Source of the DNA: Planctomycetota bacterium
Lineage (GTDB): Bacteria; Planctomycetota; SZUA-567; JAKLDR01
Direction: 5' to 3'
NCBI GenBank assembly: GCA_022703445.1
Contig: JAKLDR010000002.1
Span: 124,001 to 188,000, forward strand
Length of the DNA stretch: 64,000 bases
Shown: positions 1 to 64,000 of the stretch, piece after piece
Numbering within the stretch: position 1 is the first letter of the stretch
How the letters are laid out: every line of letters starts with the position of its first letter
Made by a program: the position numbers and the translations under genes
The notes under the pieces: generated by a model
Told to the model about the DNA's origin: nothing
The model's input: only the letters and a program-made list of their open reading frames with translations
Databases searched by the model: none

Positions 1-1
1 G

Positions 2-235
2 GCCGGCCGCGGCGCCCCGGAGGTGCTGGCCAGCGGCGTGGGACTGATGGCCGGGCGGATCCTCGAGCGGGCCCGGGCCAGCGGCGTGCCGGTACACGAG
101 GACGCGGACCTGGCCGAGGTGCTTGGCAGCCTGCCGGTCGGGGCGGACATACCGCCCGAGCTCTACGAGGCCGTCGCCGAGGTGCTGGCCTTCATCTACC
201 GGATGAACGGGAGCTATGTCCCCGGCCGCCGCTAG
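2..235 (+). CDS. FlhB-like C-terminal domain protein, 5' end outside window
   Basis: The frame is open to the left edge, so this is the end of a gene that starts before the window, or a short stand-alone FlhB-tail protein. The visible 77 residues match the cytoplasmic C-terminal domain of FlhB/YscU type III export switch proteins: a 'GAPEVLASGVGLMAGRI' start, 'SGVPVHEDADLAEVL', then 'VGADIPPELYEAVAEVLAFIYR', the usual end of that domain. The autocleavage motif NPTH is not in the visible part, as expected for the short FhlB-like proteins, which lack it. A GTG at 23 is a possible internal start but the similarity begins before it. It would act at the flagellar or type III export gate. No other flagellar gene is in view. 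Confidence 0.7.
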   Translation, partial: AGRGAPEVLASGVGLMAGRILERARASGVPVHEDADLAEVLGSLPVGADIPPELYEAVAEVLAFIYRMNGSYVPGRR

Positions 236-264
236 AGTCCATCCGGCCGGGCCTGGCGTGGCCT

Positions 265-401
265 CGTCGGTATCGGTATCGCTATCGCCATCGGTATCGA
301 AGCGCCGGCAAGGTCGTGGTTCCCTTTCGGGAAGAACCGGTCTCTTCGTCCGCCACGGCGGGCGAGCTCCGATTGCGATACCGATATCGATAGCGATGCC
401 G
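265..401. repeat. Tandem-word hairpin, CGATAC/CGATAG family
   Basis: Left arm 265-300 is a run of the degenerate six-base word (G/C)TATCG, and right arm 369-401 is its reverse complement (words CGATAC, CGATAT, CGATAG). About 70 bases of unrelated sequence lie between. It fills the gap between the FlhB-like tail and comF. The same words in the same arrangement recur at 36838-36919. Function unknown; it could fold into a long stem in RNA. Confidence 0.8.
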
Positions 402-420
402 AGAAGCGGAGGCCTGGGTT

Positions 421-1266
421 ATGTCTGATGACGAGAGACGACCGCTAGCGCTCAGTCGACGGCTGCCCGCCAAGGCCCTCCGCGGCGCCCGGCTGGCGCT
501 GGGCGCGGCGCTGGACCTCTTCTGGCCGCCGGTCTGCCCGGGCTGCGGCGCGGGGCGCGAGCCGGGCGAGCCCGGACTGCTCTGCGAGGGCTGCCGGACG
601 GAGCTGCCCCTGATCGGCGGGCCGGCCTGCCGGCGCTGCGGGGTGCCGCTCGGGCCGTTCGAGAGCGACCACGACGGACGCTGGTGCGCCGACTGCGGGC
701 GGATGAACCTGGTCTTCACACGGGCGGCCACGGCCGGAGTCCACGAGGGCCCGCTGGCCGAGGTCATCAAGGCCTGGAAGTACGCGCCGCGGGGCAGCCG
801 CGCGTATCTCGGCCGGTACCTGGCGGACCTGGTCGCCGAGCGCCTGGCCGCGCCGGACTGTCCGGTCCGGGCCGGCGAGTGCGACGTCATCGTGCCGGCC
901 CCGTCGCACCCCGCGCGCGTGCGCGAGCGCGGCTTCGACCACACCCTGGAGCTGGCGCGGCACCTCGGCCGGCGGCTGGGGCTTCCCGTGGAGAGGGGCA
1001 GCCTGGTCAAGCTCCGGGCCACACCCCGGCAGGCGGGGCTGTCCCGCGCCGAGCGCCTCGAGAACCTCGCCGGGGCCTTCGCGGTCCGGCGCCCGGAGCG
1101 GCTCGCCGGGCGGCGGGTGCTGCTGGTCGACGACGTGATCACCACCGCGGCCACGACCGAGGAGTGCGCCCGGGCCCTCAAGGCCGCCGGGGTGCGCGAG
1201 GTCTGGGCCGCGGCGGTAGCCCGGGCGACGGCGGGAAGGGTGGTTCGTGGGAAGGGGGCACTCTGA
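421..1266 (+). CDS. comF: ComF-family double zinc-ribbon phosphoribosyltransferase
   Basis: Protein of 281 residues with the two ComF parts. Residues about 38-105 carry a zinc-finger region with CPGCGAG, CEGC, CRRCG and CADCG. Residues about 115-275 form a type I phosphoribosyltransferase fold with the PRPP-binding loop VLLVDDVITTAATTEE and the family segment 'ERGFDHTLELAR' (usually RGFNQ). ComF proteins are linked to DNA uptake in naturally competent bacteria, though many carriers are not competent and the reaction is unproven. Its stop (1264-1266) overlaps the ATG of the sugar-binding lipoprotein by one base, so the two are probably translated together. I see no functional reason for the pairing. 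Confidence 0.88.
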   Translation: MSDDERRPLALSRRLPAKALRGARLALGAALDLFWPPVCPGCGAGREPGEPGLLCEGCRTELPLIGGPACRRCGVPLGPFESDHDGRWCADCGRMNLVFTRAATAGVHEGPLAEVIKAWKYAPRGSRAYLGRYLADLVAERLAAPDCPVRAGECDVIVPAPSHPARVRERGFDHTLELARHLGRRLGLPVERGSLVKLRATPRQAGLSRAERLENLAGAFAVRRPERLAGRRVLLVDDVITTAATTEECARALKAAGVREVWAAAVARATAGRVVRGKGAL

Positions 1267-2564
1267 TGCGCGCCGTCTGGTCGCTGCTGCTGGCCGTTCT
1301 GCCAGTTGCTTTCCTGGCCGGCTGCGGGCAGGACGCCGGGGCTCCGAAGCCCGGCGCCCCGAAGAAGCTCACCCTCTGGCACATCCAGACCAAGAGCCCG
1401 ATGAAGGACGTGGTCGCCGCGGCGGTCCGGCGCTTCGAGGCGGCGCATCCGGGCGTCACGGTCGAGGTCCTGGCCTTCGAGAACGACGCCTTCAAGAGCA
1501 AGCTGGCCACCGCCCTGGCCGCAGGCTCCGGGCCCGACGCCTTCCACACCTGGGGCGGCGGGACTCTGGCCGCCGCGGCGCGCGCCGGGCACGTCCTCGA
1601 CCTCTCCGGCCGGGTTCCGGCCGACCGGCTCGGGCAGTACGCCCCGAGGGCGCTGGACATCTGCCGGGCCGACGGGAAGTTGCTCGCCCTGCCGGCGGAC
1701 ATCGCCGTGGTGGTCTTCTGGTACAACCGCGAGGTCTTCGAGAAGCACGGCCTTAAGCCGCCGGCCACCTGGCAGGAGTTCCTGGCGGCCTGCGACAAGC
1801 TCAAGGCCGCCGGGGTCACGCCCATCGCGCTCGGCAACTCCGACTCCTGGCCGGGGGCGTTCTACTTCGCCTACCTGGCCACGCGGCTCGGCGGCAAGGA
1901 GCCCTTCGCCGACGCTCTCGCGCGCCGGGGCCAGGCCGGCTTCGAGCACGAGGCCTTCGTCTCGGCCGGCCGGATGTCCGCCGAGCTCGCCGGCCGCGGG
2001 GCCTTCTCGGAGGGCTTCAGCGGCATGGACTACACCCGCGCCCGGGGGCTCTTCTTCCAGGGCCGGGCGGCGATGATGCTGATGGGCACCTACCTCCTGG
2101 GCAACCTCCGGGACGAGGCCCCGGCCGGCTTCGCCGAGAAGCTCGGCTGCTTCGCCTTCCCGGCGGTCGAGGGCGGCAAGGGCGACGCCTCCCTGGTCCT
2201 GGGCGGCGTCAACGCCGGCTACGCGGTCTCTTCCCGGTGCTCCCACACCGGTGAGGCGGCTGCTCTCATCATGGAGCTGACCTCGGTCGCCACCGGCCGG
2301 GAGTGGGCCGCGACGCGGCGCATCCCGGCGCTCGACCCCAAGCTGCTCGAGGGCGCCCTGGCCTCCGAGACCTGCCCGGCCGCCGAGATCCTCGCCCGCG
2401 CGCGGGACATCCAGCTCTACTACGACCAGGCCCTGCCCCCCGAGCTCGCCCAGGAGCACAAGAGCACGGCCCAGGCGCTGCTGGGCGGCTCCAAGACTCC
2501 CGAAGAGGCTGCCCGGCTCATGGAGCAGAAGGCCCGGGCCATCGCGGAGCGAGAGAAGAAGTGA
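1266..2564 (+). CDS. Sugar ABC transporter substrate-binding lipoprotein
   Basis: Protein of 432 residues. The ATG at 1266 overlaps the comF stop. A lipoprotein signal ends in the lipobox LAGC at about residue 20, so the mature protein should be anchored by a lipidated Cys. The rest is an extracellular solute-binding protein family 1 (MalE/UgpB type): 'LTLWHIQTKSPMKDVV' at the start, 'RFEAAHPGVTVEV', 'YNREVFEKHGLKPPATWQEF' in the middle and 'FFQGRAAMMLMGTYLLGN' later, all typical. It should capture a sugar or oligosaccharide and hand it to the two permeases directly downstream, whose first gene starts inside this stop codon. The substrate cannot be read from sequence. Confidence 0.9.
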   Translation: MRAVWSLLLAVLPVAFLAGCGQDAGAPKPGAPKKLTLWHIQTKSPMKDVVAAAVRRFEAAHPGVTVEVLAFENDAFKSKLATALAAGSGPDAFHTWGGGTLAAAARAGHVLDLSGRVPADRLGQYAPRALDICRADGKLLALPADIAVVVFWYNREVFEKHGLKPPATWQEFLAACDKLKAAGVTPIALGNSDSWPGAFYFAYLATRLGGKEPFADALARRGQAGFEHEAFVSAGRMSAELAGRGAFSEGFSGMDYTRARGLFFQGRAAMMLMGTYLLGNLRDEAPAGFAEKLGCFAFPAVEGGKGDASLVLGGVNAGYAVSSRCSHTGEAAALIMELTSVATGREWAATRRIPALDPKLLEGALASETCPAAEILARARDIQLYYDQALPPELAQEHKSTAQALLGGSKTPEEAARLMEQKARAIAEREKK

Positions 2565-3454
2565 TTGTCGGCGCCCGGCGCGAGGCCCGCGCGGCTTGGC
2601 TCTTCCTGGCGCCGGCGCTGGCCGTCTACATCTGCTTCGCGCTCCTGCCGATCCTCGAGGCCGCGGGGCTGAGCCTCTTCTCCTGGAACCAGGGCCAGGC
2701 CCGGCCGGCGTGGCTGGGGCTCGGGAACTACGCCGAGGCCTTCGCTGACGGCATCTTCTGGAAGGCCGTGCTCAATAACCTGCTTCTGGCCGCGCTCTCC
2801 GTCGTGGTGCAGCTGCCCATCGCGCTGGCGCTGGCCGCGATGCTGGCCGGGCCGCTCCGCGGGCGGTGGCTCTTCCGGACCGCCTACTTCGCGCCGATGG
2901 TGTTGCCCACCGTGGTCATCGCCTTCTTCTGGCGCTACTTCCTGCTCGACCCGGCCGACGGCCTGGCCAACGCGACGCTCCGCGCCGTCGGCGCGAGCGG
3001 CGCCGACTGGCTGGGCGACCCGCGCCTTGCCTTCGGGGCGGTCTTCAGCGCCGTCTCCTGGAAGTACGTCGGCTTCCACATGGTGATCCTGCTCGCCGGC
3101 GTACTGGCCATCCCCAAGGGGCTCTACGAGGCCGCCGAGCTCGACGGCGCCGGCGCCTGGGGCCGCTTCCGGCACGTGACCCTCCCGGGGGTCGCGCCGG
3201 TGCTGGGAGTGAGCGCGCTCCTGGCGGTGATCGGCTCGCTCAAGTACTTCGACCTGGTCTACGTGATGACCGCCGGCGGGCCCGACCACGCCACCGAGCT
3301 CGGCGCCACCTGGATCTACTCGGTGGGCGTCGCCCAGCACCGGGTGGGCTACAGCTGCGCGCTCGCCGTGGTGCTGCTGGCCGTCTCGCTCATCGTCGCC
3401 TGGCTGGTCATGAAGTTCCGCAGGGGCGCGCAGCCGACCGGAGGCGCGGCGTGA
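2561..3454 (+). CDS. Sugar ABC transporter permease, MalF/UgpA type
   Basis: Protein of 297 residues starting at GTG 2561, overlapping the stop of the binding protein by four bases (GTGA), a sign of coupled translation. Six membrane segments are visible, beginning 'AAWLFLAPALAVYICFALLP'. The EAA loop that docks on the ATPase is at about residues 185-205 with 'LYEAAELDGAGAWGRF'. Length and order fit the first permease of CUT1-type carbohydrate importers. It forms the membrane channel with the next gene. Confidence 0.9.
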   Translation: MIVGARREARAAWLFLAPALAVYICFALLPILEAAGLSLFSWNQGQARPAWLGLGNYAEAFADGIFWKAVLNNLLLAALSVVVQLPIALALAAMLAGPLRGRWLFRTAYFAPMVLPTVVIAFFWRYFLLDPADGLANATLRAVGASGADWLGDPRLAFGAVFSAVSWKYVGFHMVILLAGVLAIPKGLYEAAELDGAGAWGRFRHVTLPGVAPVLGVSALLAVIGSLKYFDLVYVMTAGGPDHATELGATWIYSVGVAQHRVGYSCALAVVLLAVSLIVAWLVMKFRRGAQPTGGAA

Positions 3455-4272
3455 GGCTCCGCGCGTCCTCGGCCGCCAAGTACCTGGTGCTGGGCGCCGG
3501 ACTGGCGGTCGCTGCCTATCCGCTCTTCTGGATGGTCTCGACCGGCGTCAAGGGCCCCGAGCAGGCCGGCGACTGGTGGGGCCTGCCCCACGGCATCAAC
3601 CTGGACAACTTTCGGCGGGTCTGGAGCCAGGGCGACTTCCTGACCTGGTTCTGGAACAGCGCGTGGATCACCGCGGCCTCCATGCTCCTGACCGTGGCGC
3701 TGGCCGCGCCGGCGGCCTGGGCGCTCTCCGGCATCAGCTTCGCCGGGCGCGGCGCGGTCTTCATGCTCTTCGCCGCCGGGATGATGGTGCCGGTGCACGT
3801 CACGCTCATCCCGCTCTTGAAGCTCTTCCAGGCCACCGGTCTCTACGATACTCGCACCGGGCTGGTTGCCGTCTACGTGGCGACCTCGCTGCCGGTGGCG
3901 GTTGTGCTGCTGGCCGCCTTTTTCCGGGAGGTCCCCAAGGAGCTCCGCGAGGCCGCGGCGCTCGACGGGTGCGGCCCGTGGCGGACCTTCCGGAGCGTGG
4001 GGCTGCCGCTGGCCCGGCCGGCGCTCGTGGGCGTCGCCATGATCACGCTGGTCAACATATGGAACGAGTTCGCCCTGGCGCTGGTGCTGCTCCAGAGCCC
4101 CAGGCACTACACCCTGCCGCTCGGCGTCCAGAACCTGCGCGGGGAGTTCGGGTCGGACACCCCGCTGCTCGCCGCGGCGCTGGCCCTGGCCGTGCTGCCG
4201 CCGCTCGCCGTCTACGCGGTGGCCCAGCGGCAGCTGATCAGCGGATTGACCGGCGGAGCGGTGAAGGGGTAG
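3451..4272 (+). CDS. Sugar ABC transporter permease, MalG/UgpE type
   Basis: Protein of 273 residues starting at GTG 3451, again overlapping the upstream stop by four bases. It has the second CUT1 permease pattern: N-terminal helix 'YLVLGAGLAVAAYPLFWMVS', segment 'NFRRVWSQGDFLTWFWNS', EAA loop 'LREAAALDGCGPWRTFRSV' and the closing 'QRQLISGLTGGAVKG', the usual MalG tail that reaches into the ATPase. Last gene of the importer operon. A tandem-word hairpin follows at 4284-4386, and the matching ATPase is encoded beyond it on the other strand. Confidence 0.9.
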   Translation: MRLRASSAAKYLVLGAGLAVAAYPLFWMVSTGVKGPEQAGDWWGLPHGINLDNFRRVWSQGDFLTWFWNSAWITAASMLLTVALAAPAAWALSGISFAGRGAVFMLFAAGMMVPVHVTLIPLLKLFQATGLYDTRTGLVAVYVATSLPVAVVLLAAFFREVPKELREAAALDGCGPWRTFRSVGLPLARPALVGVAMITLVNIWNEFALALVLLQSPRHYTLPLGVQNLRGEFGSDTPLLAAALALAVLPPLAVYAVAQRQLISGLTGGAVKG

Positions 4273-4283
4273 GACTCACGACG

Positions 4284-4386
4284 AACCGCAGAATGCCGAA
4301 TGTCGAAGTCGGAATTGCGAAGGACGAGGAGAAGGCCCGCACCGCACTTCTACATTCGTAATTCGACATTCTGCAATCTGCGGTTT
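4284..4386. repeat. Tandem-word hairpin, GAATG family
   Basis: Left arm 4284-4319 (starting AACCGCAGAATGCCGAATG) and right arm 4351-4386 (ending TTCTGCAATCTGCGGTTTC) are near reverse complements, each built from variants of GAATG(N)CGAA. The spacer is about 30 bases. It sits between two convergent genes, so it may act as a two-way transcription end, but there is no T-tract. Same word family at 32619-32717 and 47981-48077. Confidence 0.8.
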
Positions 4387-4449
4387 CGCCGGCGATCCGC
4401 TGCTTCGGCGAGCCCTGGACCGTAATGGAACACCCCAGCCCGCCCTGGC

Positions 4450-5562
<1,113 letters not shown>

Positions 5563-5689
5563 GGCGGGCCCTCCTGCGCTCCGGAACCGCCGCCGATTCT
5601 GCCCGCGGCCGCGGGCATTGCAAGTGGGCTCGCGGCCGCCCACGGTTGTTCCAGCAAACCCCGGGCGCTCCGATTGCGCAGGCCCGGTT

Positions 5690-5826
5690 TCAACGCAGAG
5701 GTCGCAGAGAAGCTCGCAGAGGGACGCAGAGGATGGCAAGGGAGCTGGTTGTGCACCTTTCCTGCGCACAAAGAAACACGCACACACCTCTGCGAACTCT
5801 GCGGCCCTCTGCGACCTCCGCGTTGA
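5690..5826. repeat. Tandem-word hairpin, GCAGAGG family
   Basis: Left arm 5690-5732 is a run of CGCAGAGG-like words and right arm 5787-5826 is its reverse complement (CCTCTGCG words). It lies in the gap 5563-5959 between the divergent ATPase and phosphatase genes. Apart from this repeat and the two ribosome-binding sites I see nothing in the gap, although a long reading frame crosses it on the minus strand by chance. Confidence 0.8.
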
Positions 5827-5959
5827 AAACACCCGCTGGATCGACGGAAGATGAATGGTTTCGGGCATGGCCCTGTGGACCGCCCGGACCTGGCGATTTC
5901 CGGATGTCCGGCTAGACTTCCAGGAGCCCGGCGGTTATAGCCGGCAGGAGGTCCCCGCC

Positions 5960-7198
5960 ATGCGCAGCCTGGCAATGATCCTGACGTTCGCCTTCTTCAC
6001 CCTGTGCTCCGCCGCTGCCGCCGAGAAGCCCGTCCCCGGGCCGCTCAGCGGCCCGTACGCCGTCGCGCTCGCCGCCGACGGCGCCACGATCTGCTGGCAG
6101 ACCGAGAAGAAGGCCGTCGGCCTGGCGGTCGTCAAGGCGGAGGGGGCGGCCGAGGCGAAGACCTTCACGGAGCCCAAGGCCGTGGAGTTCCACGCGCTGA
6201 AGGTCACCGGGCTCGCCGCCGGGACCGAACACCAGGTCGAGGTGTTCTCCGGAGCGGCCGGCGGGCCGGCGCTCGGCACCCTGCGCTTCCGGACCGCCCC
6301 CCAGGCCGGCGCCAAGGATGGGGCGGACTTCGCCTTCTTCGCCTACGGCGACACCCGCACCCGGAAGGATGCCCACGAGCAGGTGATCAAGGCGCTGGTC
6401 GCCGAGGTCGAACGGCTCAAACAGCACACCTTCGTGCTGCACACCGGGGACTTCGCCCAGGGCGGCTCGGACGAGGAGGCCACCGCCGAGCAGTTCTTCC
6501 GGCCGGCGGCGCCGCTGCTGGCCCGGCTGCCGCTGGTGCCGGTGCGCGGCAATCACGAGGGCGGCACCGATCTCTTCCCGAAGTACTTCCCGATTCCCGA
6601 TCGGCCGGAGGCCTCCGGGCATGCCGACGACCTGTGCTTCGACTACGGCTCGGTGCGGATCCTGGCCCTGGACCAGTACACCCGGCCCAAGTCCGAGGAC
6701 GGGCGCATGAAGTGGCTGGCGGAGAAGCTCGCCGAGGCCAAGGACCGCTGGCGCTTCGTGACCTTCCACGAGCCCATGTACTCGACCGGCAGCCACGGCG
6801 GCAACGTCGGCTTCCGCAAGGAGGTCGAGTCGGTCCTGATCGCCGGGAAGGTCCACGCGGTCTTCGTCGGCCACGACCACAACTATGAGCGCACCAAGCC
6901 CATCAACGGCATCACCCACCTGACCATCGGAGGCGGCGGGGCTCCGCTGCGCGGCAAGGGCTTCGACGTCGGAGCGGACTGGTCGGTGAAGTTCGCCGCC
7001 ACCGTCCACTTCCTGACCGTGGCGGTCTCCCCCGACAAGCTGAGCTTCAAGGTGTTCGGGCCGTCCGCCAAGGGCGACGAGTTCGAGGCCTTCGATGCAT
7101 TCGAGATACCCAAGGACTGCGCCTGGCCGGGGGCCCGGCCGGGGCCCAGGCCCGAGCCGAAGCCTGCCGAGCCGCCGGCCATCAAACCGGCGGCGTGA
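5960..7198 (+). CDS. Secreted purple-acid-phosphatase-like metallophosphoesterase
   Basis: Protein of 412 residues; ATG 5960 follows GGCAGGAGG and gives a clean signal peptide cut near AAAAE at about residue 20. Residues about 25-110 are a fibronectin-III-like N-terminal domain (as in purple acid phosphatases) and 115-385 a calcineurin-type metallophosphoesterase. The metal-binding motifs are all present: GDTR, HTGDFAQGG, VRGNHEGG, TFHEPMYSTG and VGHDHNYERT. It should hydrolyse phosphate esters outside the cytoplasm. The Pro-rich tail looks like a linker. A GGCC-rich palindrome follows at about 7223-7236 before the convergent next gene. Confidence 0.88.
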   Translation: MRSLAMILTFAFFTLCSAAAAEKPVPGPLSGPYAVALAADGATICWQTEKKAVGLAVVKAEGAAEAKTFTEPKAVEFHALKVTGLAAGTEHQVEVFSGAAGGPALGTLRFRTAPQAGAKDGADFAFFAYGDTRTRKDAHEQVIKALVAEVERLKQHTFVLHTGDFAQGGSDEEATAEQFFRPAAPLLARLPLVPVRGNHEGGTDLFPKYFPIPDRPEASGHADDLCFDYGSVRILALDQYTRPKSEDGRMKWLAEKLAEAKDRWRFVTFHEPMYSTGSHGGNVGFRKEVESVLIAGKVHAVFVGHDHNYERTKPINGITHLTIGGGGAPLRGKGFDVGADWSVKFAATVHFLTVAVSPDKLSFKVFGPSAKGDEFEAFDAFEIPKDCAWPGARPGPRPEPKPAEPPAIKPAA

Positions 7199-7245
7199 CC
7201 TCAGGCTGTCGCGAAAACAGAAGGCCGGCCGGCCTCTCCCGGGGT

Positions 7246-8241
7246 CTACTCGATCACCGCCTCAACGGCCGGCGCCGGCTTCTCCTCGGACTTCCTGACC
7301 GCCGCCGTGCCGGCCCAGTCCTCGGGCTTGCCGCCGGGGATGGGCTTGAGGTCGTCGAGGATCAGGGCGCAGCGCTCGCGGACCTCGGGGTCGGAGCTGG
7401 ACGCGGCGGTCTCCTCCAGAATCTTGCGGGCGGCCAGGCCAAGGGCCATCAGGTCCTGACTGGCCTTGGCCCGGGCGGCGTACTCCGCCGAGCCCAGTGC
7501 GGCGATGTGCCGGGTTGCGGCGGCGCGCTGGTCGGGGCTCAGCTCCGGCGGCCTGTCGAAGTCCCGGACGCTCTTGACCAGCTTGCGGATGTCGCCGAGC
7601 AGGTCGGCGGCGGGGGCCTGGACCGGCAGGAAGCCGGTGGAGAAGTGTGGCGGCTTCTCGCCCGCCGCGGGCTTGGCGGTCGCGTCGGGCATGAGCACGA
7701 GCAGCCAGGTCTCGCCGGCGGCCGGCGCGGCGCGCTTGATCATGTCCTCCTGGTTGAAATTGAAGCCGGCGGCGGCGCCCTTCTTCTTGGCTTCCTCGCG
7801 GGCCTCCTGGATCATGGCCATGCGCGCGGCGTTGATGTCGAAGTGCCGGCAGAGCACCGTGCACTCCTTGAGCGCGGCGTCGCCGCGCAGGACCTCCAGC
7901 ACCTCGCAGCGCAGGCGCAGGACGCTGTTGAGCTGGCCGCCCCACCACATGCCGGCGCGCATCATGGCCTCGTTGCCGGCCTGGTCCTGGGCGGGCGGGT
8001 CCTCGTCGGTTTTGACCTCGCCCGCTGCGGCGACCTTGACCAGCAGGACGGTCCCGCAGCGCGCCGCGCCGGCGGTCAGGAACGGCTTCATCTGCGGCTG
8101 CAGGGCCAGTGGCGTCTTGGGCTTGGGCTTTTCGGCGGGCGCCTCGGCCGGCTTCTCCGGCGCGGCGGCCTCGCCCGCGAGGGCCGGCGCCGCCACGAAT
8201 GCCGCGCCGCACAGGGCGGCCAGAAACGACAGCCTGGGCAT
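7246..8241 (-). CDS. Secreted protein of unknown function with HEAT-like tail
   Basis: Protein of 331 residues with a signal peptide (MPRLSFLAALCGAAFVAAP, cut near ALAGEA). A Pro/Ala/Lys-rich stretch (25-45) leads into a domain I do not recognise that includes 'VLLVKVAAAGEV', 'LRLRCEVLEVLRGDA' and 'ETWLLVLMP', a pattern seen in secreted proteins that measure or bind something through a beta-sandwich. The C-terminal part (about 240-300), 'LGSAEYAARAKASQDLMALG' and 'DPEVRERCALIL', is the HEAT-like repeat common in planctomycete secreted proteins. RBS GAGGAC-like upstream. Follows the TPR lipoprotein on the same strand, separated by a terminator. Confidence 0.65.
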   Translation of the reverse strand: MPRLSFLAALCGAAFVAAPALAGEAAAPEKPAEAPAEKPKPKTPLALQPQMKPFLTAGAARCGTVLLVKVAAAGEVKTDEDPPAQDQAGNEAMMRAGMWWGGQLNSVLRLRCEVLEVLRGDAALKECTVLCRHFDINAARMAMIQEAREEAKKKGAAAGFNFNQEDMIKRAAPAAGETWLLVLMPDATAKPAAGEKPPHFSTGFLPVQAPAADLLGDIRKLVKSVRDFDRPPELSPDQRAAATRHIAALGSAEYAARAKASQDLMALGLAARKILEETAASSSDPEVRERCALILDDLKPIPGGKPEDWAGTAAVRKSEEKPAPAVEAVIE

Positions 8242-8299
8242 CGGAAGAGTCCTCCGGTCCGGCCGGATTCTAACCGCGCAGCAGTCGGCCGGTAGCGGA

Positions 8300-8328
8300 G
8301 AAAAACCGTCGGGCGCCGGTGCGCCCGC
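8300..8328 (-). terminator. Rho-independent terminator of the TPR lipoprotein gene
   Basis: On the minus strand, stem CGGGCGC, loop ACCG, stem GCGCCCG, then ACGGTTTTT. It lies about 15 bases past the stop at 8341 and so ends that transcript before the next minus-strand gene. Confidence 0.75.
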
Positions 8329-8340
8329 GCGGCAACGCCT

Positions 8341-9486
8341 TCAGGGATTCGCCCGGCCCGGATCGCCGCCCATCTCGCGGACGCGGTCCTCGACCTTCTT
8401 CCGGAAGCCGGCATCCACCCGGCCGCCGAGTTCCTCGATGGCCTTGATCTCCTTCCAGGAGCGGAAGAACTGGTCGAGGGCGAAGTAGGTGATGGCCAGG
8501 TCGCGGCGGATGCCCAGGTCGCGGTTCTGCAGGTCGCGGGCCTTCTCCAGCGAGGGCGCGGCATCCTCCCAGTTGCCCTGGCGCATGCGGATCCGGCCGA
8601 TGGCCAGGTGGGCGGCCCACAGGCGGTCGTCCCGGTCGGGTGTCTTGGCCGCGGTCCGGTCGGTGGCCAGCGCGTGCAGGAACTCGTCGACGGCCTGCTT
8701 CTCCAGGGCCTTGGCCGCGTCGATGGCCTCGGTCATCCGCTTCTTGTCCTCGGCCGCGGCGTCGCGCTCCCCGGCGGCCAGCTTGGCATTCAGCGAGGCC
8801 TGGTACTCGGCGGCGGCGGAGCGCTTGTCGGCGGCCATCTCGGTGTAGACCCCGCCCTTGTTGAGGTAGGACTCGGTGAAGTTGGGGTCCATGCTCTTGG
8901 CCACGTCGAAGAACCGCAGGGCCCGGTCGTACTGCTTGAGGCCCAGCATGGCCAGCCCCAGGTTCGAGTGGTACATGGCCACGCGGCCGTCGATCTTGAT
9001 GGCCTCCATGAAGTGGTTGGCGGCCGTCACGTAGTCGCCGCCGCCCAGGTACATCTGGCCCTTGTCGTTCTCGACCTTGGCCCGGACCTTCTTGAGCGTC
9101 TGGTCGTCGGGCGGGGCGACCTTGGGGGCCTTCTGCTTGACCTCCTCGTACCACCACTTGTGCCAGCGCTCGTGGTTGAGCTGCTTGTCTTCGGCGGTGA
9201 AGTCCTTGTCGGTCAGCGCGGTGAGCGACCCGGCGGCCCAGATCGGCACCCAGGTGTAGTCGTCCTTGAGCGCCTCGATCAGCAGCGGGATCGACTCCTT
9301 GGCGTGGGCCGGCCAGCGCTTGAGGTTCTCCGCGGCGGTGGCGCGCTCGGCCTGGTTGGGGCTCTTGATGTCCCGGATGGCCCGCCGGTAGGCGGCCTCG
9401 TCGGCCGAGTTCTTGGGATTGCACCCGGCGGCGGCCAGGGCGGCCAGGACCAGCAGGGGCAGACAGATGCGCAGGCGGGGCTTCAT
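8341..9486 (-). CDS. HEAT/TPR-repeat lipoprotein
   Basis: Protein of 381 residues. I took ATG 9486 (AGGAG about ten bases upstream) rather than one nine codons earlier, since it gives a standard lipoprotein signal with lipobox AAAGC at about residue 21. Residues about 25-85 form a HEAT-type unit ('SIPLLIEALKDDYTWVPIWA', then 'LTDKDF' and 'WHKWW', a familiar planctomycete motif). Residues about 120-340 hold TPR repeats, for example 'AMYHSNLGLAMLGLKQYDRA' and 'LWAAHLAIGRIRMRQGNWED'. Likely a periplasm-side scaffold for protein contacts; no enzyme motif seen. Confidence 0.8.
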   Translation of the reverse strand: MKPRLRICLPLLVLAALAAAGCNPKNSADEAAYRRAIRDIKSPNQAERATAAENLKRWPAHAKESIPLLIEALKDDYTWVPIWAAGSLTALTDKDFTAEDKQLNHERWHKWWYEEVKQKAPKVAPPDDQTLKKVRAKVENDKGQMYLGGGDYVTAANHFMEAIKIDGRVAMYHSNLGLAMLGLKQYDRALRFFDVAKSMDPNFTESYLNKGGVYTEMAADKRSAAAEYQASLNAKLAAGERDAAAEDKKRMTEAIDAAKALEKQAVDEFLHALATDRTAAKTPDRDDRLWAAHLAIGRIRMRQGNWEDAAPSLEKARDLQNRDLGIRRDLAITYFALDQFFRSWKEIKAIEELGGRVDAGFRKKVEDRVREMGGDPGRANP

Positions 9487-9593
9487 GCGGTATTCTCCTG
9501 ATGAGGCGGCCACATTATACCGACGCCAGGGAGGGCCGCAAAGTTAGAGCGAACATTCAGCGCGTAACCCGCGGCATCCATCAGGCAGGAGCC

Positions 9594-9664
9594 CAACATC
9601 CGGAGAGCAAGCCGGAGCCGTCCGCCCTTCCGGTGCTCCGCCTTGTCGCTGCATGTCGGATGTC
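9594..9664. repeat. Imperfect inverted repeat next to MITE-like element
   Basis: ACATCCGGAGAGCAAGCCGG at 9595 is mirrored by GCTCCGCCTTG and CGGATGT ending at 9663. It borders the element at 9666-9939 and may be part of it or an older insertion. The rest of the gap 9487-9594 shows nothing I can name. Confidence 0.5.
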
Positions 9665-9665
9665 A

Positions 9666-9939
9666 AGAGTGCGTCCGTAGACCTGGGTGGGGCGCGCCGG
9701 GGGCGGCAGGGCGCCGGCCGAGGCGCGAGGAGGAGCAAGTGTCCAAAGCGACACGGCGACGACGAGCAACGAAGGCCCGCGCCCTGCCGCCCCCGGCCCG
9801 GAGGGTTGGGGCGGCGCCCGGCCGTTCGCGGCGTTGCGGCTCCCCGACGGCTCTCCGCCGAGCCGACTTCGTCGCCGCGCCTTGCGCCCGGTCGGGCGGC
9901 GTTCCCAACGTGCCCCGCCCAGGTTTACGGACGCACTCT
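9666..9939. mobile_element. MITE-like non-coding element 1
   Basis: Terminal inverted repeats of about 28 bases: left 9666-9693 begins AGAGTGCGTCCGTAGACCTG, right 9912-9939 read in reverse begins AGAGTGCGTCCGTAAACCTG. About 220 bases lie between, with no credible gene (open frames here show no similarity or start context). A core of about 45 bases (9722-9766), including GTGTCCAAAGCGACACGGCG, is shared almost exactly with element 2 (22303-22348), although the ends of the two elements differ. The right end supplies the TAG stop (9938-9940) of the DUF58 gene. No transposase seen, so it would need one from elsewhere. Confidence 0.65.
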
Positions 9940-10834
9940 AGGTCCGCTCCACCAGCCGCCCCCGGGCCAGCAGCTCCAGGGCTGCCTCCTCGAAGGGCCG
10001 GTCGCTGGCCGCGCAGACCAGGCGCATCCGGTGGCGCGCGGCGAAGGCCGCCAGCTCACCGGCGTGAGCCGCGGCCGCCGCCTCGTAGCCGGCGGAGGTG
10101 GTCGGGCCGTCGAGGCGCAGGCGCTCCCCGGTTTCGGAGTCGACCAGGATCAGGGCCCCCGGGGCGGGAGGGGCGACCTCCTCGGGGGAGAGCACCCTGG
10201 CCAGGACCACGTCGGCGCCGCGCCCGGTCGCCGCGGCCAGGTCCGTCCAGGCCGCCGGCGGCATCCAGAGGTCGCTGATCCACACGGCCACTCCGCGGCC
10301 GCCGCCGGAGGCCGCCCGGGCGGCGCGCTCCGCGGCCGGGCGCAGGCCGCTCTCCCCGGCCGGCCGGGCGCGCTCCAGGAACTCGAGCAGGTCGTACAGG
10401 CCCTGGGCGCCGCCGCGCAGGGCCAGCGGCCTGGCGTCGCCGCCGGAGAAGGTCACCGCGGTCACCCGGTCGCCGCCGGCCAGGCCCACGTAGGCCACCG
10501 CGGCGGTCAGGCGCCTGGCGAAGTCGAACTTGCCGGGGCCGCCCGGCCCGGCGCCCATCGATGCCGAGCAGTCCAAACAGACGACCGCGCGGCCCTCGTG
10601 CTCGGGGGTGAACTCCTTGAGGAAGAGCCGCTCCAGGCGGCCGTAGAGGTTCCAGTCGATGTAGCGGGGTTCGTCGCCGGCGGCGTAGTTGCGGTGCTCG
10701 CGGAACTCGCCGGTGCCGCCGCGCGCGCCGGCCAGGCGCAGCCCCTCGGAGCGCGAGCCGGCTGAGCGCACCAGCGCCAGGCGCAGCTTCTCCAGCCGCC
10801 TGAGGAAATCCTCGCCGAAGAGCGCGGAAGCCAT
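9938..10834 (-). CDS. DUF58 (von Willebrand A-like) protein
   Basis: Protein of 298 residues from ATG 10834. It shows the DUF58 core 'FREHRNYAAGDEPRYIDWNL' (the family's R-Y-x-x-G-D-D-x-R-x-I-D-W motif) near residue 50, followed by a vWA metal site CLDCSASMG near residue 85 and 'VAVWISDLWMP' near 185. DUF58 genes usually stand next to a MoxR AAA+ ATPase and BatA/BatB genes; none is here, so this copy is an orphan. Its role is probably in envelope assembly or stress, by family only. The stop codon is made by the terminal repeat of the adjoining MITE-like element, so the native C-terminus may have been changed. Confidence 0.8.
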   Translation of the reverse strand: MASALFGEDFLRRLEKLRLALVRSAGSRSEGLRLAGARGGTGEFREHRNYAAGDEPRYIDWNLYGRLERLFLKEFTPEHEGRAVVCLDCSASMGAGPGGPGKFDFARRLTAAVAYVGLAGGDRVTAVTFSGGDARPLALRGGAQGLYDLLEFLERARPAGESGLRPAAERAARAASGGGRGVAVWISDLWMPPAAWTDLAAATGRGADVVLARVLSPEEVAPPAPGALILVDSETGERLRLDGPTTSAGYEAAAAAHAGELAAFAARHRMRLVCAASDRPFEEAALELLARGRLVERT

Positions 10835-10872
10835 GATGGGAGTGTAGCCCGGGGATGGCCCGGGGGCAAGTC

Positions 10873-10916
10873 TCTGATCCGTCGGATCGGCCGGATCCGG
10901 CGGATCCGTCTGATCC
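10873..10916. repeat. Tandem-word palindrome, GGATCCG family, upstream of pfkB-type gene
   Basis: A run of GGATCNG words that is close to its own reverse complement (for example GGATCCGGCGGATCC). It lies just upstream of the promoter of the kinase gene. A near-reverse-complement copy sits just downstream of the same gene at 11909-11951. Confidence 0.8.
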
Positions 10917-10935
10917 ACGCTCCCGGAAGGGCGCC

Positions 10936-10964
10936 TTGACGAAGGCCCCGGCCAAATCGATAAT
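10936..10964 (+). promoter_or_regulatory. Sigma-70-type promoter of the PfkB kinase gene
   Basis: -35 TTGACG at 10936-10941, spacer of 17 bases, -10 GATAAT at 10959-10964. Start of transcription should fall near 10971, giving a leader of about 14 bases that holds the AGGAGGTG site. Confidence 0.65.
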
Positions 10965-10984
10965 CGGCCCTCAGGAGGTGCCCC

Positions 10985-11884
10985 ATGTCCCTGCTCGTGG
11001 TCGGCTCCATCGCCCTCGACACCGTCGAGACCCCCGCCGGCAAGGCCGAAACGGTCCTGGGCGGCTCGGCGGTCTACTTCACGGCGGCCGCCGGACATTA
11101 CACCCGGGTGCGGCTGGTCGGCGTGGTCGGCGAGGATTTCCCGAAGGACTGCCGCGCGTTCCTGGGCAGCCTGAACGCCGACCTCGAGGGCCTCGTCGTC
11201 CGGCCCGGCAAGACCTTCCGCTGGCACGGGCGCTACCAGGGCGCGATGAACGAGGCCGAGACGGTTAAGGTCGATCTCAACGTCTTCGGTGAGTTCGAAC
11301 CCAAGCTCCCGGCGGCCTTCAGGGACAGTGACTACGTCTTCCTGGCCAACGGCGCCCCCGAGCTCCAGATGAAGGTGCTCGACCAGGTGGAGGGGCCGCG
11401 CCTGACGGTGGCCGACACCATGAACCTCTGGATCGAGACGCGACGCCCGGCGCTCGACCGGCTGCTGGGGCGGGTCGACGCGCTGTGCCTCAACGAGACC
11501 GAGGCGCGAATGCTCACCGGCGAGGCGGTGCTGGCCCGCGCCGCGCGCAAGCTGGTGGATTTCGGCTTGAAGGCCGTGGTCATCAAGCGCGGCGAGCATG
11601 GCGTGACCGTGGCCTCCAAGCAGGGCATCTGCGCGCTGCCGGCCTTCCCGGAGGTGAACGTGGTCGACCCCACCGGTGCCGGCGACAGCTTCGCCGGGGC
11701 GATGATGGGCTTTCTCGCCGAGACCGGCCGGACCGACCCGGCCACGCTGCTCAAGGCCGCGGCCCACGGCACGGCGGTGGCCAGCTTCACCATCCAGGGC
11801 TTCGGTCCGCAGCACGTCGCGGCGCTCTCGCGCGAGAAGATCGACCGGCGCGTGGCCGAGCTCCGGGCGGTGTGTGCCTTCTAG
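10985..11884 (+). CDS. PfkB-family sugar kinase
   Basis: Protein of 299 residues, the usual family length. ATG follows AGGAGGTG with correct spacing. The N-terminal 'SLLVVGSIALDTVETP' and 'VLGGSAVYFTAAAGHY' and the C-terminal signature VVDPTGAGDSFAGAMMG (the anion hole and catalytic Asp near residue 235) identify a ribokinase/PfkB kinase. The substrate is not clear; carbohydrate or nucleoside are the likely classes. The gene stands alone between two copies of the GGATCCG word repeat, with its own promoter. Confidence 0.88.
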   Translation: MSLLVVGSIALDTVETPAGKAETVLGGSAVYFTAAAGHYTRVRLVGVVGEDFPKDCRAFLGSLNADLEGLVVRPGKTFRWHGRYQGAMNEAETVKVDLNVFGEFEPKLPAAFRDSDYVFLANGAPELQMKVLDQVEGPRLTVADTMNLWIETRRPALDRLLGRVDALCLNETEARMLTGEAVLARAARKLVDFGLKAVVIKRGEHGVTVASKQGICALPAFPEVNVVDPTGAGDSFAGAMMGFLAETGRTDPATLLKAAAHGTAVASFTIQGFGPQHVAALSREKIDRRVAELRAVCAF

Positions 11885-11908
11885 GGCTGCGTGTGGGCAA
11901 GCAGGGCT

Positions 11909-11951
11909 CTGATCAGACGGATCGGTCGGATCCGACGGATCCGTCTGATCC
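11909..11951. repeat. Tandem-word palindrome, GGATCCG family, downstream of pfkB-type gene
   Basis: Near reverse complement of 10873-10916; starts CTGATCAGACGGATCGGTCG. It ends about 18 bases before the start of the next gene, so it lies inside that gene's leader or promoter region. Confidence 0.8.
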
Positions 11952-11969
11952 GTTCCCCCGGGTGATCCC

Positions 11970-12551
11970 GTGTCCAAGCTGATCCGCGCGTTCTTCGCCG
12001 CCGAGATCGACGACCGGCTCCGCCGGGAGCTCGCCGCGGTCATGAGCGACCTCCAGCGCATCGACGCAGCGGTCCGGTGGGTCGCGCCCGAGAACCTGCA
12101 CTGGACGGTGAAGTTCCTGGGCGACGTGCCCATGACCTCCACCGGCGAGATTGCCGGCGCGGCCAAGGAGGCGCTCGAGGAGCACGCGCCGTTCGCCGGG
12201 ACGGTCACCGGCGTGGCGGCCTTCCCCGATGCGCGCCGGATGCGGCTGGTCGCCGCCCGGATGGAGGACGGCGGCCAGCTGGGGGCCATCCGCGACATCG
12301 TCGAGGACTACATGGAGGACTTCGGCGTGCCGCCCGACGGCCGGGCCTTCAAGGCCCACCTGACCATGGGCCGGGTCAAGGGCTCGCGGGGCATAGGGGA
12401 GCTGGCCGAGGCGCTCAAGGCCTACGAGGGCAAGGGGTTCGGCGAGTGCCATGTTGAAGAAGTCGTCCTCTTCATGAGCGAGCTCTCCCGCGGCGGGCCG
12501 ACCTACACGCCGCTGGCGCGCATCCCGCTGGGCGGCGGGGCGACGCCATGA
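11970..12551 (+). CDS. thpR: RNA 2',3'-cyclic phosphodiesterase (ThpR/LigT)
   Basis: Protein of 193 residues from GTG 11970 (preceded by GGGTGAT). The two HxTx motifs that make up the active site are present: HWTVKFLG near residue 44 and HLTMGRVK near residue 130. The family is a 2H phosphoesterase that opens 2',3'-cyclic phosphates at RNA ends. Typical 'RAFFAAEIDDRLRRELAAV' N-terminus and 'LSRGGPTYTPLARIPLG' C-terminus. Followed by a composite word repeat rather than another gene. Confidence 0.9.
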   Translation: MSKLIRAFFAAEIDDRLRRELAAVMSDLQRIDAAVRWVAPENLHWTVKFLGDVPMTSTGEIAGAAKEALEEHAPFAGTVTGVAAFPDARRMRLVAARMEDGGQLGAIRDIVEDYMEDFGVPPDGRAFKAHLTMGRVKGSRGIGELAEALKAYEGKGFGECHVEEVVLFMSELSRGGPTYTPLARIPLGGGATP

Positions 12552-12570
12552 TGTCGCTCCCGGAGCTTGG

Positions 12571-12760
12571 CTCACGCAAAGCCGCCAAGCCGCCAAGAAC
12601 GGCACGACGGCCCCCAACCACAGAGGACACAGAGGGTCGGAGTTGGCTTTGGGCTTTGGGCTTTCGGAACAACGGTGGCAGAATCTGTCGTCCTCTGTGT
12701 CCTCCGCGTCCTCTGTGGTTAGAGCTGCTGTTGCTGTTCTTGGCGCCTTGGCGTGAGAAC
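12571..12760. repeat. Nested tandem-word hairpin (CGCCAAG outside, CACAGAGGA inside)
   Basis: Two word families are nested. Outer arms: 12571-12600 (GCCGCCAAGCCGCCAAGAAC) and 12736-12758 (TTGGCGCCTTGGCGTGAG). Inner arms: 12616-12636 (CCACAGAGGACACAGAGG) and 12690-12720 (CCTCTGTG words). The centre holds TTGGCTTTGGGCTTT and AACAACGGTGGCAGA. The part 12595-12720 recurs almost exactly, inverted, at 13595-13727, so the two copies flank the sugar-isomerase gene. A 76-codon frame through the repeat is not considered coding. Confidence 0.85.
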
Positions 12761-12777
12761 CTTTTAGGAGTCTCCTG

Positions 12778-13578
12778 ATGCTTTCCATCGTCACCGACGA
12801 GATCTCCCACGACCTCGAGACCGCCGTCTCCATCGGCTGGAAGTGGGGCGTACGCGAGTTTGAGCTGCGCCGCGTGTACCTGGAGCGCGCGCCCTACTAC
12901 CCGGAGGCCTTCCACGAGCTCCTGCCCTCGCTCCGGAAGACCTACGCCGGTATCCGCTTCGTCGCGGTGAGCCCGGGGCTCTTCAAGCTGCCGCTCGGCC
13001 ACTGGGCCGTCGACCACAACGGCGGGGCCAAGCTCGACGCCTCCTTCCGGCTCGCCGAGCAGGTTGGCTGCCGGACGGTGGTGATCTTCGGCTTCGAGCG
13101 CCCGGCGGGACCCGGGCGCGAGGCGGGCGCGCCGCTACAGGCGATCGAGATGCTCGGCGCCGCCGCGGCCAAGGCCGCCCGGGACGGCTTCACCCTGGCA
13201 ATCGAGATCGAGGGCGGCAGCTACGCCGACAGCGGCACGGCCGCGGCGGAGCTGGTCGAGGCGGTCGGCTCGCCGGCCATGGGCGTCAACCTCCAGCGCT
13301 GGGATCCGTCGGCCACCGGCGACTCCTGGGAGCGCGGCTTCGAGCGCGTCCGCCGGCACGTCCGGCACATGCACTACAAGGCGGCCGACACGCCGGAGCT
13401 CGGCGGGGGCAAGCCGGGCTGGGACTTCGGCTGGGCGCCGAAGCTCAAGGCGCTCGCGGCCGGCGGCTACGCCGGGAACATCTCGGTCGAGACCCACGCC
13501 AAGCCGCGCCTCGAGCGGAGCGAGACGACGCTGGCCGCGCTGCGGCGGGTGCTCGCCGAGGTGGGTCTGACGGAGTGA
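12778..13578 (+). CDS. Sugar phosphate isomerase/epimerase (xylose isomerase-like TIM barrel)
   Basis: Protein of 266 residues; ATG follows TTAGGAG. AP-endonuclease-2/xylose-isomerase-like barrel: N-terminal 'LSIVTDEISHDLETAVSIG', metal-ligand-like positions in 'LAIEIEGGSYADSG' (Glu near 142), 'GVNLQRWDPSATGDSW' (near 176), 'RRHVRHMHYKAADTP' (His near 200) and closing 'GNISVETHAKPRLE' (Glu near 240). Such proteins isomerise or epimerise sugars or inositols in catabolism. The gene is the only one between two inverted repeat copies, hinting at movement as a unit. The substrate is unknown. Confidence 0.82.
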   Translation: MLSIVTDEISHDLETAVSIGWKWGVREFELRRVYLERAPYYPEAFHELLPSLRKTYAGIRFVAVSPGLFKLPLGHWAVDHNGGAKLDASFRLAEQVGCRTVVIFGFERPAGPGREAGAPLQAIEMLGAAAAKAARDGFTLAIEIEGGSYADSGTAAAELVEAVGSPAMGVNLQRWDPSATGDSWERGFERVRRHVRHMHYKAADTPELGGGKPGWDFGWAPKLKALAAGGYAGNISVETHAKPRLERSETTLAALRRVLAEVGLTE

Positions 13579-13594
13579 CGTGAGCTCACGATAT

Positions 13595-13727
13595 AACCAC
13601 AGAGGACACGGAGGACACAGAGGACGACAGATTCTGCCACCGTTGTTCCGAAAGCCCAAAGCCGAAAGCCCAAAGCCAACTCCGAGCCCTCTGTGTCCTC
13701 TGTGGTTGGGGCTCGTCGTCCCGTTCT
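13595..13727. repeat. CACAGAGGA word hairpin, inverted copy downstream of sugar isomerase
   Basis: Near-identical reverse complement of 12595-12720, including the central TTTCGGCTTTGGGCTTT-like section and the ACGACGAG/ACGGGACG edge. Itself a hairpin with arms CCACAGAGGACAC at 13598 and CCTCTGTGTCCTCTGTGG ending near 13706. It occupies the gap between two convergent genes. Confidence 0.85.
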
Positions 13728-13757
13728 TCGCGACTTGGTGCGGCGTCTCTGTCCTGT

Positions 13758-16154
13758 TCACGGCTCCTTGAGCAGATGCCGGTAGGCCGGCTCCAGGCCG
13801 GCGGCCTCGATGATCTTGTCGGCGTCTCCGGCGCCGGCCTCGTCGAAGCCCCAGGCCTGGACCAGCCCGTCCTCCGGCGGCTTGCCGGCGGCGGGGGGCT
13901 GGGCCAGGGCCTTGATCCCGGCCTGGTCCAGGGCGCGGTCGTAGAGCCGGATCTCGTCGAGGGCCCCGCTGAAGGCTGACGCGGCGAAGCCGTCCTGGCG
14001 CCGACCGATGACCAGGGGCGAGCCCCCCGACCCGCGCTTGAGATTGACCGCCTTGCTGGCCACCTCGGAGCCGTCGACGTAGACGCGCAGCGTCGCGCCG
14101 TCGTAGCTTGCGGCCAGGTGCTGCCACTGCTTGATCTTGAGCGGTGCCGTGGAGCTCAGCGGCGCGAAGCAGTTCTCGCGACCGCCGCCGATATTCAGAT
14201 AGGCGCCGGCCTCCTTTCCGGCAATGATCAGCCCCCAGTGGCCAGCGGTCCACTCGTTGCCGTTCTTGTTGACCAGCCAGCGCCGGTTGTCCTCGCCGCC
14301 CGGGTAGTCCTCCATCCGTACCCAGACGCCGACCGTGAAGCGCTCGGGGTCGAGCTTGGCGGCGTGGGGCACGTCCAGGGCTGCGCCGTCGCAGGCCAGG
14401 GCCTGGCCGGCCACGCCCTTGGCCGAACTGCGACGCCCGCCCAGCATGTTGTCCTTCCAGGTGTGCCAGGCCTCCTGGCAGTTGTTGAAGCGCGCCGGTG
14501 CGCCGCTGGTGGCGTAAACCAGGTTGCGCTCGAAGAGGAAGCCCTTGCTGCCCTCGTCCACGAAGAAGCCGTTGTTGGGCGCACCGATGGCGAACGGTCC
14601 GCGCCGGACATCGTGGATGTGGTTGCCGCGCAGGACCGTGCCGGGCTGGAAGCCCAGCGAATAGATCGCGCCGCCGTCCGAGAGCATGCGCATCACGTCG
14701 TGGATGTGGTTGGCCTCGACCAGGCAGTTCTTCATGGTCGTCTCGGTCGGGTTCCAGCGGAAGCCGATGGAGATGCCGGTGTAGGGCATCTCCCGGATCA
14801 GGTTGTGGGCCACCCGGGTGTCCGGCGCGAAAGCCACGAAGATCCCCACGCTGCCGTGGCAAACCGCCCCGCAGCGCTGGATGAGGTTGTTGGCGACCTC
14901 GTGGCCGGACGGCGCGTCGGCCGGGTTCTTCCAGTCGGCGTCGAGGCCGGTGCCGGTCAGCTCGCCCTTGCCGCGCCAGCCGACCATGACCCCGTTGCCG
15001 CCGATGTCCTCGATTCGGCAGCCGACGACGGCGTTGCGCCGGCAGCCCGGCCCGAAGCCCACCGCCGCCGAGCCGGTGTGGGCGAAGCGGCAGAGCTCGA
15101 AGCGGCAGTCCTCCGCCCAGAGGCACTCGACCGCCACCGGCGGCACGTGGGTAGGCTCCTTGACGGCCGTGCCGTAGTGGCCGGCCTGGATCTCGGCGTA
15201 GCCGACCTTCGGGAGCGGGAACTCGGCGTGCTCGAAGGCCAGGCCCGCAAAGCGCAGGTTGCGCACCGGCCGCTCCCGGGTCCCGGCCAGGACCAGCCAC
15301 TGCTCCAGGACCGGGGCGATGAAGCGCCGCCGGCCCGGATCCTCGGCGGCCGCGGCCAGGTAGCAGAGCTCGCCGGCCGCGCGGTCCAGGAACCACTCGC
15401 CGGGCTGGTCGAGGAAGGCCCGAGCGTGCTCCAAGAAGGCGGCTTTGCCCGGGCTGGTGGTGGTATAGTGCCCGTGGCCGATCAAGCCGTGCGGCGTGGC
15501 CGTGACCACCGACTTCTCGCCGGAGGAGACGACCAGCCCCCGGGTGATCGACCAGTCCTGGATGGCGACCAGCTCGGTCGCCTGGCCGGCCAAGTCCCCC
15601 TTGGCCAGCGGCTCGGCGAACGAGATGGTCTTCACGTCCGGCGAGACCGCGGCCACCCTGAGCATCTGTCCCTCGTTGGGGTGGCGGCAGCGCATGGCCC
15701 GGGCGCCGTCGACGAAGAGCTGACGGAAGAACCAGGTGCCGGCCTTGACCTCGGGCAGCTCGGCGACCCAGAGGTTGCCCTCGCGCTTCTTCCAGCCAGT
15801 GATGAGCCGGCCGCCACTCAGCACCGGCTTCTCGCCGGATGCGGCCGCGTAGGTGATCGCGAACTTCTCCGTCCCCGAGTCCTCCGGCCCGAAGACCAGC
15901 GGCTCCTTGAGCCGGTAGGTCCCGCCGCGCACCAGCACAACCAGGTCCCTGGTTTGTCCGCCCTTCTTCAGCTCGCGCACCGCGTCGCGGGCCCGCGAGA
16001 GCGTCGCGAAGGGCTTCTCCTTCGTCCCCGGGCCGGCGTCGCTGCCGTCGGTCGCCACTACGAAGTCGGCCTTCATCTCCGGCTCTCCTCCCAGGACGGA
16101 CAGGGCGCCGGCCAGCAGCGCGCCCAGGCCGACAAGGCTCGATTTCCCAAGCAT
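13758..16154 (-). CDS. Secreted parallel beta-helix protein with C-terminal LamG domain
   Basis: Protein of 798 residues. Signal peptide at the N-terminus (MLGKSSLVGLGALLAGALS). Residues about 28-60 hold the usual entry to secreted beta-helix proteins, 'FVVATDGSDAGPGTKEKPFA'. Residues about 280-560 are a right-handed parallel beta-helix with repeated 'NLIQRCG', 'HNLIREMP', 'ANHIHDV', 'GNHIHDVRR' rungs. Residues about 590-740 are a LamG/concanavalin-like module ('FTVGVWVRME', 'WQHLAASYDGATLRVYVDGS', 'GALDEIRLYDRAL'). Beta-helix plus LamG suggests binding or cleaving an extracellular polysaccharide; no specific lyase active site can be assigned. Upstream AAGGAGAAC is the RBS. Confidence 0.82.
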   Translation of the reverse strand: MLGKSSLVGLGALLAGALSVLGGEPEMKADFVVATDGSDAGPGTKEKPFATLSRARDAVRELKKGGQTRDLVVLVRGGTYRLKEPLVFGPEDSGTEKFAITYAAASGEKPVLSGGRLITGWKKREGNLWVAELPEVKAGTWFFRQLFVDGARAMRCRHPNEGQMLRVAAVSPDVKTISFAEPLAKGDLAGQATELVAIQDWSITRGLVVSSGEKSVVTATPHGLIGHGHYTTTSPGKAAFLEHARAFLDQPGEWFLDRAAGELCYLAAAAEDPGRRRFIAPVLEQWLVLAGTRERPVRNLRFAGLAFEHAEFPLPKVGYAEIQAGHYGTAVKEPTHVPPVAVECLWAEDCRFELCRFAHTGSAAVGFGPGCRRNAVVGCRIEDIGGNGVMVGWRGKGELTGTGLDADWKNPADAPSGHEVANNLIQRCGAVCHGSVGIFVAFAPDTRVAHNLIREMPYTGISIGFRWNPTETTMKNCLVEANHIHDVMRMLSDGGAIYSLGFQPGTVLRGNHIHDVRRGPFAIGAPNNGFFVDEGSKGFLFERNLVYATSGAPARFNNCQEAWHTWKDNMLGGRRSSAKGVAGQALACDGAALDVPHAAKLDPERFTVGVWVRMEDYPGGEDNRRWLVNKNGNEWTAGHWGLIIAGKEAGAYLNIGGGRENCFAPLSSTAPLKIKQWQHLAASYDGATLRVYVDGSEVASKAVNLKRGSGGSPLVIGRRQDGFAASAFSGALDEIRLYDRALDQAGIKALAQPPAAGKPPEDGLVQAWGFDEAGAGDADKIIEAAGLEPAYRHLLKEP

Positions 16155-16208
16155 GCGCGTTCTCCTTCCCCTGCAGTACTACACCAAAAACGACCGAGAG
16201 TAAAGGGC

Positions 16209-16236
16209 TTGTCATCGGCCGGCGCAGCCGTATACA
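16209..16236 (+). promoter_or_regulatory. Sigma-70-type promoter of the ferritin gene
   Basis: -35 TTGTCA at 16209-16214, spacer of 16 bases, -10 TATACA at 16231-16236. The predicted leader of about 80 bases contains a CCCCG-7-CGGGG hairpin at 16248-16264 followed by TTTAG, which might slow transcription or shape the leader; no Fur-like box is evident. Confidence 0.6.
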
Positions 16237-16325
16237 TGTCGGAATAGCCCCGCACTGGACGGGGTTTAGTACGGGAAGCGCCGGAAGCGTCTTCCGGACC
16301 GGTAAACGGAGGAGGTTGCCCGATC

Positions 16326-16868
16326 ATGATCAACAAGAAAGTCGAAGCCGCCATGAACAAGCAGATCGTCGCCGAGACCTATTCGGCCTGGATGTACCTG
16401 TCCATGGCCGCCTGGCTGGACGAGCAGAACCTCAAGGGCTTCGCCAGCTGGATGAAGGTGCAGGCCCAGGAGGAGCTGACTCACGCGACGCTCTTCTACA
16501 ACCACATCACCGACCGCGGCGGACGGGTGCAGCTCGGGGCCATCGAGGCCCCGCCCAATGAGTGGAAGAGCGCCGGGGCGGTCTTCGAGGCCGCCTATGT
16601 CCACGAGCAGAAGGTCACCGCCATGATCAACAACCTCGTTGAGCTGGCCACTGCCGAGAAGGACTTCGCCGCCAACCCCATGCTCCAGTGGTTCGTCAAG
16701 GAGCAGGTCGAGGAGGAGAAGAACCCCTCGGAGCTGGCGGCGCGCCTCAAGCTGGTCGGCTCGACCGGCGACGGGCTGCTGCGCCTGGACGCCGAGGCCG
16801 GCACCCGCACCTTCGTCTACCCGCCGCCGGTCCTGGCCGGAGCGGCCGGGGAGGGCCCGGCGGCCTGA
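16326..16868 (+). CDS. ftnA: Bacterial non-haem ferritin
   Basis: Protein of 180 residues, slightly longer than the usual 165-170 because of a short Ala/Gly/Pro tail. ATG 16326 follows GGAGG. The four-helix ferroxidase ligands are visible: Glu in 'VAETYSAWMYLSMAAWLDE' (about 17), 'QAQEELTHATLFYNHI' (Glu 50 and His 53), 'AAYVHEQKVTAMINNL' (Glu about 94) and 'EQVEEEKNPSELAARL' (about 127-130). It stores iron as ferric mineral in the cytoplasm. It has its own promoter and terminator. With the two rubrerythrins at 29.8-30.9 kb it suggests attention to iron and peroxide stress. Confidence 0.92.
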   Translation: MINKKVEAAMNKQIVAETYSAWMYLSMAAWLDEQNLKGFASWMKVQAQEELTHATLFYNHITDRGGRVQLGAIEAPPNEWKSAGAVFEAAYVHEQKVTAMINNLVELATAEKDFAANPMLQWFVKEQVEEEKNPSELAARLKLVGSTGDGLLRLDAEAGTRTFVYPPPVLAGAAGEGPAA

Positions 16869-16894
16869 GCGGCTCACAGCGGTTCTGAAAACCG

Positions 16895-16930
16895 AAGGGC
16901 CCGGCGCAATGCCGGGCCCTTCTGGTTTTT
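16895..16930 (+). terminator. Rho-independent terminator of the ferritin gene
   Basis: Perfect stem AAGGGCCCGGC / GCCGGGCCCTT with loop GCAAT, then CTGGTTTTT. Lies 27 bases after the ferritin stop. Confidence 0.92.
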
Positions 16931-16950
16931 GTGGCCGGGTAATGCGCCGA

Positions 16951-18510
16951 TCAATCGTACCCGCCGCCGCCGAACCGGCCGAGCTCCCTGGAATCGGCCT
17001 TGAACTCCGGGCCGAACTCCACGGTCCACTGCTTGAGCCCGCCGCCGATGTTGTGCCAGGCGTAGAAGGTCACCGTGGCCTTGTCCCCGGCCTTGACCAC
17101 CTTGGGGGCCTCGATCTGCTTGGCGGCCTCCTGGCGCTTGGCCTCGATGGCCGGGAACATGTTGAACTTGATGGCCAGGAAGTCGTCGGCCGATTTGCAG
17201 AGCTTCCAGCCGTCCTCGCTGGCCGGCGAGCTCAGGTGCACGTAGAGCGCGGCGGCGTTGACGTAGTCCTGGTCCTGCCACTTGGACCTGTCCTCGGCGG
17301 CGACCATCTTGCCGAACTGCTCCCCCCGGGATTCGTTGACCTTGAACGGATAGGTAACCAGTCCGGTGCGGTCCACACAGAGGTAGTGGCGGACCGGCAC
17401 GGCCGTGGTGTGGTAGAGCAGCACGCACCAGAAGCGCTGGTCTTTGAGCGGGTGCTCGATCTTCTGCTCGCCCAGGTGCGGGTTCTTGCTGCCGAGCGCG
17501 CTCATGGTGGGCTTGAACGGCTTGCCCCGGAGCCACATGTTGGCCTTCTCGTCGGGCTTGAGCGCCGCCACCGCCTCGGCGGCGAGCTTCTCCATCTCCT
17601 CGTCGGTGAGCAGCTTCTTGCCGGCGGGGTCCGGCTGGACCGGCTCCTCCCCCCGGAACGTAGGCGGCGCCGGCCGGGCCGCCTCGCCCGCTCGCACGGC
17701 GCGCACTGTCAACGGCACCCCGGCTCCGAGCACCACCGCGGCGCCCAGCGCGATCCCCGCGGCCAACTTGACTTTCATCCAGAACATGGCCTTCAAGACT
17801 CCTTCCGTCCATGCGGCAGCCTGGGCCGAGACCAGCCCGGCGGCGGCCGCCTTCCCCGCCGCGGCGAGCGCCGCAGCCTTGGCCGCCGAGATCGCGAAGG
17901 ACCCCGGCAGCGGTTCCAGTGAGTGATTGGCAAGCAACCCGGCCAGCAGGGCCGCGGAGCAGACCGCCCCGCGCGAGCCCAGCCGTTCGCGGAGCATCTC
18001 CCGGCCGCGCGCGAGCTGCGCCGAGAGCGTCCCGGTCGGAACCCCCAGCAGCGCGGCGACCTCCTCCTGGGTCCGACCCTCCATGTGATGTAGGATGAGC
18101 GGAGTCCGGTAGCGATCGGGCAGGCCGTCGAGCGCCCGGTCGAGCTCCGGCCGGACCGCGGCCCAGAGATCTTCACCGGACCGTCCGCGTTCGGTGACCA
18201 TGCCGGCCTCCTTCTCACGGGCCCTGCGGACCGCCGCAGCCTCCCGCGCCCGGAGCGAGACATGCCGGGCCACGCGGTGCAGCCAGCCGGCCAGCGAACG
18301 CTCGCCGTGCAGCGCCGCAGCCTTCCTGGCCAGGACCATGAAGACGGCCTGGGCGGCGTCCTCGGCGTCGGCCGCATCGCCCAGCAGGCGGCGGCAGGCG
18401 CCCAGGACCAGCGGGCCGTGGCGGCGGACCAGTTCCCCGAAGGCCGCCTCGCGACCGGAGGCCGTGAACTCGGCCAGCAGTTCCCCGTCACTGCGGATGG
18501 CTTCGACCAT
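16951..18510 (-). CDS. ECF sigma factor fused to transmembrane and outer sensor domain (copy 1)
   Basis: Protein of 519 residues from ATG 18510 (AGGAGG 13 bases upstream; ATGs at 18522 and 18537 are alternatives). Sigma region 2 at about 20-85 ('RRLLGDAADAEDAAQAVFMV'), sigma region 4 at about 125-180 ('RTQEEVAALLGVPTGTLSAQ'). An Ala-rich hinge (about 200-240, 'GLVSAQAAAWTEGVLKAMF') and one membrane helix (about 243-265, 'KLAAGIALGAAVVLGAGVP') follow, then about 250 residues predicted outside the cytoplasm, of no family I know. This architecture is typical of Planctomycetota ECF factors and would let an outer signal act on a tethered sigma factor. The hinge-TM part is almost identical to copy 2. 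Confidence 0.88.
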   Translation of the reverse strand: MVEAIRSDGELLAEFTASGREAAFGELVRRHGPLVLGACRRLLGDAADAEDAAQAVFMVLARKAAALHGERSLAGWLHRVARHVSLRAREAAAVRRAREKEAGMVTERGRSGEDLWAAVRPELDRALDGLPDRYRTPLILHHMEGRTQEEVAALLGVPTGTLSAQLARGREMLRERLGSRGAVCSAALLAGLLANHSLEPLPGSFAISAAKAAALAAAGKAAAAGLVSAQAAAWTEGVLKAMFWMKVKLAAGIALGAAVVLGAGVPLTVRAVRAGEAARPAPPTFRGEEPVQPDPAGKKLLTDEEMEKLAAEAVAALKPDEKANMWLRGKPFKPTMSALGSKNPHLGEQKIEHPLKDQRFWCVLLYHTTAVPVRHYLCVDRTGLVTYPFKVNESRGEQFGKMVAAEDRSKWQDQDYVNAAALYVHLSSPASEDGWKLCKSADDFLAIKFNMFPAIEAKRQEAAKQIEAPKVVKAGDKATVTFYAWHNIGGGLKQWTVEFGPEFKADSRELGRFGGGGYD

Positions 18511-18577
18511 GGTTCCGGGCATCCCTCCTGCTGACATTATCTCCGCCGCGCCCCGGAATCGATGCACGAAAAAGACC

Positions 18578-18612
18578 AAAAAAAGCGCGGGGCGGGCCTG
18601 GGCCCGCCCCGC
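18578..18612 (-). terminator. Rho-independent terminator after 18634-19611 gene
   Basis: On the minus strand, perfect stem GCGGGGCGGGCC / GGCCCGCCCCGC with a two-base loop, then GCTTTTTTTGG. It ends the transcript of the gene whose stop is at 18634 before the sigma fusion copy 1 begins. Confidence 0.9.
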
Positions 18613-18633
18613 GGATGCGGTCTGCTTAGGCTG

Positions 18634-19611
18634 TCAGTTGGCTTCCGGCTGGCCGCCGGGGACGTTCAGGCCGCCCTCGCCGGCCTCGACCCGCCGGGTG
18701 AAGGCCTTGATCTTCTCCTGGAGCTCCCCGCTGGTTGCGGCGATCTTGCTGCGGAGATACGGCAGGGCATTGCGGCCCATGATCAGCAAATCCCTCTCGG
18801 CCGCGGCGCGCACCGCCGGGTCCGGGTCGTTGAGCTTCAGGGACTGGCAGATCGGGCGCATGCCGGCCCGGAGGTTCTCGCTCTCCTCGACCAGCCTGAA
18901 GACGCCATCCTTGCCCTCGAAGCCCACGAGCGCATCGATCGAGCCGGAGTTCCTCATCTTGGCCGGGCCGCCGGCAGCGCCGCCGTCCACCTTGAGGGCG
19001 GCCCTGACGGTGATGCTCCCATCCTTCTCGGTCACCTCGAACTCGGCTGGCTTGATGTCGAACTTGAAGAAGCCGTCCTGGGCCAGCTCCTTGCGGAGCA
19101 GGCAGTAGCCGTGGGCGGCGGCGCGGGCGGCGTCCTTGTCCTTGGCGCGCAGCGCCTTCGCGCAGAATCCCTGGAGGTCGGCGGCGCTCTTCATGAGCGT
19201 CACCTCGCGCTTGCCGTCCTTGCCGGCCTCGGCGACGGCGAAGAGGTTGGCGGTCCCCAGCGGCTCGGGCGCCATCCGGGCCACCGGGAACTGCGCGAAG
19301 CGCATGGTGAGGAACTGGTGATTGGGGAAGGCGGCCTTGACCGCCGGATCGGCCGATTCCGCGAGCTCGGGCAGTTCAACGCCGCCCTTGACGTTGTCCT
19401 TCAGCCAGGCCTGGACGGCGTCCTTGGCGGGGCCAGCCTTTGCCGGGCTGTCCTTGGCGGTGTCGCCCCTGCCCGTCTCTCCGGGCCGGGTGACGAGTTC
19501 GACCTCCTCGCCTCCCCGGGCGACGCGGATCTCCAGGGGAGCGCTGCTCCCAAGAACCGCGGCGGCCAGGGCCATCCCTGCAGCCTGCGCCATCCTCTTC
19601 ATCCCGAACAT
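18634..19611 (-). CDS. Secreted or membrane-anchored protein of unknown function with HEAT-like tail
   Basis: Protein of 325 residues from ATG 19611 (AAGGAG ten bases upstream). Starts MFGMKRMAQAAGMALAAAVL, a signal-like helix that resembles the 'KAMFWMKVKLAAGIALGAAV' hinge of the sigma fusions, as if a sensor half had been detached from its sigma factor. The middle, with 'LMKSAADLQGFCAKALRAKD' and 'ARAAAHGYCLLRKELAQDGF', is not recognised. The end (about 255-310), 'LNDPDPAVRAAAERDLLIMG', is a HEAT-like unit. It lies between two sigma-TM-sensor genes on the same strand, and has its own terminator. Confidence 0.65.
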   Translation of the reverse strand: MFGMKRMAQAAGMALAAAVLGSSAPLEIRVARGGEEVELVTRPGETGRGDTAKDSPAKAGPAKDAVQAWLKDNVKGGVELPELAESADPAVKAAFPNHQFLTMRFAQFPVARMAPEPLGTANLFAVAEAGKDGKREVTLMKSAADLQGFCAKALRAKDKDAARAAAHGYCLLRKELAQDGFFKFDIKPAEFEVTEKDGSITVRAALKVDGGAAGGPAKMRNSGSIDALVGFEGKDGVFRLVEESENLRAGMRPICQSLKLNDPDPAVRAAAERDLLIMGRNALPYLRSKIAATSGELQEKIKAFTRRVEAGEGGLNVPGGQPEAN

Positions 19612-19651
19612 TGTCTGCGCACTCCTTCCCTTCAAGAGCCTCTTCTGGCCT

Positions 19652-20410
19652 TCACATCGTGGGCGTGGGGCCGGGGAGTGGCCGCGGAGCGGGCTTGGGC
19701 CCGGGCACGACACCGCCGCCTCCACCACCGCCACCACCGCCACTACCTCCGCCACCACCCACTCCGCCGCCTCCGCCACCCGACCAGGCGGCGGAGGGTG
19801 CCGGCCTGACCCGTACCTCAATCTCCGCACTGCCGGTGAGCGCCCTGCCCTTCCAGCCGGACTCCTTCTCGCCGAGCTTGGGCTCGTAGACGATCTGGAG
19901 ATGGTACTTGCCAACCGGCAGGGTCTTCAAGGCCGTGGCGCCGCCCTCGGCCTCCTCGAAGCGCCACTTGGCGTCGAACTCGATTGGGCAGTTGCCGTGG
20001 CCGCCGCGGGGCAGGCGCACGGTGGCGGCCGAGGCGCTCGCGTCCTTGGCGAGCTGGGCGGCATCGTACCTGGCCACGAGGACCTTGCCACCGTCCTTGG
20101 GAGTGATCAGGACCCGGAAGTCGGGCATGCTGAGCGCGGCATGCACCATGGTCAGGTCGGTCGTGCCGGCGTTGTTCAGGTACAGAGCGAACTTGAGGCC
20201 CTCGCCCTCGAAGTACACGTTCCGGAGCGTCGGCGTGTCGCCCCGGCCGGTGGGCACCAGGCCGAGCTGCAGCCCATCGACGGCCTCGCCCCAGTTGAAC
20301 GGGTCGGGCGCCTTGGCCCCCGCGGGCTTGTTGCCGCCGTCGCCGGCCCAGGCAGCTGTGGCCATGGCGCCGGCCAGAGCGAAGCCCGCGCAGATCGTCT
20401 TGAGTTTCAT
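19652..20410 (-). CDS. Secreted protein with poly-glycine tail, unknown function
   Basis: Protein of 252 residues; ATG 20410 sits seven bases after AGGAGG (a GTG two codons upstream is also possible). Signal peptide 'MKLKTICAGFALAGAMATAA', cut near AWAGD. Residues 25-190 look like a beta-sandwich: 'LKFALYLNNAGTTDLTMVH', 'LPVGKYHLQIVYEP'. The latter resembles 'LAAGKYRLTVEFDA' in the sensor half of the adjacent sigma fusion copy 2, so the two may share a fold. The end is glycine blocks with single Ser or Val, then a Pro-rich tail. The gene follows copy 2 by 37 bases on the same strand and is probably in its operon. Confidence 0.7.
   Translation of the reverse strand: MKLKTICAGFALAGAMATAAWAGDGGNKPAGAKAPDPFNWGEAVDGLQLGLVPTGRGDTPTLRNVYFEGEGLKFALYLNNAGTTDLTMVHAALSMPDFRVLITPKDGGKVLVARYDAAQLAKDASASAATVRLPRGGHGNCPIEFDAKWRFEEAEGGATALKTLPVGKYHLQIVYEPKLGEKESGWKGRALTGSAEIEVRVRPAPSAAWSGGGGGGVGGGGGSGGGGGGGGGGVVPGPKPAPRPLPGPTPTM
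19710..19782. repeat. CCR/CCN triplet run encoding poly-glycine
   Basis: Run of CCG, CCA, CCT and CCC triplets on the plus strand, read as GGN glycine codons by the minus-strand gene. The mixed codons suggest an old, partly scrambled simple repeat rather than one likely to slip often. Confidence 0.8.
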
Positions 20411-20447
20411 CGTCACTCCTCCTGGTTGGCTGGCTCCGTCGGTGCGG

Positions 20448-22130
20448 TCAGTCCGCCGGCTGCGGCGGACCGATGAAGGCCGGCGCCTTCTTCATCATTA
20501 CCGGCGCGCCCTGGCCTTCGTTGAGGAAGGAGAAGCCGGCGTCGCCCTGCCCTCCCCCGTAGGGAACCTTGCCGTCGGCGTCCGCGGACACGGTGATGCT
20601 CACGGACATCCCGGGCTTGGCCGTCGGCGCCTTGAAGGTGAACGTGAAGTTCCTGCCGTCGTCGGTCACGCCCCTGGGGGTCTCCTTGACCAGGTCCTCC
20701 GGCCTGAAGGTCTTCCAGAAGTCGTCGTTCGCGCTCACCTTCTTCTGGAAGGCGGCGCGCTCCAGCGCGTAGGCTCGGGCGGCCTCCAGGGCCTTCCTCT
20801 CGCCGGCCTGCTCGGCGGCGGCGTCGACCGCCTGGACCTCGAAATCCACGGGGCCGAAGCGGGCCTTGCCGGCGTCGCCGGCGTCGAACTCCACGGTCAG
20901 GCGGTACTTGCCGGCCGCCAGGGGCAGCCCCACCTTCTCCCGTCCCCCGGCCGCGTCCCGCCAGAAACTGTTGCCGGAGCCGGGGGCCTGCGCCGTGGCC
21001 TCAAACGCCTCGCCGGCGGCGAGCTTCCTGGCGACCAGTTGGGTGGGCATTTTCGGCAGAAGCACCTCGGGGTCGTGGCCGGAGCGCAGCACGGCCTTGG
21101 TCCCGACGTTCTCGACGACAAAGCTCATCCCGTAGAGGGTGGTGCTGCCCATGAACGACTGGAACTCGAGATCAACCTCCTTGTTGGAGGCGTTCTTGTA
21201 GCTGGCCACGAAGGCCAGCGCCTCCCGGCTGCCGAACGGGACCTTGGCCGGGCGGACCGAAATCTCCAGCCCGCCGATGACCGCCGGCTTGGGGCCCGCG
21301 TCCTTGCGCGCCTCTTCGGCCCGCACGGCGTGAATCGCCGCCGGCACGCCGGCGCCGAGGACCACCGCGGCGCCCAGCGCTATTCCCGCGGCCAGCTTGA
21401 CCTTCATCCAGAACATGGCCTTCAAGACTCCTTCCGTCAGAGCGGCGGCCTGGGCCGAGACGAGCCCGGCGGCCGCCGCCTTCCCGGCCGCGGCCAGCGC
21501 CGCGGCCTTGACCGTGGATGCGGCCAGTGCCCCGGGCACCGCCGCCGAGGATTTCTCAAGCATCAGCGCGGCCAGCGCCGCCGCGGAGAGCGACACGCCC
21601 CGGCGCACCAGCCTCTCCCGGAGCAGCTCCCGGGCCCGGGCCAGCTGTCCGGAGACCGTCCCCTTGGTCCAGCCCAGCTCAGCGGCCGCCTCCTCGTTGG
21701 TCCGGCCCTGGAGGTAACAGAGCACCAGCGGCTGGCGATACTTCCCGGGCAGCCTGGCCAGCTCCTCATCCAGGGCCGGCCGGAGGATGTCCCAGGACCC
21801 GTCAGCGCTCGGTCTGGCCTCGGTCATGGCTGCGGCCCGCCTTTCGTGCTCGTCCCGGACGGCGGCGGCGGCCCGGGCCTTGAGGGCCACGCGGACGGCC
21901 ACGCCGTAGAGCCAGCTGCCCACCGAACCGCCCTTGCGCAGTTCGCCGGCCTTGCGGGCCAGGACCATGAAGGACGCCTGGAAGACGTCCTCGGCCCCGT
22001 GCGGGTCGCCCAGCAGCCGGGCGGCCACGCCCATGACCATGGGGCCGTGGCGTCGCACGAGCTCCTCGAAGGCGGTCTGGTCTCCGGCCGAGGCGAAGCG
22101 CTCCAGAAGCTGTCCGTCGCTGGGGGGCAT
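20448..22130 (-). CDS. ECF sigma factor fused to transmembrane and outer sensor domain (copy 2)
   Basis: Protein of 560 residues; ATG 22130 follows AGGGAGAA. Sigma region 2 at about 15-80 ('RLLGDPHGAEDVFQASFMVL'), region 4 at about 120-175 ('EEAAAELGWTKGTVSGQLAR'). Hinge 'GLVSAQAAALTEGVLKAMF' and one membrane helix near 245-265, nearly identical to copy 1 at both protein and DNA level (21335-21500 against 17700-17890). The outer part (about 275-560) holds beta-sandwich-like sequence, 'FGSREALAFVASYKNASN' and 'KYRLTVEFDAGDAGKARFGP', and is unrelated to the outer part of copy 1. Probably reads an envelope signal. Next gene downstream encodes a secreted protein with a similar sandwich motif. Confidence 0.88.
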   Translation of the reverse strand: MPPSDGQLLERFASAGDQTAFEELVRRHGPMVMGVAARLLGDPHGAEDVFQASFMVLARKAGELRKGGSVGSWLYGVAVRVALKARAAAAVRDEHERRAAAMTEARPSADGSWDILRPALDEELARLPGKYRQPLVLCYLQGRTNEEAAAELGWTKGTVSGQLARARELLRERLVRRGVSLSAAALAALMLEKSSAAVPGALAASTVKAAALAAAGKAAAAGLVSAQAAALTEGVLKAMFWMKVKLAAGIALGAAVVLGAGVPAAIHAVRAEEARKDAGPKPAVIGGLEISVRPAKVPFGSREALAFVASYKNASNKEVDLEFQSFMGSTTLYGMSFVVENVGTKAVLRSGHDPEVLLPKMPTQLVARKLAAGEAFEATAQAPGSGNSFWRDAAGGREKVGLPLAAGKYRLTVEFDAGDAGKARFGPVDFEVQAVDAAAEQAGERKALEAARAYALERAAFQKKVSANDDFWKTFRPEDLVKETPRGVTDDGRNFTFTFKAPTAKPGMSVSITVSADADGKVPYGGGQGDAGFSFLNEGQGAPVMMKKAPAFIGPPQPAD

Positions 22131-22244
22131 CAGTTCTCCCTTTTCGCCTTATAGTGCCGGGAGGCTGCCCGGCGAATACGGGAATCCCGGGAAATCCGGA
22201 CGGGGACGTCCGGAGCGGCCCTCACATCCGGGACGATCTGCGGG

Positions 22245-22572
22245 CTAGCAGCCTACTGAAGAAGTGCCGGGGATCGCGTTGCGTCCGGACGGCCCGGATG
22301 TAAGGCGCGAGGAGGATGCCGTGTCCAAAGCGACACGGCGACGACGAGCCCCTCGACGTTGCTCGGGGCCCTGAGCGAGCCCGGCAGCGAGTCGAAGGGC
22401 AACGCGGCAGACGGGCCGTCCGGTCGCAACCCGAAGGGACGCCTGATCTTGCGGCCTCATGCTTCGTCACTCCTCCTCGACGTGTCTTTCAGACACGCCT
22501 TCGTCGTCGTTCCTCGCCTGAGGTCACAATCTCAAGCGTCGCGATCCCGGCACTTCTTCAACGGGCTGCTAG
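22245..22572. mobile_element. MITE-like non-coding element 2, flanked by CTAG
   Basis: Terminal inverted repeats of about 30 bases: left 22249-22278 (CAGCCTACTGAAGAAGTGCC), right 22540-22568 (reverse reads CAGCCCGTTGAAGAAGTGCC). CTAG stands at both borders (22245-22248 and 22569-22572) and may be a target duplication. The core 22303-22348 with GTGTCCAAAGCGACACGGCG is shared with element 1. The centre also has a CCTGAGC...TCGAAGGG short repeat (22367-22400) and a second inverted pair (CGTGTCTTTCAGACACG near 22480). No gene inside. The right end supplies the TGA of the gene at 22558. Confidence 0.7.
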
Positions 22573-23058
22573 GTCCTCGCCGAAGGCGCCGTCCTTCTTC
22601 ATCTGCCGGGCCACGGCGTTCAGGTTGAAGTCATCCTTGATGCGGGTCAGGATCACCGCGTGGGGCAGGCCCGACCTGCGGACCGTGTCCAGCAGTTCGG
22701 CGCGCCGGCCCCGGTAGGCGGCCCGGGCCTTGAGGGCCTCCATGCCGGCCCCCAGGGCGATCATGACCGCCACCAGGATGGCCCAGCCCCAGGGCACGTT
22801 GACGCGGTCCAACTCAGGGCCGGCGAAGGAGCTGAACCAGCCGAGGTTCGTGCCGACCAGTGCGGCTGCGGTGACCAGGGCCAGCACGAACCAGCGCAGG
22901 CCCCGGCCGGCGGTGATGCTGGCATTGACCGCCAGCAGGCAGCCGTAGAGTTCCTCGTTGGTGGAGGCCAGGGAGCTGACCCCGTCGGAACCGCTGGCGG
23001 GGCGCACCTTGGGGGCGGGTTGGGCGCCGCCGTCTGGATCATCCGGTTGGGCGGGCAT
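22558..23058 (-). CDS. Small two-helix membrane protein, unknown function
   Basis: Protein of 166 residues from ATG 23058. Pro-rich cytoplasmic N-terminus, then two membrane segments, 'WFVLALVTAAALVGTNLGWF' (about 55-75) and 'PWGWAILVAVMIALGAGMEA' (about 90-110), and a charged C-terminus 'HAVILTRIKDDFNLNAVARQ'. It lies 42 bases after the anti-sigma gene on the same strand and may belong to that operon. The final residues LAAR and the stop are encoded in the terminal repeat of MITE-like element 2, so the original end may be lost. No family recognised. Confidence 0.55.
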   Translation of the reverse strand: MPAQPDDPDGGAQPAPKVRPASGSDGVSSLASTNEELYGCLLAVNASITAGRGLRWFVLALVTAAALVGTNLGWFSSFAGPELDRVNVPWGWAILVAVMIALGAGMEALKARAAYRGRRAELLDTVRRSGLPHAVILTRIKDDFNLNAVARQMKKDGAFGEDLAAR

Positions 23059-23100
23059 TTCGGGGATTCCGTGCCGGTCCGGCGCGCTCCGGACGCGCGC

Positions 23101-23784
23101 TCACTTCCGGGCGTAGGGTCGGCCGGAGGCCTCGGCGCTCTGGCCCTTGGCCAGCTCGCGGGTCGTCTCGCCGATCTCGACCGCCAGGCGCCCCTCGGCG
23201 ACGGTGAGCTTGCCGCGCACCAGTTCGGCCCGGGGGCCCTCCCAGCGCCAGGGCTTGCGGAAGCCGGCGACCGATCCGGCGGCCAGCTCCACGCGGGTGC
23301 CGTCGCAGAGGACGACCGCCCCGTCCTTGGGCGCGATGACGTAGCCGCCCTGCCGGACGGCTCCGCCGGAGAGGGACTCGATCGGCGAGGGACCGACGGC
23401 GGCGGCGAAAGCCCCGGCCAGCACCAGCACCACGACCAGGGCGGAGATCAGCAGGCTCCGGCGCCGCCGGGCGGCGCGCCGGGCGATCTCGCGGAGCGCG
23501 GCCAGCCGTTCGGTCCGGCCGGCGTTCTCCAGTTCCTCGACGAGCTGGGCGGGCGGGGCGTCCTTCTCGCCGGGCTCGACCGCCAGGCACTCGGCCAGCA
23601 GCCGGGCCTCGCCCAGCGACAGGCCCAGCATGCGGTCGGCGGCGGCCAGGCGCAGGTAGTGCGCCCGGCACTTCTCACACTCCTCGATGTGCCGCTCCAG
23701 CAGGGGCAGCCGCTCCGGGGCCAGTTCCCAGTCCAGGAGCGCGGAGAACTCCTCCCCGTGCGGGCAGGGGATGGAGGTGCTCAC
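23101..23784 (-). CDS. Zinc-finger anti-sigma factor with FecR-like outer part
   Basis: Protein of 227 residues starting at GTG 23784, which overlaps the stop of the sigma gene (GTGA). The N-terminal ZAS domain has the H-x3-C-x2-C motif HIEECEKC near residue 32, with an earlier CPH near residue 7. One membrane helix near 110-132 ('SLLISALVVVLVLAGAFAAA'). The outer part (about 140-225), 'VIAPKDGAVVLCDGTRVELA', resembles FecR-type domains in which a surface signal controls the bound sigma factor. It should hold the sigma factor encoded just upstream inactive at the membrane. Confidence 0.8.
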   Translation of the reverse strand: MSTSIPCPHGEEFSALLDWELAPERLPLLERHIEECEKCRAHYLRLAAADRMLGLSLGEARLLAECLAVEPGEKDAPPAQLVEELENAGRTERLAALREIARRAARRRRSLLISALVVVLVLAGAFAAAVGPSPIESLSGGAVRQGGYVIAPKDGAVVLCDGTRVELAAGSVAGFRKPWRWEGPRAELVRGKLTVAEGRLAVEIGETTRELAKGQSAEASGRPYARK

Positions 23785-24422
23785 AGCTCCGCCTCCGGGG
23801 CGGCCTCGGCCAGGATCTCAGCGAAGCGGTCGCGCTCGTGCCTGAGGATCTGGCCCACCGAGGCCATGGGGATGCCCTCGGCGTCGGCGATCTCGCGGTA
23901 CTTCTTCTTGGCGTGGTAGCGGAAGGTCAGCACCCGCTTCTGGCGCTCGCCCAGGGCCTCGGTGAAGTCGGCGGCCAGGCGGTCGACCTCCTCGCGGGTC
24001 AGGTGCGGGGCGCGGTCGCGGGCCGAGGGCGGGCGGGCCAGGATGGCCGTGGCTATGGTCTTGCCGCCGAGCTGGACCTCGGCCTCCAGCGAGCAGGTGA
24101 AGGTGTGGTACTTGGCGCGCAGCAGGCCCAGAGCCCGCCAGGCGGCCAGCGCGCGGATGGAGGGCCCCAGCAGGCCGGGGCGCTCCAGGGAACGCAGCCA
24201 CTGGAAGTCGTCGGCGGCCAGGCGCCCGAAGACCTCAACCGCCACCTCGTCGAGATCGCCGGGGCTGAACGGCTCGCGGTAGCGGTCGAAGACGGTCCGG
24301 GCCACCGCCCGCGCCGCCGGGGCGTGGGCGGCGACCAGCGCAGACCAGCCATCCGACTGGTGGGCCAGCACGGCCTTGAGCATCTCGGCGTCGTTGGTCG
24401 GTGCCTTATCGGGCATGGGCAT
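23781..24422 (-). CDS. ECF-type RNA polymerase sigma factor
   Basis: Protein of 213 residues from ATG 24422 (a second ATG at 24416; the frame stays open upstream through a word repeat, which I exclude). Region 2 is divergent ('FSPGDLDEVAVEVFGRLAAD', about 55-75), region 4 near 150-200 is clearer: 'LGERQKRVLTFRYHAKKKYR' and 'EIADAEGIPMASVGQILRHE', a helix-turn-helix with the usual spacing. The overlapping downstream anti-sigma factor strongly supports the call. Unlike the other three ECF proteins in the window it is free-standing. Confidence 0.75.
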   Translation of the reverse strand: MPMPDKAPTNDAEMLKAVLAHQSDGWSALVAAHAPAARAVARTVFDRYREPFSPGDLDEVAVEVFGRLAADDFQWLRSLERPGLLGPSIRALAAWRALGLLRAKYHTFTCSLEAEVQLGGKTIATAILARPPSARDRAPHLTREEVDRLAADFTEALGERQKRVLTFRYHAKKKYREIADAEGIPMASVGQILRHERDRFAEILAEAAPEAEL

Positions 24423-24460
24423 ATTGTCTTTAGCGCCGGCCGGGGATGCAACGGCAGAAC

Positions 24461-24558
24461 TTGGTTGCGGGTTGTGGGTTGTCGGTTGCTGGAAGGAAAG
24501 GCCGAAGGCGGATCCTGGGTTGGCTACCGGTAACCCGCAACCAGCAACTCGCAACCGC
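24461..24558. repeat. Tandem-word hairpin, GTTGCGG family
   Basis: Left arm 24464-24491 (GGTTGCGGGTTGTGGGTTGT) and right arm 24530-24558 (AACCCGCAACCAGCAACTCG), near reverse complements made of GGTTG(C/T) words. It lies in the gap 24423-24560 upstream of the sigma gene and ends three bases from the stop codon of the oxidoreductase gene. Nothing else is seen in the gap. Confidence 0.8.
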
Positions 24559-24560
24559 CG

Positions 24561-25352
24561 TTAGAGCCCCGCCGTCCAGCCGCCGTCGACGTAGAGGATC
24601 TGGCCGGTGACGAAGTCGGAGGCCGGCGAGGCGAGGTACACGGCCGCGCCGGTCAGGTCCGCGGGCCGGCCCCAGCGGCCCATCGGCGCGCGGCTTTCCA
24701 CCCAGGCCCGGAACTTCGCGTCGGCCACCAGCGGGGCGGTCATCTCCGTCTCGAAGTAGCCCGGGCCGATGGCGTTGACGTTGATGCCCCGCGCCGCCCA
24801 CTCCACGGCCAACGTCCGGGTCAGGCCCAGGAGCCCGGTCTTCGAGGCGGTGTAGGCGGCGATGGTGGCCCGGGCCCGCGCCGAGAGCAGGGAGCAGATG
24901 TTGACGATCTTGCCGCGGCAAGCGCCGCGCCTGGCGCCCTCCAGGGCGCGGACGAAACACTGGGACAGCACCAGCGCCGACTCGAGGTTCACCGCCTGAA
25001 CCCGGCGCCAGTCGGCGAGCGGGACGGCTTCGGACGGCCCGCGGAAGGTGGTCCCGGCGGCGTTGACCAGGACGGTTGGCGCGCCGAGCCCGCGGACGAC
25101 GGCGTCGAAGACCGACCCGAGCGAATCCGGCAGGGCCAGGTCGGCCGGGAAGCACTCGGCGCGGACGCCCAACCGCCGGGCGGCCGCGGCGGCGCGCCGG
25201 AGCGCTCCGGCGCCCCGGGCCACCAGCGCCAGGTCCGCGCCCCGCCTGGCGAACTCCAGGGCGATGGCCTGGCCGAGGCCGCGGCTGGCGCCGGTCACCA
25301 GGGCGATCCGGCCGTCGAGACGGAAGGGGTCCTTGTTTCTGCCGCGACTCAT
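24561..25352 (-). CDS. Short-chain dehydrogenase/reductase (SDR)
   Basis: Protein of 263 residues; ATG 25352 follows GGGAGGAAC. Classical SDR: cofactor loop TGASRGLG near residue 20, NAAG near 93, catalytic Ser-Tyr-Lys in 'NICSLLSARARATIAAYTAS' plus 'SKTG' (about 145-165), and the closing 'GQILYVDGGWTAGL'. The pattern is close to gluconate 5-dehydrogenase or 2-deoxygluconate 3-dehydrogenase (KduD-like) enzymes, which would suit a sugar-acid-degrading organism, but SDR substrates cannot be read reliably. The next gene starts upstream on the same strand, 19 bases away. Confidence 0.88.
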   Translation of the reverse strand: MSRGRNKDPFRLDGRIALVTGASRGLGQAIALEFARRGADLALVARGAGALRRAAAAARRLGVRAECFPADLALPDSLGSVFDAVVRGLGAPTVLVNAAGTTFRGPSEAVPLADWRRVQAVNLESALVLSQCFVRALEGARRGACRGKIVNICSLLSARARATIAAYTASKTGLLGLTRTLAVEWAARGINVNAIGPGYFETEMTAPLVADAKFRAWVESRAPMGRWGRPADLTGAAVYLASPASDFVTGQILYVDGGWTAGL

Positions 25353-25371
25353 GTTCCTCCCTTGGCTGAGT

Positions 25372-26178
25372 TCACAGCCCCTGTGCCGCCAGCGTCCTGA
25401 GCCAGCGGTTGTGCAGGGAGAAGACGTCGGCCTCCATGGCCGGCGGGGCGGCCCCCCGGGCGGCGAGTTCCCGGGCGGCGCCGGCGACCTTGGCCGCCGG
25501 CGCCCGGCCGATCACCTCGTCGGCAAAGAGGCGGAAGTTCTGGGCCGAAGAGCTGGTCATCCGCTCGCCCAGGAAGTCGTAGCCGAGCTCGGCGGCCCTG
25601 AAGCGCAGCTCGAAGTCGGCGTCCCGCGGCGAGACGGCCAGCACCTGGTGGGCGGCCGCGCGCGGCGCCGGGGCGGGGCTGCGCGTCGTTCTGCCCGGAA
25701 ACCCTATGGGGATGCCGGTGGCCAGGGTGGTCGCGGCCCCGGCGACCAGCGCGCCGACGGAAGGCCCGCCCGGCCCGCGCCCCGGGCCGCCGCCCTCCGT
25801 GAGCGTGGCCGCGGCCACCGCGGCGAGCCCGTCCCAGGGCAGGACGCGCATGGCCCCGGTGAGCTCGGTCTGGACGGAGAGGCCCTCGCCGCCAAGTCCC
25901 ACCCGGTGGACCACGAAGACCCTGGCCGGCGCCGGGAGCGCCGCGCTATCCACCGCCGCGGCCGGAATGCCCGCGTCGGTGAAGAGCCGCACCGCGGCCA
26001 GGGCCTGATCCTCGGCGAGATCCTCGAAGGGGATGCCGGGGGAGCGCTTGAAGGCGGCCATGACGTCGTAGCGAACCCTGCCAAGCGTCCGGGCGAGCTC
26101 GCCGTAGATCTCGTTGCCGAGCGGCGGGACGGCCTCGTCGATGAGCACCATCGCAAAGAGCCCTGTGGCGGCAGCCAT
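25372..26178 (-). CDS. Conserved-looking protein of unknown function
   Basis: Protein of 268 residues from ATG 26178, which follows GGAGGA; the frame is open further upstream but without a site. Begins 'AAATGLFAMVLIDEAVPPLG', so the N-terminus could look like a membrane segment but has acidic residues in it and is more likely a buried strand. It has a repeated unit feel ('FEDLAEDQALAAVRLFTDAG' and 'TLTEGGGPGRGPGGPSVGAL'). No motif known to me. Precedes the SDR gene by 19 bases and is probably co-transcribed with it. Confidence 0.55.
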   Translation of the reverse strand: MAAATGLFAMVLIDEAVPPLGNEIYGELARTLGRVRYDVMAAFKRSPGIPFEDLAEDQALAAVRLFTDAGIPAAAVDSAALPAPARVFVVHRVGLGGEGLSVQTELTGAMRVLPWDGLAAVAAATLTEGGGPGRGPGGPSVGALVAGAATTLATGIPIGFPGRTTRSPAPAPRAAAHQVLAVSPRDADFELRFRAAELGYDFLGERMTSSSAQNFRLFADEVIGRAPAAKVAGAARELAARGAAPPAMEADVFSLHNRWLRTLAAQGL

Positions 26179-26282
26179 GCACCGTCCTCCGCCGGGGATT
26201 CTCCGCGGGCGCCGCGCCGGTGTCAAACGGAGCCGGCGGCCCACCCTTGCCGCGGAGCCGGCCGGCGCTAGAATCCGGGCTC

Positions 26283-26852
26283 ATGAGCGACAATCGCACA
26301 CCGGATTCCGCGCCGCCGGCGCTGGAGATCGTCGACGAGGGGGCGATGACCGCGGAGCTCGACGCGGCCATCCGCGCCATGCTCTGCGTCGTCTTCCAGT
26401 CGGACGCCGGGGCGTTCGCGCAGACCCGCCACTGGCATGGCTCGGCGCCGGAGTTCTCGCTGCTCGGCCGCGAGGGCGGAAGGATCCTGGGACACGTGGG
26501 CATCGTCACCCGGCAGGTGACCTGCGGCGGCCGCCCCGCGAGGATCGCCGGCATCCAGAACCTGGCCGTGCTGAGCGAGGCTCGCAAGTCGGGGCTGTCG
26601 CGCCGGCTGATGACCGAGTCGATGGCCGAGGCCGCGCGCCGCGGGATCCGCTGGGGACTGCTCTTCTGCGTGCCGGGCCTGGAGCGCTTCTACGCATCGC
26701 TGGGCTGGAGGACGCTGGCCGTCCCGGTCACCGAGGCGGGCGGCGATGGCCGCGGCAGCCTGATCACCGCCAAGAACATCGCCATGAGCCTGGACCTGGC
26801 CGGCGAGCCCTTCCCCGCGGGGGCCATCGACCTCCGGGGGAGGGACTGGTAG
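26283..26852 (+). CDS. GNAT-family N-acetyltransferase
   Basis: Protein of 189 residues from ATG 26283. Acetyl-CoA motif A is seen near 85-115: 'ARIAGIQNLAVLSEARKSGL' then 'SRRLM', with motif B 'GLERFYASLGWRTLAVPV' (about 130-150). The early 'TRHWHGSAPEFSLLGREGGR' and 'ILGHVGIVTRQV' are similar to the NodA/AAC(2')-like branch of GNATs. The acceptor is unknown. It stands alone, divergent from the 25372-26178 gene and convergent with the STN lipoprotein gene. Confidence 0.78.
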   Translation: MSDNRTPDSAPPALEIVDEGAMTAELDAAIRAMLCVVFQSDAGAFAQTRHWHGSAPEFSLLGREGGRILGHVGIVTRQVTCGGRPARIAGIQNLAVLSEARKSGLSRRLMTESMAEAARRGIRWGLLFCVPGLERFYASLGWRTLAVPVTEAGGDGRGSLITAKNIAMSLDLAGEPFPAGAIDLRGRDW

Positions 26853-26862
26853 CTCCTGCGCC

Positions 26863-27552
26863 CTACTTGCCGGTTATGAAGATGGCCCCGTCGCGGTACT
26901 CGCGCCGCAGGCCGGCCTGATCGAGGATCCTGTCCAGCGCTTCGCCCAGAGTCATGCCCTCGCCCTTCAGGGTGACCGTCTTCTCGCCGTCCTTGCCGGC
27001 CTTGGCCGCCGGGTCCATGACCATGCCCAAGTCCGCGACCGACTGGAAGAAGTCGATGACCTCCGAGAGCGGCGCCTGGACGAACTCGAAGTTGACCTTC
27101 TTGCTGTGGAGCCTCTCGGCGAAGACCCTGGGCCAATCGGCGGCTGGGTCCTCATCGCCCGGCAACTCAATGCCGGCGCCCGCCTGATTGGAAATCAGGA
27201 GGCTGCCATTAGCTTGCCGATAGACCTTGGCTCCGGCCAGACGGGCCATGAGTCGCAGAACGGATCTACCCGGTGTCTTGGTCAACCGGAGGGTGACCAC
27301 CGCCCCGGCCAGGGCCTCGTCGCAGGAGACATCGATGCCCAGGCCGGTGAGGTACCTGCAGCATTCGCCGAGGGGTTGGTCCACGAACTCCAAGGTGATC
27401 CGTCTGGAGAGGGTCACATCCTCCTTCTGCCGCCCCTCGCCCGTTTCGCCCGCCCCGCCACCCTGACGAACCACGCCCGGGCCGAGGCAGCCCGAAGCCA
27501 GGAGCACCGCCGGAAACGCCAGGAATGCCGCGGAGACCATCCACCTGTTCAT
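26863..27552 (-). CDS. Lipoprotein with two STN/secretin-like short domains
   Basis: Protein of 229 residues from ATG 27552 (GAGGAG upstream), overlapping the AraC-type gene's stop by four bases (ATGA). Lipobox LASGC near residue 22. Two repeats of the 'secretin and TonB N-terminus' type: residues about 50-125 ('ITLEFVDQPLGECCRYLTGL' and 'VTLRLTKTPGRSVLRLMARL') and about 150-228 ('VNFEFVQAPLSEVIDFFQSV' and 'GMTLGEALDRILDQAGLRRE'). Such modules occur in secretins, TonB receptors and as loose copies in planctomycete lipoproteins. They bind partner proteins. Pairing with an AraC regulator in one operon is unusual. Confidence 0.75.
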   Translation of the reverse strand: MNRWMVSAAFLAFPAVLLASGCLGPGVVRQGGGAGETGEGRQKEDVTLSRRITLEFVDQPLGECCRYLTGLGIDVSCDEALAGAVVTLRLTKTPGRSVLRLMARLAGAKVYRQANGSLLISNQAGAGIELPGDEDPAADWPRVFAERLHSKKVNFEFVQAPLSEVIDFFQSVADLGMVMDPAAKAGKDGEKTVTLKGEGMTLGEALDRILDQAGLRREYRDGAIFITGK

Positions 27553-28361
27553 TGGGAACTCCTCTCCCTTGCTCTCCACTGGCTCGGCGTCGCCCCCGCC
27601 TCCGCCAGGAACTGCGTGGCGAAGTGCTGGCTCGAGGGGTAGCCGAGCTCGGCGGCCACGGCGGTGACCGTCATGCCCGTCTCCGCTAGCAGCCGCTTGG
27701 CCTCGCGGAGGCGCGCCAGGAGCTGGTAGCGCTTGGGCGAGACGCCCAGCGCGGCGGTGAAGTGCCGGGCCAGTTGCCGATATGAGAGCCCGAGCGGCTC
27801 GAGCGCCTCGCGGGCGGTCCGGCCGCTCCAGAGCGTGACCTCGAGCGCCTGCCTGGCGCGCTCCGCCCAGTAGCGGCCGTTGTCCTGGAGCTCGGCGCGC
27901 GCCCCGGGCCGGCCGGCGAGCCTCAACGCGCGCCAGGCCAACGCCTGCCCCAGCCCGGCCAGGACTTCCTCCGAGCCCTCGCCGGGCGCCTCGAGCTCGC
28001 GCTCCATCGCCCGGGCGATCTCCCTCGCCTCGGCGTCGGCGACCAGCGCCAGCGACTGGCCCCGGAACTCCGGGCGCTCCTCGCCCGGGCCGCGGGCGAT
28101 GAAGAAGACGCCGCGGTAGCCCAGCTTCCGGGTGTGCAGGGTGAAGGCCGAGCCGATCCGCAGCAGGGCGATGCCGCCGGGCTCCAGGCGCGTCTCCTCG
28201 TTGAACCAGAGCTCGCCCGAGCCGACGTGGATCACCTGGAGCTGCTCGTAACCGGCGGTCTCGAAGCGGTAGTTCGGCGGCTGGCTCTTGAGGCCGGCGG
28301 AGCGGCCGGGCGGTGCCGGCGGCTGCCGGGGGGTGGCGGGGGGCTTCTGCGTCTGTCCCAT
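27549..28361 (-). CDS. AraC-family transcriptional regulator
   Basis: Protein of 270 residues. N-terminal cupin-like sensing part (about 40-115, 'YEQLQVIHVGSGELWFNEET', 'LEPGGIALLRIGSAFTLHTR'), C-terminal double helix-turn-helix (about 165-265): 'LSYRQLARHFTAALGVSPKR' and 'AVAAELGYPSSQHFATQFLA', the latter the standard AraC second HTH. The Pro-rich start (residues 5-22) is odd. It overlaps the STN lipoprotein gene and is read from a promoter almost touching its ATG, so it is probably translated from a nearly leaderless mRNA. It may control its own operon. Confidence 0.88.
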   Translation of the reverse strand: MGQTQKPPATPRQPPAPPGRSAGLKSQPPNYRFETAGYEQLQVIHVGSGELWFNEETRLEPGGIALLRIGSAFTLHTRKLGYRGVFFIARGPGEERPEFRGQSLALVADAEAREIARAMERELEAPGEGSEEVLAGLGQALAWRALRLAGRPGARAELQDNGRYWAERARQALEVTLWSGRTAREALEPLGLSYRQLARHFTAALGVSPKRYQLLARLREAKRLLAETGMTVTAVAAELGYPSSQHFATQFLAEAGATPSQWRARERSSQ

Positions 28362-28371
28362 TTACGAACAT

Positions 28372-28399
28372 ATTATGACCTGCCGGCGGACGCTGTCAA
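28372..28399 (-). promoter_or_regulatory. Sigma-70-type promoter of the AraC/STN operon, near-leaderless
   Basis: Minus strand -35 TTGACA (28399-28394), 16-base spacer, -10 CATAAT (28377-28372; TAATAT two bases later is equally good). Transcription should start near 28363-28365, one to four bases before the ATG at 28361, leaving no room for a Shine-Dalgarno site, and none is seen. Confidence 0.65.
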
Positions 28400-28465
28400 T
28401 ACGGGAACGGGGTAAACTCCCTGTAGAAGCCAGTCCGGAAAGCGAACTAACGGAGGATGACGACC

Positions 28466-29611
28466 ATGACCGTGGCAACCAGCCAGATGACCGAGCGCGA
28501 ACGCTACATCGCCGCCCTGACTTTCGGCCAGCCCGACCGCGTGCCCTTCATGCCCGGCTGGGGGCGGAAGTCGACGCGGGAGGCCTGGCACCAGCAGGGC
28601 CTGCCCGAGGGCCGCGACCAGATCGACTTCCTCCTCGAGACGCTCGGGCTGCCGCGCCCGGCCTCGGGACCGCGGGTATCGCCGGGAGTCAGCTTCCGGA
28701 TGATCCCGACCTTCGAGGAGAAGGTGCTGGAGCACCGCGACGGCCACTACATCGTCCAGGACTGGATGGGCAACGTCACCGAGATCTCCGACCAGTACGA
28801 CTACACCTACATCCGCAACGCCATCGACTTCGTCACCCGCAAGTGGCACAGGTTCCCGGTGGAGAACCGCGCCGACTTCGAGGCCATGAAGAAGCGCTAC
28901 GACCCCGAGGCGCCGGGCCGCTTCCCGGATGACTTCCGGGAGCGCTGCCGGAAGCTCCGGGACCGCGACTACCCGGTGACGGTGAGCGTCGCCGGGCCCT
29001 TCTGGCAGATGCGCGAGTGGTGCGGCTTCGAGCCGCTGTGCATGTTCTTCATCGACGACCCGGACTTCATCGCCGAGATGGCCGCCTTCTGGACGGAGTT
29101 CGTCTCCCGGACGCTGGCGCCGCTCCTGGACGCCGGGGTCCTCGACGCCGTGCACTTCAGCGAGGACATGGCCTACAAGGAGAAGTCCATGATCAGCCCG
29201 GCCATGGCCCGGGAGTTCCTGCTCCCGGCCTGGAAGCGCTGGACCGGCGAGATCCGCGGCGCGGGCGTGCCGGTGGTGGACATGGACTCCGACGGCAGGA
29301 TCGACGAGCTCATCCCGCTCTGGATCGAGGCGGGCATCAACGTCTGCGACCCCATCGAGGTGGCCGCCGGCAACGACATCAACGAGTTCCGCCGGACCTT
29401 CGGCCGGAAGATGGCCTACACCGGCGGCGTCGACAAGCGCGCCATGGCCCGGGGCGGCGACGCCATCGTCAGGGAGATCGAGCGCATCGCCCCGGTGGTC
29501 CGCGACGGCGGCTACATCCCGAGCTGCGACCACGGCGTCCCGCCGGACGTCTCCTGGCCGGACTTCGTGCGCTACGGGCGGCTGTTGGCCGAGGTCACCG
29601 GCTGGCTGTGA
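28466..29611 (+). CDS. Uroporphyrinogen-decarboxylase-family protein (methyltransferase-like)
   Basis: Protein of 381 residues. Of two in-frame ATGs, 28457 touches the GGAGG and 28466 is nine bases from it, so I chose the latter. The URO-D fold is seen in 'MTERERYIAALTFGQPDRVP' at the start, 'VSVAGPFWQMREWCGFEPLC' in the middle and 'LIPLWIEAGINVCDPIEVAA' plus 'GRKMAYTGGVDKRAMARGGD' near the end. This branch, common in PVC and Bacteroidota genomes, is related to HemE and to corrinoid-protein methyltransferases (MtaA type) and probably acts in a catabolic or demethylation step, not haem synthesis. No corrinoid protein is next to it. Confidence 0.8.
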   Translation: MTVATSQMTERERYIAALTFGQPDRVPFMPGWGRKSTREAWHQQGLPEGRDQIDFLLETLGLPRPASGPRVSPGVSFRMIPTFEEKVLEHRDGHYIVQDWMGNVTEISDQYDYTYIRNAIDFVTRKWHRFPVENRADFEAMKKRYDPEAPGRFPDDFRERCRKLRDRDYPVTVSVAGPFWQMREWCGFEPLCMFFIDDPDFIAEMAAFWTEFVSRTLAPLLDAGVLDAVHFSEDMAYKEKSMISPAMAREFLLPAWKRWTGEIRGAGVPVVDMDSDGRIDELIPLWIEAGINVCDPIEVAAGNDINEFRRTFGRKMAYTGGVDKRAMARGGDAIVREIERIAPVVRDGGYIPSCDHGVPPDVSWPDFVRYGRLLAEVTGWL

Positions 29612-29657
29612 GCGGGCGGCTCCTCCGGGGCTCCCCGGGCCGCAGACCCGCAGCGCC

Positions 29658-29686
29658 TTGACAGTCTCCGCCGCCGCGGAGATACT
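29658..29686 (+). promoter_or_regulatory. Sigma-70-type promoter of the rubrerythrin pair
   Basis: -35 TTGACA at 29658-29663, 17-base spacer, -10 GATACT at 29681-29686. Leader of about 65 bases to the first rubrerythrin. The spacer itself has a CTCCGCCGCCGCGGAG hairpin. Confidence 0.65.
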
Positions 29687-29759
29687 TCGGGTCCTACCGG
29701 CCGACGGGGCCGGGAAAATGCGCCGGAGCCCGGGACGTTTCTCGCAGAGGAGGAGCACC

Positions 29760-30335
29760 ATGCCGAGTCTCAAGGGGACCAGGACCGAGAGGAATCTGTT
29801 GGCTTCATTCGCGGGCGAAAGCCAGGCCCGTAACCGCTACACATTCTTCGCCTCGGCCGCGCGCAAGGCCGGCTTCGAGGGCATCGCCGCCATCTTCACC
29901 GAGACGGCCGACAACGAGAAGGAACACGCCAAGGTGTTCTTCAAGCACCTGGAGGGCGGAGACCTCCAGATCACCGCCACCTTCCCGGCCGGCGTGATCG
30001 GCGACCCCGCCGCCAACCTCAAGGCCGCCGCCGGCGGCGAGCACGAGGAGTGGACCAAGCTCTACCCCGAGGCCGCCAAGATCGCCCGCGAGGAGGGCTT
30101 CCCCAAGGTGGCCGAGAGCTTCGAGCAGATCGCCAAGGTCGAGCGCGAGCACGAGGCGCGCTACAACAAGCTGGCCGAGCGCCTGGCCAAGGGCGAAACC
30201 TTCAAGCGCGCCGGCAGCATCCGCTGGAAGTGCCTCAACTGCGGCTACGTCGCGGAGAGCGGCGAGGCCCCCAAGCTCTGCCCGGCCTGTCAGCACCCCC
30301 AGGCCTACTACGTGCCCTGGACCGACCAGAGCTAA
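29760..30335 (+). CDS. rbr: Rubrerythrin
   Basis: Protein of 191 residues, the usual length; ATG 29760 follows AGAGGAGG. The diiron four-helix part carries 'LLASFAGESQARNRYTFFAS' (Glu near 20), 'FTETADNEKEHAKVFFKHL' (ExxH near 52-56), 'AAAGGEHEEWTKLYPEAAKI' and 'QIAKVEREHEARYNKLAERL'. The C-terminal rubredoxin-like site uses CLNCGYV and CPACQHP. It reduces hydrogen peroxide using electrons delivered to the rubredoxin iron, protecting anaerobes or microaerophiles. First of a tandem pair, 83 bases before the second. Confidence 0.95.
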   Translation: MPSLKGTRTERNLLASFAGESQARNRYTFFASAARKAGFEGIAAIFTETADNEKEHAKVFFKHLEGGDLQITATFPAGVIGDPAANLKAAAGGEHEEWTKLYPEAAKIAREEGFPKVAESFEQIAKVEREHEARYNKLAERLAKGETFKRAGSIRWKCLNCGYVAESGEAPKLCPACQHPQAYYVPWTDQS

Positions 30336-30418
30336 CGGACCCTCCGAAGCTCCGCCGGACCGCAGTCGCTTGAGCGGCTGCCTGGCCATGACGCCGGGAT
30401 TCTGAGAGAGGGGATGCC

Positions 30419-30919
30419 ATGTCTACGCTCGACAACCTCAAGGCGGCCTTCGCCGGCGAAAGCCAGGCGAACCGCAAGTACCTGGCCTTTGCCAAGAAGG
30501 CCGAGGCCGACGGCCGCCCGGGCATCGCCCGGCTCTTCCGGGCCGCGGCCGAGGCCGAGACCGTCCACGCCCACGCCGACCTGCGGGTCATGGGCGGAAT
30601 CGGCGACACCCTGAAGAACCTGGATGAAGCCCTGGCCGGCGAGGGGCATGAGTTCCGGGAGATGTACCCGGGATTCGTGGCCGAGGCCGACAAGGAAGGC
30701 AACCGGGCCGCCGCGACCATCTTCCGGCACGCGCTGGCCGTGGAGAAGATCCACCACGGGCTCTACGCCGAGGCCAAGGCAGCCCTGGCCGCCGGCAAGG
30801 ACCTGCCCGTCGGGCCGATCCACGTCTGCACGGTCTGCGGCAACACCGTGCTGGGCGCCGCCCAGGAGAAGTGCTCGGTCTGCGGCGCCACCAAGGACAG
30901 GTTCGCCGCGGTGTCCTGA
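30419..30919 (+). CDS. Rubrerythrin-like protein, shorter paralogue
   Basis: Protein of 166 residues; ATG 30419 preceded by GAGAGGGGATGCC. Diiron motifs 'LKAAFAGESQANRKYLAFAK', 'AAAEAETVHAHADLRVMGGI' (ExxxH spacing rather than the ExxH of the first copy), 'EFREMYPGFVAEADKEGNRA' and 'HALAVEKIHHGLYAEAKAAL' (ExxH). Rubredoxin-like site CTVCGN and CSVCGAT at the end. The short form is widespread beside full-length rubrerythrins. It is probably also a peroxide reductase with different partners. Same operon as the first copy. Confidence 0.92.
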   Translation: MSTLDNLKAAFAGESQANRKYLAFAKKAEADGRPGIARLFRAAAEAETVHAHADLRVMGGIGDTLKNLDEALAGEGHEFREMYPGFVAEADKEGNRAAATIFRHALAVEKIHHGLYAEAKAALAAGKDLPVGPIHVCTVCGNTVLGAAQEKCSVCGATKDRFAAVS

Positions 30920-30963
30920 GAGGTCCGGAGGCTAAACGATCCCCGCCGCTCTTTCGGGGGCTG

Positions 30964-32565
30964 CTAGAAGATCGCCGCCTCGCCGATGTTCCGGGCGGTG
31001 CGCGCGCGCCAGCGCAGCGCCTCGCCGGCCCGGAGCATGTCGATGGGGTTGTAGTCGTCGGTGAGCACGAAGCCGCCGGCCGGCGCGGCGGCCAGGGTCA
31101 GGCGCTCGATGCTCTCGCTGACCGGGTCGACGCCGGAGAAGCCGGCGGAGAGCTCCAGCCACCCCTTGTTGAAGGCGATGGGCTTGTCCGACGCGAAGAC
31201 CGTGACGGTCTGGACGTCGTCGCCGGGCTCGCCGCGGATCGCCCGGACGTGAGGGAAGACCGCGCGGACCGTCGCGTCCAGGCAGGCGTAGCCCTTCCCG
31301 GCCGGCGAGCCGATGTAGTTGATGGCCAGGATCCCGCCGGGCTTCAGGACGCCCTTGGCCGCCGCGAAGGCCTCGCGGGTGGCCAGGTGGAACGGGAAGA
31401 CGTCGCCGGAGTAGGTGTCGATCACGCAGAAGTCGTAGCGCCGGCTGCAGGACTCCAGGAAGGTCCGGCCGTCGGCGGCGGTAGCGGGGCCGGCGAAGCC
31501 GAAGTAGTCGCGGGCCACCCTGATGATCTCGGGATCCAGGTCCACGCAGTCGAGCTCCATGCCGTAGAGCCGGAGCATCGAGGCGGTCATGCCCCCGGCC
31601 AGGCCGACGATCAGGCCGCTGGTCTTGGCCGGGTCGTCGACGGTGTAGGGCAGCAGTTCCTGGAAGTACTGCTCGGAGAGGCCGCGGCCCTTGGCCTGCC
31701 CCCGGCGCGGCACGCCGGTCTGGATGATGCCGTTGACGACGAGCAGGCGGTAGTCGCCCTTGTCGAGCACGGAGATCCGCCCGTGGGCCGAGTCGCGGAC
31801 CTCGACGATCTTCACCGGCTCGCCGTCCGGCGCGGTGTAGGTCTGGCCGACGCGCGAGACCGGCAGCGGCGCGAAGGCCAGGAGCGCCGGAGCGACGAGC
31901 GCCGCCGCGCCGCGGAGGCGCAGGGCCGAGACCAGCCCCACCGCCGCAACCAGCGCGCCGGTCACAGCGGCGATCCGGAAGCCGGCGGCGGTCCCGAAGG
32001 TCTGGATGAGCCAGAGGCCGGTTAGCAGCGTCCCGGCCACGCTGCCCAGCGTGGACACCGCATAGACCCCGCCGGCGCGGATGCCCACGCCCTTGCCGGA
32101 CTCGCAATCCGGGTCGGGCGCAGGGGCTGCCGGCGGCCGGGGGCACGTCTCAATCCCGGAGGCGCAGAGCAGCCGGATGACGAAGGGGCCGGTCACGCCC
32201 ATCAAGCCCAGCGGCAGCGCGAAGACGATCAGGGAGCTGGCCAGCGCCCCGCCCTGGATGCCCAGGGCGTCGTGGCAGGCCTTGAGGATGAACCGGGTGT
32301 GCGGGCAAAGCACCACCAGCGCCGAGGCGGCCAGCAGAATGCCGTAGAGCAGCGCCGGCTTCGGGCGCCGGTCCGCCGCCCAGCCGCCGACGAAGTAGCC
32401 GACAGCCAGGGACAGCAGGGTCACCGCGATCATCGCCGCCCAGACCGCCAGGCTTCCGCCGTAGGCGGCACCCAGCAACCGTGCGCCGAGGATCTCCACG
32501 GCCATGACCACGGCGCCGAGCACCGCGGCGGTGACCAGCAGCCAGACGGATGCAAAACGGTTCAC
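30964..32565 (-). CDS. Membrane protein with spermidine-synthase-like methyltransferase domain
   Basis: Protein of 533 residues from GTG 32565 (AAGGAG nine bases upstream). Residues 1-240 have about seven membrane helices ('VWLLVTAAVLGAVVMAVEIL', 'AVWAAMIAVTLLSLAVGYFV', 'SLIVFALPLGLMGVTGPFVI'), and residues about 250-500 a Rossmann spermidine-synthase-like domain with 'SGLIVGLAGGMTASMLRLYG' (SAM loop), 'LDCVDLDPEIIRVARDYFGF' and 'YDFCVIDTYSGDVFPFHLAT'. Fused MFS/spermidine-synthase proteins of this kind are common in environmental bacteria; whether they make polyamines is doubtful. Convergent with the rubrerythrins; a small CCCCG/CGGGG hairpin at 30941-30959 lies between. Confidence 0.82.
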   Translation of the reverse strand: MNRFASVWLLVTAAVLGAVVMAVEILGARLLGAAYGGSLAVWAAMIAVTLLSLAVGYFVGGWAADRRPKPALLYGILLAASALVVLCPHTRFILKACHDALGIQGGALASSLIVFALPLGLMGVTGPFVIRLLCASGIETCPRPPAAPAPDPDCESGKGVGIRAGGVYAVSTLGSVAGTLLTGLWLIQTFGTAAGFRIAAVTGALVAAVGLVSALRLRGAAALVAPALLAFAPLPVSRVGQTYTAPDGEPVKIVEVRDSAHGRISVLDKGDYRLLVVNGIIQTGVPRRGQAKGRGLSEQYFQELLPYTVDDPAKTSGLIVGLAGGMTASMLRLYGMELDCVDLDPEIIRVARDYFGFAGPATAADGRTFLESCSRRYDFCVIDTYSGDVFPFHLATREAFAAAKGVLKPGGILAINYIGSPAGKGYACLDATVRAVFPHVRAIRGEPGDDVQTVTVFASDKPIAFNKGWLELSAGFSGVDPVSESIERLTLAAAPAGGFVLTDDYNPIDMLRAGEALRWRARTARNIGEAAIF

Positions 32566-32618
32566 GCGGAACTCCTTTCCGGTGTCAGCTCTCCCGCGAC
32601 CGCCAGGACACGGCGAAC

Positions 32619-32717
32619 TGCGAATGGTGAATTAGAAATGGTGAATGCAGAAACACGAAGACCTGAGAGGCGCCCCGTTGCACCATTCACCATTCACCAT
32701 TCATCATTCTGCATTCT
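32619..32717. repeat. Tandem-word hairpin, GAATG family
   Basis: Left arm 32619-32652 (GCGAATGGTGAATTAGAAAT and on) and right arm 32680-32717 (CACCATTCACCATTCACCAT and on), GAATGGT/GAATGAT words. The right arm overlaps the end of the 32704-35181 gene: its last residues NAE and TGA stop are repeat sequence. Confidence 0.85.
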
Positions 32718-35181
32718 TCCTGACGTCCATCCGCACGATGCCGGTGTAGGTCGAGGCCCAGAGGCGGCTGCCGTCGGTGTTGGCGCTCAGGAAGAGCGGG
32801 AAGAACGCCTCCTTCAGGTAGTAGCGCGGCTTGGGCTCGCCGCCGGCGGTTTCGCAGAGGTAGTTGCCCTGGGTCTTGTCCTGGTAGCCCTGGGGCTTCT
32901 CGCGGAGCTGCTTGAAGAGCCACTGCGGCGCCGCGGCTGCGGGCACGTCCTCGGGCTTGGCCGCCGCCCAGGCCTTGCCGTCGAACCTGGCGGCCTCGGC
33001 CTGTAGGGGCACGGCATGCCGTGCCCCTACGCCATCGCCGACGAGCTCGACCGGCAGCAGTCCGAGCGGTGCTTGGCCGCCGGCGACCAGGATGTTGCCG
33101 TCCTTGTCCTTCGCGATGCGCTCGATCTTGCGGTCCTTGAGCGCCACCTGAAGCTCGAAGCGCCCCGTGGTGGTGTCGAGCCTGGTGACCAGCCCCCGGT
33201 CGGAGCCAACGTAGACGTAGCGGCCGTCGTCGAGGAGCGCGGTGGCTCGCCAGTACCAGCGGAACTCGGGCGCGGCGAGCTGCTTCCAGGAGCCGGCGGC
33301 CTCGTCGAAGAAGCCGACACAGCTCTCGGTCACCGCCCAGTGGGTCTCGCCGGCCAGGAAGGAGCCCAGCACCAGGTCATGGCCGATGGCCTCCCAGAGT
33401 TGGTCCTTCAGGGAGTTGCCGCTGGCGGTGAGCTGCCCGGTGGAGATGTTGAGCACCATGGGCTGCTCGCCCTGGAGGTCGAGCTGCTCCGGGTGGTGCT
33501 CGAACTTCGCGGCCCAGGCCGCGCCGGCATCGGCGCGCGAGGCCACCTGGTCGAGACACGGCCAGTAGCCGCCGAAGTACTGCTTGGGCACGAGCCTAGT
33601 CATCGCGAAGGCCCGCTTCGGCCCGACGGTCAGGTTCTCGACGAACTGCGGGACGATCGTGTCGGCGCCGTGGCAGCCGTCCTGGCCGCAGATCAGCCGC
33701 TGGCCAAGTTCCTCGAGCGCCAGTGGCAGCGAGGTCCACTTGCCGGCCTTCTCGTCGTAGCGCAGCAGGCCGAAGCCGCCCGTGTGGAACTCCAGGCGCT
33801 TGGTGGTGGTCATTCCCGGGTGGGCGCTCTTGGCCGCGTACTTGCCCTCCATGGTCACCGCCCAGACCGCGCCGTCGGCGGCCACGGTCAGGCACGAGAC
33901 CGGCCTGGCCGGCCGGCCGTCGACCTCCGCCCAGGTCTGCCACTTGCGCGCGGCCAGGTCGAAGCGGGCCAGGCCGCCGCCGGCCGGGGCGGCGTCGCCC
34001 GCCGCGGCCAGCGGCTCGGAGGCGATCCAGGCCGCGGAGTCGGTGAGCAGGAGCTGCGCGTACCGGCCGCGGACCTCCTCGGGCGGCTCCAGCGCCTCGG
34101 TCTTGCCGGTGGCCGGGTCGTACTCGGCCAGGCCCTTGGGAGTCAGGAAGTAGAGCTTGCCGCCGCGGGCCGTCTGCTCGAAGCCGTTCTCGGCGATCTT
34201 GGTCCACTTGGCAGCCTTGAGGTCCAGCTCGTAGATGTCGCCGAAGGAGCCGGCGTAGAGCCGCCCGGCGAGCTCGACGGGATTAGTGATGAAGTGCGCG
34301 GTGCGCCGCTCCCAGTGCGGCGGCCAGATGCCGTTGTCCACCGCCTTGGCGATGCGCGCGGCGGTGGGCAGGGCGGGGAACCGGTTTCCTCCGGCGCGAT
34401 CCTTCTCGATGCTGCTGTAGCGCAGTGTGCCGGTATCGCCAATGAACCAGAAGTCATGGTTGTTGACGGCGATGACCCGGACGTACTTGCACTTGGGCAA
34501 CAGTGAAACGTCCTGGATTGTCTCGGTGCCGACGCTGAGCATGGCCGTTCCGCCGCGGTGTATGAGCCACAGCTCCCTGCCGTCGCTGGCCAGCTGGTAG
34601 ACGAGCTTGTCCGGCAGCCCCTCGGCCCGGCCGTAGCTCTTCACCAGCTTCTTCCCGGCCAGGTCGAACTGGAGGATCTCGTTGTCGGCGGCGACCCACA
34701 GGAACTTCTCGTCGCGGGTCCAGGCGGTGAAGCGGCGCTTGAAGTCGTAGGGCCGGCCGACGACCGCTTCGGCGCCCTTCAGGTCCGGCGGCGTCGCGGA
34801 GTTGACCGTCCCGGGCATGACCACGCAGGCCAGGCAGCGCATCCGCCGCCAGAACTCGTGGCCGGCGTTGACCCGCTCGTCGACGTAGGCCACCGCCCTG
34901 AGCTTGTCGCCCTCGGCGACGCCGTAGATCTCCGGGGTCTGGCCGTGCATGACCGAGCCGAGGCTCTTGCCGCGCTCGTCCATGACCAGCTCGTAGGCCT
35001 TGCCATCGGCGGTTGTGAAGGTCGCCGCCGCGGGCACGCCGGCCTGGCGCTTGGTGACGTTGACCTTGCCGGTGAACTTGGCGGTTCCGGCCGGCGCCTC
35101 GCCTGCCAGTGCGGAGGAGAAGAGCAGTCCGGCCAGGACAGTCGCGATCCCCGGCAACGCCGGGCGCCTGAGCTTACGCAT
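32704..35181 (-). CDS. Large secreted beta-propeller protein
   Basis: Protein of 825 residues; ATG 35181 follows AAGGAGGGG and yields a signal peptide cut near SALAGEA. Residues about 30-120 form a small beta domain ('FTGKVNVTKRQAGVPAAATF'). From about 150 to the end are repeated propeller blades, for example 'FLWVAADNEILQFDLAGKKL', 'GGKLYFLTPKGLAEYDPATG', 'DGRYVYVGSDRGLVTRLDTT', 'KDKDGNILVAGGQAPLGLLP', in the style of two-component-sensor or NHL propellers. Residues about 718-727 (VGARHAVPLQ) are encoded by an inserted 28-base palindrome. The C-terminus is encoded by a word repeat. Probably an envelope binding protein; no catalytic motif. Confidence 0.75.
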   Translation of the reverse strand: MRKLRRPALPGIATVLAGLLFSSALAGEAPAGTAKFTGKVNVTKRQAGVPAAATFTTADGKAYELVMDERGKSLGSVMHGQTPEIYGVAEGDKLRAVAYVDERVNAGHEFWRRMRCLACVVMPGTVNSATPPDLKGAEAVVGRPYDFKRRFTAWTRDEKFLWVAADNEILQFDLAGKKLVKSYGRAEGLPDKLVYQLASDGRELWLIHRGGTAMLSVGTETIQDVSLLPKCKYVRVIAVNNHDFWFIGDTGTLRYSSIEKDRAGGNRFPALPTAARIAKAVDNGIWPPHWERRTAHFITNPVELAGRLYAGSFGDIYELDLKAAKWTKIAENGFEQTARGGKLYFLTPKGLAEYDPATGKTEALEPPEEVRGRYAQLLLTDSAAWIASEPLAAAGDAAPAGGGLARFDLAARKWQTWAEVDGRPARPVSCLTVAADGAVWAVTMEGKYAAKSAHPGMTTTKRLEFHTGGFGLLRYDEKAGKWTSLPLALEELGQRLICGQDGCHGADTIVPQFVENLTVGPKRAFAMTRLVPKQYFGGYWPCLDQVASRADAGAAWAAKFEHHPEQLDLQGEQPMVLNISTGQLTASGNSLKDQLWEAIGHDLVLGSFLAGETHWAVTESCVGFFDEAAGSWKQLAAPEFRWYWRATALLDDGRYVYVGSDRGLVTRLDTTTGRFELQVALKDRKIERIAKDKDGNILVAGGQAPLGLLPVELVGDGVGARHAVPLQAEAARFDGKAWAAAKPEDVPAAAAPQWLFKQLREKPQGYQDKTQGNYLCETAGGEPKPRYYLKEAFFPLFLSANTDGSRLWASTYTGIVRMDVRKNAE
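33003..33030. repeat. Perfect 28-base palindrome inside a gene
   Basis: GTAGGGGCACGGCA followed at once by its exact reverse complement. It is read in frame by the propeller gene without a stop. Repeats of the GTAGGGGC...GCCCCTAC kind are known from many environmental genomes as dispersed sequences. Confidence 0.9.
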
Positions 35182-35261
35182 GGGAGCCCCTCCTTGCTTT
35201 GGGCCATGGTAGTCGGGCGGGCCGTGGTGGCAAGGCTGGAACGCAACCCGCCTGCGCCGGT

Positions 35262-35290
35262 TTGACTTCGGGGGCAAAGCCCGCTAGATT
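35262..35290 (+). promoter_or_regulatory. Sigma-70-type promoter of lipoprotein gene 35335-36093
   Basis: -35 TTGACT at 35262-35267, 17-base spacer, -10 TAGATT at 35285-35290. The spacer has a CGGGGGCAAAGCCCG hairpin. Leader of about 38 bases. Confidence 0.7.
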
Positions 35291-35334
35291 ATGTGTGCGG
35301 CTGCTGGGCAGCCGGCGACAAGGAGCACCGGATC

Positions 35335-36093
35335 ATGGCTCTGTCCGCCGGAATTCGCACGTTCCTTCTCTGCGCCCTGGCGGCCTCCCTGTCCGCGGGC
35401 TGCTCGCCGGCCGGAGCGGCCCGTCCGGCGCTCCTCCAGGACGGCACCCGCCAGGTCACCGTGGACGTCTTCCAGGACGGGCGGAAGGTGGCTCCGGTCA
35501 ACGGGGTGCGCAGGCTGCGCGCCGCGCCCTTCGAGCTGGAGCTCTCCGGCGACCTGCGCTGGGCGTCCTACCACGCCGCGGCCGGCGGTGAGCTGGCCGG
35601 GAAGCTCTCGACGCCGGGCCGCCCGCTGGTCCTCTTCGCCGGCACCGCCGCCCCGGCCGAGGGCGGACGCCTGCACGTCTTCCGGGGCCGCGCCGAGAGC
35701 GACGAGGCCGCCGAGATCTTCACCGCCGACGAGCGCTTCTTCATCCGCCAGTGGGGGGCGCGCGAGCCCCAGGCCAGGGAGCTGGCCGAGCGGCTCAGCC
35801 GGAAGTTCGGCGCCCCGCCGGCCATCGCCTGCTTCGGGCGCTTCCCGCTGCCCTGCGCCGACGCCGCCGCCAGCCCGCGCTACTTCCTGTCCGGCGCCAC
35901 GGGGCTCGGAGGCGAGCGCCTGCGCGGCCGGTTCCGGGTGGAGGCGCTCCGCGAGGGCGCGTCCGACCTGGCCCTGGGCGCCATTCCCCGGCTCCACCTG
36001 CTGGTCTTCCTGGAGGGGCCCATCGACCGCGAGTTCCGCAGCGCGGCCTGGACCGAGCTGGTCCTGGAGTTCGTCCCCGCGCCCGCTAAATAG
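35335..36093 (+). CDS. Putative lipoprotein, unknown function
   Basis: Protein of 252 residues; ATG 35335 follows AAGGAG. Signal with lipobox SLSAGC near residue 22. The rest reads as a beta-rich domain ('QVTVDVFQDGRKVAPVNGVR', 'APFELELSGDLRWASYHAAA', 'LLVFLEGPIDREFRSAAWTE') with no family known to me. Own promoter, no partner on its strand; convergent with phoU. The 54-base gap contains GCGCCCCGG and GGTTGGGGCGC, able to pair as a large two-way stem. Confidence 0.65.
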   Translation: MALSAGIRTFLLCALAASLSAGCSPAGAARPALLQDGTRQVTVDVFQDGRKVAPVNGVRRLRAAPFELELSGDLRWASYHAAAGGELAGKLSTPGRPLVLFAGTAAPAEGGRLHVFRGRAESDEAAEIFTADERFFIRQWGAREPQARELAERLSRKFGAPPAIACFGRFPLPCADAAASPRYFLSGATGLGGERLRGRFRVEALREGASDLALGAIPRLHLLVFLEGPIDREFRSAAWTELVLEFVPAPAK

Positions 36094-36147
36094 CCGCCGC
36101 GCCCCGGTCCTCCCGGCCGGCCGGGCGCCGACCCCCGGTTGGGGCGC

Positions 36148-36810
36148 TCAGCCCCTGACGTGCCGGATGTCCTCGCCGCGGACGATGTAGACCACGTCCT
36201 CGGCGATGTTCACGGCGTGGTCCGCCACGCGCTCGAAGGCCCGGGCGGTGAGGATCAGGCCCAGAGACCGGCTGATGCTCCGCGGGTCGCCGAGCATGTA
36301 GGTCACCAGCTCCCGGAAGATCTGGTCGTTGAGCCGGTCGACCTGGTCGTCGGTCCGGATGACCACCTCGGCGTCGCCCTCCGAGCCCTTGAGGAAGGCC
36401 TCCAGTGCCCGGTGGAGCATCTGCTCGGCGATGGCCGCCATGCGCGGCAGGTCGACCAGGGGCTTGAGCGGCGGCTCCTCCAGGAGCTTGAGGCTCTCGT
36501 AGCCGTGGCAGATGGAGACCGCGTGGTCGGCGCAGCGCTCGAGCTCGGCGTTGATCCGGGTGATCATGAGCAGGAAGCGCAGGTCCCGGGCCACCGGCGT
36601 GTAGACCCCGATCAGCCTGACGGTCTCGTTGTCGATGGAGCGCTGGAAGGCGTCCATCCGGTCCTCGTCGACCAGCACCTGAGCAATGAGCGCCGGATTG
36701 CGGTCGACCAGCACGCCCATGGCCTTGCGGATCATGCCCTCGGCCACGGTGCCCATGGCCAGCACGTCCTGCTTGAGCTTGTAGAGGTCCTCGTCAAAGC
36801 GCTTGGGCAT
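36148..36810 (-). CDS. phoU: PhoU phosphate-uptake regulator
   Basis: Protein of 220 residues from ATG 36810 (AGGAGGTG upstream). Two PhoU four-helix repeats: 'FDEDLYKLKQDVLAMGTVAE' and 'MLHRALEAFLKGSEGDAEVV', each followed by the metal-binding ERCADH (about 105-110) and ERVADH (about 200-205) motifs. PhoU damps Pst uptake and the phosphate-sensing histidine kinase when phosphate is plentiful. Last gene of the pst operon, separated from pstB by a word hairpin (36838-36919). No PhoR/PhoB pair in the window. Confidence 0.95.
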   Translation of the reverse strand: MPKRFDEDLYKLKQDVLAMGTVAEGMIRKAMGVLVDRNPALIAQVLVDEDRMDAFQRSIDNETVRLIGVYTPVARDLRFLLMITRINAELERCADHAVSICHGYESLKLLEEPPLKPLVDLPRMAAIAEQMLHRALEAFLKGSEGDAEVVIRTDDQVDRLNDQIFRELVTYMLGDPRSISRSLGLILTARAFERVADHAVNIAEDVVYIVRGEDIRHVRG

Positions 36811-36837
36811 GGAACACCTCCTGTTCGTCCTGACTGT

Positions 36838-36919
36838 CGCTATCGGTATCGCTATCGCCATCGGAGCCGACAGGCGATGCCAACGGCGGCTCGATACCGA
36901 TAGCGATATCGATAGCGAG
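36838..36919. repeat. Tandem-word hairpin, CGATAC/CGATAG family, inside pst operon
   Basis: Left arm 36838-36866 (CGCTATCGGTATCGCTATCG) and right arm 36891-36919 (CGATACCGATAGCGATATCG), same words as 265-401 nearly 36 kb away. Here it sits between two genes of one operon, so in the mRNA the stem could separate pst transporter expression from phoU. Confidence 0.8.
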
Positions 36920-36941
36920 GCTGAATCGCACGGATCCTGCG

Positions 36942-37766
36942 TCAGCCATATCGCCCCTCGATGTACTCCTCGGTGCGCCTGTCGCGCGGGTTGATGAAGA
37001 GCTCGGCCGTGGGGCCGTGCTCCACGAGCCGCCCGCTGAGCATGTAGATGCAGTCGTCGCTAACCCGCCGGGCCTGGGCCATGTTGTGGGTGACGATCAC
37101 TATGGTGTAGCGCCGGCGCATGCCGTCGAGCAGTTCCTCCACCGCCGCGGTGGCCTCGGCGTCGAGCGCCGAACAGGGCTCGTCCATGAGCAGGACCTCG
37201 GGCCTGAGGGGCAGGAGCCGGGCGATGCACAGCTTCTGCTGCTGCTCGAGCTGCAGTTCGGTGGCCCGCGCGCCCAGCCGGTCCTTGACCGCGTCCCAGA
37301 GGAAGACCTCGCGCAGGGCCTTCTCCACGGCGAGCTTCTCCTCGGCCCGGCACAGGCTCCCGGCGCCGCCGTGCAGCCTCAGGCCGAAGACCACGTTGTC
37401 ATAGATGGACAGCGGCAGCGGGTTGGGTCGCTGGAAGACCATCCCGACGGACTTGCGCAGCTCGATCAGTGAGACCTCCGGGGCAAGGATGTTCTGGCCC
37501 ATGATGGTGATCTGGCCGCTGGTCCGGACGCCGGGGAAGCGCTCGTTCATGCGGTTGAAGCTGCGCAGCAGGGTGGTCTTGCCGCAGCCCGACGGGCCGA
37601 TCAGCGCGGTGATCCGCCCCGGCCGGATGCTGGCCGAGACGCCGATCAGTGCCTGGAAGCCGCCGTACCACAGGCTGAAGTCCCGGGTGAGGATGCCGCG
37701 GTCCGCCGAAGCGGCGGCCGCGAGCCCCGGCCGCGGCTCAGCCGAAGACGCCGTGGACGTAGTCAT
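36942..37766 (-). CDS. pstB: Phosphate ABC transporter ATPase PstB, signature motif lost
   Basis: Protein of 274 residues; start ATG 37766 overlaps the preceding pstB-like gene by 29 bases, and a start further in is possible. Walker A GPSGCGKTT, Q-loop VFQRPNPLPLSIYDNV, Walker B VLLMDEPCSALDA and H-loop VTHNMAQARRV are all intact and PstB-specific. The signature, normally LSGGQQQRLCIAR, reads LQLEQQQKLCIAR, so the two serine/glycine contacts to ATP are gone. The first 25 residues are a low-complexity extension. Makes sense only if it works with the neighbouring ATPase, which kept its signature but lost the other motifs. Confidence 0.93.
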   Translation of the reverse strand: MTTSTASSAEPRPGLAAAASADRGILTRDFSLWYGGFQALIGVSASIRPGRITALIGPSGCGKTTLLRSFNRMNERFPGVRTSGQITIMGQNILAPEVSLIELRKSVGMVFQRPNPLPLSIYDNVVFGLRLHGGAGSLCRAEEKLAVEKALREVFLWDAVKDRLGARATELQLEQQQKLCIARLLPLRPEVLLMDEPCSALDAEATAAVEELLDGMRRRYTIVIVTHNMAQARRVSDDCIYMLSGRLVEHGPTAELFINPRDRRTEEYIEGRYG

Positions 37767-38499
37767 GGGTCACCTGGTTTCCGGGCCGTTCGGAGAAGAT
37801 CACCTCGGTGCGGTCCACCTGGACGAGTTCGCCCTTGTTGAGGAAGCAGGTCGCGTCCCCCAGGCGCCGGGCCTGCTGCACAAGGTTGGTGACCAGCAGG
37901 ATGGTCATGTTCTTCCTGAGCTCGAGGAGCACGTCCTCGATGCGCATGGTGGTCACCGGGTCGATGGCGATGGAGAACTCGTCGAGGCACAGGATCTCCG
38001 GGTCGTGGGACAGCGCCCGGGCGATGGTCAGGCGCTGCTGCTGGCCGCCGGAGAGCATGGTGCCGAGCGACTTCAGCCGGTCCTTGACCTCGTCCCACAG
38101 CGCCGCCTGGCGCAGGCAGCGCTCGACGATGATGTCGAGATCCGCCCGGCTGCAGCCGCCAGCCATCCGCGGGGCGTAGGCCACGTTGTCGTAGACGGAC
38201 AGCGGCAGTCCGACGGGCAGCGGGAAGACCATGCCGATACGGCGGCGCAGTCCGTAGACGTCGCGGATCCCGGCGGTGTCCTGGCCGTCGATCAGGACCT
38301 GGCCCTCGACCCGGGCTCCCGGGGTCAGTTCGATGGTCCGGTTGATGCACTTGAGCAGGGTGCTCTTGCCGGAGTTGGCCGGCCCGATGATCGCGAAGAT
38401 GGAGTTCGCGGGCACGTCCAGACTGATGCCCTTCAGGCTCTCCTTCCGCCCGTAGCGGACGGCGAGGTTCCGGATCTGGATCTTGGCGTCGGCGTTCAC
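37738..38499 (-). CDS. Second PstB-type ATPase, Q-loop and H-loop lost
   Basis: Protein of 253 residues. It has Walker A GPANSGKST, an intact signature LSGGQQQRLTIARAL, but Q-loop Gln is Pro (MVFPLPVGLPLSVYDNV), Walker B is LCLDEFSIAIDP (DEF instead of DEP) and the switch His is Asn (VTNLVQQARRL). It clearly belongs to PstB by length and by 'SVYDNVAYAPRMAG' and 'RTEVIFSERPGNQVTHDYVHG'. Tandem after pstA and overlapping the canonical-like copy, it most likely forms a heterodimer with it. The GTG/ATG choice is not in doubt: ATG 38499 sits eight bases from the pstA end. Confidence 0.93.
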   Translation of the reverse strand: MNADAKIQIRNLAVRYGRKESLKGISLDVPANSIFAIIGPANSGKSTLLKCINRTIELTPGARVEGQVLIDGQDTAGIRDVYGLRRRIGMVFPLPVGLPLSVYDNVAYAPRMAGGCSRADLDIIVERCLRQAALWDEVKDRLKSLGTMLSGGQQQRLTIARALSHDPEILCLDEFSIAIDPVTTMRIEDVLLELRKNMTILLVTNLVQQARRLGDATCFLNKGELVQVDRTEVIFSERPGNQVTHDYVHGVFG

Positions 38500-38506
38500 C
38501 GGTCGC

Positions 38507-39451
38507 CTACCACTTCTTCTTCGCCCGCAGGCGGGTGCGCAGGATGATCGCCGCGCTGTTGAAGACGAACACGAAACCGATGAGCACCACGGCCGTGGCG
38601 TAGGGCAACGCCTCGGGCGCGTCCTGCACCTGGGTGGTGACGGTGTAGAGGTGATAGGCCAGTGCCATGCACTGGTCGGTCGGGCTGTAGGGCAGCAGCG
38701 TGCCCGGCTCGACGGCCATGTAGAAGACCACCCCCGTGAACATGATCGGCGCGGTGTCTCCGGCCGCCCGCGAGACCTGGAGGATCAGGCCGGTGAGAAT
38801 GCCGCTGATCGAGTTGGGCAGGACGATGGTGCGGATCACCTGCCAGCGGCTGGCCCCCAGGTTCCAGCAGGCCTGCCGGAAGGCCATGGGCACGGCGTTC
38901 AGGGCCTCCTTGGTGGATACGATGATCACCGGCAGGGTCATGATCGCCAGGGTCAGCGAGGCGGCCAGGATGGACTTGCCCAGCCCCGCGAAGATCACGA
39001 ATGCGCCCACCCCGAAGAGGGCGTGGACGATGCTGGGCACGCCCGCCAGGTTGATGACCGCCAGATTGACGGCGCGCGTGAACCAGTTGTCACGGGCGAA
39101 CTCGTTCAGGTAGATTCCGGCCAGCACCCCGATGGGCGCGGCCACCAGCAGCGAGAAGGTCACCAGGTAGAGGGTCCCGACCAGCGCCGGCCAGACGCCG
39201 CCGCCGCGCATGAAGTTGGCCGGGACCTCGGTGATGAACCCCCAGGAGAGCATCGGCCAGGCGCGGACCAGGAGGTAGGCCAGGATCAGCAGCAGCGGCA
39301 GGACGATGGCCGCAGCCATGGCGCCGAAGGCGTACTTGGCGATCCGCTGCGCGCGCAGTTTGCGCCTGGTGAGGTCCGTCGCGGCGAAGAGGTTCGCGGC
39401 GCGGTCGGGCCCTGAGCCCAGAGTCGAAGGGCCGGCTTCGGGCGGGCTCAT
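38507..39451 (-). CDS. pstA: Phosphate ABC transporter permease PstA
   Basis: Protein of 314 residues; ATG 39451 overlaps the pstC stop (ATGA). Six membrane helices after a cytoplasmic N-terminus; the diagnostic PstA parts are 'GGVWPALVGTLYLVTFSLLV', 'AAPIGVLAGIYLNEFARDNW', 'AGVPSIVHALFGVGAFVIFA' and 'EALNAVPMAFRQACWNLGAS' (ATPase-docking loop). Residues about 7-16 (GPSTLGSGPD) are encoded by a CCCTTCGAC...CTCAGGGC dispersed repeat at 39408-39433, inserted into the variable N-terminus. Forms the channel with PstC. Confidence 0.95.
   Translation of the reverse strand: MSPPEAGPSTLGSGPDRAANLFAATDLTRRKLRAQRIAKYAFGAMAAAIVLPLLLILAYLLVRAWPMLSWGFITEVPANFMRGGGVWPALVGTLYLVTFSLLVAAPIGVLAGIYLNEFARDNWFTRAVNLAVINLAGVPSIVHALFGVGAFVIFAGLGKSILAASLTLAIMTLPVIIVSTKEALNAVPMAFRQACWNLGASRWQVIRTIVLPNSISGILTGLILQVSRAAGDTAPIMFTGVVFYMAVEPGTLLPYSPTDQCMALAYHLYTVTTQVQDAPEALPYATAVVLIGFVFVFNSAAIILRTRLRAKKKW
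39408..39433. repeat. CCTTCGAC...CTCAGGGC short repeat inside pstA
   Basis: On the minus strand GGCCCTTCGACTCTGGGCTC then AGGGCC, read as G-P-S-T-L-G-S-G-P. Same repeat family at 55969-55990, 57380-57400 and, without coding, 22367-22400. Confidence 0.75.
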
Positions 39452-40500
39452 CGCTGTTTCCTTATCCCCTTGACCACCAGGTCCGCGGTCAGGTTGACCG
39501 CGAAGGTGATGACGAACAGGGCGATGCCGATGACGAAGAGCGACTGGTAGTGATGGGCGGCCGGCGGGTAGCTGCCGTCGGGCAGGGCGCCGATCCGCGG
39601 CGCCTCGCCGAGCTCGGAGGCGATGGTGGCGGTCAGAGTGGACACCGAGTCGAGCGCGTGGAAGAAGGGGAAGCGCCCATCCGCCGGGATGTTGACCGCG
39701 TTGCCGGTGGCCATGAGCACGGCCATGGTCTCGCCCACCGCGCGGCCCACCCCCAGCAGCACGGCGGCGAGCAGCCCGCTCTTGGCGGCCGGGAAGATCA
39801 CCTTGTAGACCACCTGCCAGCGGGTGGCGCCCAGGGCCTCGGCGGCCGCCCGGTAGTCGTCGGGCACCGCGCGGATGGCGTCCTCGGCGATGGAGACGAT
39901 GATCGGTACGCTCATCAGGCCCACGATGATCCCGGCGTTGAGCGCGTTGGCCCCCACGTCCGCGCCGGTCACCCTGACGATGAGCGGCCCCATCACCACC
40001 ATGCCGATGAAGCCCCAGGCCACCGAGGGGATGGCGGCCAGCAGCTCGATCAGGATCTTGAGGGCCTCCCGGGTCCTCCGCCCGCAGAACTCGGCGATGA
40101 AGACCGCCGTGCCCAGGCCGAAGGGCACGGCCACGACCATGGCCAGGAGCGTCACCGCCCCGGTCCCGAAGATCAGCGCCAGGATCCCGTAGCTGCGCTC
40201 GACCTCGGAAGTGGGCATCCAGTTGATGCTGAAGAAGAACTTCTGGAAGTCGAACCCGTCCCGCAGGAACGGGGCGCCCTCCCTGAATATGAAGTAGAAG
40301 ATGCTGAAGACGAAGACGATGGCGCTGATCCCGCAGAGATAGATGAGGCTGACGATGGTCCGCTCGCTCAGAGAGTGGAACAGTCTGCGAATCGGCCCCC
40401 GCCCGGCGGTGCGCCGCCGTCCCGGAGGGGCGGCGCCTCCCGGGCCGCTTGCGTCCTGCGCCGGCTGCGAGTCCGGCCGCATGGCCTCTTCCGGCTTCAT
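39448..40500 (-). CDS. pstC: Phosphate ABC transporter permease PstC
   Basis: Protein of 350 residues from ATG 40500; a GTG two codons upstream (40506) is an alternative, directly after the pstS stop. A 45-residue Pro/Arg-rich cytoplasmic extension precedes the first helix ('TIVSLIYLCGISAIVFVFSI'). PstC signatures are 'PFGLGTAVFIAEFCGRRTRE', 'LIELLAAIPSVAWGFIGMVV', docking loop 'AIRAVPDDYRAAAEALGATR' and 'GVGRAVGETMAVLMATGNAV'. Partner of PstA in the phosphate channel. Confidence 0.95.
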   Translation of the reverse strand: MKPEEAMRPDSQPAQDASGPGGAAPPGRRRTAGRGPIRRLFHSLSERTIVSLIYLCGISAIVFVFSIFYFIFREGAPFLRDGFDFQKFFFSINWMPTSEVERSYGILALIFGTGAVTLLAMVVAVPFGLGTAVFIAEFCGRRTREALKILIELLAAIPSVAWGFIGMVVMGPLIVRVTGADVGANALNAGIIVGLMSVPIIVSIAEDAIRAVPDDYRAAAEALGATRWQVVYKVIFPAAKSGLLAAVLLGVGRAVGETMAVLMATGNAVNIPADGRFPFFHALDSVSTLTATIASELGEAPRIGALPDGSYPPAAHHYQSLFVIGIALFVITFAVNLTADLVVKGIRKQR

Positions 40501-40506
40501 TCCCAC

Positions 40507-41427
40507 CTACTGCCCCTGCCCTGCTGCGACCGGGATGTACCCGGCCTGCCTGACAACCGCCTGGCCGGCCGGCGAGAGGATCCAGTCCAGGTACTTCCTG
40601 GTTTCGCCCTGCGGCTCGCCCAGGGTGTACATGTTGAGCGACCGGGCCAGCGGGTACTTCTTGTCACGGACGTTCTCGAAGGTCGGGGCATAGGCCGGCG
40701 CGCCGGCCTTGGCGGCCACGCTCACGAACTTGACCGCGGCGGTCTTGTAGCCCATGCCGCTGTAGCCGATGGCCCCGGGGGTGTGGCCGACCAGTTCGAC
40801 CACCTCCTTGGAGCCGGACATGCCCAGCGCCCCCAGCTTGAAATCCTGCTTGGCCAGGACGTGCTCGCGGAAGTAGACGTAGGTGCCGGAGTTGTTCATG
40901 CGGCTGGCCCGGATGATCCGGTCCTTCTCTGCGGCCGCTCCCAGCTGCGACCACCTCTCGATGGTGCCGCCCTTGCCGAAGATGCCGGCCAGCTGTTCGA
41001 AGGTGATCTCCTGGACGGGGTTGTCCCTGTGGACGTAGATGGCGATGGCGTCGTAGCCGACGATCCATTCCTGGGGAGTCTTCCCGGTGTTCTTGAGCGC
41101 CTGGGCCTTCTCGGACGCGGTGATCTCCCGGCTGGCGTTGGCGATGTCCACTATGCCCTGGGCCAGGTCCCGGATGCCAACGCCGGATCCGCCGCCGGAG
41201 ACCTCGACGGAGGCGTTCGGAGAGATTCGCCTGTATTCCTCGGCCCACATCTGGGCTAGGTTGACCATGGTGTCGGAGCCGGTGTTCCGAACCACTGTCC
41301 TGGGAGCGGGCTTCCCGGCGTTCGGCTTGCCGGATGAGGAGCCGCCCCCGCAGCCGAAGGCGGCCAGCAGCCCAACCAGCGGCAGCCGGGCGGCTAGTCG
41401 GCCCATCGATCTCCTAGGCGTTGCCAT
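40507..41427 (-). CDS. pstS: Phosphate-binding lipoprotein PstS
   Basis: Protein of 306 residues from ATG 41427 (GAGGAG upstream); a second ATG at 41406 with AGGAG four bases before it gives a shorter, equally sound lipoprotein signal. Lipobox AAFGC near residue 26. Phosphate-binding residues lie in 'NTGSDTMVNLAQMWAEEYRR', 'VSGGGSGVGIRDLAQGIVDI', 'ANASREIT' and 'RASRMNNSGTYVYFREHVLA', as in PstS. Captures phosphate outside the membrane. First gene of pstS-C-A-B-B-phoU; a Pho-box-like site lies about 55 bases upstream. Confidence 0.95.
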   Translation of the reverse strand: MATPRRSMGRLAARLPLVGLLAAFGCGGGSSSGKPNAGKPAPRTVVRNTGSDTMVNLAQMWAEEYRRISPNASVEVSGGGSGVGIRDLAQGIVDIANASREITASEKAQALKNTGKTPQEWIVGYDAIAIYVHRDNPVQEITFEQLAGIFGKGGTIERWSQLGAAAEKDRIIRASRMNNSGTYVYFREHVLAKQDFKLGALGMSGSKEVVELVGHTPGAIGYSGMGYKTAAVKFVSVAAKAGAPAYAPTFENVRDKKYPLARSLNMYTLGEPQGETRKYLDWILSPAGQAVVRQAGYIPVAAGQGQ

Positions 41428-41480
41428 CTCTCCTCTGCTCCCATGCCTTTGGGGCTTCTCTACCTGTATTAAAGCCCGGA

Positions 41481-41499
41481 TCCGTTAAGCCATTGTTAG
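41481..41499 (-). promoter_or_regulatory. Candidate Pho box upstream of pstS
   Basis: Minus strand CTAACAATGGCTTAACGGA: two (C/T)TAAC(A/G) half sites spaced 11 bases apart, resembling direct-repeat PhoP/PhoB sites (TTAACA type). Its place about 55-70 bases before pstS is right for phosphate control. The regulator itself is not in the window. Confidence 0.4.
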
Positions 41500-41701
41500 A
41501 GACCGGTGAGTATCAAGTCAAGGAAGGGAACGGGCCAGGCCCCCGATTCCTTCCGGAAAGCCCCCGGGCTCGGCACCGGAGGCCCGATCCCCTCCGCAGC
41601 CGGCGGTGGTAGGCGTCCCTGTCGACCGCGCCCTCCTTGCAGACGCTGATCCCGTCTGGGAGAGCAGTCCGCGCCCCGCGACGCACGGCGTCGCCGGGCG
41701 G
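41500..41701. other. Intergenic stretch, nothing recognised
   Basis: About 200 bases between the pst upstream region and the end of cbiO. I see no clear terminator with T-tract, no riboswitch, and no credible gene; a minus-strand frame runs past the cbiO stop but shows only GC-rich filler. Confidence 0.5.
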
Positions 41702-42409
41702 CTACAGCCCGCAGCGTTCCAGCAGTTCCCGATCGCCGAGCATCCCGGCCGTGGGCCCGTCGGCCGCGACGCGGCCCTCGTGAAGCACGATGGTCCTCGG
41801 ACAGAGCTCCCGGATCATGTCCAGGTCGTGGGCGGCGACGATCTTGGTGTGCCGGAAGCCGGCCAGCAGCCCGATCAGCCGGCGCCGGCTGCGGGGATCG
41901 AGCCCGGAGCTCGGCTCGTCCATGACCAGCACGTCCGGGCTCATGGCCAGCACCCCGGCGATGGCCGCGGCGCGCTTCTCCCCCCCCGAGAGCCGGTAGG
42001 GTGGCCGCGCGCGGAGGTGCTCGGCCCCGACCGCCGTGAGCGACTCGCGGACCCGGCGCTCCACCTCCTCGCCCGGCAACTGCATGTTCGCGGGCCCGAA
42101 GGCCACGTCCTCGCCGACCGTGGGCATGAAGAGCTGGTCGTTGGGATCCTGGAAGACGAAGCCGACGCTGCGCCGGACCTGGGCCAGGGTCGCGCGGGTC
42201 ACCGGGACGTCGCCGATCCGCACCTCGCCCCCGGCCGGCAGCAGGCAGCCGTTGAGGTGCAGGAGCAGCGTGCTCTTGCCCGCGCCGTTGGCGCCGACCA
42301 GCCCCACCGACTCGCCGTGCTCTATGCGAAAGGAGGCGCCGCGCAGGGCGGCCGTGCCGTCCGGATAGGCGAACTCGAGGTTCCTGGCCTCGACGATGTG
42401 GTGGCTCAT
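41702..42409 (-). CDS. cbiO: Nickel/cobalt ECF transporter ATPase CbiO
   Basis: Protein of 235 residues from ATG 42409, overlapping the cbiQ stop by four bases. ATPase motifs intact: Walker A GANGAGKST, Q-loop VFQDPNDQLFMPTV (the PNDQLF form is typical of ECF-transporter ATPases), signature LSGGEKRAAAIAGVLAM, Walker B VLVMDEPSSGLD, H-loop VAAHDLDMI. Somewhat shorter than usual (about 270) because it ends soon after the D-loop region. Energises CbiM(N)Q. Confidence 0.92.
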   Translation of the reverse strand: MSHHIVEARNLEFAYPDGTAALRGASFRIEHGESVGLVGANGAGKSTLLLHLNGCLLPAGGEVRIGDVPVTRATLAQVRRSVGFVFQDPNDQLFMPTVGEDVAFGPANMQLPGEEVERRVRESLTAVGAEHLRARPPYRLSGGEKRAAAIAGVLAMSPDVLVMDEPSSGLDPRSRRRLIGLLAGFRHTKIVAAHDLDMIRELCPRTIVLHEGRVAADGPTAGMLGDRELLERCGL

Positions 42410-43218
42410 GGCGCCCCCCCCACTGCCAGCCGCCCGAGGTTCTCGGCCAGGTGCCCGAACCGCGCGAGGGCGAAGAAGGCCAGGCAGGCGGCGAGGAAGA
42501 CGGAGTCGGCCCGGCCCCAGCGCAGCGGCCGCAGCGCGGGCATCGAGCCGTCGAACCCGCGCGAGAGCATGGCCGCGTGCACCCGCAGGCCGCGGTCGTG
42601 GGCGCGCAGCAGCAGGTGTCCGGCGAGCGAGCCCCACACGCGCACCGTCGCCGGCCGGCCGGAGGCGGAACGCAGCGCGTGTGCGCGCACCGCCCGCGCC
42701 CCCTCGTCGGCCAGGACGAAGATGTAGCGGTAGAGCAGCAGGAACTGGGTGACCAGCGCCCGGGGCGCACCGAGCCGTCCGAGCCCGGAGCCGACGCCCA
42801 CGTATCCGGTCGTGGCCAGCAGCGTCAGCGCCGCCCCGGCGGTCAGTGCGAACCTGGCCAGGATGGAGAGGAAGGACAGCCACCCGCCGGTGACGGCCAG
42901 CGGGCCCCAGTGCGCCACGACCTCCCGGTCGAACAGGGGGTTGAAGACTCCGACCATCACCGCGAACGGCGAGGCCAGGAGCAGGCTGCGGCCGACCAGC
43001 CGGAACGGCACCCGGCCGGCGGCGAGCATGGCCACCGGGAAGAGCGCCAGGGGCGCCAGTTCGGCGAACTCGCGCAGGGGCGAGGAGGCGACCGCCAGGA
43101 CGAAACCGGCCGTGGCCAGCAGCTTGACGCGCGGGTCGAGCCGGTGCACCGGCGTGTCCTGGGCGGCCAGCGCGTCGAGCGCGCCGATCTCGCGCAGGGC
43201 GGCGTCGATCCGGGGCAT
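42406..43218 (-). CDS. cbiQ: Nickel/cobalt ECF transporter transmembrane protein CbiQ
   Basis: Protein of 270 residues from ATG 43218. Cytoplasmic start with 'HRLDPRVKLLATAGFVLAVA', the first T-component helix, followed by four or five more, and two coupling motifs with Ala-Arg-Gly type sequence: 'MLSRGFDGSMPAL' near residue 225 and 'ADEGARAVRAHALRSASGRP' near 170. It links the metal-binding CbiM to CbiO. Starts within one base of the cbiMN stop. Confidence 0.9.
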   Translation of the reverse strand: MPRIDAALREIGALDALAAQDTPVHRLDPRVKLLATAGFVLAVASSPLREFAELAPLALFPVAMLAAGRVPFRLVGRSLLLASPFAVMVGVFNPLFDREVVAHWGPLAVTGGWLSFLSILARFALTAGAALTLLATTGYVGVGSGLGRLGAPRALVTQFLLLYRYIFVLADEGARAVRAHALRSASGRPATVRVWGSLAGHLLLRAHDRGLRVHAAMLSRGFDGSMPALRPLRWGRADSVFLAACLAFFALARFGHLAENLGRLAVGGAP

Positions 43219-44310
43219 CTATCCCCCGGCCTGCTCCGCCCGTCCCCGGAGGCGCAGGCCGAGACCGACCATGGCGATCAGTGCGAGGACGATGGCTCCC
43301 CCGACCACCCCCGACAGCGAGGTGCCGGAACTGACCGCCGGATGGGGCGCACCGGACTCCTCGGGCTCCCTGGCTGCTTCCGGGGTGCCGGCGGCCGCCG
43401 CCGCGACAGGCTCGCCGTCGGTTGTGGAGGACTTGAAATCATATCCTGGAAGGAAGGCCGTCCACTCCTGGATCCCGGCGCAGAGACGGTGCCAGCGATC
43501 CTGGAGGACGGCCGGCTCCTCCCTGCCGCAGGTCCCGGCCGAGGACCACTCCAGGCCGTCCGGCCGGGTCGAGGCGAACCAGGAGAAGAGCCCGCCGGTG
43601 ACCAGGGCCAGCGCCGCGAACGCCACGAGCACCGGCCGCATCGAAGTGGGACGCGCCACCGGGCCGGTCGCCGAGGGCAGGACCAGCTCCGGCCGGGCCT
43701 TCCACACGAAGGCCAGCAGCGCCGCGGTCACCAGGCCCTCGACGATGCCGATGGCCAGATGGATGGGCTGCATGAGCAGCGCGAAGGTCCCGAAGGGCAG
43801 CTCGGAGATTCCGGAGAAGAGCGTCTGGAGCACGACGCCGAAGGCCCCCAGCTGCAGGCCGATGGCGCCGGCCAGCACGGCAGCGAAGGTCAGCCGCCCG
43901 CGGCCCGGCTTGTCGCCCACCATCCTCCTGAAGACCAGCGGATAGACCACGAAGCACGGCCAGAAGCCGAGGTTGAAGGCGTTGCAGCCCAGGGCCAGCA
44001 GCCCGCCGTCGGCGAAGAAGAGGGCCTGCACCGTCAGGATCGAGAACATCGCCAGGAAGGCGGCGTGGGGTCCGAGCAGGATGGCCAGCAGCAGCCCGCC
44101 GGCCAGGTGGCCGCTCGAGCCCGTCCCCGGGATGGCGAAGTTGACCATCTGTGCGGCGAAGACGAAGGCGCCGAGGACCCCCATCAGCTGCACCCTGGCG
44201 TCGGTCATCTCCTCCCGCAGCCTGCGGGCCGACCAGGCGGCCAGCCCGGCCGAGGCCGCCCACATGGCGCCGCCCACCCCCGGGGAGACCAGGGCGTCGG
44301 ACATGTGCAC
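43219..44310 (-). CDS. cbiM: CbiM-CbiN fusion, metal-binding component of Ni/Co ECF transporter
   Basis: Protein of 363 residues from GTG 44310 (GGAGGAGG nine bases upstream). It begins Met-His-Met-Ser-Asp-Ala, the N-terminal metal site of CbiM/NikM in which His2 binds Ni or Co; 'GTGSSGHLAGGLLLAILLGP' adds the further ligand His. Helices 1-6 end near residue 215. From 225 a CbiN/PDGLE-like part follows: 'PVLVAFAALALVTGGLFSWF', 'ASTRPDGLEWS' (the PDGLE motif) and a final helix near 335-355. NikM with fused N part is known. NikR next door points to nickel. Confidence 0.93.
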   Translation of the reverse strand: MHMSDALVSPGVGGAMWAASAGLAAWSARRLREEMTDARVQLMGVLGAFVFAAQMVNFAIPGTGSSGHLAGGLLLAILLGPHAAFLAMFSILTVQALFFADGGLLALGCNAFNLGFWPCFVVYPLVFRRMVGDKPGRGRLTFAAVLAGAIGLQLGAFGVVLQTLFSGISELPFGTFALLMQPIHLAIGIVEGLVTAALLAFVWKARPELVLPSATGPVARPTSMRPVLVAFAALALVTGGLFSWFASTRPDGLEWSSAGTCGREEPAVLQDRWHRLCAGIQEWTAFLPGYDFKSSTTDGEPVAAAAAGTPEAAREPEESGAPHPAVSSGTSLSGVVGGAIVLALIAMVGLGLRLRGRAEQAGG

Positions 44311-44357
44311 GGGCGGCTACCTCCTCCGCGGAGCGGCTTGCGGGGCCATGGCCGGAA

Positions 44358-44774
44358 TCATCTGACACCCTCGCCCGTGGTCGCGGTCATCAGCGCGCTG
44401 TGCTTGACACCCTTGACCGCCTTGAGTCCGGCCAGGAGCTGGCGGATCCGGGCCGCCGCGCCGCGCACCACCACCACCTCCATGCAGTGGTGGTGGTCGA
44501 GGTGCACGTGCTGGCTGCAGACGATCAGCTCCCCGAAGTCGTGCTGCACGTCCGTGAGCTTCTTGACGATCGAGCCCCGGTGGTGGTCGTAGACCATGAC
44601 GATGGCCCCGGCCACGTCCCGGCCGCCCTGCCACTCCTGCTGCACGAGCGCGGAGCGCATCAGGGCCTTGACCGCCTCCGAGCGGGTGGCGTAGCCGCTC
44701 GTGGCGGCGAAGGCGTCGAACTGCTCGAAGAGCTCCGGCTCGAGCGAGATGCTGGCCCGCGAGACCCTGCCCAT
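44358..44774 (-). CDS. nikR: Nickel-responsive regulator NikR
   Basis: Protein of 138 residues from ATG 44774 (AAGGAGG upstream). N-terminal ribbon-helix-helix ('RVSRASISLEPELFEQFDAF' to 'SEAVKALMRSAL', 3-45), C-terminal ACT-like nickel domain with ligands in 'MVYDHHRGSI' (His near 76) and 'CSQHVHLDHHHCMEVVVV' (His, His, Cys near 87-96). When nickel binds, NikR grips an operator and shuts off nickel import. It is the first gene of the nikR-cbiMN-cbiQ-cbiO operon, with a palindromic operator just upstream. Very short gap (47 bases) to cbiMN. Confidence 0.95.
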   Translation of the reverse strand: MGRVSRASISLEPELFEQFDAFAATSGYATRSEAVKALMRSALVQQEWQGGRDVAGAIVMVYDHHRGSIVKKLTDVQHDFGELIVCSQHVHLDHHHCMEVVVVRGAAARIRQLLAGLKAVKGVKHSALMTATTGEGVR

Positions 44775-44788
44775 GGATGCCTCCTTCG

Positions 44789-44815
44789 GTGTTACGAAGG
44801 CATTATGCGTCACAC
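44789..44815. promoter_or_regulatory. Candidate NikR operator overlapping the -10 region
   Basis: GTGTTACG, 11 bases, CGTCACAC: an inverted repeat with half sites GTGT(T/G)ACG, 15 bases before the nikR ATG. NikR operators in other bacteria are long-spaced inverted repeats. On the minus strand the spacer holds CATAAT, a good -10, so binding would block the promoter directly. Confidence 0.6.
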
Positions 44816-44855
44816 CGCGGGGCTGTCAAGAAACACCCCCGGCGGTTCTCGCCGG

Positions 44856-44883
44856 TTTCTGAAATGCCTCCGCCGGCTATAAT
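44856..44883 (+). promoter_or_regulatory. Sigma-70-type promoter of metallophosphoesterase gene
   Basis: Perfect -10 TATAAT at 44878-44883; weak -35 TTTCTG at 44856-44861 with a 16-base spacer. Lies upstream of all likely starts of the phosphoesterase. Confidence 0.5.
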
Positions 44884-44908
44884 CCCGCAGGCGGCTCGAC
44901 GGGACGGG

Positions 44909-45967
44909 ATGGGAGGGCGGGGACGCTTGGTCGACACTTCGCGCGCCATGCTGGCGGCCGCCCTGGCCTTCGGGCTGTACCTGGCGGCGGGAGTCATCCT
45001 GCTCCGGGCGGCGCTCCGGCGGTTCCGGCGCAAGAGCCCCTCCCCGGAGGTTCCAGGCCTGGCGGCTCGCGGCGCCTCCGCGGGGACGGCGGCGCGGCTG
45101 GCCCGCGCCGTCCGGGCCGCGGTCCTGGCGCTGGCCGGAGCCGGGCTGCTCTGCGCCATCTATGCCCGGCTGGTCGAGCCCGACTGGCCGGCCGTGCGGC
45201 AGGTCGCGGTGCCGACCGCGGGACTGTCCGCCGCCCGGCCGGTGCGCCTGGTGCTGATCTCCGACACCCACTCCGACCCCGAGGCCCGGCTGGAGCCGCG
45301 CCTGCCGGAGATCGTCGCCGGGCTCCGGCCCGACCTCATCGTCTTCGCCGGAGACGCCCTCAACAGCCCCGGCGGCCTCCCCCACTTCCGGGAGCTCATG
45401 ACCAGTCTGGCGGCGATCGCCCCGACGTACGCCGTGCGCGGCAACTGGGACGTCTGGTTCTTCGCGGGGCTGGACCTCTACGGCGGCACGGGGGTCGGGG
45501 TGCTCGACGGCCAGGCGGTGCCGGTCCGCGCCGGAGGCTCGGAGGTCTGGCTGGCCGGCTTCGGCGTCCCGGGTCGGGGGCGGTTCGACCGCGAGGGCTA
45601 TCTCCGGCTGGCGCGCCGGGCCCTCGCCGGGGTGCCCGCGGGGCGGCCGGCGGTCTTCGTGCACCATTACCCGGAGGTGGCCGCGCTGGGCGTCGAGGCC
45701 GGCGCCGGGCTGGGCCTGGCCGGGGACACCCACGGCGGGCAGATCCGGCTGCCGCTGCTCGGAGAGCTCGTCCGCCTCGACCGCCTGGGCCGCCACTGGG
45801 ACGCCGGCCCGCACAGGCTCGACCGTGGCTGGCTCTACGTCAACCGGGGCCTGGGCATGGAGGGCGGGGCCGCGCCGCGGATCCGCTTCCTCTGCCGTCC
45901 GGAGGTCACGCTGATCGAACTTGTGCCGGAGGGCGGGCCGAGCCAGGGCGCCCCCTCCCTCGGGTGA
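44909..45967 (+). CDS. Membrane-anchored metallophosphoesterase
   Basis: Protein of 352 residues if ATG 44909 is used; TTG 44927 (better site, GGGAGGGCGGGGACGC) and ATG 44948 are alternatives. Two membrane helices (about 15-35 and 70-92) then a calcineurin-like domain: ISDTHSDPEA, FAGDALNSPGG, VRGNWDVW, VHHYPEV and AGDTHGGQIRLP. The GN-W-D in place of GNHE and the GDTHGGQ end fit the YkuE/YaeI-like phosphodiesterase branch, often acting on lipids or nucleotides at the membrane. Stands alone, divergent from nikR. Confidence 0.85.
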   Translation: MGGRGRLVDTSRAMLAAALAFGLYLAAGVILLRAALRRFRRKSPSPEVPGLAARGASAGTAARLARAVRAAVLALAGAGLLCAIYARLVEPDWPAVRQVAVPTAGLSAARPVRLVLISDTHSDPEARLEPRLPEIVAGLRPDLIVFAGDALNSPGGLPHFRELMTSLAAIAPTYAVRGNWDVWFFAGLDLYGGTGVGVLDGQAVPVRAGGSEVWLAGFGVPGRGRFDREGYLRLARRALAGVPAGRPAVFVHHYPEVAALGVEAGAGLGLAGDTHGGQIRLPLLGELVRLDRLGRHWDAGPHRLDRGWLYVNRGLGMEGGAAPRIRFLCRPEVTLIELVPEGGPSQGAPSLG

Positions 45968-46043
45968 CCGCCATCCGCGGCCGCGGGTTCCATATGCGTT
46001 CGTCCCGTCGGCTCCGGCCCGTTTGAGTTTTAGGAGAAGTGCG

Positions 46044-47039
46044 ATGCGCGCGACGCTGCGGATTCTGGTTCTGCCGGCCGTGGGGCTGGCCCTGGTCGTC
46101 ACGGGCTGCGGCCCCTCCGGCGGCGGCTCCGAGGCGCCGGCCCCGGCGGGCGTCGGCAAGCTCGGCGAGCCGGTCAAGGGGACGGCCCCCGTCCCGGTGC
46201 CCTCCACCGCCCCGGTGGATGCCAAGCTCCAGGAGGACGCCCGGCGGATCGCCACCGAGGTCGGCATGCTGCCGCCCAGCCCGGCCGCCGCCGCCGAGGG
46301 CCTGGAGGCCGCCCAGGGCTGGAAGCTGGCCGACTGGGAGGACCCGGGCACCTGCCGCCGGGTGGAGATCGGCCGGGGCGGCAACGCCATGATGCACCTG
46401 GCCACCGCCGGCGGCGAGAAGGGCAAGAGCACCCTGCTGCTCACCCGGGACATGTCCCTGGCCGACAAGGGTTCGATGCGCCTGGCCGTCTACAACACCG
46501 GCGCGGTCCCCGTACGCATCGCCGTGGCCTTCTGGTTCGCCGACTCCTGGGTCTACTACGAGAGCCAGCCGCAGGACGTCGAGCCGCGGGCCTGGAAGGA
46601 GCTCTCCTTCGACCTGGCCGGCACCGGCTACAAGACGGCCAGCTCCAAGTGGGCCTATTCCGCGTCGCTGTGGAAGCGCGAGGAGGCCAAACAGCTGGCC
46701 GTGCTGCTCTTCTCCGGCGGCAAGCCGGGAGCCATCTTCATCGACGGCGCCGCGGTCGACCTGGCCGCCCATCCCGCGCCGGGTCCGGCCGGCGCCCGCC
46801 CGGAAGGGCGTCCGGGCCCCGGTCAGGGCCAGGGCCGACTCCGCCGGCCGCCACCGCCTCCTCCGCCGCCGGCGACGCCCGGGACACCGGCCGAGAAGCC
46901 CGCCGCGCCCGAGGCCGGCGGCAAGGTCAAGGATCCCTCCGTGCCGGCCAAGCCCGAGGTCCCGGATGGCGGCGCCAAGGCTGCTCCGGGCAAGAGCCTC
47001 TTCGGCGAGCCCCCGCCGGAGGAGCCTCCGGAGAACTAG
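46044..47039 (+). CDS. Lipoprotein with carbohydrate-binding-like domain and Pro-rich tail
   Basis: Protein of 331 residues; ATG follows TAGGAG. Lipobox VVTGC near residue 22. A disordered Pro/Ala stretch (25-60) leads to a jelly-roll-like domain at about 90-245 ('GSMRLAVYNTGAVPVRIAVA', 'SWVYYESQPQDVEPRAWKEL', 'AKQLAVLLFSGGKPGAIFID'), the pattern seen in CBM-like domains on glycan-active proteins. The last 90 residues are Pro/Gly/Ala/Lys-rich, including a block of eight prolines. The next gene (AraC type) begins seven bases after its stop, so they are likely co-transcribed. Confidence 0.7.
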   Translation: MRATLRILVLPAVGLALVVTGCGPSGGGSEAPAPAGVGKLGEPVKGTAPVPVPSTAPVDAKLQEDARRIATEVGMLPPSPAAAAEGLEAAQGWKLADWEDPGTCRRVEIGRGGNAMMHLATAGGEKGKSTLLLTRDMSLADKGSMRLAVYNTGAVPVRIAVAFWFADSWVYYESQPQDVEPRAWKELSFDLAGTGYKTASSKWAYSASLWKREEAKQLAVLLFSGGKPGAIFIDGAAVDLAAHPAPGPAGARPEGRPGPGQGQGRLRRPPPPPPPPATPGTPAEKPAAPEAGGKVKDPSVPAKPEVPDGGAKAAPGKSLFGEPPPEEPPEN

Positions 47040-47046
47040 CAGCCCG

Positions 47047-47958
47047 ATGCCCGCCCACGCCGGCCAGGCCGGCCGCCCCGCCCCGCCCTCCGCGGAGGGC
47101 ATCCGCACCACCCGGACGGACCGGGCCCGCGGCCGGGCCAACGTCCGCGGAGTGTTCCCGGTCTTCGGCAGCATCTCGCTGGTCGAGAGCCGCGGCGAGC
47201 ACGAGTTCCGCCCGCACCGCCACGACGGCTACGAGGTCATCGTGGTCCGCCGCGGGGTCTATCGCGCGGAGCTCGGCGGCCAGTCCTTTCGGCTGACCCG
47301 CGGGCAGGGCCTGGTGGCCAAGCCCGGGGACACGCACCGGGACTTCTGCCAGCCGCCGCTGGTCTACTTCGCGGTGAACTTCGAGCTGTCCTCCGGGCTG
47401 GAGGGCGACCCGGCCCGGCCCGGGCTCTTCGCCCCGGGGGTGACCCCGGCCATGCAGATCTTCCGGATGGACGAGCGCCGCGCCTGGCCGCTGGTGCGCC
47501 AGATCCTCGACGAGTCGCAGGCGCCCGACGAACTCACCGCGCACGTCCAGGACGCGCTGCTGCTCACCTTCTTCTGGCGGCTGGTGCGGGCGCTGCCCCG
47601 CGAGGCGGTCTCCGAGGCCTTCCTGGACCTCTCCAGCAGCCGGGCGTTCCCGGCGCAGCTCCAGCGCGTCTTCCGGGCGAACCTCTCGCGGCCGCTCGAC
47701 CTGCCGGGGATGGCGCGGCTGATGGGCGTGAGCGAAAGCTCGCTGTCCCACAAGTGCCGGCGGCTCCTGGGCGTGACGCCGGCGAAGGCCTTCCTGCGTT
47801 GCCGGATGGAGCGGGCGGCGATGCTCCTGGCCAGCACCTCGCTGGCCGTCAAGGAGGTGGCCTTCGAGCTCGGCTTCGAGGATCCCTTCGCCTTCTCCCG
47901 CGCCTTCCGCCGGCACTTCGGCAAGTCGCCGTCGGAGGGGCGGTGGGCGAGGGGATAG
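47047..47958 (+). CDS. AraC-family transcriptional regulator
   Basis: Protein of 303 residues from ATG 47047. N-terminal cupin: 'GEHEFRPHRHDGYEVIVVRR' (metal-type HxH...E near 50-60) and 'LTRGQGLVAKPGDTHRDFCQ'. C-terminal double HTH at about 205-300: 'LDLPGMARLMGVSESSLSHK' and 'AVKEVAFELGFEDPFAFSRA' followed by 'FRRHFGKSPSEGR', the classic AraC end. The cupin suggests a sugar effector. Close to the preceding lipoprotein, and a word hairpin follows. Confidence 0.88.
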   Translation: MPAHAGQAGRPAPPSAEGIRTTRTDRARGRANVRGVFPVFGSISLVESRGEHEFRPHRHDGYEVIVVRRGVYRAELGGQSFRLTRGQGLVAKPGDTHRDFCQPPLVYFAVNFELSSGLEGDPARPGLFAPGVTPAMQIFRMDERRAWPLVRQILDESQAPDELTAHVQDALLLTFFWRLVRALPREAVSEAFLDLSSSRAFPAQLQRVFRANLSRPLDLPGMARLMGVSESSLSHKCRRLLGVTPAKAFLRCRMERAAMLLASTSLAVKEVAFELGFEDPFAFSRAFRRHFGKSPSEGRWARG

Positions 47959-47980
47959 TCGATGGCCTGGGGCAAGAAAG

Positions 47981-48077
47981 GCAGAATGCAGAATGATGAA
48001 TTATGAATGATGAAACGTGAGCCGGAAGACCGGCCTCGGAGCCCTTTCAGCATTCATAATTCATCATCCCACATTCC
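47981..48077. repeat. Tandem-word hairpin, GAATG family
   Basis: Left arm 47981-48014 (GCAGAATGCAGAATGATGAA and on) and right arm 48050-48077 (CATTCATAATTCATCATCCC and on). The TGA stop (48066-48064) and last codons of the formyltransferase-like gene lie in the right arm. Confidence 0.85.
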
Positions 48078-48912
48078 CCGTCGCGTACGGCGATCCGCCG
48101 ACCCGGACTTTCAGCTCCGTGAAGACGCCGTTGTCGAGCCTGGCCCGCTCCACGTAGATGCGCGTGCCGTGGAAATCGATGAAGGCGTTGGGGTATGGAT
48201 AGATGCAGCTGCGGATCAGCCGGTAGGTCTGTTCGGCCGGGGCGGCCGGGTCGATGCGGTTGTCGTCGGCCCTGATCGGCTTCATGTAGGGCTGGTTCTC
48301 CTCCAGCTGCTGCGGTGTGCGCGGCGGCCTTCCGGCCACCAGCGCCGGGAGGTTTTCGCGGAGCAGTTCGGCGGTCTTCCGGGCGATCTTGCCGAGTAGC
48401 TCCCGGACGGTCTCGTGCTCGACGTCGATGTCCACGTCGCCGCGGGCGAAGATCTCGCCGGCATCGATCTTGCTCTTCACCCACATCAGGGTCATGCCCG
48501 TCCGGCGGTAGCCGCCGAGGATGGCGTAGTTCATGGGTTCGTTGCCGGCCGCGGAGAGCACCGCCGGGTCGGGGCTCTCCCCCGGCATGAGCAGCCGCGC
48601 GGGGTGCCCGCCGATCCATCCGGCCGGCGGGATGGTGAAGATCCGCTCCTTGATGATCTGCTTCCAGCCCAGCGAAAAGCCCACGTCCGGCCGGAGCGAA
48701 CGGATCTGCGCCTCGGTCTCCTTGGAGTTGATGTCGTCGATCCTGAAGACGGGCACCTTGAGCCGCGCGGCCAGCGCCGTGAAATCGTGCACGTCCATGT
48801 AGAGCTTGCCGCGCTCGCGGGGCGTGAAGAGCCCCACCACCTCGAGGTGCTCGACCAGCGCTGGCAGGGCCGCCGCGCCGATCTCGTTCATGCTCGCCAG
48901 GATCGCTCTCAT
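48064..48912 (-). CDS. Formyltransferase-family protein
   Basis: Protein of 282 residues from ATG 48912. Resembles methionyl-tRNA/sugar formyltransferases: 'RPDVGFSLGWKQIIKERIFT', 'PAGWIGGHPARLLMPGES' (where most members have NxHPSLLP, so His stays but the catalytic Asn looks like Gly), 'RRTGMTLMWVKSKIDAGEIF' (with the conserved Asp) and a C-terminal OB-like part. Sugar formyltransferases (ArnA/WbkC-like) use formyl-THF to modify surface sugars, the best guess here. The end is encoded by a word repeat, so the original C-terminus may have been trimmed. Confidence 0.75.
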   Translation of the reverse strand: MRAILASMNEIGAAALPALVEHLEVVGLFTPRERGKLYMDVHDFTALAARLKVPVFRIDDINSKETEAQIRSLRPDVGFSLGWKQIIKERIFTIPPAGWIGGHPARLLMPGESPDPAVLSAAGNEPMNYAILGGYRRTGMTLMWVKSKIDAGEIFARGDVDIDVEHETVRELLGKIARKTAELLRENLPALVAGRPPRTPQQLEENQPYMKPIRADDNRIDPAAPAEQTYRLIRSCIYPYPNAFIDFHGTRIYVERARLDNGVFTELKVRVGGSPYATGNVG

Positions 48913-48991
48913 GGGATGCGCCCCTCCGCGCTGACCTGGAGGGGATGATATGGCCCGCGGCGGAGCCGCGCAACCCCCGGGCGGCGGAGGT

Positions 48992-51900
48992 CTACTTGAT
49001 CTCCTGCAACCCGGCGGTCTTGGGGTCGAACCGGAGCACGTGGACCTGGTTGTAGCAGTTCACCGCCCAGACCAGCTTGCGGTTGGGGTCGTACATCAGC
49101 CCCAGGTCCACGTTGAAGGCCCCCTTGCCGATCGGATTGGCGCCGGCCAGTTCCGCGCCTAGCCACGCGTTCTTCTCGCAGTCGTAGACCAGCGACAGCA
49201 GCTTGCCGCCCTCGCCCGTGGCCTGCCCGCCGAGCATGACCATGTCGCAGTCGGCCAGGTAGGTGGCCTCGCGGGCGTTGACCCTGGCCTTCTCCCGGCC
49301 GGCGGCCTCCAGCCACTTCACCTCGCCGGTCTTCGGGTCGCAGGCCATGACGTCGCCGCCGTGCTCCTTGTCGGCCGAGGAGAAGAGCAGCAGCCGGGCA
49401 CGCTTGGTGTCCCAGACCATCCCGTGACAGTCCGCGCTGACCGCCGGGAGCTTGCCCTTCACGCCCACGGGGCTCCAGGTCCGGGCCTTGGGGTCCAGCA
49501 GAAAGAGGCCGGTCTCGTAGCGCGCCCTCTCTGCCCAGGCCATCACGCCCTGGGGTGTGCCGCAGAGCGTGGTGACGTACATGTTCGGGAGGAATGGGCT
49601 GGGCTTGTCGTTCCGGGACCACCTCCCGGCGGCCGGATCGAAGAAGTACGTGAAGGCCTTGGCCGCATAGATCAGCGTCTTGGTCTCCGGTTCGTAGCCG
49701 GTGGTCTTGTAGGTGTGCCCGCTGATCCAGGGGCTCCCCGTCAGGCTCCACTCGCCGGGGGAGAAGTTCCCGTTGAGCACCTGCTCGTTGGTGGTGCAGA
49801 AGTCGAGCGGCATCTCCGGGGCGAAGGGTATGGACCAGCGGCCGGTCTTGACATCGTAGACCTGGGGCGCCGTTCCGCTGTAGTAGCAGTGCCCGCCGGA
49901 GAAGCGCATGATCAGGTCCCGCTCCGGCGAGTAGATCGCGGTGCCCCAGCCGGCGCCCATCTGGGGCTGCCGGGGAGCCGGCCGGGCGGTCCAGGTGTTG
50001 GCCGGCAGCGCCTTCAGCTCGGCCTCGACCTTGGCGGGATCGGCCGCCGGGGCGCCCTTGTACCACTCCGGGTCGTAGGTCTCCTTGCGGCGCTCGACCG
50101 CGCCGGGCTTGGCGCCGAGCCTCTCCGCGCCGGCGGCGTCGGGCCGGGAGACATCCAGGCGGCACAGCCACGTGTTGGCGGAAAGCACCAGCACCGAGTC
50201 ATCCGCCCCGGCCGCCGCCCGGATGGCGCCGCCGCGGGCGAGGTCGGCGCCGCTCGGCGGGGCGTTCTTATCCCAGGAGGCGATGAACTCCCACCGGTCC
50301 GCGGCGGTGTCATAGGTCCAGGCCTCGAGCGGTCGGTAGCGATACAGGGCCGGATAGTAGCCGACGCCGGAGTCATAGCCCCAGCCGCCCAGGAGCAGAA
50401 CCTTCTTGGCGACGGGCAGCCAGACCAGCGCGTGGCCGCCGCGCGGCGACGGGGACAGGGCCGGCTTCCGCTCCTCCCACTTCCGCCCGTCGAAGGTCCA
50501 GGTGTCGGCCAGCAGAGCGTTGAGCGCGTCGCCGCCGAAGAGCACGGCCCGCCCGCTGACCGGGTCGTAGACCAGCGGCGAGAGCGCCCGCTGGGGCGGC
50601 TGCCGGTCGGGCTTGAGCGCCTCCCAGACGTTGGCGGCCGGGTCGTAGGTCCAGGTGCCGGGATCGCCGCGCTCGGTCTGGACATTGGCGCCGCCGAAGA
50701 GCACGACCTTCCGGATGTTCGGCATGTAGCACATCGAGCCCCAGTAGAGCGTCCCGCCGACCCCGCCGGGATGGCTGGCCGGGGCCAGGTCCTTCCAGAC
50801 CCGCGCCGCCGGGTCGTAGCTGAAGGTGCTGCCCATGACGTAGAAGAAGACCCGCTTGGAATCCGGGTCGAGCGCGTACTGGTTGCCGTACTTGACGCCC
50901 GTGTACCTGGTCACATTGGGCCGGCAGTTGCCCTCCGCGTCGGTGAGCCCCCAGCTCTCGCTCTTCCAGGCGGGGGCCTTGCAGTCGCCGAACTGCGGGC
51001 CCCAGGCCTTGCCCGGAGGCAGCCAGTTCTCCCACTGACCGGCAGCCAGGTCCAGGGCCAGCTCGTCGAAGGGATGGGGCTTGGGGTAGTACGAGGAACC
51101 GATGCTGCCGCCCAGGGCCATGAAGCGCCCGAGCCCCGGCTCGTAGACGAGCGGCGCGTCGCCCCGGCCGCAGTCGGCCTTCTCGAGCTTGACCCACTGG
51201 TTGGAGGCCGGCGCCGGAGCCGCCGGACCGGCCGGAGCGGCCGGAGCGGTTGCTCGCGGCGCGGGCGCCGCCGGCTCACCCGCGGCCAGCTGCGCCGCCA
51301 GGAGTCCGCCGCTGCCGGCCGCCGCGACCGCCGCCACAATCGCGGCAACCAGTTTGATCTTGGCCATGACCATCGCCTTCATGGTGCCCTCCGCCAATGA
51401 AACCGCCGAGGCCGATGCCGCGCCGGCCCCCAGGCCCTTGAGCGTTGCCAGCAATGCGGCCGGCGCCTCCGCCGCACCGGCCCCAGTCGCAAGCATGCCG
51501 AACAGCGCCGTTGCCGGAACGGTGACGCCACGTCGCGCCAGGAGTCCGCGCATCCGCTCCAGGGCTCTGGACAGAGTCATGGAGACCCGGCTGCGGCCCC
51601 AGCCCAGTTCCGCGGCGGCCTCGGCCTCCGAGCGGCCGTAACAGCAGCGCAGCAGCAGCACCTCGCGCTGCGCCTCCGGCAGCGCGGCCAGGGCCGCATC
51701 CAGCTGCGGCCGGACCAGGGCCCACGAACCTTCTGCGGAAACGGTCTCAGGACTGCGCATGCCAGCCGCCTCCCTCTCTCTCCGGACGCGCCGGGCTGTC
51801 TCGCGGCGGAGGTTCAGCGCCACGCTGCGGGCCACCGTGTAGAGCCAGCCGGCCAGGACCGTGGAAGGCGGCAGGCCGCGCGCCTTGCGGGCCAGCACCA

Positions 51901-52099
51901 GGAAGGTCGCCTGGGCGGCGTCCTCGGCGGAATGCGCTTCGCCGAGCAGGCGCAGACAGGTCGAGTAGACGCGCCCCGCGTGCCGGTCGACCAGCGCGGC
52001 GAAGGCCTGCTGGCTATCCTTGAGGGTGTATTCGGCAAGAAGCTCACGGTCGGTCATCAGCGCCCGTCCAGGACCCGTCAAGGCCGTGTCCTTCATCAT
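48992..52099 (-). CDS. ECF sigma factor fused to transmembrane helix and Kelch-like propeller
   Basis: Protein of 1035 residues from ATG 52099 (ATG 52057, MTDRELL, is an alternative that starts at the normal ECF N-terminus). Sigma region 2 near 30-95 ('RLLGEAHSAEDAAQATFLVL'), region 4 near 135-190 ('EAEAAAELGWGRSRVSMTLS'). Hinge 'SAVSLAEGTMKAMVMAKIKL' and one helix near 258-285, then an Ala/Pro linker to 315. The rest (about 720 residues) is a Kelch-type beta-propeller with VLFGG, LLLGGWGY, MLGGQATG and related blades. This outer part is a paralogue of the secreted protein at 60260-62608. Divergent from the GntR regulator of the glycan locus. Confidence 0.9.
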   Translation of the reverse strand: MMKDTALTGPGRALMTDRELLAEYTLKDSQQAFAALVDRHAGRVYSTCLRLLGEAHSAEDAAQATFLVLARKARGLPPSTVLAGWLYTVARSVALNLRRETARRVRREREAAGMRSPETVSAEGSWALVRPQLDAALAALPEAQREVLLLRCCYGRSEAEAAAELGWGRSRVSMTLSRALERMRGLLARRGVTVPATALFGMLATGAGAAEAPAALLATLKGLGAGAASASAVSLAEGTMKAMVMAKIKLVAAIVAAVAAAGSGGLLAAQLAAGEPAAPAPRATAPAAPAGPAAPAPASNQWVKLEKADCGRGDAPLVYEPGLGRFMALGGSIGSSYYPKPHPFDELALDLAAGQWENWLPPGKAWGPQFGDCKAPAWKSESWGLTDAEGNCRPNVTRYTGVKYGNQYALDPDSKRVFFYVMGSTFSYDPAARVWKDLAPASHPGGVGGTLYWGSMCYMPNIRKVVLFGGANVQTERGDPGTWTYDPAANVWEALKPDRQPPQRALSPLVYDPVSGRAVLFGGDALNALLADTWTFDGRKWEERKPALSPSPRGGHALVWLPVAKKVLLLGGWGYDSGVGYYPALYRYRPLEAWTYDTAADRWEFIASWDKNAPPSGADLARGGAIRAAAGADDSVLVLSANTWLCRLDVSRPDAAGAERLGAKPGAVERRKETYDPEWYKGAPAADPAKVEAELKALPANTWTARPAPRQPQMGAGWGTAIYSPERDLIMRFSGGHCYYSGTAPQVYDVKTGRWSIPFAPEMPLDFCTTNEQVLNGNFSPGEWSLTGSPWISGHTYKTTGYEPETKTLIYAAKAFTYFFDPAAGRWSRNDKPSPFLPNMYVTTLCGTPQGVMAWAERARYETGLFLLDPKARTWSPVGVKGKLPAVSADCHGMVWDTKRARLLLFSSADKEHGGDVMACDPKTGEVKWLEAAGREKARVNAREATYLADCDMVMLGGQATGEGGKLLSLVYDCEKNAWLGAELAGANPIGKGAFNVDLGLMYDPNRKLVWAVNCYNQVHVLRFDPKTAGLQEIK

Positions 52100-52216
52100 C
52101 CATCACTCATGATATCACCGCCGGGCGACCCGGCGCCACATGATTTGCAGTGGTTCGCGGCGGATTTCCTCAGTTTTCCAGAGACATGTGGCTGAGTTCG
52201 GTGTATGGTCTCTAGC

Positions 52217-52233
52217 GGTATCCTGGGAATACC
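52217..52233. promoter_or_regulatory. Candidate operator before GntR/LacI regulator
   Basis: Imperfect palindrome GGTATCCTGGGAATACC in the 146-base region between the divergent sigma-Kelch and GntR genes, 13 bases upstream of the GntR ATG. It could serve autoregulation by that protein or control both directions. No clear -35/-10 pair seen. Confidence 0.4.
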
Positions 52234-52245
52234 ACAGGAAACCGC

Positions 52246-53361
52246 ATGATGGAGGACAAGACATTGACAATCAAAGGCATAGCGATAGAAAGGCGTCTGC
52301 TGTATAGGGACGTCCATGACAAGCTGTGCGAGACTATCGACGCTGAAGGGCTATGGGGTAAATACCTTTCGCCCGAGAGGGAGCTCTGTTCGCTGCTGAG
52401 GGTCAGCCGGAAGACCCTGCGCCGCGGCCTTGAGATGCTGGAACAGCGCGGCATTGTCGTTCGGGAAGCCAGCCGGGGGGTGTTTGTTCTTCCCAAGGCT
52501 GTCCGGGCCAGCGGCCGGCGCCTTCGCAGGATGGCTGTTGGACTTTCCTCGATCGCTGACGGGGGCCTGATCGCCGGGTTGAGTTCGCAGGCCACGGCGC
52601 AGGAATGGCAGCCGGCATTCATCGATCTGACCACGCCGGACAGCCGCCGGCGGCTCTTTGAAGAGCTTGCAGGCGGCGGGATTGACGGAGTGCTGCTGGT
52701 CTCGTGCCTGGACCGGGAGCTGGTCGCGGAGCTGACCCGCAACTGGGGAGGAGCGGTCGTGCTGGCTGACCACTGGTTCGAGGACCTGCGCGTCACCGGC
52801 GTGACCGACGATGCCGAGGGTGGCGCCCGGCAGGCGGTCAACCACCTGCTCGCGCTCGGCCACCGCCGGATAGGCTATGTGGAGATCAGCCGGCGGGAGT
52901 ACAACCCGTGGCGCTATCGCGGTTACCGGCTTGCTCTGGAAGAGGCTGGCATCCCAGTGGACGAGAGGCTGGTGGTCCCTTCGGCCTATTCGCTGCAGAG
53001 CAGCCGCCTGGCCGCGGAGCAGCTTCTGGGGCTGGACAATCCCCCGACCGCCATACTGGCCTTCGACCGGCTTCGCGCCTGGGGCGTCTGGCGCGCGGCC
53101 GAACTGCGCGGCATGGCGGTCGGCCGGGATCTCTCTTTGGTGGCCTTCGACCGCGACGACGTGCCGCCGGAGCTGACCGCCGTGCGCGCCGAAGGCGGTC
53201 GGTTGGGCCGGGTGGCGGTTGAGCGGCTGACCGAGATCGCTGACGGCAAGGCCGAGCCCGGTGGCCTGGTGACGGTTCCGACGGAGCTGGTTGTCGGGCA
53301 GTCCAGCGGGGCGGTGTTCCCGCCGGCGGAGGCAAACCGGCCCGGGCAGTCGGAAGCGTAA
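52246..53361 (+). CDS. GntR-type regulator with LacI-type sugar-binding domain
   Basis: Protein of 371 residues from ATG 52246 (AGGAAA seven bases upstream; ATG 52249 also possible). Winged-helix GntR domain at about 20-85: 'LSPERELCSLLRVSRKTLRR' and 'GLEMLEQRGIVVREASRGVF'. From about 95 a LacI/periplasmic-binding-like effector domain: 'GIDGVLLVSCLDRELVAELT', 'VNHLLALGHRRIGYVEISRR', 'PPTAILAFDRLRAWGVWRAA'. The AraR-like combination is common in PVC bacteria and senses a sugar. It is the first gene of the co-directional locus to 62608 and probably regulates it. Confidence 0.9.
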   Translation: MMEDKTLTIKGIAIERRLLYRDVHDKLCETIDAEGLWGKYLSPERELCSLLRVSRKTLRRGLEMLEQRGIVVREASRGVFVLPKAVRASGRRLRRMAVGLSSIADGGLIAGLSSQATAQEWQPAFIDLTTPDSRRRLFEELAGGGIDGVLLVSCLDRELVAELTRNWGGAVVLADHWFEDLRVTGVTDDAEGGARQAVNHLLALGHRRIGYVEISRREYNPWRYRGYRLALEEAGIPVDERLVVPSAYSLQSSRLAAEQLLGLDNPPTAILAFDRLRAWGVWRAAELRGMAVGRDLSLVAFDRDDVPPELTAVRAEGGRLGRVAVERLTEIADGKAEPGGLVTVPTELVVGQSSGAVFPPAEANRPGQSEA

Positions 53362-53376
53362 GGGAAGAGTACAAGC

Positions 53377-54723
53377 ATGATGCACTTGCGCGGAAATGCG
53401 GCCTGGGGCGCAGTCCTCGGCTTCGTCCTGCTGGCCGCCGGGGTCGCCCGGGCGGAGACGCTCGAGGCCAATCCCGGCAACTACCGGGAGCTGATTCCCA
53501 GGCTGAAGCCCGGCGACACGCTGAAGCTGGCCGCCGGCCAGTACAAGGACCAGCTGCGGCTCAAGGAGCTCAACGGCGAGGAGGGGAAGCCCATAGTCGT
53601 CACTGGACCGGAGGGCGGCGCGCCGGCGGTCTTCACCGCGATGGCCGGCCGCAACACGGTCGAGATCAGCGCGTGCAGCCACGTGACTCTGCGCAGCGTC
53701 AAGATCGACGGGCTCAAGCTCGACGACCCCATCGCCATACGCCTCAAGGGCGGCGGGCACCACATCGCCCTGGAGAACCTGACCATCGTCTCGACCACCA
53801 TCGGCGTGGAGATGGCCATGGGCCGCTACTGGGACTGCGCCGTGCGGGGGTGCACCATCCGCGAGACCCGCACCGGCATGTACATCGGTCAGTGGCAGGG
53901 CAAGGACCCCTTCGCGCGGCTGGTGGTGGAGAACAACCTGATCGAGGACCCGACTGGCTACTGCGCCCAGTTCAAGCCGCAGCTCACCCGCCCCGAGGAC
54001 ATGCCCGAGGGGCCGAACATCATCCGCAATAACGTCTTCGTCAAGACCAGGAACGCCGGCTTCGGGGAGCTGAGCAGCCCGGGAGGCCGGCCGTGCCTGA
54101 ACATCAATCCCGTCCCCGCCTCCGGCCGCGGCTCTAGCGACATGTACCTGATCTACGGCAACGTCTTCTATCAGAACAACATGAACGACGCGCTCTTCCA
54201 GGGCGCCGGCAACATCGCCCTCTACAACAACCTGTTTGTCAACGAGCTGGGCAGCACCGACGCGATCAACTTCCAGCAGCACGTCAACGGCAAGATCCGC
54301 AAGCTGTGGGTCTTCAACAACACCGTGGTCTGCAAGGGGACGGGCATTCACGTCGGCGGCTCGGAGGACAGGGACCTCCACGTATTCGGCAACGCGGTCT
54401 TCGCCGGCAAGCCGCTGGCGCTCTCCGCCAACGTCAAGGCCACCGACAACCTGACCGGCGCGTACCAGGACGCCGACGCGTCGCTGAACGCGCCCTTCGC
54501 GAAGATCGGCGAGCTGGACCTCTTCCCCAAGGCGGGGAAGCTGGCCATCGCCAAGGATCTCGACTGGTCCGGCGTCAGGGAGTTCTCCGGCTGGGACCTG
54601 GACTTCAACGGGGTCAGGCGCGAGAAGCCCTTCCACGGCGCCTATGCCGGCGAGGGACAGAATCCGGGATGGAAGCTGGAGCTGGGCATCAAGAAGCCGG
54701 CGGCCAGCAAGGGCGCGAAGTAG
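53377..54723 (+). CDS. Secreted beta-helix protein, PL6 (chondroitinase-B/alginate lyase)-like
   Basis: Protein of 448 residues with signal peptide cut near ARAET (residue 27). The opening 'YRELIPRLKPGDTLKLAAGQ' and 'GEEGKPIVVTGPEGGAPAVF' are typical of PL6-family lyases and related helices. Rungs repeat through residues 90-350: 'CSHVTLRSVKIDGLKLDDPI', 'NNLIEDPTGY', 'NNVFVKTRNA', 'GNVFYQNNMN', 'NNLFVNELGS', 'NNTVVCKGTG'. A catalytic Lys-Arg pair as in PL6 cannot be fixed without alignment, so it may be a binding helix. Thirteen bases before the next gene; part of the GntR-led operon. Confidence 0.75.
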   Translation: MMHLRGNAAWGAVLGFVLLAAGVARAETLEANPGNYRELIPRLKPGDTLKLAAGQYKDQLRLKELNGEEGKPIVVTGPEGGAPAVFTAMAGRNTVEISACSHVTLRSVKIDGLKLDDPIAIRLKGGGHHIALENLTIVSTTIGVEMAMGRYWDCAVRGCTIRETRTGMYIGQWQGKDPFARLVVENNLIEDPTGYCAQFKPQLTRPEDMPEGPNIIRNNVFVKTRNAGFGELSSPGGRPCLNINPVPASGRGSSDMYLIYGNVFYQNNMNDALFQGAGNIALYNNLFVNELGSTDAINFQQHVNGKIRKLWVFNNTVVCKGTGIHVGGSEDRDLHVFGNAVFAGKPLALSANVKATDNLTGAYQDADASLNAPFAKIGELDLFPKAGKLAIAKDLDWSGVREFSGWDLDFNGVRREKPFHGAYAGEGQNPGWKLELGIKKPAASKGAK

Positions 54724-54735
54724 GAGGAAGGTGAG

Positions 54736-57700
54736 ATGAAAGCTGCCCAGATCCTGCCGCTGCTCCTGATGCTGACCGCCGCAGCGTTGTCCGCCGAGCC
54801 GGCGACGCCTCCCGCTTTCGCCAGGAAGCCGACCGCGGCCATGGCCGGCGACAAGGTCAGGGTCGAATTCGCGGCGGACCGCGAGGCCGACGTGGCCGTG
54901 TACGTGGAGAACGGCCAGGGCAGGATCGTCCGGCACCTGGCGGCTGGCGTCCTCGGCAAGAACGCTCCTGAGCCTCTCAAGGCCGACTCGCTTGAACAGT
55001 CCATCGAGTGGGACGGCAAGGACGACGACGGCCAGGCCGTCCTGGGCGGACCCGGTGGGCCGTTCAGGGTGCGCGTGGGCCTGGGGCTCAGGGCCAGCTG
55101 GGGCGGCGCGGCCTTCGCCGATCCGGACAGGGCCGGACCCAACCGCATCGAGCGCGTCATGGGCCTGGCCTGCGGCCCGGACGGGAGGCTCTACGTCCTG
55201 GATGGCTGCGACGCCTGGCTGTTCAGGAACGGCTCAAGGGTGCTGGTCCTGCGGCGCGACGGATCCTACGAGAAGACCATCAAGCCCTTCCCCCCGACCC
55301 TGCCCATCGAGCGGGTGAAGGGGCTCGGCGCCTTCGTCAACTCCTTCGGCGCGGTCAACCCGCTCGTATTCTCCCCGCACGGATTGAGCTTCTATCCGCA
55401 GCAGGAGGTGGCCCACCAGCCCGCGGTGATGCCCGATGGGCGCATCGTCCTGGCGGGCCGGACCAGCGATCCCCGGCCCCATGCCGCCGTGCCTACCTTG
55501 GCCATGCTCGACGGCGACGGCGGCCTGCCCGCCGCCACCTACGCCGGGCCGGAGCTGGCCAAGGCGCTCTGGAGATCCTCCTATCCCAGCTTGGCCCCGG
55601 CCTCCGATGGCGGAGCGGTCTATCTGACCGGCCTGGGCGCCCCGGCGCAGGATGCCAAGCCCGCCGGCGCGTGGCCTGCCGTGTACCGGGCCAAGCTTCC
55701 CGATCGCGGCCCGGCCGAGCTCTTCTTCGGCGACCCGGACAAGGCGGGCAGCGACAACGCCCACCTCAGCGATCCGCGCGGACTGGCCGTGGACGGCAAG
55801 GGGCACCTGCTGGTCGCGGACTTCGGCAACAACCGCGTGGTGGTGCTCAACGAGAAGGATAAGTCCCTGGCCGGTTCGTTCCCGGTCGAGCGGCCCTCCT
55901 GGGTGGCGGTTCACCCGAAGAGCGGCGCCGTTTACGTATGCAGCAAGCAGACGAACGTCATCAAGTTCGCCCTTTCGACAGGCTCAGGGCAGGCCGCGTG
56001 GAACGATCCCAAGGAGCAGGCGCGGGTTGACCTTTCCGGTTTTCTCTCCGGCGCACTCAAGAGGGTGCAGAGGGACTACCATGGGGGGAGCAGTCTGTGC
56101 TTCGCCCTGGACGGGTCGGCCGAGCCGGCCGTGCTGTGGGCCGGCCTGGTGACGAACACGGACGCCGCCCGCCAGGCCGGCGGGGCGCAGCTCCTGGTGC
56201 GCTGCGAGGACCGGGGGACCGCGTTCAGCGACGCCGCCCCGACTCCATGCGGGGGCGCGCCACTGCTCCGGCGGCCGGCCGCCGATCCCTCCCGCCGGGA
56301 AGTCGCCTGCCTGCGGGAGGGGCGGCTGCACATCCTGAACGAGGAAACCGGCAAGGTCCGCGTCCTCGGCGACGGCGGCCGGGGCAGCGTTGGGGCCGGC
56401 ATGGCCCGGAACCCCCGACTGGACCGCAACGGCAGGATCTACAGCGTGGATCACGAGGCGGGCCTGATCCGCTACAGCGCCGACGGCAAGCCGCTGCCAT
56501 TCCCGGCGACCGCCGGCCTCCCTTACCTGCAAGGACGATTGCCGGCCGGCGCCACCGGCACCACCTGGTGGGAGGGCGGTTTCTGGGTGGACCGCAGGGG
56601 CGACATCTACGTGCGCAAGGACGGGCTGAAGTACCACGGGCAGAAGTGCGTGCAGGTCTACGACCCGGATGGCAACTACAAGCGGACGGTCGTTTGGGCG
56701 CTCAGCGACGCGGGATACGGTCCCCGGACGGACGCCCGTGGCAACATCTACATCATGGACATTGCCAAACCGGCCGGCCAGCCCTTCCCGGCGGAGTTCG
56801 GCGGCCGCGTCGTGCCGAACCCGGACCCGAAGGACGAGTACTTCGGGCCGGCGGAGCCCGGCCGCCCGACCGCGTCCGTGTACAACTGGATGTACGGGAG
56901 CATCATCAAGTTCGGCCCAGAGGGCGGAGCGATGTGGATGGGCGCAGCCCAGGGCGGGCCCAACCAGCTCGACTACGAAGGCTGGCGCGGCACGGCGGCG
57001 GACCTGCGCACGGCCGGCGGCGCCCTGACGGGGACGCTGGGCAATCCCCAGTATCCCACCTGGCTGTTGTTCCCGGCGCTTAACCTCGACGCCTCCTCCC
57101 AGAACAGGATCACCCTGCGCCTCAAGAACGCCACCGACGGCAACCAGGCCACGCTCGGGTATTCGGCGAACTGGTATTCGCAGTCGGCGTGCGACGGCAG
57201 CCTCGGGCAGCATCGCAAGACCGTCGAGATCAAGCCCGACAGCGACTTCACCGAGTACACCTTTGACCTGTCGGACGAGAAGAACTGGAAGGGGAGGATC
57301 CATTGGATAACCCTGACCCCCAGCAACGGGAAGAAGGGCGCCTTCAGCATCGACTGGGTGCGCATCGGCGGCGCCGACAGCCCTTCGGCAAGCTCAGGGC
57401 CTGGCGGCAAGCTGGTCTGGAACTTCGACAAGGAGGACGCTCTGGACAAGAAACTGCCGGCGACCATGAAGAGGGAGAAGGCCATCGGCGACCACTGCCC
57501 GGAGGGCATCGAGCTCCAGGGGGCGCACTGGATGAGGCCGGGCTTCTCCCCGACATACTCCCCCTCCGGCGGCACCGAGCGCTGCCGCTGCACCGGCACG
57601 GACTTCGACGTGGACGACTTCGGCCGGGTCTTCGCGCCGGACCTGGGCCGCTTCCGGGTGGGCGTCCTGGACACGAACGGCAACGAGATAATCTCCTTCG

Positions 57701-57954
57701 GTGCCTACGGCAACCAGGATTTCTGCGGACCGGACAGCTACGTGCCGGATCCGGCCACCAAACTCCTGCGTCCGCGGAGGGAGGGCGATCCCAAAGACTT
57801 GGTCAGCCCGTTCGCCCAACCGGAAATCGCCTTCGCCTGGATCATGGGCGTGGCGGTGACCGACCGGAACGCCTACGTGGCCGACGCGTTCAACAAGCGG
57901 GTGCTCCGGGTGAAGCTGGGCTACGCAGCCGAAGCCGGCTGCGACATCAAGTAG
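54736..57954 (+). CDS. Giant secreted NHL-type propeller protein
   Basis: Protein of 1072 residues; ATG preceded by GGAGGAAGGTGAG. Signal peptide cut near ALSAEP (20). Residues about 40-115 form a FlgD-Ig-like fold ('DVAVYVENGQGRIVRHLAAG' and 'SIEWDGKDDDGQAV'). Residues about 130-740 hold NHL-like blades such as 'LSDPRGLAVDGKGHLLVADF' with 'GNNRVVVLN'. Residues about 760-890 are a jelly-roll insert ('NRITLRLKNATDGNQATLGY', 'FTEYTFDLSDEKNWKGRIHW'). More blades close the protein ('MGVAVTDRNAYVADAFNKRV'). Two short dispersed repeats are inserted in frame (residues about 412-418 and 882-889). Probably binds or organises glycan at the surface. Confidence 0.78.
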   Translation: MKAAQILPLLLMLTAAALSAEPATPPAFARKPTAAMAGDKVRVEFAADREADVAVYVENGQGRIVRHLAAGVLGKNAPEPLKADSLEQSIEWDGKDDDGQAVLGGPGGPFRVRVGLGLRASWGGAAFADPDRAGPNRIERVMGLACGPDGRLYVLDGCDAWLFRNGSRVLVLRRDGSYEKTIKPFPPTLPIERVKGLGAFVNSFGAVNPLVFSPHGLSFYPQQEVAHQPAVMPDGRIVLAGRTSDPRPHAAVPTLAMLDGDGGLPAATYAGPELAKALWRSSYPSLAPASDGGAVYLTGLGAPAQDAKPAGAWPAVYRAKLPDRGPAELFFGDPDKAGSDNAHLSDPRGLAVDGKGHLLVADFGNNRVVVLNEKDKSLAGSFPVERPSWVAVHPKSGAVYVCSKQTNVIKFALSTGSGQAAWNDPKEQARVDLSGFLSGALKRVQRDYHGGSSLCFALDGSAEPAVLWAGLVTNTDAARQAGGAQLLVRCEDRGTAFSDAAPTPCGGAPLLRRPAADPSRREVACLREGRLHILNEETGKVRVLGDGGRGSVGAGMARNPRLDRNGRIYSVDHEAGLIRYSADGKPLPFPATAGLPYLQGRLPAGATGTTWWEGGFWVDRRGDIYVRKDGLKYHGQKCVQVYDPDGNYKRTVVWALSDAGYGPRTDARGNIYIMDIAKPAGQPFPAEFGGRVVPNPDPKDEYFGPAEPGRPTASVYNWMYGSIIKFGPEGGAMWMGAAQGGPNQLDYEGWRGTAADLRTAGGALTGTLGNPQYPTWLLFPALNLDASSQNRITLRLKNATDGNQATLGYSANWYSQSACDGSLGQHRKTVEIKPDSDFTEYTFDLSDEKNWKGRIHWITLTPSNGKKGAFSIDWVRIGGADSPSASSGPGGKLVWNFDKEDALDKKLPATMKREKAIGDHCPEGIELQGAHWMRPGFSPTYSPSGGTERCRCTGTDFDVDDFGRVFAPDLGRFRVGVLDTNGNEIISFGAYGNQDFCGPDSYVPDPATKLLRPRREGDPKDLVSPFAQPEIAFAWIMGVAVTDRNAYVADAFNKRVLRVKLGYAAEAGCDIK
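55969..55990. repeat. CCTTTCGACA-GGCTCAGGGC short repeat in NHL gene
   Basis: Read in frame as A-L-S-T-G-S-G-Q. Imperfect palindrome (GCCCT ... AGGGC). Confidence 0.8.
57380..57400. repeat. CCCTTCGGCA-AGCTCAGGGC short repeat in NHL gene
   Basis: Read in frame as S-P-S-A-S-S-G-P, the same reading frame relative to the repeat as at 55969-55990 and in pstA. Lies at the border between the jelly-roll insert and the following segment. Confidence 0.8.
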
Positions 57955-57977
57955 TTCCGCGGGGGAGGAACATGCCG

Positions 57978-60245
57978 ATGAGAGCGATCCTGGCCGTCAG
58001 CGCGGCAGTCGGGTTCGGCCTGTGCGCCGCTGCCGGGGAGCCCGGCAAGGGCCCCGCCCGCCCGGCACCGGAATGGGCGAAGAACATCCTCGAGCAGGAC
58101 TACCTGGGCTACAAGTTCGAGCTGCCGCCCACCGTCAAGAAGAAGCACCCCCGGCTGCCCTATCCCTCCGAGAAGGTCCTGGAGTGGTACCGGCAGAACC
58201 CGAAGGATCAGCCGGCCGACGACCCGCTGCTGATGTATCTGATCACCAAGGACCGGAAGCACCTCGACCAGATCCTCGCCTGGATGAAGACGCCCCCGGC
58301 CGGCCGGAACGCCGGGCGCTGGCGGCCGGTCTGGGCCCTGGACTGGCTCTACGACGAACTGCCCGAGGACCTGCGGCAGGCGCAGCTCAAGAAGTGCCGC
58401 GCCGCCAATCTCGGCTGGCCGGACAGCGAGGTCTGCCCGACCCAGGGGATGTTCATGAACCAGTGCGGCCTGACCGGGATGGCCGAGGCCATCGTCGCCT
58501 GGGAGCCCGGCGACGACGAGCAGCTCAAGGCAGCCCACCGGCGATTCTTCAAAGTCTTCGTGCCGATGTGGCATGTGGCCATGGGACCGGAAGGCGGCGG
58601 CCTTTCCCTGCCCAGCTATCATTACGTGCACAGCCTGCAGAGCCAGATCGTCGGCGGCCTCGAACTGTGGTCGAGCTTCCTGGGCGAGGACCTCTACAGG
58701 AAGTACGCCTGGATGAAGCCGTTCGGCTACCAGCCGATCTTCATGACCCTGCCGCACATGGGCACGGCGCCTCTCGGCGACAGCCGGGACGAGTGCGGGA
58801 TGACGTCCGGCACCCCCTACAAGCACGGGGAGGTCTTCACCGAACGGTACGACGACCCCTACATGCGCTGGTTCGCGCACTGCCTGCGCGGGGGGCAGCC
58901 GCCGCAGAGGCCGGTCTTCAAGTTCACCGAGTACGGCGTGGGGCACGAGTTCGACCCGCGCGGCAAGGCGCTCAAGCCGCCCGGGGATGGTCTTGCGCCG
59001 GAGCGGTTCTTCGAGGGCTGGGGCCTGGCGGCCATGCGCAGCGACTGGACCGAGGACGCCACCTACGCGCTCTTCAAGATCGGGGACATCAACACCAACC
59101 ACACCCACTGCGATAGCGGCATGTTCTACATCTACCGGCACGGGGACCTGGCCCTGGACAGCGGCTGCTACAGCTGCGGGACCAATCATGGAAGGAGCTA
59201 CTCCACCCTGGCCATCGCCCACAACGTGGTCACGGTCTACGACCCGGCCGACAAGTTCGTACCCAACGACGGCGGGCAGCGCGCCGTCTGCGCCGAGCAT
59301 TACGGCTCGCCCACCGACGTGGAGGACTACCTGGTCAAGCGGCGCGAGGTATACGAGACCGGCGACATGCTGGCCTACGAGCCCTGCCAGGAATACGTGT
59401 ACGCCGCCGGAGACGTGACCGCGGCCTACCAGTGCGCGCTCAGCGGCGGGGCGGACCCCAGGCAGCGCACCCGGCGGCTGGAGACCATGACCCGCACGTT
59501 CCTGTACATCCGCCCGGACTACTTCGCGGTCTTCGACCGGGTCGTGGCGCTGAAGCCCGAGCTTCAGAAGAAGTGGCTGCTCCACGCTTCGAACCAGCCC
59601 AAGGTGGACGGGGATGTCGTCACGATCGAACGCAACAACGTGATCAGCACCAAGCCCGGCAAATACCAGCCCGACAGCCTGGCCATGATGATCAAGACGC
59701 TCAAGAGGCCACCGCCCGGGGGGCGCCCCTCTGATCCGGAGTACTTCCAGTACGAGTGCCACGGCAAGCTCTTCTGCAAGACGCTCCTGCCCCGCGAACA
59801 CAGGATCGAGCTGGTGGGCGGTCCGGGCAAGGAGTACTGGGTGGACGGGAAGAACTACGACATGGTCTGGAAGGTCGGCTCCTCCGGCCAGATCCCGCTG
59901 GACGGCGATCCCACCCTGGCCCGGGGCGTGGGCGCCTGGCGCGCCGAGGTCAGTCCCAGGGGGAACGGGAACAACGAGGATCTGTTCCTGCACGTCATCC
60001 AGGTGGGCGACAGCAAGACCCTGGCCCGGATGGCCCCGGTGGAGTACCTGGAGAAGGACGGACAGGTGGGCTTCAGGCTGACTGCCAACGGCGGCGTCTA
60101 CACCGTGCTCTTCGACAAGACCGACGGGGTCGGCGGACACATCGCCTTCGAGAAGGACGGGAAGAAGACCATCGACCGGGACTTCGCCGAGAAGATTCTG
60201 CCCAACCGCGAGCCCGCTGCCGCGAACGACGCGGCGAAACCGTAA
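57978..60245 (+). CDS. Secreted heparinase II/III-family protein
   Basis: Protein of 755 residues. ATG 57978 is preferred over 57972 because GGAGG is then ten bases away, and it gives the MRAIL start used by neighbours; signal peptide cut near CAAAG (18). Residues about 40-320 are an alpha/alpha toroid ('WRPVWALDWLYDELPEDLRQ', 'GLSLPSYHYVHSLQSQIVGG'). Residues about 365-620 are the heparinase II/III-like beta part with 'INTNHTHCDSGMFYIYRHGD', 'LALDSGCYSC' and 'LAIAHNVVTVYDPADKFVPN', where the His and Tyr candidates for lyase chemistry lie. Probably a polysaccharide lyase for uronic-acid-containing glycan (PL12/17/21-like); substrate unknown. Confidence 0.85.
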   Translation: MRAILAVSAAVGFGLCAAAGEPGKGPARPAPEWAKNILEQDYLGYKFELPPTVKKKHPRLPYPSEKVLEWYRQNPKDQPADDPLLMYLITKDRKHLDQILAWMKTPPAGRNAGRWRPVWALDWLYDELPEDLRQAQLKKCRAANLGWPDSEVCPTQGMFMNQCGLTGMAEAIVAWEPGDDEQLKAAHRRFFKVFVPMWHVAMGPEGGGLSLPSYHYVHSLQSQIVGGLELWSSFLGEDLYRKYAWMKPFGYQPIFMTLPHMGTAPLGDSRDECGMTSGTPYKHGEVFTERYDDPYMRWFAHCLRGGQPPQRPVFKFTEYGVGHEFDPRGKALKPPGDGLAPERFFEGWGLAAMRSDWTEDATYALFKIGDINTNHTHCDSGMFYIYRHGDLALDSGCYSCGTNHGRSYSTLAIAHNVVTVYDPADKFVPNDGGQRAVCAEHYGSPTDVEDYLVKRREVYETGDMLAYEPCQEYVYAAGDVTAAYQCALSGGADPRQRTRRLETMTRTFLYIRPDYFAVFDRVVALKPELQKKWLLHASNQPKVDGDVVTIERNNVISTKPGKYQPDSLAMMIKTLKRPPPGGRPSDPEYFQYECHGKLFCKTLLPREHRIELVGGPGKEYWVDGKNYDMVWKVGSSGQIPLDGDPTLARGVGAWRAEVSPRGNGNNEDLFLHVIQVGDSKTLARMAPVEYLEKDGQVGFRLTANGGVYTVLFDKTDGVGGHIAFEKDGKKTIDRDFAEKILPNREPAAANDAAKP

Positions 60246-60259
60246 TCAGGAGGAGTCCC

Positions 60260-62608
60260 ATGCGCGCGACAATGGTGACACTCGTGGTCCTCTTCGCCAC
60301 CGTGGCGGCCAGTCCATGTCCGGGCGCCGAATCACCGGCCGGCGAGTGGACCAAGGTCTCCGACGAGGAACTCGGGCCGGGTTTCTCGCCGGGGCTGGTC
60401 TGGTCGCCGGAGGCGAAGCGCTTCGTCCTCTTCGGCGGGGTGCTGGGTGCCCAGCACAGGGGCGAGCGCCCCTACGACGTGATGAGCTTCGACCCGGCCG
60501 ACGGCAAGTGGCGCAACCAGCTGCCCAAGGCCGCCGAGGGACGAGGCGGAGAGACCGGCGCGGTCAAGAAGGTCCCGTTCAAGACGCCCTGGTATTCCTT
60601 CGAGGACGCGGAGGGGCTGGCCCGGCCGAACACCTATCACACCTCCTGGTGGTACCAGTACGCGCTGGCGCCGTGGGACGGCAAGGTCTACGCGCTCATC
60701 TGCGGCCGGGTGCTCTGCTACGATCCTAATGAGCGGGCCTGGAAGGACATGAAGGCGCCCGTCGGCCCGATGCCGCAGGCTCAGAGCTACATGGACAGCC
60801 TCAGCTGGTCGGCCCTCTGCGCCGACCCGGTGAACCGGGAGCTCCTGCTATTCGGCGGCTGCGGCGTGGCCACCGAGAACGGCTCGCCCGGCACCTGGGT
60901 CTACTCCCCGGAGAAGAACGAGTGGCGGAAGCTCGAGCTCAAGAGCGAGCCGCCGCCGCGGGCGCTCTCCCCGATGGCCTTCGACCCGGCGGCGAAGAAG
61001 ATCGTGCTCTTCGGCGGCGACGGGCTGGATCGGGTCCATGCCGACACCTGGCTCTACGACTGCGCCACGCGGACCTGGGAGGAGAAGAAGCCGGCGGTCG
61101 GCCCCGCGCCGCGCTTCGGACACGCGCTGCTCGCCCTGCCCAAGAGCGGGAGGGTCGTGCTCATCGGCGGCAAGGCCTACCGCACGACCAACGACTATTA
61201 CGCGATGCTCTACCGGGCGCTGCCCTTCGAGGTCTGGACCTACGACGCCGGCAGGAACGAGTGGGCCCTGGTCCAGCGCCTCGAGAAGGGCGGGCCGCCC
61301 CAGATCCCCAACGAGGCCGCCTGCGCCGCGGCCTCCGGCGACGATGCGGTGGTCTTCATCGGCGGCACTCCGCAGAGCTACGAGAAGGGCCCGGCGCGCA
61401 GCACCTGGCTGTGCCGCCCGGACACCTCCAAGCCCGACGCCGCCGGCACCGCCCAGTACGGCGTCAAGCCCGGTGCGGCGGAGCTCCGGACCGGAGCCTT
61501 CGACCCGGATTGGTACGCCAAGGATCTGCCGCCGGCCGACCCGGCCGCGGGCGAGGCAGCCCTGAAGAGCCTCGTTGCCAACACCTGGACCGCGCTCAAG
61601 CCCCCGCGTCTGATCGAGAACCGCCAGGGCGGCGCCTGGAGCACGGTGACGCTGGACACGGACCGCGATCAGATCGTCCACATGGGCGGTGGGCACAGCG
61701 CCTATTTCGGCAACGATGTCGCCCACTACGACATCAAGACCGGCCGCTGGAGCATCGCCTGTCGGCCGCAGTTCGCGCTGGAGTTCAACTACTCCCTCGA
61801 TGGCCCAGGCCCCTGGGCCTTCAACGGCGCCCCCTGGGGCAATCACAACTACCACGCCTACGCCTACGATCCGACCATCAAGCGCGTCGCGTACATCAAG
61901 GAGGGCATGACGCTCTTCTACGATCCGGCGGCGCGGACCTGGCCGTACGCCGAGAAGTTCGGGAACCTGCCCTTCAGCGTCAGCAAGTACACCAACTACC
62001 TGGTCACCACGCCCGGCGGCGTGGTCTGCTGGACGCAGGCCAAGGAGAACCGCACAAAGAACGGGCTCTGGCGGCTGGAGGGCGGCAAGACCTGGAAGGA
62101 GATCCTAACCTCTGGCGAGGCCCTGCCCGCGCCGGTCTGCGACGGCTCCACCATCACCTACGACTCCAAGCGCGACCGGCTGCTGCTCACCACCACGCCC
62201 GCCAAGGGCGGCGAGCCCGCCGGTCAGGTCTGGTCCGCGGACCTGAAGAGCGGCGAGGTGAAGCGGCTCAGCCCCGACGGCATGGCCGCCGTCAGGTGCG
62301 AACGGTTCGCGCGCGAGTCGGCCTATCTCCCCAAAGACGACCTGGTCATGATCGGCTTCCTGCTGCCGGGCAACGGTGGCGCGCTCGTGCCCTTCTACGA
62401 CTGCGAGAAGAACCGCTGGCTGGGGGCGAAGATGCCCGGCGCGGAGTTCTTCAGCGCCGGCAAGCTGGGGATGACCGAGGATTTCGGCCTGGTCTACGAC
62501 CCCGGGCGCAACCTGGTCTGGGGCGTGCGCGGGATACTCCAGGCGGCGGGGAGCCTGCGGGCCGCGGGGGTGGATGCCGCATCGCTGGGGGCTCAGTCCC
62601 TGAAGTAG
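60260..62608 (+). CDS. Secreted Kelch-like propeller, paralogue of the sigma-fusion sensor
   Basis: Protein of 782 residues; ATG 60260 follows AGGAGGAG. Signal peptide cut near CPGAES (25). Kelch-type blades throughout: RFVLFGGV, LLLFGGCGV, KIVLFGGDGL, VVLIGGKAY, VVFIGGTPQ. It aligns along its length with residues about 315-1035 of the sigma-Kelch fusion: for example 'RALSPMAFDPAAKKIVLFGG' against 'RALSPLVYDPVSGRAVLFGG', 'TWLCRPDTSKPDAAG' against 'TWLCRLDVSRPDAAG', and 'FYDCEKNRWLGAKM' against 'VYDCEKNAWLGAEL'. Last gene of the glycan locus. It may present or compete for the ligand sensed by the fusion. Confidence 0.85.
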   Translation: MRATMVTLVVLFATVAASPCPGAESPAGEWTKVSDEELGPGFSPGLVWSPEAKRFVLFGGVLGAQHRGERPYDVMSFDPADGKWRNQLPKAAEGRGGETGAVKKVPFKTPWYSFEDAEGLARPNTYHTSWWYQYALAPWDGKVYALICGRVLCYDPNERAWKDMKAPVGPMPQAQSYMDSLSWSALCADPVNRELLLFGGCGVATENGSPGTWVYSPEKNEWRKLELKSEPPPRALSPMAFDPAAKKIVLFGGDGLDRVHADTWLYDCATRTWEEKKPAVGPAPRFGHALLALPKSGRVVLIGGKAYRTTNDYYAMLYRALPFEVWTYDAGRNEWALVQRLEKGGPPQIPNEAACAAASGDDAVVFIGGTPQSYEKGPARSTWLCRPDTSKPDAAGTAQYGVKPGAAELRTGAFDPDWYAKDLPPADPAAGEAALKSLVANTWTALKPPRLIENRQGGAWSTVTLDTDRDQIVHMGGGHSAYFGNDVAHYDIKTGRWSIACRPQFALEFNYSLDGPGPWAFNGAPWGNHNYHAYAYDPTIKRVAYIKEGMTLFYDPAARTWPYAEKFGNLPFSVSKYTNYLVTTPGGVVCWTQAKENRTKNGLWRLEGGKTWKEILTSGEALPAPVCDGSTITYDSKRDRLLLTTTPAKGGEPAGQVWSADLKSGEVKRLSPDGMAAVRCERFARESAYLPKDDLVMIGFLLPGNGGALVPFYDCEKNRWLGAKMPGAEFFSAGKLGMTEDFGLVYDPGRNLVWGVRGILQAAGSLRAAGVDAASLGAQSLK

Positions 62609-62630
62609 GGGTCGCGAGTTCGGCCCGGGG

Positions 62631-63947
62631 TCACTTGCCCAGCAGCTTGAGGACAGCCAGCGCCACCGCCCCGGCGGCCTTCCTGACGTTGGAGATGCGG
62701 TTGAACTCCGCAGCGGTGTGAGCCATGCCCGGCTCGGAGCAACCCAGCGCCACGGTGGGCATCCGCCCGACCCGGAGCAGGTGGCTGCCGTCGTACCAGG
62801 CGCCGAGGATGCCCTCCTCGGCCGGCCGGTTCCAGGCGGACTCGAAGCCCCGGCGCGCGGCGGCCATCAGCTCGTCAGCGGCCGTGGCGTCCGGGGCGTC
62901 GGCCATGCGGCAGGGCGGGGCGTCCTTGGTCCAGACCAGCTCCGGGGGGTGTTCGCGGAGCCACGGGTCGGCCGCGGCGACCTCGGCCAGAATCGCCTCG
63001 AAGCGTGCGCGGAGCAGCGCGCCGCAGAAGCCCCGGCCGGCGCGCTCGCTTTCCTCGGCCTCGGCGTACTCGTAATTGACGTTGGCCGAGAGCAGCCCGT
63101 GGTCCGGCACCACCCAGGGGGCGTAGCCGGCCTGGAGCACGCCGACGTTGACCGGTACGCCCGGGTGCAAGGCGGCGCGCTCGGCCGCGAAGCGGTCGAC
63201 GGCGGCCTTGACGGCAAGCAGCTTGTCGACGGCATTGACTCCGCCGTACGAGCCGTGGCCGGCGCGGCCGCGCACCGTCACCTCCATGGTGGCGATGCCC
63301 TGGCAGCCGGTGGTGATACGGCCGGCGGTGCCGTCGAGCAGGACCGCGGCCCGGCCGCGGACCCCGGCCAGACAGCAGGCCAGGGTGCCCGCGCCCGCGC
63401 CGGAGCACTCCTCGTCGACCACCGACTCGAAGATCACCTCGCCGTCGAGGGTCGCGCCGGAGGCGGCCAGCGCCCGGAGCGCGAGGAGTCCGGCGATCAG
63501 CCCGCCCTTGCAGTCGCCCGAGCCGCGGCCGTGGAGGATGTCGCCCTCGCGCCGGCCGCTGAAGGGGTCGCCGTCGAAGCCGGCCGTGCCGATCGTGTCC
63601 ATGTGCCCGTTGAGGACGACGGCCGGGCCCTTGCCGGAGCCGAACCGGAAGCGCCCGATCAGGTTGTCGCGGCCGGCGAAGCTCCGGCCCCTGGGCCCGA
63701 GGATCCCGGCGCGCTCGTAGACGTCGGCGGGCACGGGGATGCGTTCGGTCCTGGCGCCGGCGGCGCGAAGGAGCTTCTCGAAGTGGCGCTGCCCCGCGGC
63801 CTCGCCGGCCGGATCGGGGTCGCCGCTGTAGGGGTTGACGGTGGAGATGCGCACCAGGGCCGCGAGCTCTCCGGCCATCTCCTCGCCGAGCCCTTCGACG
63901 GCAGCGAGGACCGCGCGCTCCGCGGGGGTCGGGGCCGGGGCGGTCAC
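62631..63947 (-). CDS. M20-family metallopeptidase (ArgE/DapE/CPG2-like)
   Basis: Protein of 438 residues from GTG 63947, which overlaps the stop of the next gene upstream (GTGA). Zinc and catalytic motifs: VVLNGHMDTIGTAGFDG (His near 115), LHGRGSGDCKGGLIAGLLAL (Asp near 145), ESVVDEECSGAGAGT (Glu-Glu near 180), 'GMAHTAAEFNRI' near the end (His). A lid domain is inserted near 210-330 ('VTVRGRAGHGSYGGVNAVDK'). It removes acyl or peptidyl groups from amino acids; exact role open. Confidence 0.9.
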   Translation of the reverse strand: MTAPAPTPAERAVLAAVEGLGEEMAGELAALVRISTVNPYSGDPDPAGEAAGQRHFEKLLRAAGARTERIPVPADVYERAGILGPRGRSFAGRDNLIGRFRFGSGKGPAVVLNGHMDTIGTAGFDGDPFSGRREGDILHGRGSGDCKGGLIAGLLALRALAASGATLDGEVIFESVVDEECSGAGAGTLACCLAGVRGRAAVLLDGTAGRITTGCQGIATMEVTVRGRAGHGSYGGVNAVDKLLAVKAAVDRFAAERAALHPGVPVNVGVLQAGYAPWVVPDHGLLSANVNYEYAEAEESERAGRGFCGALLRARFEAILAEVAAADPWLREHPPELVWTKDAPPCRMADAPDATAADELMAAARRGFESAWNRPAEEGILGAWYDGSHLLRVGRMPTVALGCSEPGMAHTAAEFNRISNVRKAAGAVALAVLKLLGK

Positions 63948-64000
63948 TTGGCGGCCGGGCCGGCGGGAGCCGGAGCCGGCTTCGGTGCCGGGGCCTGGGC
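63944..64000 (-). CDS. C-terminal end of an unknown Pro/Ala-rich protein, 5' end outside window
   Basis: Eighteen codons and a TGA in frame to the right edge: A-Q-A-P-A-P-K-P-A-P and A-P-A-G-P-A-A-K. The stop overlaps the GTG of the M20 peptidase by four bases, so the two are translationally coupled. Nothing more can be said of the protein. Confidence 0.6.
   Translation of the reverse strand, partial: AQAPAPKPAPAPAGPAAK

Follow-up and report, generated by a model that had tools for sequence, protein, structure and literature searches.

The two MITE-like elements found in the window, the 64,000-nucleotide stretch of Planctomycetota DNA analysed here, are members of a large set of non-autonomous, IS5-type elements in which the core stays while the matched pair of ends changes, that is, core and ends reassort. 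They are best explained as IS5-type MITEs with exchangeable ends and a conserved folded core, a reading to which we assign a probability of about 0.8; their MITE nature together with the exchangeability of the ends is held with slightly greater assurance. A MITE is commonly pictured as two ends around an arbitrary filling. In the present elements, it is the filling that is conserved and the ends that have changed, the reverse of the usual pattern, and MITEs with a constant core and variable ends would show that non-autonomous elements are able to switch transposases. In the open-access papers searched, no description of this core or of MITEs with the same core and different ends was found.

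Elements, targets and stop codons

Element 1 comprises 270 bp with the inverted ends AGTGCGTCCGTARACCTGGGYGG and has a sibling of 94% identity at G000:C295, while element 2 comprises 320 bp with the inverted ends CAGCCNRYTGAAGAAGTGCCGGGR (Table 1). The original prediction of two MITE-like elements was confirmed, with positions within 2 bases of those claimed, as were the unrelated nature of their terminal repeats and the common core, in which 43 of 47 bases align (91%). The target duplication suggested for element 2 is present as CTAG on both sides, and both elements are repeated elsewhere, with 42 (element 1) and 52 (element 2) places in the window's genome found by BLAST, partial and core-only matches included. 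Neither element contains a transposase gene, and the open reading frames there all run out of the elements. The repeat nested in hairpin A of element 2 is missing from shorter class B copies (L001 compared with L008 and L009). A plasmid collection gave no match to element 2 in distant mode; in viral contigs, the class B end was absent and the class C end occurred in four, with one end site each.

Table 1. Positions of the two elements, their targets, hairpins and neighbouring genes in the window.
Feature	Position	Strand	Evidence or remark
Element 1, MITE-like, end class A (AGTGCGTCCG...)	9668..9937	.	Inverted arms, 94%-identical sibling, ends checked
CAAG, left target copy of element 1, presumably decayed	9664..9667	.	
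CTAG, right target copy of element 1	9938..9941	.	Contains TAG stop of the minus-strand DUF58 gene
Core of element 1, G·A-ladder hairpin	9715..9777	+	Covariance model R1, 69 bits, E 1.3e-16
DUF58 / VWA-like gene, ending with the target TAG	9938..10834	-	Gene call; Pfam PF01882, E 1.2e-33 over 9938-10870
Element 2, MITE-like, end class B (CAGCCCGTTGAA...)	22249..22568	.	Inverted arms, repeat copies, ends checked
CTAG, left target copy of element 2	22245..22248	.	
CTAG, right target copy of element 2	22569..22572	.	
Hairpin A (core) of element 2, G·A-ladder hairpin	22297..22359	+	Model R1, 68.1 bits, E 2.3e-16
Hairpin B of element 2, G·A-ladder, opposite strand, rungs C-G not G-C	22459..22520	-	Model R1, 49.1 bits, E 3.4e-11; pair counts, 14 copies
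Stretch of about 50 bases from a further palindromic repeat, lying within the lower right arm of hairpin A	22349..22399	.	Boundaries approximate, by eye
Gene without Pfam match at E 0.01, reading through CTAG to the TGA in the terminal repeat of element 2	22558..23058	-	

A strict two-end rule was passed by 22 elements from the 159 hairpin hits given to it. Matched terminal inverted repeats are present, as for an IS5-type MITE, and the flanks are YTAR, mostly CTAG; the two 4-mers are identical in 15 of the 22 elements and differ by one base in seven, and in four of the 15 the target is non-palindromic (CTAA or TTAG). YTAR is given as the target motif of IS5 (PMC10359306), and CTAG is likewise named as an IS5 target (PMC10379815). 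At locus L268 there is an IS5-family transposase gene (NF033580, E 9.7e-57), flanked on the right by an end equal to that of core-bearing elements in the same genome and on the left by a related one, with 4 mismatches in 18; for the class GAGCCTATCTCA in NC_groundwater_38, an autonomous IS with the same ends is present in the same genome. An IS with matching ends, for which the original prediction had suggested a search, was found in one genome, with an IS5-family transposase, but a transposase with class A-D ends was not found in the window's own genome (81% complete), where PF01609 gave one hit and NF033580 none.

Of the 24 two-ended elements in the window's genome, 11 have a called gene that stops precisely at their border, with the TAG of the adjoining YTAR/CTAG as its stop codon; the figure for other CTAG sites is 6 of 48 (Fisher p 0.003). 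The CTAG target contains TAG, and genes therefore end at element edges, which accounts for insertions of this kind being located on stop codons; insertion there would be tolerated because the duplicated CTAG restores the TAG. The earlier claim that the terminal repeat provides the stop of both neighbouring genes applies to element 2, where the gene ends in GAC CTA GCA GCC CGT TGA with the TGA within the repeat, but not to element 1, where the TAG lies in the flanking CTAG, which a comparison of copies identifies as target sequence outside the element. For the most part, the target accounts for the stop codons, and a new stop is supplied only by the terminal repeat of element 2.

Reassortment of core and ends

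In the window's genome, the core is found combined with four types of ends (classes A-D). In G392 (Phycisphaerae Bin_76R), nine copies are present, eight of them two-ended, with an internal part of 91-95% identity and four end types, each matched left and right; the eight elements differ mainly in their outer 16-18 bases, with both ends matched. The core distance in this genome is 5.5% within end types (8 pairs) versus 4.6% between them (28 pairs; permutation p 0.97), and core variant and end type are unlinked. These end swaps at the same junction also count against elements 1 and 2 being unrelated MITEs which gained the same common repeat by independent insertion, without any end exchange. 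Other palindromic repeats do nest inside such elements, as independent insertion would have it, but in those classes that were inspected visually the end-core junctions look alike, and we consider this origin improbable.

In the exchange of ends that we prefer, a different resident IS5-like transposase would recognise each end type and act on it in trans, and this diversity would let the ends turn over while the core persists. Directly internal to the ends lies a conserved junction, GGG(A)TCGCG...CGCGA(T)CCC, and recombination there may bring about the exchange, after which the two ends would become alike because the element can fold back on itself; this combined route is proposed with considerable reserve and is rather doubtful. 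Coreless elements with plausible target flanks, one of 63 bp in G392 and three of class A in the window's genome, suggest that the core is not required for mobility. Homing of the core into empty palindromes is speculation: among seven genomes, empty palindromes with the expected centre yielded one clear case, in G392, which was already known. The palindrome-centre pattern was about as frequent as in the reversed control in most of the seven genomes, with per-strand counts of 9 versus 0 in G394 and 8 versus 2 in G396, and of 17 such loci examined, the palindrome extended past its centre only in the known case from G392. We tentatively raise the possibility that it is the folded core, rather than the MITE, that is inherited as a unit: a folding replicator moving from carrier to carrier, which repeatedly gains new matched ends, and with them new transposases, as it spreads across Planctomycetota and perhaps other phyla.

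The G·A ladder of the core

On one strand, the core is predicted to fold into a free apical stem above a ladder in which tandem G·A/A·G mismatches alternate with single Watson-Crick rungs, a pairing that rests on covariation. Rung 18-71 (GC 23, CG 11) and rung 15-74 (GC 20, CG 14) are complementary in all 34 aligned hairpins without exception, and the covariation score of 0.55 was reached by none of 500 shuffles, with slid controls at 0.19 or below. In 5 of the 34, the G·A step of columns 13-14 with 75-76 is swapped as a unit for two Watson-Crick pairs. The apical stems are wholly different in sequence and keep their self-complementarity. Covariance model R1, trained on 26 sequences including the cores of elements 1 and 2, finds three hairpins in the window, the next hit having E 0.005; hairpin B was found although its type was absent from the training set. 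The core model hits 42 of 392 genomes of the phylum, and the core is present in the complete one-contig genome G307. In 1.38 Mb of loci, 81 unique ladder hairpins were counted, as compared with 1 after reversal of the sequence. With seven other mismatch types the count was 0-1 each; the 87 obtained for TC/TC arise because this type reads the G·A sites on the complementary strand. Rfam yielded no hits at gathering score in the window or in five element loci, nor in 22200-22620 at E up to 1. The objection anticipated in the original prediction, that the shared core might be something structured in its own right, is correct insofar as the core is a conserved folded module found with many types of end and in many genomes; the ends, however, are also repeated.

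The motif GAGGAGGA...GACGACGA could also be Glu/Asp-rich coding sequence, in which case codon usage would have produced the common core by coincidence. In the phylum search, many of the loose pattern matches are acidic coding stretches, as are probably the viral hits, 22 stretches with the core pattern that resemble acidic coding sequence. However, the spacing between the arms is mostly 21-24 bases, the in-frame 22 not being predominant, and the true cores, which sit in intergenic elements and have both an apical stem and outer pairing, are recovered by the full model. The coding explanation is extremely improbable and is refuted for both window elements.

Possible roles and related systems

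For the folded core, we favour a hairpin that is predicted to be single-stranded, probably RNA, and read from the G·A strand. On this strand, G·T outnumbers A·C by 22 to 7 in the curated apical stems (132 of 139 unique hairpins, seven without a clear stem being dropped; p 0.008, optimistic as the copies are related), whereas the uncurated count is 45 to 45, without asymmetry, in 211 hairpins with coding hits included. RNA energies favour the G·A strand in 65 of 81 hairpins. That the core is an RNA hairpin read through from the neighbouring gene has close to an even chance. A first, smaller set of hairpin orientations relative to genes looked biased, but the larger one is below significance (25 versus 15, p 0.15; adjacent genes 17 versus 8 by hand count, p 0.11). 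An intrinsic terminator was ruled out, as by eye the folded cores continue with GACGACGAGC and no T run follows.

The core may instead be extruded DNA used during transposition or replication: G·A-stabilised hairpins would extrude on both strands, join the ends and suit any IS5-like transposase. The independence of core and end type, the preference of DNA energies for the G·A strand (73 of 81), the non-significant gene-orientation bias and the two-hairpin elements of the window's genome and NC_groundwater_38, with two ladders on opposite strands, one per strand, are consistent with such a role. It is, however, at odds with the coreless elements, with the single ladder of many elements and with the same-strand ladder pairs at loci L419 and L423, and we hold it, both in general and in this specific form, as a possibility of less than even weight. 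The core could also be without present function, a passive hitchhiker spread as a structured repeat by its host MITE, its conservation reflecting recent spread. Although the copies within a genome are very similar, copy numbers are modest and no conserved ORF was noticed, pairing must have been under selection for a long time to account for what many genomes show, namely rung-by-rung compensation and apical stems that are unrelated yet self-complementary, so that a functionless core, as a hitchhiker or otherwise, appears unlikely.

Compared with known systems, the elements resemble IS5-family MITEs in being short and non-coding, with terminal inverted repeats, YTAR/CTAG duplication and, in one genome, a matching autonomous IS; unlike the usual MITEs, which are recognised by their ends, they have a conserved, folded interior and variable ends. 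The Correia/NEMIS elements of Neisseria are like the present elements in being MITEs with hairpins beside genes, which in their case are formed by the transcripts; they have a TA target and Correia ends, and the hairpin is processed by RNase III. Correia/NEMIS elements are named in PMC3733652 and PMC4853749, and REP/BIME-type tagged palindromes are reported from Planctomycetes (PMC3733652). With the CGTC- and GTAG-tagged palindromes, the elements share dispersed palindromic hairpins, often in opposite-oriented pairs and downstream of genes. However, as described there, these REPs are 20-40 bp long, carry an unpaired tag and lack end repeats, whereas the present elements measure about 155-410 bp and have ends, target duplication and ladder stems; with 270 and 320 bp and terminal repeats, elements 1 and 2 are not CGTC/GTAG REPs.

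In the ladder itself, a three-base bulge of the kink-turn kind was not seen directly beside a G·A step. Tandem sheared G·A motifs and kink-turns contain 5'-GA-3'/3'-AG-5' steps in a stem, as does the ladder, in which, in contrast, single pairs separate the steps, of which there are up to five. With its stem, which consists mainly of tandem G·A steps and is supported by covariation, the core is an object for structural and RNA- or DNA-binding work.

Two MITE-like elements and their copies

Both elements of the window are real and, as the original prediction held, have unrelated ends and a shared core, which is 91% identical over 47 bases. The covariance model of the core, R1, which was built from 26 cores including both window cores, matches each of these with an E-value of about 1e-16. 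A third match (E 3.4e-11) corresponds to the second hairpin of element 2, a type absent from the R1 training set, and a weak match (E 0.005), outside any element seen, is probably GC-rich coding sequence.

Elements, hairpins and core-bearing end classes (coordinates refer to the window)
Feature	Position	Strand	Ends or sequence
Element 1	9668-9937		AGTGCGTCCGTARACCTGGG
Element 2	22249-22568		CAGCCNRYTGAAGAAGTGCCGGG
Hairpin A (core of element 2)	22297-22359	plus	
Hairpin B (second hairpin of element 2)	22459-22520	minus	
Palindromic repeat, about 50 bases	22349-22399		CCCTCGAC...GTCGAAGGG type
Weak R1 match	31874-31910		
End class A, window's genome			AGTGCGTCCG
End class B, window's genome			CAGCCCGTTGAA
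End class C, window's genome			AACCCATCCCAAAAC
End class D, window's genome			TGCTCCAATTCAG

The window is part of contig C112, which belongs to a draft genome 5.99 Mb long and 81% complete. In this genome the loci around the matches contain the core under four end types, and a strict core pattern gave 22 matches as opposed to 1 with the reversed pattern. Three class A elements of 57-86 bp lack the core; such coreless mini-elements, with YTAR-like flanks, are seen at L389 (G000:C292, about 11933-11976) and L388 (G000:C124, about 11263-11352). The palindromic repeat is nested within hairpin A, in its lower arm. Some class B copies (e.g. L002-L006, L010, L011) have it at the same place, and others (L007-L009, L012) are without it. 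Class B-like ends (GCAGCC.GTT.A.AAA) also occur on single-hairpin elements elsewhere in the phylum (L090 in genome G019, L421 in G236).

Structure and distribution of the G·A-ladder hairpin

The stem of the core can be written as ...N-GA-N-GA-N-GA-[apical stem]-GA-N'-GA-N'-GA-N'..., in which G·A lies opposite A·G and N pairs with N'. A mechanical finder requiring at least three steps located 81 unique hairpins in 1.38 Mb of loci, as opposed to 1 in the reversed sequence. Since these loci had been selected by a motif related to the ladder, the 19 hairpins without that motif are the cleaner evidence, a few of them being acidic coding stretches. Of the 14 homologous copies of hairpin B, 11 have C-G and 3 have G-C at one rung, and in the copy of L017 two outer pairs are altered on both sides. 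Phylum-wide, in 34 aligned hairpins from 30 loci, the two rungs are GC in 23 and CG in 11, and GC in 20 and CG in 14, with zero exceptions; the pair beneath them is CG in 28, GC in 3 and TA in 3, and one G·A step is swapped for two Watson-Crick pairs in 5. The covariation score of this alignment was 0.548, compared with 0.140 for shuffled and at most 0.186 for slid alignments. The alignment was fitted to R1, and because R1 contained G-C rungs only, the rung flips run against the model.

The apical stems are diverse, with 59 distinct 5' strands in 132/139 unique hairpins, the variants of one stem being counted separately. The apical loop RACGGAGA, or a near relative, is common to several unrelated stems in several families. 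This loop is similar to ANGGA, the loop motif of CsrA/RsmA sites.

Of 392 genomes from the phylum, 42 had R1 matches at E 1e-5, often several each; up to 13 candidates per genome were scored, and the one-contig genome G307 has at least 13 matches. Reading by eye of 31 hairpins from 29 of the 30 fetched loci revealed the ladder and the apical stem in most, and a shorter ladder in a few (L417, L420, L423, L425). At L423 (G187), an apparent tandem repeat contains two hairpins on the same strand, separated by 124 bases, whose ladders are shortened. Among at least 106 stretches listed from named species genomes, true-looking cores occur at four or more loci of an Acidobacteria MAG (L179, L186, L196, L210) and at one or more of an Omnitrophota MAG (L169, close to a contig end), which may represent contamination of those MAGs. 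An Rfam search of the elements and the window gave zero matches.

IS5-type ends exchanged around a conserved interior

The core-bearing elements of NC_groundwater_38 end in GAGCCTATCTCASTAGGC, and this genome encodes a 275-aa IS5-family transposase (NF033580, E 9.7e-57; PF13340 and PF13586). This gene (L268) is flanked on the right by an exact GAGCCTATCTCASTAGGC end followed by TTAG, and on the left by a GAGCCTATCTCASTAGGC copy with four mismatches. An NF033580-type IS5 gene was not found in the 81% complete draft of the window's genome, and its single PF01609 match is, by eye, without any of the class A-D or GAGCCTATCTCASTAGGC ends. YTAR appears as an IS5 target motif in a passage of PMC10359306, and CTAG as an IS5 target in a passage of PMC10379815. 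In Bin_76R, two IS5-like transposase remnants with identical terminal sequence (L431, L433) lie beside CTAAGAGCGCCTAACAGAA, which is close to one of the end types of that genome.

The elements are ordinary as IS5-type MITEs; their unusual feature is a conserved folded interior whose ends are exchanged. Bin_76R contains nine copies, eight with both ends present, whose interiors are 91-95% identical and which carry four end types, each matched left and right (AGAATCTATCTCAATTG, AGAAGCTGTTTCARAR, GAGCGTGTATGAAAG and AGGGGCTCTAACAGAA). Core distance is unlinked to end type, at 5.5% within (8 pairs) and 4.6% between types (28 pairs; permutation p 0.97). A strict rule of inverted ends with YTAR on both sides retained 22 elements from 159 hairpin matches, in 9 end clusters, one of which lumps two types (class C and L332). 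By eye, the variable ends give way to the common interior directly inward of the terminal sequences, at GGG(A)TCGCG on one side and CGCGA(T)CCC on the other.

Role of the hairpin and effect on stop codons

Wobble pairs in the apical stems of 132/139 unique hairpins, read on the G·A strand, comprise 22 G·T as opposed to 7 A·C (p 0.008), and folding energies favour the same strand; both measures suggest that it is the G·A strand which folds. In 48 elements from three genomes, a few of them lacking a gene on one flank, there is a lean towards the sense strand of the upstream gene: 25 upstream genes read in along the G·A strand and 15 downstream genes read in from the other side. Among genes that end at the element edge, the corresponding hand count is 17 versus 8, and neither difference is significant. 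Because of the wobble count, the folding energies and this non-significant lean, we tentatively favour a hairpin acting as RNA at gene ends, with a probability of roughly 45%. A hairpin acting as DNA is somewhat less probable, and a hairpin without function is unlikely.

In the window's genome, 24 elements were bounded in the fetched loci by ends of classes A-D, allowing up to 1-2 mismatches, a rule outside which element 2 falls. Almost all of the 24 have YTAR, or a sequence one base away from it, as flanks. The end of a called gene coincides exactly with the element edge, on the target TAG, in 11 of the 24, including the DUF58 gene beside element 1, compared with a stop codon at 6 of 48 other CTAG sites of the same loci (Fisher p 0.003). 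The frame of the gene at element 2 passes through CTAG and stops at a TGA inside the terminal repeat. The proposal that the terminal repeat supplies the stop therefore holds for element 2, while at element 1 it is the TAG of the target. Given the 11 genes ending on the target TAG and the read-through of element 2 to its own TGA, the usual outcome of insertion into CTAG is a restored TAG stop, the element itself providing a new one only sometimes. With element 2 deleted in silico, the frame would extend as DLARRSSRM before a stop. CTAG itself is about 4.8 times rarer in the window and the loci of the same genome than expected from base composition (93 versus 444).

Follow-up and report, generated by a model that had tools for sequence, protein, structure and literature searches.

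A putative second translation start within planctomycete ECF sigma factor fusion genes, predicted to yield a sigma-free exported sensor

Genes that join an ECF sigma factor through a hinge and membrane segment to a C-terminal sensor, three of which lie in the window (the whole 64,000-nucleotide stretch of contig JAKLDR010000002.1 from a Planctomycetota bacterium analysed here), very probably each make two proteins, a membrane-tethered sigma factor with its sensor and the sensor alone, exported, since the hinge peptide reads as the protein-level imprint of a ribosome-binding site, a start codon and a secretion signal that are conserved. On this reading, to which we assign a probability of roughly 0.78 from the sequence comparisons set out below, a complete exported-sensor gene would be nested in frame in the sigma factor gene, so that translation would yield a long form in which the sigma factor is tethered and a short form that is exported. 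ECF sigma factors with C-terminal extensions, in which regions 2 and 4 are followed by an extra domain, are abundant in Gemmataceae (PMC8103513), and WD40-bearing planctomycete ECF sigma factors have been described in work that covered detergent-soluble fractions (PMC8567305). A literature search, with key classification papers outside its coverage, returned no description of an internal start in an ECF fusion. ECF01-Gob is an example of a planctomycete ECF group in the published classification.

Results

Fusions A (16951-18579) and B (20448-22130), both on the minus strand, are open reading frames for an intact ECF sigma factor (regions 2 and 4) followed by a hinge, a hydrophobic TM/signal segment and a C-terminal domain, which in A is of no assigned family, and both would be expected, as ECF sigma factors, to bind core RNA polymerase and direct transcription. 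Fusion C (48992-52099, minus strand) has the same order of parts and ends in a Kelch beta-propeller (Pfam Kelch, 8.9e-22). Sigma70_r2 and Sigma70_r4_2 lie above the Pfam cut-off in all three (2.6e-12 and 8.9e-13 respectively in A), and the ECF profile TIGR02937 is also above cut-off. The open reading frames, Pfam matches and alignment thus bear out, for A and B, the sequence-only reading of two sigma-TM-sensor fusions with a shared hinge and membrane segment, and the related hinge that it gave for a third fusion, AEGTMKAMVMAKIKL, is present in C. The C-terminal domain of B is similar to those of four further fusions (L004, L010, L012 and L014) that match one another by BLASTP, B itself having no BLASTP match and being placed with them by eye and alignment. 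An AlphaFold model of B, at a mean pLDDT of 50, was too poor to use outside the sigma part and was left out of the analysis; a plasmid search gave one match, which was sigma-only.

A and B share a hinge/TM tract of 173 nt (17713-17886 in A and 21342-21515 in B, minus strand) with 90.2% DNA identity, compared with 63.5% in the rest of the aligned part. At the protein level 52/56 residues are identical in the hinge and TM and 117/218 in the sigma part, and the sensor halves have no BLASTP match at E<=1e-3, so that the first impression of a near-identical hinge and membrane segment attached to unlike sensors holds. The hinge is not confined to this pair, being found in at least 20 fusions of the same genome and in most of 80 relatives from other Planctomycetota genomes.

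The hinge would contain a second in-frame start, in which the Shine-Dalgarno (SD) sequence xAAGGAG is separated by 11 nt from an ATG that leads straight into a putative signal peptide. In A the SD AAGGAG, spelled GAA GGA G (17799-17804; duplex energy -7.6 kcal/mol), lies 11 nt before the proposed start ATG (17785-17787; MFWMKVK...), in B AAGGAG (21428-21433) lies 11 nt before a proposed ATG (21414-21416) that also opens MFWMKVK..., and in C GGAGG (51388-51392, in GCG GAG GGC ACC ATG; -10.0 kcal/mol) lies 5 nt before the proposed ATG of MKAMVMAKIK... (51380-51382), all on the minus strand. An SD at workable spacing before an in-frame start was found in A, B and C and family-wide; the 11 nt of A and B are towards the upper limit of what is usual. 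With the anti-SD assumed to be canonical, the assembly being without a 16S gene, the SD at the hinge is as strong as that at the sigma factor's own start (-7.6 vs -7.1). Translation from the first codon would give the long form, with a cytoplasmic ECF sigma factor, a hydrophobic segment and an outside sensor, whilst translation from the hinge would give the short form, a sensor without sigma factor that would be exported and perhaps released by signal peptidase. We infer ribosome use of the hinge site, export of the short form and the role of that form from this arrangement.

Across the family, the median SD duplex energy is -6.9 at ATGs before the TM and -3.1 at the remaining in-frame ATGs (p = 3e-22, without any best-of selection). 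By the energy test a strong SD and ATG are present in 79/126 fusions with a detected TM vs 3/58 Ser/Thr kinases with a membrane helix (p = 1e-14), and are absent from the other 47/126, about a third, including L018, L019 and L021 of the same genome. Shuffling with amino acids fixed had a modest effect (-7.23 vs -6.33, sd 0.23), because Glu-Gly codons look SD-like anyway. In one decayed fusion (L024) the SD core is broken and the hinge Met is lost.

Constraint at the nucleotide level, beyond that on the protein sequence, was found at the hinge site in the SD wobble bases and in mRNA structure compared with a synonymous null. The codon pairs GAA GGA, AAA GGA or CAA GGA recur at the hinge, although in the fusion genes Gly is encoded by GGA in about 10% of cases, Glu by GAA in 17% and Lys by AAA in 8%. 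When 86 planctomycete fusions were aligned, KL was 1.43 bits at -16 and 1.21 bits at -13, the two wobble bases of AAGGAG, and at most 0.26 bits at all wobble positions from -45 to +35 apart from these, the ATG and weaker Lys-codon positions. The same two columns rank first and second of 276 in a synonymous-codon test (z = 13.1 and 8.9); codon bias is seen at a few more columns too (z of 5-8), and p-values were computed without correction for shared ancestry. Among eight representatives with less than 45% sigma identity, A is found at -16 in 6/8 and at -13 in 7/8, and ATG in 8/8, and in distant validation fusions the Gly column had the highest z of that set, 5.9, with 3.0 at the preceding codon.

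The sequence-only reading had also suggested the hinge as a recombination joint for swapping sensors onto sigma factors, to be checked by looking for a conversion tract in A and B. Such a joint or tract is compatible with an internal start, and several observations point towards it: the 173 nt of 90% identity drop off on either side, A and B are tandem paralogues about 3.6 kb apart, fusions with a common hinge have different sensors, and the hinge heads sigma-free genes too. The synonymous comparison suggested for a conversion tract gave an excess of identical 4-fold sites inside it (27/38, 71%, vs 48/87, 55%, outside, with about 46% expected by chance), but the excess was not significant (p = 0.11), and the identity of the tract is not mainly silent. 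Moreover, the nucleotides conserved family-wide are the SD and the ATG rather than a continuous stretch; a joint should keep every base, yet the neighbouring wobble bases are near background, so that a recombination joint is not demonstrated and we regard conversion or sensor swapping as a possible but doubtful account of the hinge.

From the hinge Met onwards, the ‘membrane segment’ reads as a Sec signal peptide, with n-region MFWMKVK, a hydrophobic core and AxA, as judged from composition and motif rather than from a trained predictor. A site of the type AxA followed by D, E or Q lies 20-52 residues after the hinge Met in 42/85 fusions vs 207/1134 windows (p = 5e-10), the n/h/c organisation with AxA thus being found by motif and composition, with the exact motif absent in half. 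Between A and B, the gene at 18634-19611 (minus strand) begins in the same way: its 5′ end, GGGAAGGAG-N10-ATG TTC GGG ATG AAG, has the architecture of the hinge, and the N-terminus of its product, MFGMKRMAQAAGMALAAAVLGSSAP, resembles a signal peptide. Next to it, 19652-20416 (minus strand) encodes a protein that looks exported; its domain recurs as the sensor of fusion L005 (BLASTP 29% over 154 aa, E 1.7e-11) and, in one motif, of L003. Both genes are sigma-free, no sigma match being found in 18580-20430. A hinge profile search of 29 genomes of the class recovered two further sigma-free genes, L283 and L291, which like the gene at 18634-19611 start at the hinge site, and no case in which sigma factor and sensor are encoded by two consecutive genes.

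That some sigma-free genes share this start makes it probable that the segment was at one time the beginning of a gene, and the fusions could have arisen by read-through of a sigma gene into an exported-protein gene, leaving the old SD and ATG as an unused fossil. A fossil SD should, however, have decayed, whereas the SD wobble bases and the low mRNA structure persist, and do so despite sigma identity down to 45% and with other synonymous sites near background; we consider a fossil improbable.

The mRNA structure drops at the hinge ATG (MFE about -6.5 vs -12 to -15), and the drop exceeds synonymous nulls by 7-8 sd, that is, it comes about through synonymous choice; in Ser/Thr kinases with a membrane helix no such dip was found. 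This bears on whether the SD-like sequence, rather than being a start, merely holds back elongating ribosomes as they approach the membrane segment, which would aid membrane targeting or folding. The hinge SD does adjoin the hydrophobic segment, just upstream, and in E. coli SD-like elements are enriched early in membrane-protein genes and tied to targeting pauses (PMC4359368). The same study places these pauses at codons 16-60, with none at codons 16-36 in proteins that have at least 80 residues before the first TM (PMC4359368), whereas the hinge site is about 240 codons into the gene. Pausing requires neither an ATG at fixed distance nor a loss of mRNA structure, both of which are conserved in the fusions, and does not sit well with sigma-free genes that begin at the hinge site. 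Since nothing similar is seen in kinases of the same genomes that have a TM and a cytoplasmic part of comparable length, we rejected pausing, which is very unlikely.

Equally unlikely is that the hinge and TM are conserved as protein, as a signalling hinge or protease site, with the DNA following passively. A KxK after the hinge Met and an AALTEG-like run are indeed conserved, and a protein role may coexist with the internal start, but protein conservation makes no prediction about synonymous codons, and it is precisely the two SD wobble bases that are fixed. The residue preceding the hinge Gly is free to vary (E/K/Q/D/N/H) among SD-keeping codons, GGAG and the ATG staying constant, including where the adjoining residue changes to D, N, H, K or Q. 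Purine SDs are also kept with other residues (GGG GAG GTA in L094, GAA AGG GGA in L071), and unrelated hinge peptides of other families (L169, L187, L189 and L193) have convergently reached a GGAGG-type SD with ATG and Lys. As the sole explanation protein conservation is therefore largely refuted already, and a protease or hinge function was rejected as the main cause of conservation. The strong selection first suspected on the hinge-TM module is confirmed by the alignment of 86 fusions, though much of it acts on the mRNA and not on the protein hinge, the peptide probably being conserved largely because it spells an SD and a start. The further suggestion that the sigma half is cut or released at the hinge finds no support in that form, the signal-peptidase-like site lying after and not before the membrane segment; a sensor free of sigma appears instead to arise from a second translation start. 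Programmed frameshifting was dismissed, inspection of the aligned hinge DNA revealing no conserved slippery heptamer and the frame simply continuing.

Discussion

The fusions resemble known ECF sigma factors with C-terminal extensions in the additional domain that comes after regions 2 and 4; in the publications found, those have one product per gene, whereas here the extension is seemingly also made as a separate exported protein. As in RseA-type membrane-anchored anti-sigma systems, a sensor outside the cytoplasm is linked through the membrane to the control of an ECF sigma factor, but here the sensor is fused to the sigma factor itself, giving tethering without an anti-sigma factor, and co-production of a sigma-free sensor is predicted. 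The hinge segment shares with Sec signal peptides a positive n-region, a hydrophobic core, an AxA that precedes an acidic or polar residue, and a neighbouring SD and start codon. It differs from them when translation begins at the upstream start: about 240 residues of a cytoplasmic protein then precede it, and it has to serve as a membrane segment. The short form of CheA is likewise the product of an in-frame internal start. In mycobacteriophage Ms6, a second endolysin is reported to be embedded in lysA as an in-frame nested gene (PMC3111421). In both systems one frame gives a long and a short protein via an internal start; in the planctomycete genes, by comparison, translation from the inner start would open with a signal peptide for an exported domain, and the site is found repeatedly in a large paralogous family spread across the phylum.

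The likeliest role of the short form would be that a sigma-free sensor shares ligand or oligomer with the tethered sensor, so setting the number of occupied sensors that signal to sigma. More broadly, we lean slightly towards TM-linked ECF sigma factors across Planctomycetota being a dual-product, one-gene signalling class, in which one mRNA would also supply, through the internal start, a sigma-free exported sensor, the gene itself would set how much sensor is tethered relative to free, and the SD-ATG-signal-peptide cassette would be the joint for adding exported domains under a tethered sigma factor. Planctomycetes encode ECF sigma factors with large extracytoplasmic extensions by the dozen. 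If the dual-product reading is true, a second, exported product has probably been overlooked in the current annotation of a large gene family, whilst sigma tethering, competition and shared sensors would become directly testable by a single silent mutation. A conserved peptide motif can, in this way, be the shadow of a ribosome-binding site.

Fusion proteins sharing a hinge

In fusions A (16951-18579, minus strand) and B (20448-22130, minus strand), an ECF sigma factor (Sigma70_r2, r4_2) leads into a hinge, then a hydrophobic segment, then a C-terminal half that is unrelated between the two; for B, the AlphaFold prediction was of such low quality that only its sigma part could be interpreted. 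The sequence-only reading had described A and B as sigma-TM-sensor fusions with near-identical hinge and membrane DNA, and this holds, since the maximal-scoring segment spans 173 nt (A 17713-17886, B 21342-21515) at 90.2% identity, against 63.5% for the aligned remainder. The related hinge claimed for a third fusion, a Kelch propeller protein (48992-52099), is likewise present (AEGTMKAMVMAKIKL). Hinge-motif fusions number at least 20 in the genome of the window (5.99 Mb, 314 contigs, 81% complete), and the sigma plus hinge profile matched in 50 of 60 related genomes searched. Named Planctomycetota records yielded 80 loci, chiefly of Gemmataceae, Isosphaeraceae, Singulisphaera and Schlesneria; in these relatives the hinge consensus is roughly VSA.VAAL(T/A)EGV.KAM(F/L).(T/A)K.K, then a hydrophobic stretch.

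The extra A/B identity goes beyond this family-wide signal. A conversion tract had been proposed, and 4-fold sites were identical more often inside the tract (71%) than outside (55%; ~46% by chance), a difference in the proposed direction that did not reach significance (p = 0.11). No close relative carrying both A and B was found. For these tandem paralogs, local conversion is plausible but unproven.

Translation start signals at the hinge

Start signals exist at the hinge and are under selection. At codon level the hinge reads xAA GGA Gxx xxx AAx xCC ATG. GGA, GAA and AAA predominate in it, although these genes otherwise use them as minor codons (10%, 17% and 8%). Different residues (E, K, Q, D, N, H) precede the hinge glycine, while GGAG persists; loci L094 and L071 retain a purine-rich Shine-Dalgarno (SD) sequence despite other residues. 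Against a codon-position background, no wobble position from 45 nt upstream to 35 nt downstream exceeds 0.26 bits, except for -16 and -13 (A in 57/86 and 53/86, respectively), the G of ATG and, more weakly, Lys-codon positions; -16 and -13 are exactly the AAGGAG wobble bases. In a synonymous test using each gene's own codon usage (95th percentile z = 4.6), the two SD wobble columns ranked first and second of 276 (z = 13.1 and 8.9). This and the other tests here assume independent sequences, the exception being a set thinned to representatives with <45% sigma identity, where the signal survived (6/8, 7/8 and, for the ATG, 8/8). Among 37 fusions at greater distance, used for validation, Gly had the top z (5.9) and the codon before it 3.0; Met occupied the hinge position or one codon earlier in 31 of the 37, and 25 had a strong SD ahead of the hinge Met, the motif's background rate being 6%. 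Strong selection on the hinge, as first suspected, is seen across the family, much of it as constraint on the SD wobble bases and the ATG.

An in-frame ATG lies at the TM start in 99 of 126 fusions with a detected TM, and in 79 of these the SD duplex energy is -6 kcal/mol or lower. Across all ATGs in the TM start zone the median was -6.9, against -3.1 for the remaining in-frame ATGs in these genes (p = 3e-22), assuming a canonical anti-SD because the assembly contains no 16S. About one-third of TM-bearing fusions have no strong internal site, and the arrangement is therefore common, not universal. Hinge SD strength equals that at the sigma start. Predicted mRNA folding in 40-nt windows weakens from about -14 to -6.5 kcal/mol precisely around the hinge ATG, a drop that synonymous shuffles reproduce only in part (7 to 8 sd). 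As a negative control, 58 TM-bearing Ser/Thr kinases were taken from six of these genomes: six had an ATG near the TM, three had one with an SD, and no structure dip was found. The planctomycete studied in a published comparison ranked among species with few SD genes (PMC5397173); unlike that species-level picture, most sigma starts examined here have an SD.

In other fusion families (validation loci L169, L171, L176, L180 and L187) the hinge differs, being GGTAMKIT or similar, and carries a GGAGG-type SD and ATG AAG. Unrelated hinge peptides converge on SD plus ATG (L169, GGGGAGGAACTCCT-ATG AAG; L187, GGGAGGAACGGCG-ATG AAG), which suggests that several lineages separately gained or kept the internal start. 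The decayed fusion L024 (contig C93 of the same genome), with an in-frame stop in sigma and another soon after the TM, has a broken hinge SD core and Ile for the hinge Met.

Downstream sequence and sigma-free genes

Judged from its sequence, the protein beginning at the hinge ATG resembles a signal peptide: it opens with M(F/L)(W/L)xKxK and continues into a hydrophobic core, and 42/85 fusions have an AxA|[DEQ]-like site 20-52 residues after the hinge Met, against 207/1134 control windows. Sigma-free genes start at the same place, namely one between A and B (18634-19611; GGGAAGGAG-N10-ATG TTC GGG ATG AAG), L283 (ACG AAA GGA GCG CTC AAG ATG ATG TTC TGG), which matches the family profile in the hinge part only (E 1.3e-7), and L291 (MKTMCWMKVRLA). 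L283 and L291, apparently exported proteins of one related genome, have the signal peptide and start of the fusion type in common; by eye the mature parts of the two are alike, perhaps of a glycosidase-like family. Adjoining 18634-19611, the sigma-free gene at 19652-20416 is an exported-looking counterpart of the sensor of fusion L005.

Other elements

A perfect 28-bp palindrome, GTAGGGGCACGGCATGCCGTGCCCCTAC, occurs at nine places (seven exact, two with one mismatch), at 33003-33030 in the window and on contigs C29, C34, C77, C244, C271, C275, C280 and C289 of the same genome. Within sigma fusions it is read in frame as VGARHAVPL, at sites that differ: L006 has it between sigma regions 2 and 4, and L020 after the TM. 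Diverged copies stand in the linker directly ahead of the hinge SD in L003, L006 and L007. The palindrome appears to be a small mobile element whose insertion into coding sequence is tolerated. Two overlapping minus-strand ORFs read by eye, a short sigma-like gene (23781-24554) and one (23101-23784) whose protein has a single TM and an HxxxCxxC-like start, are probably an ordinary sigma/anti-sigma pair.

A proposed nested gene

The best-supported reading is a nested gene with two starts in one reading frame. The upstream start would give a membrane-tethered sigma factor with its sensor outside, and the hinge start the sensor alone, with a signal peptide. We infer that ribosomes use the hinge start and that its product is exported and has a role of its own. 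Most plausibly this short form would compete or co-assemble with the tethered form, or would provide an exported domain and leave the tethered sigma factor to report on that domain's state.
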